From contig JAFGGQ010000138.1 in NCBI GenBank assembly GCA_016930435.1, positions 1 to 28,388 on the forward strand: DNA of 28,388 nt, read 5' to 3'. The translations under genes were made by a program, and so were the position numbers. Under the pieces are notes generated by a model. The model ran no database searches and had not been told where the DNA came from. It saw only the letters and a program-made list of their open reading frames with translations. This document shows positions 1-28,388 of this stretch, piece after piece. How positions within the stretch are numbered: the first letter of the stretch is position 1; each line of letters opens with the position of its first letter. Source of the DNA: a bacterium. GTDB lineage: Bacteria; UBP14; UBA6098; JAFGQG01.

Positions 1-84
1 AGCTCCGGTACAGCCACCACAGGCCCTGTGACCGCCAGCAAGCAGCTCGGGTTCCTTTGATATCTCTTTTAAATTGAAAGCCAT
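1..84 (-). CDS. porB: Pyruvate:ferredoxin oxidoreductase beta subunit, N-terminal fragment (runs off the left edge)
   Basis: Only the first 28 codons are present, read on the minus strand from ATG at 84 with AGGAGA a few bases upstream. The peptide starts MAFNLKEISKEPELLAGG and continues GGHRACGGCTGA. This matches the conserved N-terminus of four-subunit PFOR beta chains, where the CxxC pair contributes to the [4Fe-4S] cluster beside the thiamine diphosphate site. It is the fourth gene of a porG-porD-porA-porB operon and starts 10 bases after porA ends, the usual place for the TPP-binding subunit. The 2-oxoacid specificity (pyruvate rather than 2-ketoisovalerate or oxoglutarate) is inferred from the operon as a whole. 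The catalytic body lies outside the window. Confidence 0.85.
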   Translation of the reverse strand, partial: MAFNLKEISKEPELLAGGHRACGGCTGA

Positions 85-94
85 TGTAGTTCTC

Positions 95-1273
95 CTATTC
101 TCTAACACCGACATAGTGTATTAGGTTTTGAGGCTCATGCTGAGCAGATTTCTGAACTGTTTCGAATATCTCCCTGATCTGATGGGTGCTTATATCACGA
201 CCGCCCAGGCCATAAAGGAAGTTGGAAACCACAGGGGGGTTTGGAAGACCATAAAGAGCAGATCTTGTTTCGTTGAAAACGGGTCCTCCGTAGCCGCCAA
301 AGGAGATGCAGCGGTCCATTATCCCAACAGCTCTAAAATTCTTCAATAAGCTTCTGAGCTCCAGATAGGGGAAGGGTCGGAACATCCTTAGCTTGATCAT
401 CCCAACCTTCTGACCCTCGGCCCGAAGTTCATCGACTACCGCCTTGGTGGTGCCAGCGGCACTGCCCAAAGCGATCACTACTGCTTCAGCATCCTCCAGC
501 TTGTATTCATCGTAATATGAATAGTAACGGCCGGTGAGATCGCCAAATTCCTTCCCAATAGCCTTGATCACCGGGAAGGCCTTTTCCATCGCATCAACCT
601 GCTGCCGCTTGTGCTCGAAATAGTAATCCTGAAGGTCCAGGGGCCCTACGGTAACGGGATTGTCTATATCCAGAAGTGAAAAATGGGGTTTGTACTTCCC
701 TACGAATTTGGCGGCGACATCATCGTCCAGGATCTCTACAGCTTCGACGGTATGGCTGAGTACGAAACCATCCAGAGTGGCCAAAGCGGGTAAGAGGACA
801 TCCGGATGTTCAGCAATTCGGAAGCATTGCAGGATGTTGTCGTAGGCCTCCTGAGAATTTTCGGAGTAAAGCTGGATCCAGCCGGAATCCCGGCCGCCCA
901 TGCTGTCGGAATGATCGTTATGAATGTTGATTGGGCCGGAAAGGGCTCGGTTAACCACCGCCATAACGATTGGCAGCCGGCAGGAAGCGGCTATATACAC
1001 TATCTCCCACATCAGGGCAAATCCATTTGCTGCGGTGGCCGTGAATGTTCGCGCTCCTCCGGCTGCAGAACCCACACAGGCACTCATCGCAGAATGTTCT
1101 GATTCCACCAGAATCAACTCGGTATCAACATCCCCGTCAGCCACAAATTCGGCAAATTTATGCATTAATTCGGTTTGAGGCGTAATTGGAAAGGCTGCAG
1201 CAACATCGGCATTGGCATGCTTGAAAGCGTAAGCCCCTGCATCATTTCCAGTTAATGCCATCCTTTTTCCCAT
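95..1273 (-). CDS. porA: Pyruvate:ferredoxin oxidoreductase alpha subunit
   Basis: 392 aa, cytoplasmic. Together with PorB, PorD and PorG it oxidatively decarboxylates pyruvate to acetyl-CoA and CO2, reducing ferredoxin. The N-terminal PYR-like domain shows AAFPITPQTELMHKFAEF (about residues 26-43), then ESEHSAMSACVGSAAGGART, and then GPINIHNDHSDSMGGRDSGW, all PorA hallmarks. The C-terminal half carries the transketolase-C-like domain (VVIALGSAAGTTKAVVDELR) and the FGGYGGPVFNE region. I start at ATG 1273 (MGKRMALTGND) because AAGGAG lies 7 bases upstream. A longer frame reaches 1315 but would run back through this SD and into the spacer after porD. Length is normal for the family. The acceptor oxoacid cannot be fixed from sequence, but pyruvate is most likely. 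Confidence 0.93.
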   Translation of the reverse strand: MGKRMALTGNDAGAYAFKHANADVAAAFPITPQTELMHKFAEFVADGDVDTELILVESEHSAMSACVGSAAGGARTFTATAANGFALMWEIVYIAASCRLPIVMAVVNRALSGPINIHNDHSDSMGGRDSGWIQLYSENSQEAYDNILQCFRIAEHPDVLLPALATLDGFVLSHTVEAVEILDDDVAAKFVGKYKPHFSLLDIDNPVTVGPLDLQDYYFEHKRQQVDAMEKAFPVIKAIGKEFGDLTGRYYSYYDEYKLEDAEAVVIALGSAAGTTKAVVDELRAEGQKVGMIKLRMFRPFPYLELRSLLKNFRAVGIMDRCISFGGYGGPVFNETRSALYGLPNPPVVSNFLYGLGGRDISTHQIREIFETVQKSAQHEPQNLIHYVGVRE

Positions 1274-1292
1274 ATCGTAACTCCTTATATTT

Positions 1293-1586
1293 TTATAATT
1301 TACACTCGGCATCAAGTTTCATCTCAAGTGCGCCGAAAGGACATTCCTTAGCGCAAATGCCACAACCCTTGCAGAAGTCCAGATCGATGCCGGTCATCTT
1401 GCCGTCCGCTACCTGGATAGAGGAATCGGGACAGTATATAAAACAGATCATACAGTGTTTGCATTTCTCTTCCGACCATACGGGACGGTATGTGCGCCAT
1501 CCGCCTGTGGGGTTTTCCCGGGTACTACCCGGAGTGGTGATTAACCCGCCTATCGGAATTGCTTTCCAGCCTCTATATGGAATCAT
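1293..1586 (-). CDS. porD: Pyruvate:ferredoxin oxidoreductase delta subunit (2[4Fe-4S] ferredoxin-like)
   Basis: 97 aa. It carries two classical 4Fe-4S motifs, CKHCMICFIYCP (Cys 42, 45, 48, 52) and CKGCGICAKECP (Cys 72, 75, 78, 82), which pass electrons from the catalytic subunits to external ferredoxin. The N-terminal extension (GWKAIPIGG, then the TGGWRTYRP block) is typical of archaeal and Thermotoga-type PorD rather than a free ferredoxin. The ATG at 1586 has AGGAGG 9 bases upstream. The first 14 bases overlap the end of porG, which indicates translational coupling. It is followed 19 bases later by porA. Confidence 0.93.
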   Translation of the reverse strand: MIPYRGWKAIPIGGLITTPGSTRENPTGGWRTYRPVWSEEKCKHCMICFIYCPDSSIQVADGKMTGIDLDFCKGCGICAKECPFGALEMKLDAECKL

Positions 1587-2154
1587 CTACCTTTACCTCC
1601 TCATACGCTCTTCTTATGGCATTAATATTACCTTGAATGATTTTCTGGGAGAATTTCTTCTCGAATTTCTTGGTGATATCCTCTAATATGCTATCGATAG
1701 GTAATACATTCGCGACCTTGATTAATGCTCCAAGCATAGGAGTATTAGGAATGGCCTTACCCAGTTCCTCGATGGAAATTGTTGTAGCGTCAACAGTAGC
1801 TACTTTTCCGGTATGAAAATTGACCAGGTCCCGGAGAGTTTGGGGGTCGCAATTAGAATTCACCAGGATAATGCCCTCTTTAGGCAAGCCCTCGGCAACA
1901 TCTACCACCTCGATCAGGGTTTCGTCTAAAACCACAACCATCTTTGGGTTTTCGACTGCGCAATGAAGCTTTACCGGTTTATCGGATATACGAGTGAAAC
2001 CCTTTACAGGGGCTCCCCTTCGCTCTGGTCCATATTCCGGAAAACCTTGCGCGTATTTCCCTGAAGCGATGGCGGAGGCAGCCAGAAACGTGGCCGCTGT
2101 CTTTGCACCTTGTCCTCCTCGCCCATGCCATCTGATCTCCAGTAGTTCAGCCAT
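1573..2154 (-). CDS. porG: Pyruvate:ferredoxin oxidoreductase gamma subunit
   Basis: 193 aa and first gene of the por operon. The start MAELLEIRWHGRGGQGAKTA is diagnostic of the PFOR gamma domain (RWHGRGGQG), and FPEYGPERRGAPVKGFTR is the second conserved block. It forms the catalytic-domain-III equivalent that completes the PFOR heterotetramer in the cytoplasm. ATG at 2154 is preceded by AAGGAGG with ideal spacing. The 3' end overlaps porD by 14 bases. Expression is probably from a promoter in the 2155-2391 divergent region shared with gltX. No unusual residues were noticed. Confidence 0.94.
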   Translation of the reverse strand: MAELLEIRWHGRGGQGAKTAATFLAASAIASGKYAQGFPEYGPERRGAPVKGFTRISDKPVKLHCAVENPKMVVVLDETLIEVVDVAEGLPKEGIILVNSNCDPQTLRDLVNFHTGKVATVDATTISIEELGKAIPNTPMLGALIKVANVLPIDSILEDITKKFEKKFSQKIIQGNINAIRRAYEEVKVDDSI

Positions 2155-2225
2155 TCAGTTCCTCCTTGATTTAAAATTACTCAAAATTATATCATAATAA
2201 AATATAAGAAAAATTAAAAAAAACC

Positions 2226-2253
2226 AATTTAGGGCCTTATTTGCTGTTGTCAA
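2226..2253 (-). promoter_or_regulatory. Candidate sigma-70-like promoter for the por operon
   Basis: Read on the minus strand: TTGACA at 2253-2248, a 16-base spacer, then TAAATT at 2231-2226. This leaves a leader of roughly 65 bases before porG. A TATAAT hexamer at 2191-2186, closer to the gene, is an alternative -10 but lacks a clear -35. The region is very AT-rich, so chance matches are possible. Confidence 0.45.
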
Positions 2254-2323
2254 ATAATTTCTATTTTTTATATATTGGGGTCAAGGCTCGTCCTAAAGTA
2301 AGCGCTTGCTTTAAAACTTGATA

Positions 2324-2351
2324 TTGACAAAGAAAAAGTTAGTATTAACTT
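2324..2351 (+). promoter_or_regulatory. Candidate promoter for gltX
   Basis: TTGACA at 2324-2329, a 16-base spacer, and TAACTT at 2346-2351 predict a transcript start near 2358 and a leader of about 34 bases. A possible in-frame TTG start at 2350 falls inside this -10, which argues for the ATG at 2392. A second, weaker pair (TTGTCA 2247-2252 and TATATA 2269-2274) lies upstream and shares its -35 bases with the divergent por promoter. Confidence 0.5.
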
Positions 2352-2391
2352 GAAAATCCGATTTAAAATATATAAAACAGGAGTGATGAAT

Positions 2392-3867
2392 ATGTCCGTT
2401 AGACTGCGTTTTGCCCCTTCCCCTACCGGATTGCCTCATGTGGGCAATATAAGAACTGCAATTTTCAATTGGCTTTTTGCCCGTAATCAGGGAGGGGCTT
2501 TTATCCTTCGAATTGAAGATACGGACAGGGACAGGTATTCACCTGAAGCCCTGAAGGCATTGTTCGATGGATTGAAATGGTTGGGTCTGGATTGGGACGA
2601 GGGCCCCCAGGCAGGCGGGGATTATGCCCCATACTTCCAATCTCAACGGATAGAGATATATCATCATTACGCGCAAAAACTGGTTGAGGAAGGGTGGGCT
2701 TATTACTGCGATTGTACTGAAGAACGCTTGCGACAGCTACGGGAAGCCCAGAAGGATGATAGCAGAGAAGCCGGGTATGATCGGCATTGCCGTGGCCGTG
2801 GCATTGTCGGTAATCCCATTGACACTGACAAAGTGATCAGGTTTAAGGTCCCCTTAAGCGGCACAACCCGGATAAATGATTACCTCCGGGGAACAATTGA
2901 ATTTGATAATACCCTGCTGGATGATTTTGTTCTGGTTAAATCGGATGGTTTCCCAACTTATCACCTGGCTAATATTGTTGACGATCATCTGATGAAGATA
3001 ACGCATGTTATGAGGGGGGACGAGTGGATCTCAAGCAGCGCAAAGCATATTTTGCTATACCAGGCTTTGGGCCAGAAACCCCCAATGTTTGTCCATCTGC
3101 CGATTATCCTGGGACCCGATAAATCCAAGCTTTCCAAACGTCATGGGGCTACCAGTATCCTGGACTATAAGTCTATGGGGTATCTGCCGGAAGTGATGTT
3201 TAATTTCCTTGCCCTTCTGGGTTGGTCCCCGAAGGACGACCGGGAGATAATGACCCGGGATGAGTTGATAGAAAGTTTTAATCTTGAAGGCATTAACCAG
3301 TCCGCCAGCGTTTTCGATATGACCAAGCTTAACTGGATGAACGGGGAATATATCAGGGCTTTGCCCGTGGACCGGTTAGCCCGGGAAATACTACCTTTCC
3401 TAATCAGGCAAGGGTTTATTGATGAACATTATCGACCATACAGCCAGGAATACATTCGGGAGGTTACAAGGTTGATGCAGGAAAGGATCAAGACACTGGC
3501 CGATCTTCAGGAGGAATGCCCCTATTTTTTTAATGAACCCGTCGAATATGATGAAAAGGGCACTCAAAAACATTTTCTAAAAGAAGGTACCGAATCCCTG
3601 CTGGAGCTGATAACCGGGCGATTGGAAGAGCTTTCCGATTTCAGCGGCAGCCCGATAGAAGAGGTAATAAGATATACCGCCGAGGAATTGGGAATAGGTG
3701 CCGGGAAGATAATTCACCCACTTCGCCTGGCTATCTCTGGAATGACCAAAGGGCCCGGTCTTTTTGAATTAATGGTAACGCTTGGAAAGGATACTGTTGT
3801 CCGTCGCCTGAAAAAGGCGCGGGAGAGAATACCGGACCTGATGGCCAAATATAAAGCCTATAATTAG
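2392..3867 (+). CDS. gltX: Glutamate--tRNA ligase
   Basis: 491 aa, cytoplasmic class I aminoacyl-tRNA synthetase that charges tRNA-Glu. The N-terminal RFAPSPTGLPHVGN block contains the HIGH-type signature (HVGN, residues 16-19), and DKSKLSKRHG (KLSKR from about 246) is the KMSKS-type loop. A zinc-type cluster is visible as CDC followed by YDRHC (C-x-C-xn-Y-x3-C). The remaining C-terminal part is the helical anticodon-binding region, and full length is normal. ATG 2392 is chosen because AGGAG (2379-2383) lies 8 bases upstream; an ATG six bases earlier would be too close to it. The 3' end overlaps the convergent nadE stop by 4 bases, with no room for a terminator. Whether it discriminates tRNA-Glu from tRNA-Gln is not readable here. 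Confidence 0.95.
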   Translation: MSVRLRFAPSPTGLPHVGNIRTAIFNWLFARNQGGAFILRIEDTDRDRYSPEALKALFDGLKWLGLDWDEGPQAGGDYAPYFQSQRIEIYHHYAQKLVEEGWAYYCDCTEERLRQLREAQKDDSREAGYDRHCRGRGIVGNPIDTDKVIRFKVPLSGTTRINDYLRGTIEFDNTLLDDFVLVKSDGFPTYHLANIVDDHLMKITHVMRGDEWISSSAKHILLYQALGQKPPMFVHLPIILGPDKSKLSKRHGATSILDYKSMGYLPEVMFNFLALLGWSPKDDREIMTRDELIESFNLEGINQSASVFDMTKLNWMNGEYIRALPVDRLAREILPFLIRQGFIDEHYRPYSQEYIREVTRLMQERIKTLADLQEECPYFFNEPVEYDEKGTQKHFLKEGTESLLELITGRLEELSDFSGSPIEEVIRYTAEELGIGAGKIIHPLRLAISGMTKGPGLFELMVTLGKDTVVRRLKKARERIPDLMAKYKAYN

Positions 3868-4649
3868 TCATAATTCTCTATCCGGGGATAGCGGGGCATC
3901 CTGCATTTAAAATCATTTTTGCGATTCCATTCCAAAATCAGGTTCAGTTTATTCTCATCAAAACCCGATCGGATCAACTCCGAGGGGTCAAATTTTTTAT
4001 CGAAAAGGTGATGGAGAATGAGATCCGCCTCGCGGTATGATAATCCCAATTCACCTTCGTCAGTTTGATCGGGCCATAGATCAGCAGAGGGGGGTTTATC
4101 CTGGATAGCCTGAGGGATTTTCAGGTACCTTCCGAGTTGCCTAACCTGGGTTTTCAGTAACCCTCCTAACGGAGCTATCCCGCAGGCCATATCCCCCCAT
4201 ATAGTTGTGTAACCAAGCAGGCGTTCGGTCCGGTTTCCCCCGCCTACTACCATGTACTTGAATTGATAGGAATAATCATAGAGTATGATCATTCTGAGCC
4301 GGGCCAGAAAATTCCCTCGCTGGACATTGGATATATTCTTATGCCGGTCAAAATAGCATTCACTGATATCCGTGAGATCTTCTATGAAAAATCTAATCCC
4401 CAGTGCCTCCGCTACCGTTTTGGCGTCCTTCAGGCTATTGGGATCGCTGAGTTTGTAGGGCATATTCAGGCCGATGACCTTTTCCGCGCCCAAAGCCCTG
4501 GCGCATAAAAACGCGGTGACCGTGGAATCGATGCCTCCGGATAGTCCGATAACAGCTCCCTGTAATCCGGCAAGGTGGATTTCCCGGCTGATAAATACAA
4601 GGATCGTCTCGGTTACCTTTTCGATATCAAGCTCTAAGTAATTTTCCAA
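3864..4649 (-). CDS. nadE: NAD+ synthetase, ammonia-dependent short form
   Basis: 261 aa. Converts deamido-NAD to NAD with ATP and ammonia in the cytoplasm. The ATP-pyrophosphatase P-loop SGGIDS sits at residues 37-42. Further family motifs are GGGNRTERLLGYTTIWGD, then the PLGGLLKTQVRQLGRYLKIP block and KPPSADLWPDQTDEGELG. There is no N-terminal glutaminase/nitrilase domain, so free ammonia, or a separate glutaminase, must supply nitrogen. The start is TTG at 4649, supported by GGGAGG at 4662-4657 with 7-base spacing. It overlaps the upstream cysteine-cluster gene by 16 bases, so the two are probably translationally coupled. It converges with gltX. Confidence 0.93.
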   Translation of the reverse strand: MENYLELDIEKVTETILVFISREIHLAGLQGAVIGLSGGIDSTVTAFLCARALGAEKVIGLNMPYKLSDPNSLKDAKTVAEALGIRFFIEDLTDISECYFDRHKNISNVQRGNFLARLRMIILYDYSYQFKYMVVGGGNRTERLLGYTTIWGDMACGIAPLGGLLKTQVRQLGRYLKIPQAIQDKPPSADLWPDQTDEGELGLSYREADLILHHLFDKKFDPSELIRSGFDENKLNLILEWNRKNDFKCRMPRYPRIENYD

Positions 4650-5083
4650 TTAATAGCCTCCCTGAATCTATAATGGTCACGATTTGCAATTTCATCAATT
4701 TCTGTTTTTGTAAAGAGTTTACCATTCCCTATCCCGGGGCAAAAACTCTTCAGAGAATGCCATTTTAATCCCGAGGTAAGATTTTCCCGCCAAAATGGAA
4801 ATGAACGGCATTGACTGGGCCGCACCGGGTAAATAGAACATTGCCCTTGACTATTTAGAAATATGCAGGGGCCGTTATCACCGGTTAATTTCAGCACATA
4901 GCAGTTGTCCACAATGCGCATATAGGTTTCCTCAAAAACCGTCTCGCTTATCCCCAAAAACCCGGAGATCTCCGAAACCTCCTCAAGAGCCAGATAAATC
5001 TCGCCCTCGGATATACTGCAACAGTTCCCGCAACCCTGACATTGAAACCGCAAACCATTATCATAAAAATTAGAATATGTCAA
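4634..5083 (-). CDS. YkgJ-type cysteine-cluster protein (putative Zn/Fe-S binding)
   Basis: 149 aa from the chosen start. The N-terminal motif CQGCGNCC (Cys 15, 18, 21, 22), the central block PCIFL...GQCSIYPVRPSQCRSFPF and a later FCPGIG are the signature of the YkgJ / CxxCxxCC family (UPF0153). Its members are thought to bind zinc or an Fe-S cluster and have no settled function. The start is TTG 5083, because AAAGGAG (5098-5092) is 8 bases upstream and a promoter occupies 5125-5155. The frame itself extends to 5155, where its first codon is the TTG of the -35 TTGACA. The last 16 bases overlap nadE, suggesting co-expression, but I know of no established functional link. Confidence 0.85.
   Translation of the reverse strand: MTYSNFYDNGLRFQCQGCGNCCSISEGEIYLALEEVSEISGFLGISETVFEETYMRIVDNCYVLKLTGDNGPCIFLNSQGQCSIYPVRPSQCRSFPFWRENLTSGLKWHSLKSFCPGIGNGKLFTKTEIDEIANRDHYRFREAINWKIT
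4657..4662 (-). promoter_or_regulatory. Ribosome binding site deciding the TTG start of nadE
   Basis: GGGAGG on the minus strand, 7 bases before TTG 4649. No ATG or GTG in frame fits as well before the conserved P-loop. The site lies inside the end of the upstream gene. Confidence 0.7.
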
Positions 5084-5091
5084 CTTATCGT

Positions 5092-5098
5092 CTCCTTT
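5092..5098 (-). promoter_or_regulatory. Ribosome binding site for the YkgJ-type gene
   Basis: AAAGGAG on the minus strand, 8 bases before TTG 5083. The upstream in-frame ATG at 5107 has no recognisable SD. This decides the start. Confidence 0.65.
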
Positions 5099-5124
5099 TA
5101 CTATCATAATGTCATCATGACAAA

Positions 5125-5155
5125 AGTATATTAAAGAATAAGGAACCATTGTCAA
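5125..5155 (-). promoter_or_regulatory. Promoter for the YkgJ-type gene and nadE
   Basis: Read on the minus strand: TTGACA at 5155-5150, then TAATAT at 5133-5128 (16-base spacer) or TATACT at 5130-5125 (19-base spacer). A start near 5120 gives a leader of roughly 37 bases to TTG 5083. Confidence 0.6.
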
Positions 5156-5176
5156 ATATTATTTTAGTCCGATAAC
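5149..5176 (+). promoter_or_regulatory. Candidate promoter for the BamB-like gene and lysS
   Basis: TTGTCA at 5149-5154, a 16-base spacer, and GATAAC at 5171-5176. Its -35 overlaps the -35 of the divergent promoter almost base for base, because TTGTCAA read backwards is TTGACAA. The -10 is a weak match. Confidence 0.4.
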
Positions 5177-5233
5177 CCCCCTCAAACAAATTTTATGTTG
5201 CTACTTCCGGAAAAAAAGAGCATATTGCACATT

Positions 5234-6352
5234 ATGTTAAAAATCACTTGGAAATTCTTGTGCTTTTCGATTTTCTTGGGAGTTATAAGCTGCGGTAGCC
5301 GCTTCATGGTAAACCTGGAAGCTCCGCAATACGGTTTCGTTCATCCCAGAAAAGACCATAGCAATAATGCCGTTTACGAGGATGAGTTTGTTTTTAAGGG
5401 GGATCTGGTTTGGAAATGTAAGATCGGCAAGCCTCTGTTCGGATCGCCGTTGCCCGTCGAAAAAGCCCTTTTAATAGGGGCGCCCAACCGCCGTATATAT
5501 TCAATAGATGTGGAGTCCGGGAGAATTATCAGAAAGCACTGGGTCGATATCGCCATTAAACAGGAATTGTATTATGAAAAGGGTATCCTGTATTTTACCG
5601 GGGATGATGACTGGAATAAATTAATCGCCATTGATACTGAAAACGGGCGCAGACTTTGGGACAAGAGCGCAGGCGCTTCACTGCGCTCACCCCTGAAATA
5701 CCGGGACAAGCTTTTTTTTACTACCAAATCGGGGAAACTGTTTTGCCTTCAGCCCGAGGATGGCGATAAGCTCTGGGATTTTAACCTGAAGGATATCCCC
5801 AATACCCTTCCCTTATTTTGGAATGAAAACATATTTATTTCTAACATGAGGGGCGACTTATTTTTGCTAAATACCTCCGGGGAAGTACTGTTAAAGGTTC
5901 CGGGTACCGGGAGTATTTCTGCTGATCCCGTGAGATATTCAGGTACCATTTTCATCCCCTATATGGATGGTAATCTGATTTGGTATGCCGATTCCAGTTT
6001 GGAAATTCTGGGGCAGATATATTTAGAAACCGAATTTTTGCATTCCCCTTTAATTACCCGTGATTTCATTTATATTCTGAGCAAGTCCGGTATTTTCTTT
6101 GCCATAGACTACCATAATGGAACGGTGTTATGGGAGAATGATCTGGGGGAAGTGATTATTAGTTCCCCTATTTTGGCAGGGGATTACCTGGTCTGTACAA
6201 GCCTTGGGGGGACATTGTATCTGTTGCGTAAAGATAATGGCCAGGTTGAGCATAAGGTGGAACTCGTGGGAATGATCAGCAGTAATCCAGTCTATTATCA
6301 GGGGAGACTCTTTCTGGCCTCTGAGGATGGATATTTGTATGCATTAGAATAA
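5234..6352 (+). CDS. PQQ-type beta-propeller lipoprotein, BamB-like
   Basis: 372 aa, exported. MLKITWK precedes a hydrophobic stretch (FLCFSIFLGVIS) ending at a lipobox with Cys20 (VISC), so a lipid-anchored envelope protein is likely. The rest is a PQQ-like propeller with repeated units of the form 'LFxxxxDGxLxxLDxxxGxxLW': GKLFCLQPEDGDKLWDF, GIFFAIDYHNGTVLWENDL, GTLYLLRKDNGQVEHKVEL, and a closing DGYLYALE. BamB of the outer-membrane-protein assembly complex has this architecture, and that role is plausible but not proven; no bamA is in view. The frame continues upstream to an ATG at 5195, but ATG 5234 (or TTG 5225, after AAAGAG) gives a proper signal peptide. lysS follows after 15 bases. 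Confidence 0.8.
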   Translation: MLKITWKFLCFSIFLGVISCGSRFMVNLEAPQYGFVHPRKDHSNNAVYEDEFVFKGDLVWKCKIGKPLFGSPLPVEKALLIGAPNRRIYSIDVESGRIIRKHWVDIAIKQELYYEKGILYFTGDDDWNKLIAIDTENGRRLWDKSAGASLRSPLKYRDKLFFTTKSGKLFCLQPEDGDKLWDFNLKDIPNTLPLFWNENIFISNMRGDLFLLNTSGEVLLKVPGTGSISADPVRYSGTIFIPYMDGNLIWYADSSLEILGQIYLETEFLHSPLITRDFIYILSKSGIFFAIDYHNGTVLWENDLGEVIISSPILAGDYLVCTSLGGTLYLLRKDNGQVEHKVELVGMISSNPVYYQGRLFLASEDGYLYALE

Positions 6353-6367
6353 AAAAGAAGGTGGGAT

Positions 6368-7840
6368 ATGGAACGAAATGAGCAAAGTGAAATTAGATTA
6401 GAAAAACTTCAGAAATTGAGGGAGAAGGGTATTGATCCTTTCCCCGCCCGTCCGCCAAAGGTAAAGAAGGTTGAATATCAAACCGGCAGCCTGGTGCAGA
6501 ACTTTGAAAGACTATCTGTATCTGAACAGAAGGTAACTACTGCGGGTAGGATCATAGCAATAAGGAAGCATGGGAAGAGTGCTTTTTTGCATATAGTGGA
6601 TAGTACGGGAAAGCTCCAGGTTTATCTGCGCCAGGATCAGGTTGGTGAAGAGGACTATGAGCTTTTGGAATATATGGACATTGGTGATTTTATTGCTCTG
6701 GAAGGGATTATGTTCAGGACGCGGACCGGGGAGATCACCATGGATGTGAAAGCCTTTGATTTTCTGGCAAAGGCCCTGCATCCCCTGCCTGAAAAATGGC
6801 ATGGGTTAAAGGATATCGAGCTGAGGATCCGGAAACGCTACCTGGACCTCATTGTTAATCCCGAGGTGAAAAAGATCTTCGAGATCAGGACCAATTTAAT
6901 CGGGTACCTGCGGGGTTTTCTAAATGACCGGGGTTTCCAGGAGGTGGATACGCCCATACTTCAACCCCTCTATGGTGGAGCATTTGCTACCCCGTTTACT
7001 ACACATCACCAGGCTATGGACATGGAACTGTATCTTCGCATTGCCGATGAATTGTATCTTAAGAGGTTAATAATCGGCGGACTGGATAGGGTTTACGAGA
7101 TCGGAAAGAACTTTCGCAATGAAGGAATAGACCGCTTCCATAATCCTGAATTCACGCTTGTAGAACTCTATCAAGCTTATGCTGATTATAATGATATGGC
7201 TGAACTCGCTGAGGAACTGCTGATCCACCTGGGGACCAGACTTTTCGGTTCACAAGAGATCGAATATGAAGGCGAGGTTATCAGGTTTTCCAAGCCATTT
7301 CAGCGTTTTACGCTGCATCAGGCCATTCAGCAATATACCCGGCTGGATATACGTAATACGAAAATCGAGGGGTTGAAAGAATATTGCATTAATAATGAGA
7401 TAATACTCCCCGAAGTGGAAAGTTACTGGAAGATCGTTGAAAAGATATTTGATGAGAAGGTACAACCCTATCTGATACAACCTACATTTATTTGGGATTA
7501 TCCACTGGAGATATCCCCCCTTGCCAAAAAGAAAGAGGGCGAGGATGATCTGGTTGAGCGGTTCGAATTATTTATAGCCGGAATGGAGGTTGCCAACGCT
7601 TTTAGCGAGTTGAACGATCCTTTGGATCAGAAGAGCCGTTTCGAAAAGCAGTTAAGATTGAGGGAGATGGGGGATGCGGATACCCACCAGATGGACCATG
7701 ATTTTATTTTGGCTATGGAACACGGAATGCCTCCTACCGGTGGGATGGGGTTGGGTTTGGACAGGCTGGTCATGCTATTTGCGAATGCACCATCCATAAG
7801 GGAAGTGATCCTGTTCCCCCTTACCAGACTTAAAGAGTAA
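6368..7840 (+). CDS. lysS: Lysine--tRNA ligase, class II
   Basis: 490 aa, cytoplasmic. It has an N-terminal OB-fold anticodon-binding domain (VTTAGRIIAIRKHGKSAFLH region, about 55-80) followed by the class II catalytic core. Motif 2 is FRNEGIDRFHNPEFT (Arg250) and motif 3 is GMGLGLDRLVML (459-470). MEVANAFSELNDP is the usual substrate-pocket block. Length is normal. ATG 6368 has AAGGTGG a few bases upstream. The gene probably shares a transcript with the BamB-like gene and ends 25 bases from the converging nucleotidyltransferase gene; I see no hairpin in that gap. Confidence 0.96.
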   Translation: MERNEQSEIRLEKLQKLREKGIDPFPARPPKVKKVEYQTGSLVQNFERLSVSEQKVTTAGRIIAIRKHGKSAFLHIVDSTGKLQVYLRQDQVGEEDYELLEYMDIGDFIALEGIMFRTRTGEITMDVKAFDFLAKALHPLPEKWHGLKDIELRIRKRYLDLIVNPEVKKIFEIRTNLIGYLRGFLNDRGFQEVDTPILQPLYGGAFATPFTTHHQAMDMELYLRIADELYLKRLIIGGLDRVYEIGKNFRNEGIDRFHNPEFTLVELYQAYADYNDMAELAEELLIHLGTRLFGSQEIEYEGEVIRFSKPFQRFTLHQAIQQYTRLDIRNTKIEGLKEYCINNEIILPEVESYWKIVEKIFDEKVQPYLIQPTFIWDYPLEISPLAKKKEGEDDLVERFELFIAGMEVANAFSELNDPLDQKSRFEKQLRLREMGDADTHQMDHDFILAMEHGMPPTGGMGLGLDRLVMLFANAPSIREVILFPLTRLKE

Positions 7841-7865
7841 AATAATGAACTAAAATTTTTTCTCT

Positions 7866-8606
7866 TTAATCAGCCGGGTTGTCCCGAAGATGCTTCTCCC
7901 GAACCTTGCAGATAGTACGATAGTAATTTTCAATGGATGAACCTGCATCTGCCCACCAACCGTCCAGAATATCGTATTCCAATAAACCCCGCTGAAGATA
8001 GGCATTGTTCACATCAGTGATTTCTAATTCCCCTCGTTCCGAGGGCTTAAGAGATTCAATAAAATCGAATACCAGGCTGTCATAAAAGTAGATGCCTGTA
8101 ACCGCATATTTTGAGGGTGGAACACCGGGTTTTTCAACGATCTTCGTTATTTTGTTCTTGTCAAATCCGACCACCCCATAATCAGATGGATTTTGGACTT
8201 CCTTTAATAATATACGTGCACCTTTTTCCTGGGCGAGAAAGCGGGTGAGGTATGAATGCAACCCTTTTTCTAAAATATTATCTCCTAAAACCACTACCAC
8301 CTTATCACCATCAACAAATTCCCGCGTAAGAGAAAGGGCATGGGCAATCCCACCCTCGGATTCCTGGTAGCAATAAGTGAGATAATTCAGGCCGAAATCT
8401 TTACCATTGCACAATAAACGCATGAATTCACCGGCATGATTTCCCCCACACACGATCATAAGGTCCTTGATGCCGGCATCTGCCAATAGCTCAACGGGAA
8501 AATAAACCATGGGTTTGTGATAAACCGGAAGAAGATGCTTATTGGTGATCTTGGTCAGGGGATATAATCGGCTTCCAAGTCCGCCGGCTAATATTACTCC
8601 TTTCAC
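7866..8606 (-). CDS. RmlA-like sugar-phosphate nucleotidyltransferase
   Basis: 246 aa from the GTG start. It transfers an NMP from NTP to a sugar 1-phosphate, most likely dTTP to glucose 1-phosphate. N-terminal MKGVILAGGLGSRLYPLT is the nucleotide-binding signature, and NKHLLPVYHKPMVYFPVE matches the RmlA KQLLPIYDKPM block. Also visible are LGDNI, YGVVGFD, EKPG and KPSERGELEITDVN. It lacks the longer C-terminal helical part of full RmlA/RfbA (about 290 aa), so it belongs to the short RmlA-like group, and the sugar and nucleotide are not certain. GTG 8606 follows GGAGAGG. The frame extends to 8666, but that extension is promoter sequence. No other sugar-nucleotide genes are nearby. Confidence 0.88.
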   Translation of the reverse strand: MKGVILAGGLGSRLYPLTKITNKHLLPVYHKPMVYFPVELLADAGIKDLMIVCGGNHAGEFMRLLCNGKDFGLNYLTYCYQESEGGIAHALSLTREFVDGDKVVVVLGDNILEKGLHSYLTRFLAQEKGARILLKEVQNPSDYGVVGFDKNKITKIVEKPGVPPSKYAVTGIYFYDSLVFDFIESLKPSERGELEITDVNNAYLQRGLLEYDILDGWWADAGSSIENYYRTICKVREKHLRDNPAD

Positions 8607-8608
8607 GT

Positions 8609-8615
8609 CCTCTCC
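8609..8615 (-). promoter_or_regulatory. Ribosome binding site for the nucleotidyltransferase GTG start
   Basis: GGAGAGG on the minus strand directly before GTG 8606 (GGAG to GTG spacing 5). The in-frame ATGs at 8633 and 8624 have no SD. The family consensus begins MKGVILAGG, exactly at this GTG. Confidence 0.65.
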
Positions 8616-8637
8616 ATTAGTCATATTTTTCATGGAA

Positions 8638-8666
8638 AAGTTAAATCTAAACTTATCAGTTGTCAA
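8638..8666 (-). promoter_or_regulatory. Promoter for the nucleotidyltransferase gene
   Basis: Read on the minus strand: TTGACA at 8666-8661, a 17-base spacer, and TAACTT at 8643-8638. A start near 8631 leaves about 25 bases of leader before GTG 8606. The -10 matches the one proposed for gltX. Confidence 0.55.
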
Positions 8667-8689
8667 TAAAGATTATTTTAAAAATTTGA

Positions 8690-8718
8690 TTGACAATTCA
8701 AACAATACACCTTAGATT
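8690..8718 (+). promoter_or_regulatory. Promoter for the MEMO-AMMECR1 / M23 gene pair
   Basis: TTGACA at 8690-8695, exactly 17 bases, then TAGATT at 8713-8718. The predicted start is near 8725, giving a leader of about 80 bases. A TATACT at 8733-8738 is an alternative -10 without a good -35. Confidence 0.55.
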
Positions 8719-8745
8719 AACTACGTATATTTTATACTAATAAAT

Positions 8746-8751
8746 AGGAGG
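8746..8751 (+). promoter_or_regulatory. Orphan Shine-Dalgarno-like AGGAGG in the leader
   Basis: A perfect AGGAGG lies 56 bases before the next gene's start, in a leader with no correctly spaced ATG, GTG or TTG after it. It may be a remnant, part of a regulatory leader, or chance. Confidence 0.3.
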
Positions 8752-8807
8752 CATTATCGTAGATAACAGGTTGATTTGATAAATGAAAACTGAGTGGCGT
8801 TATATAT

Positions 8808-10322
8808 ATGGAAATTCAAATAAAGAAAAAACCAGGTTTTCTCTTCAGCCTGTTGATATTCTGCCTCGTTCTCTATTCTGATCTGCTATCAGCAGACCAT
8901 TTTCTTATTTATAGTCTTCAACACACCGGTGATCATTATCCATCCAATCCGGTAAAACTATCAAGTTTACTGTCCAGTTTTATTGAGATTGTACCTGAAA
9001 TAGGAATCCCCTCTGCACCCCAAGGCTTAATGGTTCCTTATGATAAATACATCTATTCCGGGCCGAACGCTGCCTATGCCTATAAACAGTTGGAAAACAG
9101 GAAATATGAAGTGGTAGTACTGATGGCTACCGGTTCAGAAAAAGGTGCCCGAAGCAGTATATATGAAGGAAATGGAATAACAACTCCGCTGGGTTTATTG
9201 AATCTTGATAATTATACTGTCCATAAAATTCTGCAGGATTACCCAGATCTTTTCGAACTATATAAGGGGGAAATTATAGAGAACTATGCTCTTGAGAGCC
9301 AGATTCCCTTTATTTATCACATGCTGGGCAATATAAAAACCATTTTGATCGAAATTAATAATAGCGACCTTGACCATCTCACCAATGTAGCGAATGCTCT
9401 TTTTTCAAGCTTGAGCGGGAAAAAGGTTCTCTATATTGCCAGCTCAAATCTATCCCGGGGATTGCACTATCACCAAGCCCAGACCTTTGATCAGTATTTT
9501 ACCAGTATCATGAGGAATGCAAGTGCTTACAATCTATACCAGAATATTCAGGATGGAAATTGTTATGCCACTGATTGGGAAGCCGTTGTGGTTATGCAGA
9601 TGGCTTCATCGATGATGGAAAAATCAAGGACCAGTATGCTTCGATACTACAATTCAGGAGAGGTTACCGGTGATTTGAATAAGGTAACCGGTTATTTATC
9701 AGCCTGTGTTTACCAGGATAATATCACTACCGGTAAACCCCTACGGGCTGGTTCTCCCAGTCTTTTCCTATCCGGTAAAGAGGCAAGTTGTTTGCTCGGA
9801 GCTGTAGAAAGGAAATTAAAGCATATCTTTGGCGAACAGGTTCTGGATGAAGACAATTTATGCGATTATCCCGCCTTTAAACAGTATTATGGGGTTTTTA
9901 TTTCTCTTAAAACAGATTATGAGTTAAGGGGTTGTATAGGGGAGTTGTTCCCTACCAAGCCTCTTGGTGAGATTGTAGATGAAATTGCCTGGGCTGCAGC
10001 CCTGCATGATCCCAGGGTGAATCCCCTGAACCGAACGGAGCTGGAAGGATTGACAATTGAAATATGTGTGATTAATAAGCCCCATAGAATTAATGATATT
10101 CAGGAGGTCAAGGATATTTCCGGTTTTGATGGAGTATATCTGAAAAACGGTAACAAGTCCAGTTTGCTTATGCCCGAGGAAGGGAAGATGAATGATTGGG
10201 AGCCGGAAACCATCTTCGAAAGGGCTTGTCTTAAAGCCGGATTAAACTCAAATTGCTATAAAGACCATTGTACAGAGATATATATACTAAATGCTACAGT
10301 AATTAGTAAAAAAGTTGAATGA
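8808..10322 (+). CDS. Exported MEMO-AMMECR1 fusion protein (AmmeMemoRadiSam B+A), MEMO half probably metal-free
   Basis: 504 aa. Residues 1-29 form a signal peptide (KKK, hydrophobic core, LSA|DH). Residues about 30-310 resemble MEMO / AmmeMemoRadiSam protein B: VPYDKYIYSG (76-85) matches VPHAGYIYSG, TTPLG follows, and SSNLSRGLHY (212-221) matches SSDFSHY. The conserved ligand positions are changed: Tyr78 for His, ATGSEK (107-112) for GPNH, Asn214 and Arg217 for Asp and His, and no ACG-type Cys. Residues about 320-504 are AMMECR1 (protein A) with the intact LRGCIG motif (373-378), AALHDPRVNPL and FERACLKAGL. No radical-SAM partner is in the window. The only usable start is ATG 8808, with a weak GAGTGG upstream. 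It overlaps the M23 gene by ATGA. Substrate is unknown. Confidence 0.8.
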   Translation: MEIQIKKKPGFLFSLLIFCLVLYSDLLSADHFLIYSLQHTGDHYPSNPVKLSSLLSSFIEIVPEIGIPSAPQGLMVPYDKYIYSGPNAAYAYKQLENRKYEVVVLMATGSEKGARSSIYEGNGITTPLGLLNLDNYTVHKILQDYPDLFELYKGEIIENYALESQIPFIYHMLGNIKTILIEINNSDLDHLTNVANALFSSLSGKKVLYIASSNLSRGLHYHQAQTFDQYFTSIMRNASAYNLYQNIQDGNCYATDWEAVVVMQMASSMMEKSRTSMLRYYNSGEVTGDLNKVTGYLSACVYQDNITTGKPLRAGSPSLFLSGKEASCLLGAVERKLKHIFGEQVLDEDNLCDYPAFKQYYGVFISLKTDYELRGCIGELFPTKPLGEIVDEIAWAAALHDPRVNPLNRTELEGLTIEICVINKPHRINDIQEVKDISGFDGVYLKNGNKSSLLMPEEGKMNDWEPETIFERACLKAGLNSNCYKDHCTEIYILNATVISKKVE

Positions 10323-11623
10323 ACAAATTTGGTTTAAGATTAAAGGAATCCCGCTCTTTGTGGTTGATCTTCGGAATAGCCGGAGCTCTGATTATCTGGC
10401 TGTTTAACCAGGCTGGAAGCACTCGCAAGGGGGAACCTGATCAGGACGGTATTTTTAAGAACGACACCGGATGTTTATATTGCCTATATAAAGGGGAAAT
10501 ACAAAAGGATCAAGCGCTTTCCCTTGCTCTCCAGCAGGCCGGAGTGATTCCTGCAACGGTTTTCAATATCACTGAAAATATAAAAGAAATATTGGACCTC
10601 CGCAAGATATTGCCGGGCGAGAAATTCTTTTTGAGGACTGATCAACAAGGAAACATGCTCAGCTTCGAATATGTTAAATCCCCCTGGAAAAAAATTATGC
10701 TTACCCCCGGTGATGATGAACAATATAGGGTTGTGGAGGATTCCATCCCTCTGACCTATACCCTGAGGGTAAAATCAGGTGAGATCCGTGAAAACCTTTG
10801 GAATTCCATGGTAAACAGTTCCTGTCCTCCGAATTTAATAGGGGAATATACCGAGGTATTTCGGTATGATATTGATTTTTTTACTGAAACCCAGAATGGT
10901 GACCAATTTGCGCTTCTTTACGAAGAATATTCACATGAAGGGAAACCTATTCGTCTGGGGCGGATTCTTGCTGCTGAATATCATCAAAAACAGGAGATTC
11001 ACCACGCCCTATTTTTTGAGGATCCCAAAGGGCGTGCAGATTATTATAATCTCGAGGGTAAATCTCTCAAGAAACCCCTATTAAGATCACCATTAAATTA
11101 CCGGAGGATAAGTTCCACCTTCACCCATAGCAGATATCATCCGATCCTGAAGATATACAGGCCGCATCTGGGAGTGGATTATGCCGCGGCGGCGGGAACT
11201 CCGGTTGTAGCCTCAGGGGATGGTCGGGTAATCTTCTCCGGCTGGAACGGTGGGTATGGAAATTTCGTTAAAATAGACCATCAGAACGGGTTTGTTACAT
11301 GCTATGGCCATCTCTCCAAAATTCATAGTAATGCCCGGCAGGGCAAATCGGTCAAACAAGGAAATATTATCGGTTATGTTGGTTCTACAGGACTTTCAAC
11401 CGGGCCCCATCTGGATTACAGGATAATTAAGAACGGGACCTATGTGAATCCCCTTAAAATTGCCTTCCCCGAAGGAAAACCTGTAGCTGCCGAATATCAG
11501 GGTGAATTTGATAGCCAGGCTGTCAATTATATTAAATTAATGAACATACTTCTTAATGATCAACGCCCTCAACCGATTGTACAGGATCGGCAAAATGATA
11601 ATAAAAGGAATGAGGAAATTTAA
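10319..11623 (+). CDS. Membrane-anchored M23 (LytM-type) peptidase
   Basis: 434 aa. A single transmembrane segment or uncleaved signal (about 13-31, LWLIFGIAGALIIWLFN) places the rest in the periplasm. Residues about 50-240 resemble the OapA/Csd3-type regulatory domains found in MepM-like endopeptidases. The M23 domain (about 255-385) has HLGVD (His283, Asp287), YGHLSKI (His331) and GPHLDYRI (His364). Classical M23 enzymes have HxH at the last site; here the third zinc ligand would be Asp366 (HLD), a variant I recall from Bacteroidetes-type M23 proteins. Likely role is peptidoglycan cross-link cleavage. The ATG overlaps the upstream stop (ATGA), so it is translationally coupled to the MEMO-AMMECR1 gene. 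Confidence 0.87.
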   Translation: MNKFGLRLKESRSLWLIFGIAGALIIWLFNQAGSTRKGEPDQDGIFKNDTGCLYCLYKGEIQKDQALSLALQQAGVIPATVFNITENIKEILDLRKILPGEKFFLRTDQQGNMLSFEYVKSPWKKIMLTPGDDEQYRVVEDSIPLTYTLRVKSGEIRENLWNSMVNSSCPPNLIGEYTEVFRYDIDFFTETQNGDQFALLYEEYSHEGKPIRLGRILAAEYHQKQEIHHALFFEDPKGRADYYNLEGKSLKKPLLRSPLNYRRISSTFTHSRYHPILKIYRPHLGVDYAAAAGTPVVASGDGRVIFSGWNGGYGNFVKIDHQNGFVTCYGHLSKIHSNARQGKSVKQGNIIGYVGSTGLSTGPHLDYRIIKNGTYVNPLKIAFPEGKPVAAEYQGEFDSQAVNYIKLMNILLNDQRPQPIVQDRQNDNKRNEEI

Positions 11624-11696
11624 TTATAGTAGATATCTGTTAATATTTTATTAAAACTTATGAAATAATGTAAGAATATATGGGAATCTTTTTTGC

Positions 11697-11724
11697 TTGA
11701 CAAGGTTTACTATCAAAATATATT
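11697..11724 (+). promoter_or_regulatory. Promoter of the 16.6-kb envelope operon
   Basis: TTGACA at 11697-11702, a 16-base spacer, and TATATT at 11719-11724. The leader to ATG 11782 is about 50 bases and includes GGGAG about 9 bases before the start. The rest of the 158-base gap after the M23 gene holds only AT-rich sequence, with no clear hairpin. Confidence 0.6.
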
Positions 11725-11781
11725 GCGTTAAATTATTTAGTAATAAAAAAGCTTATAATTTAATGAAGGGAGTATCTTCAC

Positions 11782-14700
11782 ATGATTAATATTAAAAGTA
11801 TAAATTTGATGTTTTCCATGTTGTTAATAGTTGTGATTTCCAGCTTGATATATGCTCAACCCACGCCGCCTTTGTGTTCGGATCTGGAACCTCTGGGTAG
11901 TTTTACGGCTGGAACATCTATTCTTATCCGAATTGATCCGGCCTGCGTTTCGGCAAATGATGCAGTCTGCGATTCAGTCCGCTACCGGTTCTGGCGGGTA
12001 CCTCTGTTCGCCCCTTCCGAACATTATGAAGTAACGGGTTGGATACCCTTCACCACCAGATTGTTTGATGGTATGGCGGATGGGGACCAGTATTATTTCC
12101 AGGCTCAGGCTTGTTGCTGGCCGGATACCTCCGATACCTCAAACCGCTCTATCCCACAGATCACTACCATGGATTCCCGGCGGCCCTCTCTAATCGATCC
12201 GCTTGAGATTGCACTCTGCCATGGCCCGGCTGATCCCCAGATCACATTGATGTGGCAAAAGGCCACGGACAGCGCAAGCGGAGTGGAAAAATACCGCATT
12301 TACCGGGCTGAATATATGAGCCCACTGAACTATATCCGTCTAACCGATCCATATATTGACGAAATACCCAGCGACAACAGCGATTGCTTTGACTATACCG
12401 ACAATTCATCTACCGGTTTAATGCCTTACAGGACCTACTATTATACCGTAGTGGCTTTCGATTCCGTAGGAAATTTTCACCGGTATTCCAATCCCATCGT
12501 TCATATCGAAACCGGTTTCCCGTTGCCTGTACTGCCACCCTGCGCTATACTGAAAGACCTGCCGGAATACTATTCAGCTTCCGAAATACTGGTGGAAGTC
12601 GATCTTGATGTCTGCAGTCCGAATGTTTGCGCGGGATGCGCCGGAACACAATACCGCTTTGTGAGAACCTCCGCTTTAGGTACTGATACAACCGACTGGT
12701 CCACAACCCCCAATCATCTCTGGGACGGTGAGGAATGCATTACATACAGCTTTACTGCCCAAGGCCGGTACTATGCCGAAGTGGGTGACTCATTCATGGT
12801 AGGTCCCTGGTCACCGGTCAGGAACACTACACAGGATTCCAGGGGACCGGAAGCTGTTGACTCCATCTCCGGTGAAACCATGCCCGGCGGCTGGAATATG
12901 ATCCAATGGTATGTACCACCTTACGATACTTCGTCCATGGATTGCGGTTCAGGATTATGTCATTATAACCTTTACCGTGTTACCCGGGACCAGTTGGATG
13001 ACCTTTTCCCTATCAATTCCGAAGATGACGATTATCTTCTGGGGGTGTTTAACCCGCGCGCAGTCATTGCGTATTCCTTTGCCGATTATGATACAAGCCT
13101 GAGATGGGGAACCTGCTACTATTATACGGTAATAGGGCGGGATTGCCTGGGCTATTTTTCCCCAGATGAAGCTCCTTTAGTCGAGGTATGTCTGCCTCCT
13201 AAAATCCAACCGTTTAAAATGCATACGCTGGATACCTGGAATTGTACAGATGAGGTTACTATCGAATTTGTGGATACTAACTACTGCCTTGCAGAAAGCG
13301 TTTTAATACAGAGAGCAATGTATTCCGATTTCCGCGACGCCCGGAATTTTGGATGGTATGGCATAAATGATCCCTTGCTCTCCAATCCCGATGATGGTGA
13401 TTGCTATGATTGGGATACCCTTTCATTCACCTTTACCGGCCTGGGAGAAAACCGCTATTACTTTCGGGTGCAGTGCAAGGATATCCTGGATAACTACTCG
13501 GATTGGTCCAATGTGAGCACTACCCGTATAGATAACGCCAATCCGGGCTCCCCGATTATCGATTCGATATTTACAACGGCTGATTATATTGCTACCGTAG
13601 ATGTTACCCTAAAATGGTTGCCGGTAAGGGATGCCGGCACAGGGCTGGCTAATTATATTGTTTACCGTTCTGATACCCCGGGCTCTCTGGGCGAACCACT
13701 CGCAACCCTCCCTCCATACAGATTATACTACGTGGACGAGAACCCATTGCCCGATAACTATTTCCATAATAACTACTACCAGATCGTTTCAGTGGATAAT
13801 TGCGGACACCGCGGTGAAATCGGCACTCAGGTTTCACTAACCCAGGGAGTTACCCCTCCTTATCCTCCAATGATTGATTCTATCTGTGTTGACCCCTCCG
13901 GGAATAACCTGATAGTAACCTGGAATGATACTACTCCCTATGGCTATGGCAGTCCCTTTACAAATAGATACCAGTTAGAACATGCCGAGAGCGAAAGCTG
14001 GTTGTGGATAGATGATCCCCTGCTTTTGGATAAAGAACTTCCCACATACAACCAGGCTTGCACCCTTGCAATTGATGAGGTCCTTTCCGGCACCAACCGC
14101 AAGTACTTTCACCTCAAGACTATCGACGTCTGGGATAACGAAAGCGGTTTTAGCGAGCATTATATGTACACCTATACACCCCCTCCGGACGACACTATAT
14201 ATGTGGACTTTTGTGCCGGATGGAATATGATCTCACTGCCGGTTATCCCATCTTTCAGCAATGTCGCTTCGGTTCTTATCCCCGGCGCGGATGAAAACGT
14301 CTATTATTACGATCCAGCTACCAGGCGCTACGAAGTCAGCCATGAATTACAAGTGGGAAAGGGCTATATGGTCTTCGTCGATGCCGCGGTGACGGTGCCC
14401 TTCATCGGTAGGGCATTGATGGAATATACAGCTCCGGTATTTGAAGGCTGGAACCTGCTTGGTGCGGTCTCTTACCCCGCAGAATTCAGCACTTATCCTT
14501 CTGGTATTCAGTTGGGTTCGGTTTGGTATTACGATTGCTTCAGTGACCGTTATCAGGCTACTGAGGTATTCGAGCCCGGTATGGGACACTGGTTCATGGC
14601 CCGGGCTGATGGAGCCCTTGTCTTACCCGCCGAGGGACTGGGTAAAAGAACATCAGATACGATAGAACCGGAATGGCTGGTTGAATTGAATCTGGGTGAC

Positions 14701-15312
14701 CAGGTCCTTAATTTCGGACTCCATCAGTATGCTTCGGTTTATTTTGACCAGGGACTGGATGAGATATTGCCCCCACAATTGCCGGACAGGGAATATATCT
14801 CCTTCTTTATCTGCGAAGATGGCTATCAATTAGCTACGGATATACGGAGTGGTATGGAAGTGACCTGGGAATTTTACCTAGCCGAACCAACCGTCATCCA
14901 CTGGGATTCTCGTGCACTGCCAAAAGGGCAATTAGAGATTACTACCTCCCAATATAACGATATTAATATGAATGAACTTTCATATATTAATGCTCAGGGC
15001 AAAATATCCATTACATATAACCGTATTATTCCTGAAGGATTTGCCTTGAACCAGAATATCCCCAACCCATTCAATGCCCATACCCAGATATCCTTCTATT
15101 TAAATGAGGAGACTGCAGTAAGCCTGGAAGTCTATGATATCACCGGTAGCCTGGTCAACACCATTTTCCATGGCCAGGGCAGTGCCGGATCAAATATCCT
15201 CTACTGGGATGGCACCGATTGGATGGGCCGGTCCGTCGGAAGCGGAATTTACCTTTATACCATTAGCTGTGATAGATTTAAAGAAACGAAAAAAATGCTC
15301 TTATTAAGATAA
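11782..15312 (+). CDS. Giant secreted FN3-type protein with FlgD/T9SS-like C-terminal domain
   Basis: 1176 aa. Signal peptide 1-26 (VVISSLIYA|Q). The body has modules starting at about residues 30 (PPLCSDL), 252 (PPCAILK), 472 (PPKIQPF) and 692 (PPYPPMI), a regular period of about 220 aa. Each full module is a Cys-bearing beta-sandwich followed by an FN3-like part (GVEKYRIYRAEY near 167, GLCHYNLYRV near 391, GLANYIVYRSD near 621, with YYYTVVAFDSVGN-type ends). The fourth is only a half module. Residues about 813-960 hold two GWNMISLP / GWNLLGAV units. The C-terminus (about 1085-1176) has NIPNPFN, LEVYDITGSLV, WDGTD, GSGIYLYTI and a basic KKMLLLR end. This is the FlgD Ig-like / type A sorting-type tail seen on secreted FCB proteins. 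Surface or extracellular location is likely; the ligand is unknown. First gene of the operon. Confidence 0.85.
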   Translation: MINIKSINLMFSMLLIVVISSLIYAQPTPPLCSDLEPLGSFTAGTSILIRIDPACVSANDAVCDSVRYRFWRVPLFAPSEHYEVTGWIPFTTRLFDGMADGDQYYFQAQACCWPDTSDTSNRSIPQITTMDSRRPSLIDPLEIALCHGPADPQITLMWQKATDSASGVEKYRIYRAEYMSPLNYIRLTDPYIDEIPSDNSDCFDYTDNSSTGLMPYRTYYYTVVAFDSVGNFHRYSNPIVHIETGFPLPVLPPCAILKDLPEYYSASEILVEVDLDVCSPNVCAGCAGTQYRFVRTSALGTDTTDWSTTPNHLWDGEECITYSFTAQGRYYAEVGDSFMVGPWSPVRNTTQDSRGPEAVDSISGETMPGGWNMIQWYVPPYDTSSMDCGSGLCHYNLYRVTRDQLDDLFPINSEDDDYLLGVFNPRAVIAYSFADYDTSLRWGTCYYYTVIGRDCLGYFSPDEAPLVEVCLPPKIQPFKMHTLDTWNCTDEVTIEFVDTNYCLAESVLIQRAMYSDFRDARNFGWYGINDPLLSNPDDGDCYDWDTLSFTFTGLGENRYYFRVQCKDILDNYSDWSNVSTTRIDNANPGSPIIDSIFTTADYIATVDVTLKWLPVRDAGTGLANYIVYRSDTPGSLGEPLATLPPYRLYYVDENPLPDNYFHNNYYQIVSVDNCGHRGEIGTQVSLTQGVTPPYPPMIDSICVDPSGNNLIVTWNDTTPYGYGSPFTNRYQLEHAESESWLWIDDPLLLDKELPTYNQACTLAIDEVLSGTNRKYFHLKTIDVWDNESGFSEHYMYTYTPPPDDTIYVDFCAGWNMISLPVIPSFSNVASVLIPGADENVYYYDPATRRYEVSHELQVGKGYMVFVDAAVTVPFIGRALMEYTAPVFEGWNLLGAVSYPAEFSTYPSGIQLGSVWYYDCFSDRYQATEVFEPGMGHWFMARADGALVLPAEGLGKRTSDTIEPEWLVELNLGDQVLNFGLHQYASVYFDQGLDEILPPQLPDREYISFFICEDGYQLATDIRSGMEVTWEFYLAEPTVIHWDSRALPKGQLEITTSQYNDINMNELSYINAQGKISITYNRIIPEGFALNQNIPNPFNAHTQISFYLNEETAVSLEVYDITGSLVNTIFHGQGSAGSNILYWDGTDWMGRSVGSGIYLYTISCDRFKETKKMLLLR

Positions 15313-15338
15313 ACCAAACGACCTAAATAATATATGAA

Positions 15339-15346
15339 AGAGGTGG
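15339..15346 (+). promoter_or_regulatory. Ribosome binding site deciding a TTG start
   Basis: AGAGGTGG, with its GAGG core 7 bases before TTG 15351. An ATG at 15335 is in another frame and stops after six codons, so TTG is the start of the 1558-aa protein. Confidence 0.65.
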
Positions 15347-15350
15347 GAAA

Positions 15351-18300
15351 TTGAGAAATAGAATAGTCCCAATAATTTTATTGTTTTTAACGGCAATCCT
15401 CTCTTTGCTCTATGCTCAGGGGACTCCCGTACTAATCGAAGAACCGGATTACACTCAGGGTATTACCAATACTATTTGTTGGGGACCCTCTTCATTGATG
15501 GATAATCCTGCCGTTGTAGCTTATGAGATACAGGTATCCGATTCGTTCATCGGAGAAGAACCCTTTTTCCCGGATTCCACTACTTCACGGTATTCCATCT
15601 GGCCTATCCCGGCTACTTCCGAATACATCGACGGACTTTGTTATGTTGTAGGCCTGGATTCAACCGAATCACGCGCCGATAATCCCCTCTGGGACGGAGT
15701 TGAATACTGCTATCGTCTTCGTTACAGAAACGCCTCCCGGGCCTTTAGTCCCTGGTCAAACGTGGTCTGTTCAAAACAGGACAACAGCCATCCACTGGTA
15801 AATACTATGGAATTGCCTACCTGGACTAATCAAGCTGAATTTCCGATCTCTTTTAGCATTGTGGATGAAGTTTGCCAGGGTGTTGCTGAGGTAAAATTGT
15901 ATTATCGTGAATGCGGATCTGCAGACTGGACCCTTTATCCTGAAACCATGATAGTATCGCCGGGCGTTTCCCCGGTTGATGACCATATACTCTTTAACTC
16001 AGCTACCTCGGGTGCTTATTGCTGCTATGAATTTTTCGTCGGCGCTATCGATTCACTGGGAAATGAACTGCTCCCTACCTCCGGCGCTCCTTTATGGACC
16101 AGGGTGGACCCTAATCCCCCTGCCTCAAGTGTACTGGCTTCAGAATTGCCTGCCTACAGCACCGATTCCGATTTTATAGTTCATTATAGCGGTTCCGATG
16201 TAACTTGTCCCAGCGGGATAGATACCCTAAAATTAGCTTACCTCTTCCATTATGAGACCGATCCCGTGGTTTATGCTTTCCACCTCTGGGAAGGCGCAAA
16301 TAACGTTGCCGATTCATTTTTGTTTAATAGCCTCACCTGCCGTGGTGATGGTGAATATTCCTTTTTTACGATCGCGGTCGATAGCGCCGGTAATACCGAG
16401 CTTTTTACCGGCCCGGATGATATGATCGCAGTAGATACCAAATTACCCCGAATGTCAGGTATTCTAAGCGCTGATTTAACCACTTCCCCCTCCCGTTACG
16501 ATGTGGAAGCCGAAACCGGGTGGACTAACGATATGGAGATCGGAATTAACCTTGCTGGTGAAACCGATCCTATTAACGGCGAGTATTATGCCAGCGGACT
16601 GGATAGCGTCATTATAGCACAGGATGATATGTTCACTATCGGGATTTCCCGTTATGATTATATTCCGGGTCATCAGTATCTTTATACCATTCCTGAAGGC
16701 GATGGTCCCAGAAATATCTATGCTATGGTCAAGGACCATGCCGGGAACCTCTCTCTCTCCGAACATTCTCTGATTACACTGGATACCGAGGCTCCATGCC
16801 TCGACCACATCGACTTAGATGATGTTCATATTGAGGGCACCGATACCACCGATCAACTTACAGTACGCGCCCATATTTTCCCGGATGATGATTGCCGGGA
16901 GTATTCTAAAATGTTCCTTACACAAAATTTTGCAGACCTCCTGGCTATCCCAGAAGATGACTGGCAGGATTATACAGAAAGCATCCTTTTTTCCTTCATT
17001 GGTTATGCTCCTGGTGAGTGGATGACCCTCTGGTGTGTATTAAAAGACCAGGCCGGCAATGTCTCCGAAGCATCAATGGACAGCATCCATTACCTTTTGG
17101 GAAATAAGACCATCGAGCTCGTTGGATTATACGACATCACCGGAAGATCTTGTGATGTGGATGCATATACCTGCAGTACCATGATAGATGTTCGCCTTCG
17201 CTATGGCCGCGATATTGATTCCATAGGCATCTGGGATGAAGCCGCACCCGGATATGTTTATCAGGCGGTACCGGCCATTAGCTCCAGTGATACAATAGTG
17301 GTAATGCGCTATAACATGACCCCAGAAGCCTGTATCGAACATACTATATACGCCATAGGAAAATATAATCATGATCCGGTTCCCACCGCAATTGAGTCCC
17401 TCTCTATAATTCTGGATATGAATAACCCCCAACTGCCCAGTATCAGTCTCCGCGATATATCCACCGGTTTTTCCATCTCGGACACATCGGAGATCGCCGA
17501 TGTAGGGTGGACCAATCATAGGCAGATCAGGGTCTATTTTAACGACCCGGAAGATGCCTGCACAGACATCTGCGCCCTTAAAGTGAGGAGCGGAACCCTC
17601 GATACTACGGGATCATACGAGAACCGTATTCTATTCCGAATCCCTACCGGGGATGGCGCTAAGATCGTTTATGCCTCGGTGAAGGACTCCGCTGGAAACT
17701 GGAGTTCCGAAAGCGATTCCATTATACGTTTGGATACATACCGCCCTACTGTCGCATCGGTTACCCTCAGGGATACCTTAACACTTGCGGTCAGCTCTAC
17801 CAATGATCCCACTATTTATGTTGATACCGATGCCGAGGATGGAGTTTATGCTGACCCAGCTTATATTGCAATCTTTGAAGACGAAACGCTTTATCCCACT
17901 TCACTTTCCCTGATCTGGCAACCCTACCACTCCCGCATGCTATATACCTTCGAAGAGTCAACTGAAGGGGTTAAAACCGTCTATGTTGCGGTTAAAGACC
18001 ATGCTGGCAACATCAGTTTGACCGCGGTGGACGACATCCAATTCGTCAGCGGATGCGAGAGAATGGATATCAGTGTATTCGATATCAATAACCATCCACT
18101 TGAAAACCGTTTTACCAATGCCCGGTTGGTTAATGTGCAATTCGAAGTGGTCTCTGCATCCCCACCGGTTGAATACATAATAAGTGAAACAGAGGATACC
18201 CCCACCGGTATTGATGACCCACGATGGAATCCATTTCCTGATGACAGCGTTGCTAATTACACTATCGAGGATGAAGGGGAAGGTGAAAAATGTCTTTATG

Positions 18301-20027
18301 CCTGGATCATGAGTGATGCTGGTTTTATATGCGGAGCCGCTGAATATTGTATTATCCTGGACCTCACTCCGCCCATAATTTATAATTTCATGGTGTCAGA
18401 TACTACGGCTGAGGACTTTTTCCCGGACGTTTTTATGGCTCATTCCCTTTGGTCTAATGAACCTTATGTCAAAGCCACGTTCGATTCGCTAAGTGATCCT
18501 CTCTCCGGGGTGGACAGTATAAAGTTCGAAGGGGAGTTGCTGGACTCATTGTGGCAAGTCCTGCCATATGATGTTGAGGACGATGCCATAATAATCGGCT
18601 ACGAACATTATCCTAACGCTGGAGTACCACTGATTCTTGTTGAAGATGACGATGCGGTTGCACGGCCGGTAACCCTTTCCGGCATAGACCAGGCCGAAAA
18701 CCTTGGAACTACTGTGGTTACAAACTCCAAGATCACTATTAATTTTAACCTGGACCGGATAGCGCCGGAGTTTTACTTCTCAGATATAGAAGGAAACTCT
18801 ATCGATTCAGTTGCCTGGGTGAATTATCCTGTGGTTCCCCTCTATATCAACGACGGCCCCGGCAATGGATATCTATGGAAAGCCTATTTCTGGATCGAGG
18901 GTGTTGCTGAGACACTGACCGTCGATATTGACGAATTGTGGGAAGGCGAGGGAGTGGTACATGTCCCCTTCCCATTCCTGCACTATTTCGATGATGAAGC
19001 CCGTTGGAATCAACTTTATAGGGTCCATTGCCTGGTGGTGGATAAAGCCGGTAATCCCAGCCAGATCGATATGCTGAAATGGTGGCTGATACCCTCCACC
19101 CTGGATTATGAACTGACACTTTACGATAGGGTGGATACAGATGATTTTGAATATACCAATGATTCCACCATTACCGCCCATATTACTATTGAATCACCTG
19201 CTGATTGGATGAGATTTTCGGAAACCTATGCCGGGATCAACAGCGCCGAATGGATAGCCTTTTCCGAATATTCCACCTTTACTTTTTCAAATGCGGTGAA
19301 TGAACAAAAAGAGCTTTTCTGCCAACTCAAGCATGGGATCGAATTAAGTCCCATCGATAACGCTTTTATAATTCTGGATACTATCCCTCCTACCCTGGAG
19401 GCCGTCAAACTTTATGATAAAACCGATAACGACCAGGAATGGAGCGATGAACTGGAAGTGATTGTAGTCCCGGTGAATCCTCGGGATGTTTCTCCGGGAG
19501 AAGTAGCTTCATTGAAGATGTCCGAAACCCATGATTTTAGCTTAAATGTACAGATCGACGATCTGGACGGGGATGTTTTCTATACTTTTCTGGAAGAAAA
19601 TCCCAATCCCGAATTCTGGCCCCTCCGAGAAGATGGTCAGAATGACATGAGGACCCTGTATGTACGATTATTGGATAGGGCTGAAAATGAGTCTGAACCC
19701 TTAGGTCAGACCATTCTGATCGATATTGAAGGGATGGAACTGGTGAATTATCCTAATCCTTTCAATCCCCTGGAGCAATCCACCTGGATCAGGTTGAAAT
19801 CAAAAACGGCCAATGCCCATGCGGAAATCAATATTTATGACATGTTCGGGAATTTAGTGTGGGCAAAGGAAGTAACCCTTGACGGCAAAACCGACGATAT
19901 AGAATGGGATGGCACCAATAACAAGGGTACTATTGTCGGCAACGGCGGATATATCTGTATAGTAGATGTTGCTGGTGAGGAAATGAAGCGGAAGATAGCG
20001 GTTTGGAAAAATGAATCAGAAGAATAA
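15351..20027 (+). CDS. Giant secreted protein with about a dozen Ig-like repeats and FlgD-like tail
   Basis: 1558 aa from a TTG start. Signal peptide 1-22 (PIILLFLTAILSLLYA|Q). Residues about 25-140 form an FN3-like domain resembling parts of the upstream giant protein (LWDGVEYCYRLRYR, FSPWSNV). A long tandem array follows, in which a DxAGN-type turn recurs near residues 234, 343, 462, 566, 779, 883, 987 (degenerate), 1113, 1231 and 1441, roughly every 105-125 aa (double where a unit lacks it). Many units are joined by an LDTxxP-type linker (LDTEAP, LDTYRP, LDLTPP, LDRIAP, LDTIPP). The tail from about 1461 has NYPNPFNP, INIYDMFGNLVW and WDGTNNKG, but it ends in an acidic NESEE instead of the usual basic end. 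The protein is probably extended, cell-surface or secreted. Fold is inferred from pattern; function is unknown. Confidence 0.83.
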   Translation: MRNRIVPIILLFLTAILSLLYAQGTPVLIEEPDYTQGITNTICWGPSSLMDNPAVVAYEIQVSDSFIGEEPFFPDSTTSRYSIWPIPATSEYIDGLCYVVGLDSTESRADNPLWDGVEYCYRLRYRNASRAFSPWSNVVCSKQDNSHPLVNTMELPTWTNQAEFPISFSIVDEVCQGVAEVKLYYRECGSADWTLYPETMIVSPGVSPVDDHILFNSATSGAYCCYEFFVGAIDSLGNELLPTSGAPLWTRVDPNPPASSVLASELPAYSTDSDFIVHYSGSDVTCPSGIDTLKLAYLFHYETDPVVYAFHLWEGANNVADSFLFNSLTCRGDGEYSFFTIAVDSAGNTELFTGPDDMIAVDTKLPRMSGILSADLTTSPSRYDVEAETGWTNDMEIGINLAGETDPINGEYYASGLDSVIIAQDDMFTIGISRYDYIPGHQYLYTIPEGDGPRNIYAMVKDHAGNLSLSEHSLITLDTEAPCLDHIDLDDVHIEGTDTTDQLTVRAHIFPDDDCREYSKMFLTQNFADLLAIPEDDWQDYTESILFSFIGYAPGEWMTLWCVLKDQAGNVSEASMDSIHYLLGNKTIELVGLYDITGRSCDVDAYTCSTMIDVRLRYGRDIDSIGIWDEAAPGYVYQAVPAISSSDTIVVMRYNMTPEACIEHTIYAIGKYNHDPVPTAIESLSIILDMNNPQLPSISLRDISTGFSISDTSEIADVGWTNHRQIRVYFNDPEDACTDICALKVRSGTLDTTGSYENRILFRIPTGDGAKIVYASVKDSAGNWSSESDSIIRLDTYRPTVASVTLRDTLTLAVSSTNDPTIYVDTDAEDGVYADPAYIAIFEDETLYPTSLSLIWQPYHSRMLYTFEESTEGVKTVYVAVKDHAGNISLTAVDDIQFVSGCERMDISVFDINNHPLENRFTNARLVNVQFEVVSASPPVEYIISETEDTPTGIDDPRWNPFPDDSVANYTIEDEGEGEKCLYAWIMSDAGFICGAAEYCIILDLTPPIIYNFMVSDTTAEDFFPDVFMAHSLWSNEPYVKATFDSLSDPLSGVDSIKFEGELLDSLWQVLPYDVEDDAIIIGYEHYPNAGVPLILVEDDDAVARPVTLSGIDQAENLGTTVVTNSKITINFNLDRIAPEFYFSDIEGNSIDSVAWVNYPVVPLYINDGPGNGYLWKAYFWIEGVAETLTVDIDELWEGEGVVHVPFPFLHYFDDEARWNQLYRVHCLVVDKAGNPSQIDMLKWWLIPSTLDYELTLYDRVDTDDFEYTNDSTITAHITIESPADWMRFSETYAGINSAEWIAFSEYSTFTFSNAVNEQKELFCQLKHGIELSPIDNAFIILDTIPPTLEAVKLYDKTDNDQEWSDELEVIVVPVNPRDVSPGEVASLKMSETHDFSLNVQIDDLDGDVFYTFLEENPNPEFWPLREDGQNDMRTLYVRLLDRAENESEPLGQTILIDIEGMELVNYPNPFNPLEQSTWIRLKSKTANAHAEINIYDMFGNLVWAKEVTLDGKTDDIEWDGTNNKGTIVGNGGYICIVDVAGEEMKRKIAVWKNESEE

Positions 20028-20077
20028 TAAATTTCAATATAGTAGAAAGGTAACAAGTAGTAATAAAGGGGTTATAG

Positions 20078-21913
20078 ATGATTAGACGGATAAAGCTTAT
20101 AATTATCATCAGCATTTTGATGTTCGCTATGGTAGTTGGCCTTCACGCTGTGGAGGGCACTGCCGGTCAACCAGGTGAATTCTTGCGCTGGGGATCGGGA
20201 GCCCGTTCTCTGGCAATGGGAAGGGCTTATACCAGTATAGCCGAGGGAGGCGATGCGCTTCTGTGGAACCCGGCTGGATTGGGTGGCGTGGAAAGATGGG
20301 AGCTGAGTCTGATGTACGCCCCTCTCTACGTAGATTCACGAATGAGCTATGTCTCCTTTGTTTATCCCATTGAAAGCATCGGAAAATTTGGACTAAGCTG
20401 GGTAATGCTGGGAATGAGTGATTTCGAAAGAAGGGATGAATACAATGTATCCCTGGGTGAATTCTCGGCATCCCAGTCCGCAATTAATTTTGGCTATGGA
20501 AGATGGTTCTGGCATAAGCGATTCAAGTTGGGTTTGGGAACCCGGTATATTCTCTATTCCCTGGATGAAGATAAAGCCTCGGGATGGGGGGGGATCGACT
20601 TCGGGTTCATGAGCAAACCTGTTATGCGCAAACTTACACTCGGTATGGCTGTTCAGAATATTGGTACTGCTACGATCGCGGAGGACGAATATCCCATTGC
20701 TTTCCGGGCAGGATTGAACTACCGCTTGCTTCGCAGTTTGCTGGTCTCCGCCGATGTGGATCTGCTCTCCGAACGCGCTATCTTCCCACGAGTAGGATTG
20801 GAGTACCGTTTGGGCAGGATCCTTAATCTGAGGGCCGGATATGATGGTAATGAGGTTACCTTCGGGCTCGGACTGACCCTCACCGAGATCAACCTGCTCT
20901 TTACTTCCTTCGATCTGAAGGGGAATCATACCCGGATAGATTATGCCGGTGGTGCCATGAATTCAGTAGGGAATAATTTTACCCGCTTCTCATTGACCAT
21001 TGCCGGTAAGGAAAAATACGGCTTGAAGGAACTTGCCGAGATAACCGATCCCTGTGATCATCTCAGCGATTATGAACCACTACTATACAAATTTGGTGCA
21101 GTTGGCGCTAAGGCTAACCTGATTTTCGGGGGGTGTATGTTCCTCCATGAAAGTACGGGGATACCTTTGAAAAGCAAACCTGAATTCAAGGAAGCTTATG
21201 GATATTTTAAGGAGGCTTACCTGGGTAAATATGGTGATAACTGGAAAAACCAGATCGTGACCGATGAAGAGGCCAAAAAGATATTTGCTCAGCATACTCA
21301 TTATATGTTTGCGGAATCGGAACTCCATTCCAGTGATATAAATGAAGAGGTTCTACAGAGGATAATAGACCTGAATATGGCCGGTGGGGATAGCATCCAG
21401 TACGATATTCGCCTGCAATATGACCTGGCTTACTGTTACAAGGAATTAGGTCAGACGGACAGTGCTAAGAGCATTTTTAAGTCCATATCACGTTCAGAGG
21501 GTGATAACCCTGAAAAAGTACTGGCTTTATTCGAGATGGCTAAGCTTCTCAAGGAGGGCTCGACCAGCGAAAAAGAAGAGGCTATTGGATTCCTTAACCA
21601 GATAGTGGATAAATATCAATACGGATTTTATGATGATGAAGGCAATCGCCTTTCTTATCCGATGTTCCCTAAATATTATGATAATAATATCGCCGATGAC
21701 GCGCTGATTATGCTGGCCTCTTTAAAATTCGCCCTGGGTGGAGATAGTAACCTTAAAGATGCCTTAGCGAATTACTTAAAGGTACTGCTGTTCTTTCCTG
21801 ATATGGACCAGGAGAACATCAAACTGGCATTGGCAGGCGCTGCAAGCTGCTATGAAGAGTTAGGGGATTCTGCCAAAGCTCAGGAATTGAGAACTAAATC
21901 GGATTCTTATTAG
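20078..21913 (+). CDS. PorV/PorQ-family outer-membrane barrel with C-terminal TPR-like region
   Basis: 611 aa. Signal peptide about 1-24. GEFLRWGSGARSLAMGRAYT, AEGGDALLWNPAGLGG and alternating strands to about residue 310 are typical of PorV/PorQ-family barrels. In Bacteroidetes, PorV escorts CTD cargo and works with the type IX attachment complex. Residues about 315-611 are helical, with tetratricopeptide character (LQYDLAYCYKELGQTDSAKS, ALFEMAKLLKEG, ALAGAASCYEELGDSAKAQE). Standard PorV lacks such a tail (about 390 aa), so this is a fusion or lineage-specific extension. AAAGGGG lies 6 bases before ATG 20078. It sits between the two FlgD-tailed proteins and the ExbBD genes, which fits a role in their export or anchoring. 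That role is inference. Confidence 0.82.
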   Translation: MIRRIKLIIIISILMFAMVVGLHAVEGTAGQPGEFLRWGSGARSLAMGRAYTSIAEGGDALLWNPAGLGGVERWELSLMYAPLYVDSRMSYVSFVYPIESIGKFGLSWVMLGMSDFERRDEYNVSLGEFSASQSAINFGYGRWFWHKRFKLGLGTRYILYSLDEDKASGWGGIDFGFMSKPVMRKLTLGMAVQNIGTATIAEDEYPIAFRAGLNYRLLRSLLVSADVDLLSERAIFPRVGLEYRLGRILNLRAGYDGNEVTFGLGLTLTEINLLFTSFDLKGNHTRIDYAGGAMNSVGNNFTRFSLTIAGKEKYGLKELAEITDPCDHLSDYEPLLYKFGAVGAKANLIFGGCMFLHESTGIPLKSKPEFKEAYGYFKEAYLGKYGDNWKNQIVTDEEAKKIFAQHTHYMFAESELHSSDINEEVLQRIIDLNMAGGDSIQYDIRLQYDLAYCYKELGQTDSAKSIFKSISRSEGDNPEKVLALFEMAKLLKEGSTSEKEEAIGFLNQIVDKYQYGFYDDEGNRLSYPMFPKYYDNNIADDALIMLASLKFALGGDSNLKDALANYLKVLLFFPDMDQENIKLALAGAASCYEELGDSAKAQELRTKSDSY

Positions 21914-21977
21914 ATGATACATGATAATTTGAAAAGGAAAAATTAATATAACCAAAAACTTCAAGGAGAGAGACGTG

Positions 21978-23327
21978 ATGAAAAAAGCAGCAGTAATCTT
22001 AGTAATGTCACTTTTCATCCTCAGTGCATTTCTCATGATTACTCAACAACCTGTTTTCGCTCAGGATAAGAATGATGAAGACTCATTATGGGTTCATTTG
22101 GCCACCGGAGTAGAGAGCAAGGAAGATAATAAGTTAAGTTTGAGCTTTACCTGGGAACTTTACCGAAGGCCCTTCAATGCCAAAACTCAAAAGTATGGTT
22201 CATGGGAGGAGTACTCGGATCCCAATTTAACTTATAGGATTGTTGCTGCCAGTGACAGCGCGTTTGCCAATGTATTGAAGTCCGCGGAAACGACTGGCTC
22301 CAGTTATACAATGCGGGAGCTGGTATGGGCTATGCAATATTTCGTCAGGGTCGAACCCGTTAATGTCGTTAACCCCTGGAAAACTGATTATGCAGATGGT
22401 AAGATTTTTAAAAGGTCAATACAAGAGCAGGAAACAGACAAAGGATTCTTAAAGGGATTTATCGCCTTCTCGAAAGCCGGCGGAGTGTTAATGCCTGCAA
22501 TATATGGATTGGCTTTATTCGGATTGCTGGTAGTGCTTCCTATTACCTGGTATAAATTGAGGCTTGCAAATATTTTCCCTCCAAATAAACCTGGCTTTAT
22601 ATATTCTGCATTGCCCACCGATCAGGTTGGGAAGACCAGTTTGAAAAGTCCAAAGGGGAATTTATTTATCAAGGAGGTTGCTCGTTACTGGCGAGAAGCG
22701 ATGAAGTCAATGTCGCTGGATCCCGATCATTGGGAAACCAGGGAAAAATATATTAAAGCTGATTCCCAGGAGCAGGAAGAGGTAAAAAAGACCTTCTGGT
22801 TGGATATAGGATCACCGAATATTGAAAAAGCGATCGAGGTCTGCAAGAATGGGGTTCCCGGAATCAAACTTAAAAAAGATCCCCAGGAATATCCATTTAC
22901 AAGGGTTTTTCTGGCTGCTTTAGAGAATCACAAAGCCAACCAGAACAAGTGGTGGGCTTCCCAGGAGATGGACCGGGCTACCGAAAACACCGCTCTAAAA
23001 GAGTTAGATAGTCTTAAGGGCTGGAGCTTGAATGCTCTATGGGCAATCGGCTCCATAGAACCTATGTTAGGCCTTTTCGGAACCGTGATCGGAATCCGGG
23101 GAGCCTTCATGAGCATCGAGAATATGATCAAAGAGAATCCCGATGCCCAGCTTACCCAAGTGGTCCCTCAACTTGCTGGAGGTATTCACGTAGCACTTAT
23201 CACCACCATTACCGGTTTGGCTATCGGTGTGCCTTTCATGCTTTTCTATTACTTCTACCGTGGTAAACTGGACTGGATCTATGGTAAATGGGAAGAGATC
23301 ATTATTGATATTTTAAATAGAGCATAA
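21978..23327 (+). CDS. ExbB/TolQ/MotA-type proton-channel subunit with exported FN3-like N-terminal domain
   Basis: 449 aa, about twice the length of ordinary ExbB. A signal sequence (1-28, ending VFA|Q) is followed by an FN3-like domain (about 30-145: LSLSFTWELYRR, LTYRIVAASDSAF, SSYTMRELVWAMQYFVRVEP), predicted to be periplasmic. TM1 is at about 172-195 (YGLALFGLLVVLPITWYKL), then a cytoplasmic loop, then the MotA_ExbB core: TM2 with GSIEPMLGLFGTVIGI (358-373) and TM3 with GGIHVALITTITGLAIGVP (401-419). The Thr-rich TTITGL helix is the usual proton-pathway element. AAGGAG precedes both GTG 21975 and ATG 21978, and I use the ATG. With the two ExbD genes 18 and 23 bases on, it should form a proton-driven motor in the inner membrane. 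Confidence 0.88.
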   Translation: MKKAAVILVMSLFILSAFLMITQQPVFAQDKNDEDSLWVHLATGVESKEDNKLSLSFTWELYRRPFNAKTQKYGSWEEYSDPNLTYRIVAASDSAFANVLKSAETTGSSYTMRELVWAMQYFVRVEPVNVVNPWKTDYADGKIFKRSIQEQETDKGFLKGFIAFSKAGGVLMPAIYGLALFGLLVVLPITWYKLRLANIFPPNKPGFIYSALPTDQVGKTSLKSPKGNLFIKEVARYWREAMKSMSLDPDHWETREKYIKADSQEQEEVKKTFWLDIGSPNIEKAIEVCKNGVPGIKLKKDPQEYPFTRVFLAALENHKANQNKWWASQEMDRATENTALKELDSLKGWSLNALWAIGSIEPMLGLFGTVIGIRGAFMSIENMIKENPDAQLTQVVPQLAGGIHVALITTITGLAIGVPFMLFYYFYRGKLDWIYGKWEEIIIDILNRA

Positions 23328-23345
23328 TCTAATAGGAGTATAATT

Positions 23346-23888
23346 ATGAACAAGCGAGCCGTTGAGGATATCAAACGTACCGAATGGACTTCGCTGATTG
23401 ACATTATATTCCAGCTTTTAATCTACTTCATGGTTACTCTGGCCCTGGGAACAGTAACCCAGAAGGCTTCCGCTCAGGTTAAAGGCAGTGAAAGGGAGGA
23501 TTTGCCCCAGCTTCCTACCGTATCCAAATTGGCCGATGTATCGCCATTGCTGGATTCCTATCTCCTTCATGTAGATCGCGCCAAACAAGGGAAATATAGG
23601 GGTGAATTAGTAGGGTATATACTGGATGCACAATATTCCAGTATAAAGGAAGCAGAACGTGATTCCCTTGGGGAACATGGTCCCTGGCCCCTGGAACAAG
23701 CCAAACAGATACTTAAAAAGAGAGTTGAAGATAAGATCTTCCTGGGAGAAAAACCCTCCCAGATCGAACTCCGTATCCATGAAGAAACAAAATTCGGTTA
23801 TATCCTGGATATAATGGATTTTTGTGATAAAGATTCAATTGAAACGGTCGTCTTCCATTTCTCCAAGAAAAAGGGAGACGAGGAATAA
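23346..23888 (+). CDS. ExbD/TolR-type motor subunit, first copy
   Basis: 180 aa. A short cytoplasmic N-terminus is followed by one TM helix (about 17-36) with the signature SLIDIIFQLLIYFMVT. Asp19 corresponds to the proton-carrying Asp of ExbD/TolR. The periplasmic part (about 37-180) is longer than in E. coli ExbD (141 aa) and contains an inserted region (GPWPLEQAKQILKKRV) before a final strand-helix pair typical of the family (IELRIHEETKFGYILDIMDF). AGGAG lies 7 bases before the ATG. It differs clearly from the second copy, so a mixed motor is likely. Confidence 0.87.
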   Translation: MNKRAVEDIKRTEWTSLIDIIFQLLIYFMVTLALGTVTQKASAQVKGSEREDLPQLPTVSKLADVSPLLDSYLLHVDRAKQGKYRGELVGYILDAQYSSIKEAERDSLGEHGPWPLEQAKQILKKRVEDKIFLGEKPSQIELRIHEETKFGYILDIMDFCDKDSIETVVFHFSKKKGDEE

Positions 23889-23914
23889 TCGTCTAATTTA
23901 ACCGGAGGTTAGTG

Positions 23915-24460
23915 ATGCCCCACAAGAGGGAAGAGACAGAGCTAGAGAAATCGGAATTAACCTCGATGGTGGATATGATTTTTCAATTGATGATCTTTTT
24001 TCTGGTAACTATGTCGGTTATGCCCAGTGTAAAATCAGCGCCCCAGGTGGAGGGTGCATTAAACCTGGCCCCTCCTAAACAGGGAAGCACTGAAGTTTCA
24101 CATGTTCTGCAACTGCACGTGAACCGTGAAAACGAAATGGAATATTATGTCCTTCAGGGAAATGATGATTCAGCGGAATTTTATCAGAGGATCGCGGGAA
24201 AAGCCGCTATACTGAAAACACCATTACTGAAGACCTTGGGAGAAAGATACGGGACTTATTATTCCCTTCCTATGCTAAGACAGTTTCTCTATGAGATAAG
24301 GGATTCTGATCCTAAAGTGCTGATCAGGGCTGACCGGGAATTACAATATGGAAAGGTGGTCGAAATTACTAATTATATTCATTCATTGGGAATTACAAAA
24401 TATGCCTGGGTCGGCGGGTCCTTTGCAGACCTCAATGCAGAGATAAGGAAGGGGAGGTGA
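23915..24460 (+). CDS. ExbD/TolR-type motor subunit, second copy
   Basis: 181 aa. The TM signature SMVDMIFQLMIFFLVT carries Asp20. The periplasmic C-terminus VLIRADRELQYGKVVEITNY is a textbook ExbD/TolR ending (VLIRADxxxxYGKVVEVM). A central insertion, rich in Leu/Tyr (about 75-125), is not in standard ExbD. GGAGG (23904-23908) is 6 bases before ATG 23915; GTG 23912 is too close. It starts 26 bases after copy one stops, and its stop is 6 bases before the next gene, so the motor genes are tightly coupled. Confidence 0.88.
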   Translation: MPHKREETELEKSELTSMVDMIFQLMIFFLVTMSVMPSVKSAPQVEGALNLAPPKQGSTEVSHVLQLHVNRENEMEYYVLQGNDDSAEFYQRIAGKAAILKTPLLKTLGERYGTYYSLPMLRQFLYEIRDSDPKVLIRADRELQYGKVVEITNYIHSLGITKYAWVGGSFADLNAEIRKGR

Positions 24461-24466
24461 TGAATA

Positions 24467-25018
24467 ATGAGAAACCATAGAATTATACAGCTTGTATTTT
24501 TAGGACTGATACTGGTTTCTTTTTTTTCTCTCTCCTGTACCGATGAATCCGGGGAGTCCTATATCAATATGCCAGAAGGCCCCAAGACCGTCTTCAGAGG
24601 TGGCTATGGAAAAGTGGTGATCCGCTATTTCCCGCCACCACCACCAATATTCAAGGTTGCCCAGGCTTCACAGTATCTGGACTTCGATGTGATCAGAAAG
24701 GATTATGGGATTCCGGACAAACCTATTGTTATTCAATACCTGATACAAACATCGGTAATGAGCCCTATTATCTCACAGAAAACGGCAAATGCACCTTTTA
24801 ATAACTATGTAGTCAGTGTAGTGCAAAGCTGGATCTATACGCGATATGGAACTGGTTCCCTCAAGATCAAGATCGATGTGGCTAAAAAGAAGATGTGGGT
24901 TGATGCCGATGGTATAAAATTAATTGACCCCGAACCGGGAAAGCCAAGGCCCACAGTAGCGCCGGGCCGACAGCTTGTAGCTTCTACTGGCTTTACTATC
25001 TACGAAGGCAAATTTTAG
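24467..25018 (+). CDS. Small proline-rich putative lipoprotein, possible TonB-like partner of the ExbBD motor
   Basis: 183 aa. MRNHR, a hydrophobic stretch, then FSLSC with Cys24 suggest a lipoprotein signal, although the lipobox (SLSC) is not canonical; an uncleaved anchor is possible. RYFPPPPPIFKV (prolines 56-60) is a short stiff Pro tract. The C-terminal part (about 100-155: NNYVVSVVQSWIYTRYGTGS, LKIKIDVAKKKMWVD) has the helix-Trp-strand-strand order of a TonB C-terminal domain, but the similarity is weak and I could not test it. GGGGAGG is 9 bases before the ATG, overlapping the end of the second exbD. The position directly after ExbB-ExbD-ExbD is where tonB often lies. I do not recognise the family with certainty. 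Confidence 0.6.
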   Translation: MRNHRIIQLVFLGLILVSFFSLSCTDESGESYINMPEGPKTVFRGGYGKVVIRYFPPPPPIFKVAQASQYLDFDVIRKDYGIPDKPIVIQYLIQTSVMSPIISQKTANAPFNNYVVSVVQSWIYTRYGTGSLKIKIDVAKKKMWVDADGIKLIDPEPGKPRPTVAPGRQLVASTGFTIYEGKF

Positions 25019-25059
25019 TTTATAATAATAACGGTTATAACTCAAAGAAGGTGGTAATT

Positions 25060-28000
25060 ATGGAGTTGAAGAAGCTATACCTGCTCTTACTGGTTATAGT
25101 AATTTATATAACGGGTATTATTGGGCTTATTAATGCCCAAGGGATAAGGGAAGCCATTGAGGTACTGGATCAAGGTATCGAATTATACCAGAATGAAAAA
25201 AGCGAGGAAGCAGGAGCAAAATTCGAGGAAGCTGAAAGCAAGTTCGAAACCCTAACCAAGGATGTTATCTCTCCCGAAGACCTGGCTTATTCCCAGTACT
25301 ACCGCGCTACTGCGCTATATTATATGGGCCGGATCCGTAATCAGGTAGATCATTATAACAGCGCTTCAGCTACTTTCGGAGAAGCCATTAACGGTTTCAA
25401 GGGAATTGATCTGCTCGGTGAAGAGTACATCCGCTCAAAATACCTACGGGCTTTATGTTCTTTTCGAAAATATCAGATGGAACGCGCAGAAAGAAGCCAG
25501 AAAATGCTCCTTGAGGAAAGTATCGGGGATTTCCTGGATTTTCTTAATGATGAAGCCCTAAGGGACCCTGAAGGCTATCAAGACCTGATCGATAATGCCA
25601 ATTATCTGATCGGCTTTTCCCTTTACCAGGCTGGAATGCTGGATGCATACCGCAGTGCAACTTTATCCAAGGCATTGAAATCCTATAATGATGCTCTGGA
25701 CTATCTTGTGAAGTTAAAGGATGCAGAAGATGAAAAACTGACCATTGCCTCAAAAGTGATGGAAGCGCAAGCGAACTATATGATGGCCCGGCTCTTTATG
25801 CGCGTGGATGAAGATGATTGGGAAAGCCAAAAATTAACTAGCGGTTCTAAGGACGCAGCTATAGAAGCAAAGCTGAAGAACTCCATGGCTTTGGCTCAGG
25901 AAGCAAGCGGTAAAGCGGGAACCTACCCTGACCTGAAAATGCAGGCACGGATGTGTATAAATTCCTGCAAGATCGCTCAGGGTTCCATCGGCGATAAAAA
26001 TGGCCTGAATGAAGCGATGTCTGACCTCACCGACCTCAGGGAGTCACCCGGCTGGCAGGACATCGTTCTCGAAAAAATTGCCGATTCACAATTACTGCAC
26101 TTTTTGATCTTCGAAGGCACTCAGGGAAATGTGATAACTAATTATAAGAGGGTAGCATCTTCTCTTAACGAATCCAACTACTGGATTGGCTGGGCACATT
26201 ATATTCTGGGCGAGTACGATGATGCAATACTTAAATTCAATCAATTCCTCGCCAGTGTGCCTACCCTGGAAAGCCGTTTTAAAGAACTGGAAGCAGATGC
26301 AAAGTTTCGTTTGGCAGAGAGCTTTTTCTGGAAGGGGGTCAGGGAAAGCAATGTTCAGATTCTGAAGAGGGCGGAAGAGATATTTAAGGCCCTGGTTGCC
26401 GAAGACGGACGATATTATGAGTTTTTAACCCGACAGCAGATCGGAGCTGCTACCACGAGACTTTTCCTTATTGATGTAGAAGCTACTCTTGGAGGGGAAG
26501 CCGATGTTTCCCTCTTCGAATCCGTTATGGAAGTTGCTGGGTTAAAGCTGCCCGAAAACGCCGAAGACTTTATCGAAGCTGGCAAATATTTCCTGGAAAA
26601 GGGCATTCAAACCGCTGAATTACAGAGAGAGAATGCCTTGAAATTTGCCCAAAAAGCATTCGATCTGGTAATTGGAGCTTCGGTCTCCGGTGATATCAAG
26701 AATAGAGCGAATTTTCTTAAAGGTGTTAACCTGGTTAAATTGGCTACCCTTTATGAGGGGAACAAGCAGAATGAAACCCTGGATCAGGCTCGCCGTATTC
26801 TGGAAGGATGTTCCGCTCCTTATAGCGATGAAGCTAAATATGTGGTAGGCATCAGCTATTTCATCGCTAACGATTATACACATGCTATTACTACTTTCGG
26901 AGCCCTGAAGAACCGGGGCCATATCCGCGGTGCTTTTTATTACGCCCTTTCTAATACCGGAAATTGTAATCTTCAGGGTGAAACCTACCTCCAGATTCAA
27001 AAAACCGTCAAGGACCGTACCGATTATTGGTATCGCAGCGCTGACCTTGAGCTTGGCAAATTACCCTGTCGCAATTCATTGGGGGATGTTTCTGCATTCA
27101 GTTCAAGCGTGCCGGAACCACCGATTACTTATGAAAAACTGGTGGATAAGAAAGCTGAAGAAGCCCGGAAGAAAGATGAAGCCCGTGTAATCTGGCAGAG
27201 AGCATCTGCTTATCTCACAGATTATCCTGTTGAAAAGCTGATCACCGATAAACCACCTAAAACTAATGTAACCGTAAGGTTTATTATTGAACCTGGCAAG
27301 GGCGATGAAATCGTCCTGGTAGATGGTGATGAATCCCTGGTGGAAAACGTGGATGACGCAACATATAGGGCTGAAGTTACCAGGGGTACTCATGATATAG
27401 CCATCAAAAAGAAGGGATTCTATCTTTGGGAAGGTAAGATAAAGGTTACCAAACCAGATGATTTTTATGTAACCCTGAAAAAAGCTGTTCGTTATACCAA
27501 GGCTGAAGATATTGGGGGTACTCAAAACCCCATCACCATCGCTGCTGCAGGTGAAAATATCTTCATAGCTAATAACGGAATGAGACAGATAATTCAGTAT
27601 GACAATAACCTATCCCAAATTGATAAAATAAGTTACGACGGATTGGGATTGGGATTCGTAAGCGGCCTGGGAATTGACGGCGATCGTTTGATAATCGTCG
27701 ATAGCAGGAGAAATAAGGTCATTTCCACCACTCTGGCAGGTGGTGATCCCAAATTTGTAGCATACGAGAATGAGGAATATGGAGCTTATGTCCTTAATAA
27801 ACCCAGCGACATTGCAGTTTCCGAGGGTGCTTATTATGTGGTAGATTCCGGGAATAAGAGAGTGTTAGTATTCGACGGTACTACTTATCGCCGTGACTTC
27901 GGATCGGACAAACTTATTCAGCCACATGGGATTGCAGTTAACCCGATCACCGCAGAAATATACGTTACTGACTGGGGTCAGAATGCGATCCTGATCTTCG

Positions 28001-28287
28001 ATAGAAGTGGAGTTTACCAAAACACTGTAAACCTGGCTGCACAAAATCATCCAAATCGAGTTTATATTGATCCCTCGGGGTATCTCTATATTACCGATCT
28101 GGTCAGTAACTCAGTGAAGATATACAATTCCAAAGTGGAGAAGATCAGCGATGGAATTAGCGGTATTCATACCCCCCGTGGCCTTACCCTGGTCGGTTCT
28201 GGGCCGGAAGCTACCCTTTTCGTAGCCGGAAAGGATAAAGTGGCGGTATATAAGGGAAGCTGGGACAATGTCTATATGCCCGATTGA
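25060..28287 (+). CDS. Exported TPR / PEGA-like / six-bladed NHL-propeller protein
   Basis: 1075 aa. Signal peptide about 1-26 (LLLLVIVIYITGIIGLINA|Q). Residues about 27-700 are helical repeats of TPR character (AIEVLDQGIELYQNEKSEEA, YYRATALYYMG, NYLIGFSLYQAG, GWAHYILGEYDDAILKFNQF). Residues about 736-805 look like a PEGA-type beta domain (VTVRFIIEPG, EVTRGTHDIAIKKKGFYLWE). Residues about 818-1075 contain six NHL-like blades (IFIANNGMRQIIQYD, LIIVDSRRNKVIST, YYVVDSGNKRVLVFD, IYVTDWGQNAILIFD, LYITDLVSNSVKIYN, LFVAGKDKVAVYKG). I start at ATG 25060 because AAGGTGG (25048-25054) occupies the earlier in-frame GTG. It is the last gene of the operon, followed by a terminator. A periplasmic scaffold, or one facing the outer membrane, is the natural guess. 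No enzyme motif is seen. Confidence 0.82.
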   Translation: MELKKLYLLLLVIVIYITGIIGLINAQGIREAIEVLDQGIELYQNEKSEEAGAKFEEAESKFETLTKDVISPEDLAYSQYYRATALYYMGRIRNQVDHYNSASATFGEAINGFKGIDLLGEEYIRSKYLRALCSFRKYQMERAERSQKMLLEESIGDFLDFLNDEALRDPEGYQDLIDNANYLIGFSLYQAGMLDAYRSATLSKALKSYNDALDYLVKLKDAEDEKLTIASKVMEAQANYMMARLFMRVDEDDWESQKLTSGSKDAAIEAKLKNSMALAQEASGKAGTYPDLKMQARMCINSCKIAQGSIGDKNGLNEAMSDLTDLRESPGWQDIVLEKIADSQLLHFLIFEGTQGNVITNYKRVASSLNESNYWIGWAHYILGEYDDAILKFNQFLASVPTLESRFKELEADAKFRLAESFFWKGVRESNVQILKRAEEIFKALVAEDGRYYEFLTRQQIGAATTRLFLIDVEATLGGEADVSLFESVMEVAGLKLPENAEDFIEAGKYFLEKGIQTAELQRENALKFAQKAFDLVIGASVSGDIKNRANFLKGVNLVKLATLYEGNKQNETLDQARRILEGCSAPYSDEAKYVVGISYFIANDYTHAITTFGALKNRGHIRGAFYYALSNTGNCNLQGETYLQIQKTVKDRTDYWYRSADLELGKLPCRNSLGDVSAFSSSVPEPPITYEKLVDKKAEEARKKDEARVIWQRASAYLTDYPVEKLITDKPPKTNVTVRFIIEPGKGDEIVLVDGDESLVENVDDATYRAEVTRGTHDIAIKKKGFYLWEGKIKVTKPDDFYVTLKKAVRYTKAEDIGGTQNPITIAAAGENIFIANNGMRQIIQYDNNLSQIDKISYDGLGLGFVSGLGIDGDRLIIVDSRRNKVISTTLAGGDPKFVAYENEEYGAYVLNKPSDIAVSEGAYYVVDSGNKRVLVFDGTTYRRDFGSDKLIQPHGIAVNPITAEIYVTDWGQNAILIFDRSGVYQNTVNLAAQNHPNRVYIDPSGYLYITDLVSNSVKIYNSKVEKISDGISGIHTPRGLTLVGSGPEATLFVAGKDKVAVYKGSWDNVYMPD

Positions 28288-28314
28288 TAATATATTTAAA
28301 TGGATTTGCTCAGG

Positions 28315-28350
28315 AAAGCTCCCTTTAATAAAGGGAGCTTTTCTTTTTTT
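28315..28350 (+). terminator. Intrinsic terminator closing the envelope operon
   Basis: A perfect 12-base-pair stem (28315-28326 pairs with 28330-28341, core GCTCCC/GGGAGC), a 3-base AAT loop, and a T-rich run to 28350. It begins 27 bases after the stop of the TPR-NHL gene. It is the only strong rho-independent terminator I found in the window. The remaining 38 bases to the right edge show no gene start. Confidence 0.92.
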
Positions 28351-28388
28351 AATACTCCTGGGTTCTTTTCGGGGACTTTACCCCACGC

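What the first reader, a model, noticed from the sequence alone, without database searches (positions are those of the whole stretch)
11697..28350. Self-contained 16.6-kb operon: two giant FlgD-tailed secreted proteins, PorV-TPR barrel, ExbB-ExbD-ExbD motor, lipoprotein and TPR-NHL protein
Eight same-strand genes with gaps of about 6-65 bases lie between one good promoter and the only strong terminator. They contain cargo-like proteins with T9SS/FlgD-type tails, a PorV-like escort, a PMF motor and two envelope proteins. Established: T9SS is powered by the GldL/GldM motor and uses PorV. Inference: in this lineage an ExbBD-type motor may take the GldLM role, or the whole unit may be a new surface-display machine. 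I know of no described system with this exact composition.
Basis: partly seen in the sequence, partly recalled or inferred. Interest (0 to 1): 0.8.

Follow-up and report, generated by a model that had tools for sequence, protein, structure and literature searches.

The report
Ton-like motor operon beside T9SS
In a little-known group of bacteria (GTDB phylum UBP14), an eight-gene block that never changes order pairs a proton-driven motor with surface proteins and an outer-membrane escort of the type IX secretion kind, and it may be the missing engine of that secretion system in bacteria that lack the known one.

Summary
Eight same-strand genes (11782-28287, gaps 6-61 b) end in a strong terminator and keep their order in all 14 UBP14 relatives where the locus was found (28-81% identity). 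A divergent copy in the same order lies in another phylum (G205), variants in G094 and G164/G302. The 'lipoprotein' has a predicted TonB/TolA C-terminal fold, so the unit reads cargo-cargo-PorV/TPR-ExbB-ExbD-ExbD-TonB-like-TPR/NHL. The phylum also encodes SprA (15/17 genomes over cut-off) and PorU (17/17), but no detectable GldL or GldM. It has a separate Ton module and a separate Tol-Pal, so this is a third motor, forming its own ExbB clade (100/99). Best reading: a Ton/Tol/Agl-type energy chain dedicated to the type IX pathway, doing the GldLM job at least for its own surface proteins (confidence about 0.5; coupling is inferred). Cautions: the unit is not self-contained (SprA and PorU lie elsewhere); SprA without GldM is common outside Bacteroidota (138 of 386 sampled genomes have SprA, 3 have GldM) and most of those genomes lack this block; the layout also resembles the Myxococcus Agl-Glt gliding machine. 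No experiment supports function.

The parts
11697..11724 (+). Candidate sigma-70 promoter (TTGACA-16-TATATT) in the 158-b gap before gene A
   Evidence: 11 of 12 matches; class of site not enriched over shuffles
11782..15312 (+). Gene A: 1176-aa Sec-exported FN3-rich protein with FlgD/type-A sorting tail
   Evidence: TIGR04183 33.4 bits, cut-off 23; FlgD_ig 34.5, cut-off 27; first gene in relatives
15351..20027 (+). Gene B: 1558-aa Sec-exported Ig-repeat protein with a sub-threshold FlgD/T9SS-like tail
20078..21913 (+). Gene C: PorV/PorQ-family outer-membrane barrel (residues about 34-308) fused to a TPR region
   Evidence: NF033709 118.1 bits, cut-off 90; TPR_6
21975..23327 (+). Gene D: ExbB/TolQ-type proton channel with signal peptide and a periplasmic FN3-type domain (37-144), TM1 173-197, cytoplasmic helices, TM2 327-387, TM3 393-449
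   Evidence: fn3 also hit in the G205 homologue
23346..23888 (+). Gene E: ExbD/TolR 1, membrane Asp19 kept
23912..24460 (+). Gene F: ExbD/TolR 2, membrane Asp kept
24467..25018 (+). Gene G: predicted lipoprotein (invariant Cys24) with Pro-rich stretch and TonB/TolA C-terminal-like fold (about 58-142)
25051..28287 (+). Gene H: Sec-exported TPR + (PEGA/Ig-like, by homology) + NHL beta-propeller protein
   Evidence: PEGA+NHL in the G164 counterpart
28312..28344 (+). Intrinsic terminator
10319..11623 (+). M23 peptidase gene, conserved upstream neighbour in several relatives (possible accessory for crossing peptidoglycan; inference)

Best explanation
The operon encodes a dedicated trans-envelope energy chain of the Ton/Tol/Agl kind that serves a type IX secretion pathway. 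D with E and F would form a proton-driven 5:2-type inner-membrane motor. G, a TonB/TolA-like domain on a lipid (or signal) anchor, would carry force across the periplasm, with H (TPR + Ig-like + beta-propeller, comparable in layout to PorE/TolB) as relay. C, a PorV-type barrel with a periplasmic TPR tail, would receive A and B after they pass SprA and hold or move them on the surface. In this lineage the chain would do what GldLM does in Bacteroidota, at least for A and B. Shown: the genes, their order and conservation, the motor residues, the TonB-like predicted fold, the presence of SprA and PorU, the absence of detectable GldL/GldM, and separate Ton and Tol modules. Inferred: all physical contacts, direction of force, and the link to SprA.
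For: Order A-H kept in all 14 relatives examined, with a divergent copy in the same order in G205 and variants in G094 and G164/G302. Membrane Asp of both ExbDs and the TolQ-type Thr/Gly motifs invariant. G folds like TonB/TolA CTD: the top 16 entries in the second look are all TonB, TonB homologues or TolA, Z 7.7-4.6, the next unrelated row 3.1; the gene in the same position in G164 has a significant TonB_C hit, 1.8e-8. SprA over cut-off in 15/17, PorU in 17/17 with 15 over cut-off, GldM and GldL in 0/17 over cut-off and no credible weaker hit. UBP14 Ton and Tol modules are separate, and the operon ExbB is a separate clade with those of G205/G094, 100/99. Motor and PorV-type gene are neighbours on the same strand in all these lineages. 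Outside UBP14 both carriers G205 and G094 are SprA+.
Against: No experiment. GldL/GldM profiles were built on Bacteroidota and could miss divergent homologues, GldL most of all. Most SprA+ genomes lack the operon, so SprA does not generally need it. SprA and PorU are not in the operon, and another PorV-like protein sits next to PorU (L132). G011 has the operon but no detected SprA and G015 has SprA but no operon (both draft MAGs). G has no sequence-family hit and its model is only moderate (pLDDT 66, pTM 0.52). Foldseek E-values for G are weak (best 0.038).
Confidence: 0.5

Rival explanations
1. It is a surface machine like Myxococcus Agl-Glt: the motor moves or anchors the adhesins A and B (gliding, attachment) and is not needed for their export, which is powered by another, unknown source.
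For: Composition parallel: AglR + AglQ/AglS (one TolQ, two TolR), TonB-CTD proteins GltG/GltJ, several TPR proteins and outer-membrane barrels (PMC3169522, PMC5349195). A and B are conserved in cis and in length, unlike ordinary cargo. Other FlgD-tailed proteins are encoded elsewhere in the genome.
Against: No FHA/MreB-coupling protein and no Glt-specific family hit in the window genes. PorV-type protein and type IX tails point to the T9SS. In Flavobacterium the same motor does both jobs (PMC10994853), so the two readings are not exclusive.
Confidence: 0.25
2. It is a nutrient-import Ton system with an unusual outer-membrane partner.
For: ExbB-ExbD-ExbD-TonB is the make-up of the conventional Ton module of the same genomes. 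In other SprA+ genomes an ExbB-ExbD-TonB locus lies beside a PorV-family gene and a TonB receptor (L136).
Against: No TonB receptor in the operon in any relative. The phylum has its own Ton module, whose ExbB groups with those other PorV-linked loci and not with D. PorV-family proteins are not known to bind TonB.
Confidence: 0.1
3. It is a Tol-Pal-like system that tethers or stabilises the envelope, with A and B as surface-layer proteins.
For: G fold is close to TolA CTD too and H combines TPR and beta-propeller like CpoB/TolB and PorE (PMC12204202). D is closest to TolQ among solved structures.
Against: A Tol-Pal-like locus exists elsewhere (L049, L131), there is no Pal/OmpA domain in the operon, and the ExbB clade is separate from TolQ.
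Confidence: 0.1

Closest known systems
Type IX secretion system (SprA/PorU/PorV with GldLM/PorLM motor)
   Same: PorV-family protein, type A/FlgD-tailed exported proteins in the operon; SprA and PorU in the same phylum; PMF motor near an outer-membrane pathway; H layout comparable to PorE
   Different: GldL/GldM not detected; motor is ExbB/ExbD type with two ExbDs and a TonB-CTD protein; PorV-type protein carries a TPR tail
Myxococcus xanthus Agl-Glt gliding machine (AglRQS, GltG/J, GltC/D/E/I, GltA/B/H)
   Same: One TolQ-type and two TolR-type subunits, TonB-CTD transducer, large TPR proteins, outer-membrane barrels
   Different: PorV barrel and FlgD-tailed proteins; NHL propeller; no FHA protein; one operon; phylogenetic relation of D to AglR not tested (no AglR sequence available here)
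Ton system ExbB-ExbD-ExbD-TonB
   Same: Motor composition and a TonB-like CTD
   Different: No TonB receptor in the operon; ExbB has a periplasmic FN3 domain and forms a separate clade; G is a predicted lipoprotein without a Pfam TonB_C hit
Fibrobacter succinogenes FSU_2396-2403 (OmpA, TPR, TPR, ExbB, ExbD, ExbD, TonB-family)
   Same: TPR + ExbB + two ExbD + TonB neighbours, up on cellulose, T9SS-type cellulases (PMC6851124)
   Different: No PorV or FlgD-tailed gene listed in the cluster; authors assign cellodextrin uptake; homology to this operon not tested

Membership tests
Type IX secretion system | SprA translocon in the genome | tested here: met
   own G000:C77, 646 bits in one frame (cut-off 200); 15/17 phylum genomes over cut-off
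Type IX secretion system | PorU sortase | tested here: met
   own G000:C156, 625 bits (cut-off 420)
Type IX secretion system | PorV-family shuttle | tested here: met
   C, NF033709 118 bits (cut-off 90); below the cut-offs of the PorV and PorQ equivalogs
Type IX secretion system | Cargo with type A CTD | tested here: met
   A over TIGR04183 cut-off; B below it
Type IX secretion system | GldL and GldM (PorL/PorM) motor | tested here: not met
   0 of 17 genomes over cut-off, no credible weaker match; the GldM profile finds 264-394 bits in three other genomes
Type IX secretion system | GldK/GldN ring, SprE, PorE | not tested
Ton system | ExbB, ExbD and TonB-like transducer | tested here: inconclusive
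   ExbB/ExbD met; G only by predicted fold, Z 7.7 to 1u07, no PF03544 hit
Ton system | TonB-dependent receptor in or served by the locus | tested here: not met
   none in the operon; receptors elsewhere, and a separate Ton module exists
Agl-Glt machinery | One TolQ and two TolR subunits | tested here: met
Agl-Glt machinery | Glt-specific families (GltC/D/E/G/J, FHA-TonB protein) | tested here: not met
   no Glt family or FHA hit in the eight proteins at E 0.1
Agl-Glt machinery | Common ancestry of D with AglR | not tested
   no AglR sequence in the searchable sets
Tol-Pal | Pal and TolB in the locus | tested here: not met
   no OmpA/Pal domain; Tol-Pal-like locus elsewhere

The most novel reading that the evidence does not exclude
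Type IX secretion is not tied to GldLM: outside Bacteroidota it is driven by Ton/Tol/Agl-type motors, and this operon is one such engine, a third ExbB family with a periplasmic FN3 domain that works through a TonB-like lipoprotein on a PorV-type shuttle.
Probability: 0.4. Interest if true: 0.88.

Novelty: new variant of a known kind. Interest (0 to 1): 0.75.

Why it matters
The T9SS literature read here ties power to GldLM and the system to Bacteroidota or the FCB group (PMC10994853, PMC11205867 abstract). In 386 sampled genomes, 138 carry SprA and only 3 a recognisable GldM, so how most SprA-bearing lineages power export is open. This operon gives a concrete, genetically linked candidate engine, makes the question testable, and joins three motor fields (Ton/Tol, Agl gliding, T9SS).

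Tried and rejected
The genome-contig scan with the ExbB profile returned only UBP14-like records and missed G205, so its two peptide patterns are too strict to prove absence elsewhere. The idea that every PorV-ExbB neighbourhood is the same system was rejected: PorV-linked ExbBs of L134-L147, L150 and L188 group with the UBP14 Ton ExbB, and the annotated example L136 carries a TonB receptor. A general PorV-ExbB link in SprA+ genomes is not claimed: 12 of 27 selected loci but only 2 of 20 unselected top-hit loci, against 2 of 20 random loci and 0 of 11 SprA- loci. An improved ExbB profile in 80 SprA+ genomes found no further clear member. Literature searches found no description of such an operon. 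PDB sequence search with the G profile found nothing. Promoter enrichment not supported.

Full report
OBSERVATION. The window is one whole contig (28,388 b) of a draft genome of 2.85 Mb, 90% complete. Matched records of its relatives are labelled UBP14 (UBA6098) or unnamed bacteria, one as Zixibacteria, so I place it in GTDB phylum UBP14; this naming is an inference from record titles. Eight + strand genes run from 11782 to 28287 with gaps of 6-61 b. Downstream is a 15-pair terminator, the strongest in the scanned part; upstream is a 158-b gap with one good promoter match, a class of site that is not enriched over shuffles.

GENE G. The short 'lipoprotein' has no family hit. All 13 aligned members keep a Cys after the hydrophobic start and a Pro-rich stretch. 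The AlphaFold2 model is moderate (pLDDT 66, pTM 0.52), but the second-look alignment lists only TonB, TonB-homologue and TolA C-terminal domains in its first 16 rows (Z 7.7 to 4.6), well above the next unrelated row at 3.1; Foldseek agrees with weak E-values (best 0.038). Three facts point the same way: the strand order beta-beta-helix-beta, the place after the ExbDs, and the significant TonB_C hit of the gene in this place in G164. The G205 counterpart starts with a hydrophobic segment but has no aligned lipidation Cys, so the lipid anchor may be a UBP14 trait.

MOTOR. D keeps the TolQ/ExbB core, and its periplasmic part is an FN3-type sandwich: predicted strands 37-144, TM1 173-197, long TM2/TM3 helices. 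Foldseek hits are TolQ/ExbB for the core and FN3 modules for the N-terminus, and the G205 homologue hits Pfam fn3. Both ExbDs keep the membrane Asp in all 24 aligned rows. So a proton-driven motor is likely, with two different ExbDs.

CONSERVATION. D is found in 15 of 17 UBP14 genomes and G strongly in 15; only G015 lacks both. In all 14 relatives whose locus was read, A-B-C-D-E-F-G-H stand in this order as far as the contig goes, at 28-81% identity. Four genomes of one family have an extra FN3-domain-like protein between C and D. A ninth TPR gene follows H in most relatives. G205, in another phylum, has A to H in the same order at about 20-30% identity, with B split into two ORFs in that draft. 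G094 has A, B, C, three ExbBs, two ExbDs and further genes. G164 and G302 have PorV-TPR, ExbB, ExbD and TonB-like, TPR and PEGA-NHL genes, with one ExbD and H split.

GENOME CONTEXT. SprA is over cut-off in 15 of 17 genomes and PorU is found in all 17, while GldM and GldL give nothing credible. The GldM profile does find three other genomes at 264-394 bits. UBP14 SprA scores about 0.25-0.3 of the two highest SprA scores; a GldM of similar divergence should still give roughly 70-110 bits (my estimate), so a miss of GldM in all 17 is unlikely, while GldL could be missed. TonB receptors exist, and so does a separate ExbB-ExbD-ExbD-TonB module that can serve them (inference); Tol-Pal is separate too. 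In a 62-row tree the operon ExbBs form one clade with G205 and G094 (100/99) on a long stem, apart from UBP14 Ton and Tol ExbBs.

HOW FAR IT GOES. In a sample of 386 genomes 138 have SprA and 3 have GldM. Thus GldM-less SprA is not special to UBP14, and most such genomes have no recognisable copy of this operon. PorV-family genes lie near ExbB in 12 of 27 selected loci of SprA+ genomes, always upstream on the same strand, against 2 of 20 random loci; but in 20 unselected top-hit loci the count is 2. Eight of the 12 are Ton-type loci by the tree, and the annotated one carries a TonB receptor. So there are two separate PorV-motor associations, and only the D-type is the present system.

MECHANISM. 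In Flavobacterium GldLM passes proton-motive force to a hub that drives both SprA export and gliding (PMC10994853). TonB/TolA-type transducers link ExbBD-type motors to the outer membrane, and Agl-Glt uses one TolQ, two TolR and TonB-CTD proteins to move outer-membrane parts (PMC5349195; PMC3169522). PorE, a T9SS part, is read as a TPR-propeller-Ig-Pal fusion that may take force from a TonB/TolA-like protein (PMC12204202). The operon supplies each of these roles: motor D/E/F, transducer G, TPR-Ig-propeller relay H, PorV-type shuttle C, surface proteins A and B. The simplest account is an energy chain for the type IX pathway, most surely for A and B. Every contact in it is inferred.

VERDICT. 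I file it as a new variant of a known kind: a Ton/Tol/Agl-type motor wired to type IX parts.

Noticed in passing
G000-G385 sample: SprA homologues in 138 of 386 genomes but GldM in only 3; the power source of type IX export outside Bacteroidota is an open question in itself.
   Followed up: partly
L136 (1915-11801), L134, L135, L145, L146, L147, L150: A second PorV-motor neighbourhood in other SprA+ genomes; annotated in L136 as TonB receptor, T9SS-tailed protein, PorV family, GWxTD protein, ExbB, ExbD, ExbD, TonB. Their ExbBs group with Ton ExbBs.
   Followed up: partly
L034:18228-19901, L035:11223-12728, L036:896-2632, L039:17226-18812, L043:16789-18366, L044:17232-18752: A ninth, TPR-rich protein follows H in most UBP14 genomes; in the window the contig ends just after the terminator.
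   Followed up: partly
window 8808-11623: Memo/AMMECR1 and M23 peptidase genes upstream are conserved neighbours in several relatives (e.g. L051, L052).
   Followed up: partly
L035:3866-4426, L037:8478-9020, L040:9727-10284, L044:10205-10756: Extra protein related to the N-terminal FN3-type domain of D, encoded between C and D in one family.
   Followed up: no
L103:10772-15266 and L104:589-2187: G094 has three tandem long ExbBs plus a fourth nearby in one cluster; the reason for the duplication is unknown.
   Followed up: no
L132:3873-10242: PorU followed by an 822-aa fusion of a propeller (Reg_prop) and a PorV barrel in the own genome.
   Followed up: no
G077:C1:3473543-3475060: GldM (362 bits) in a complete genome without a detected SprA.
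   Followed up: no
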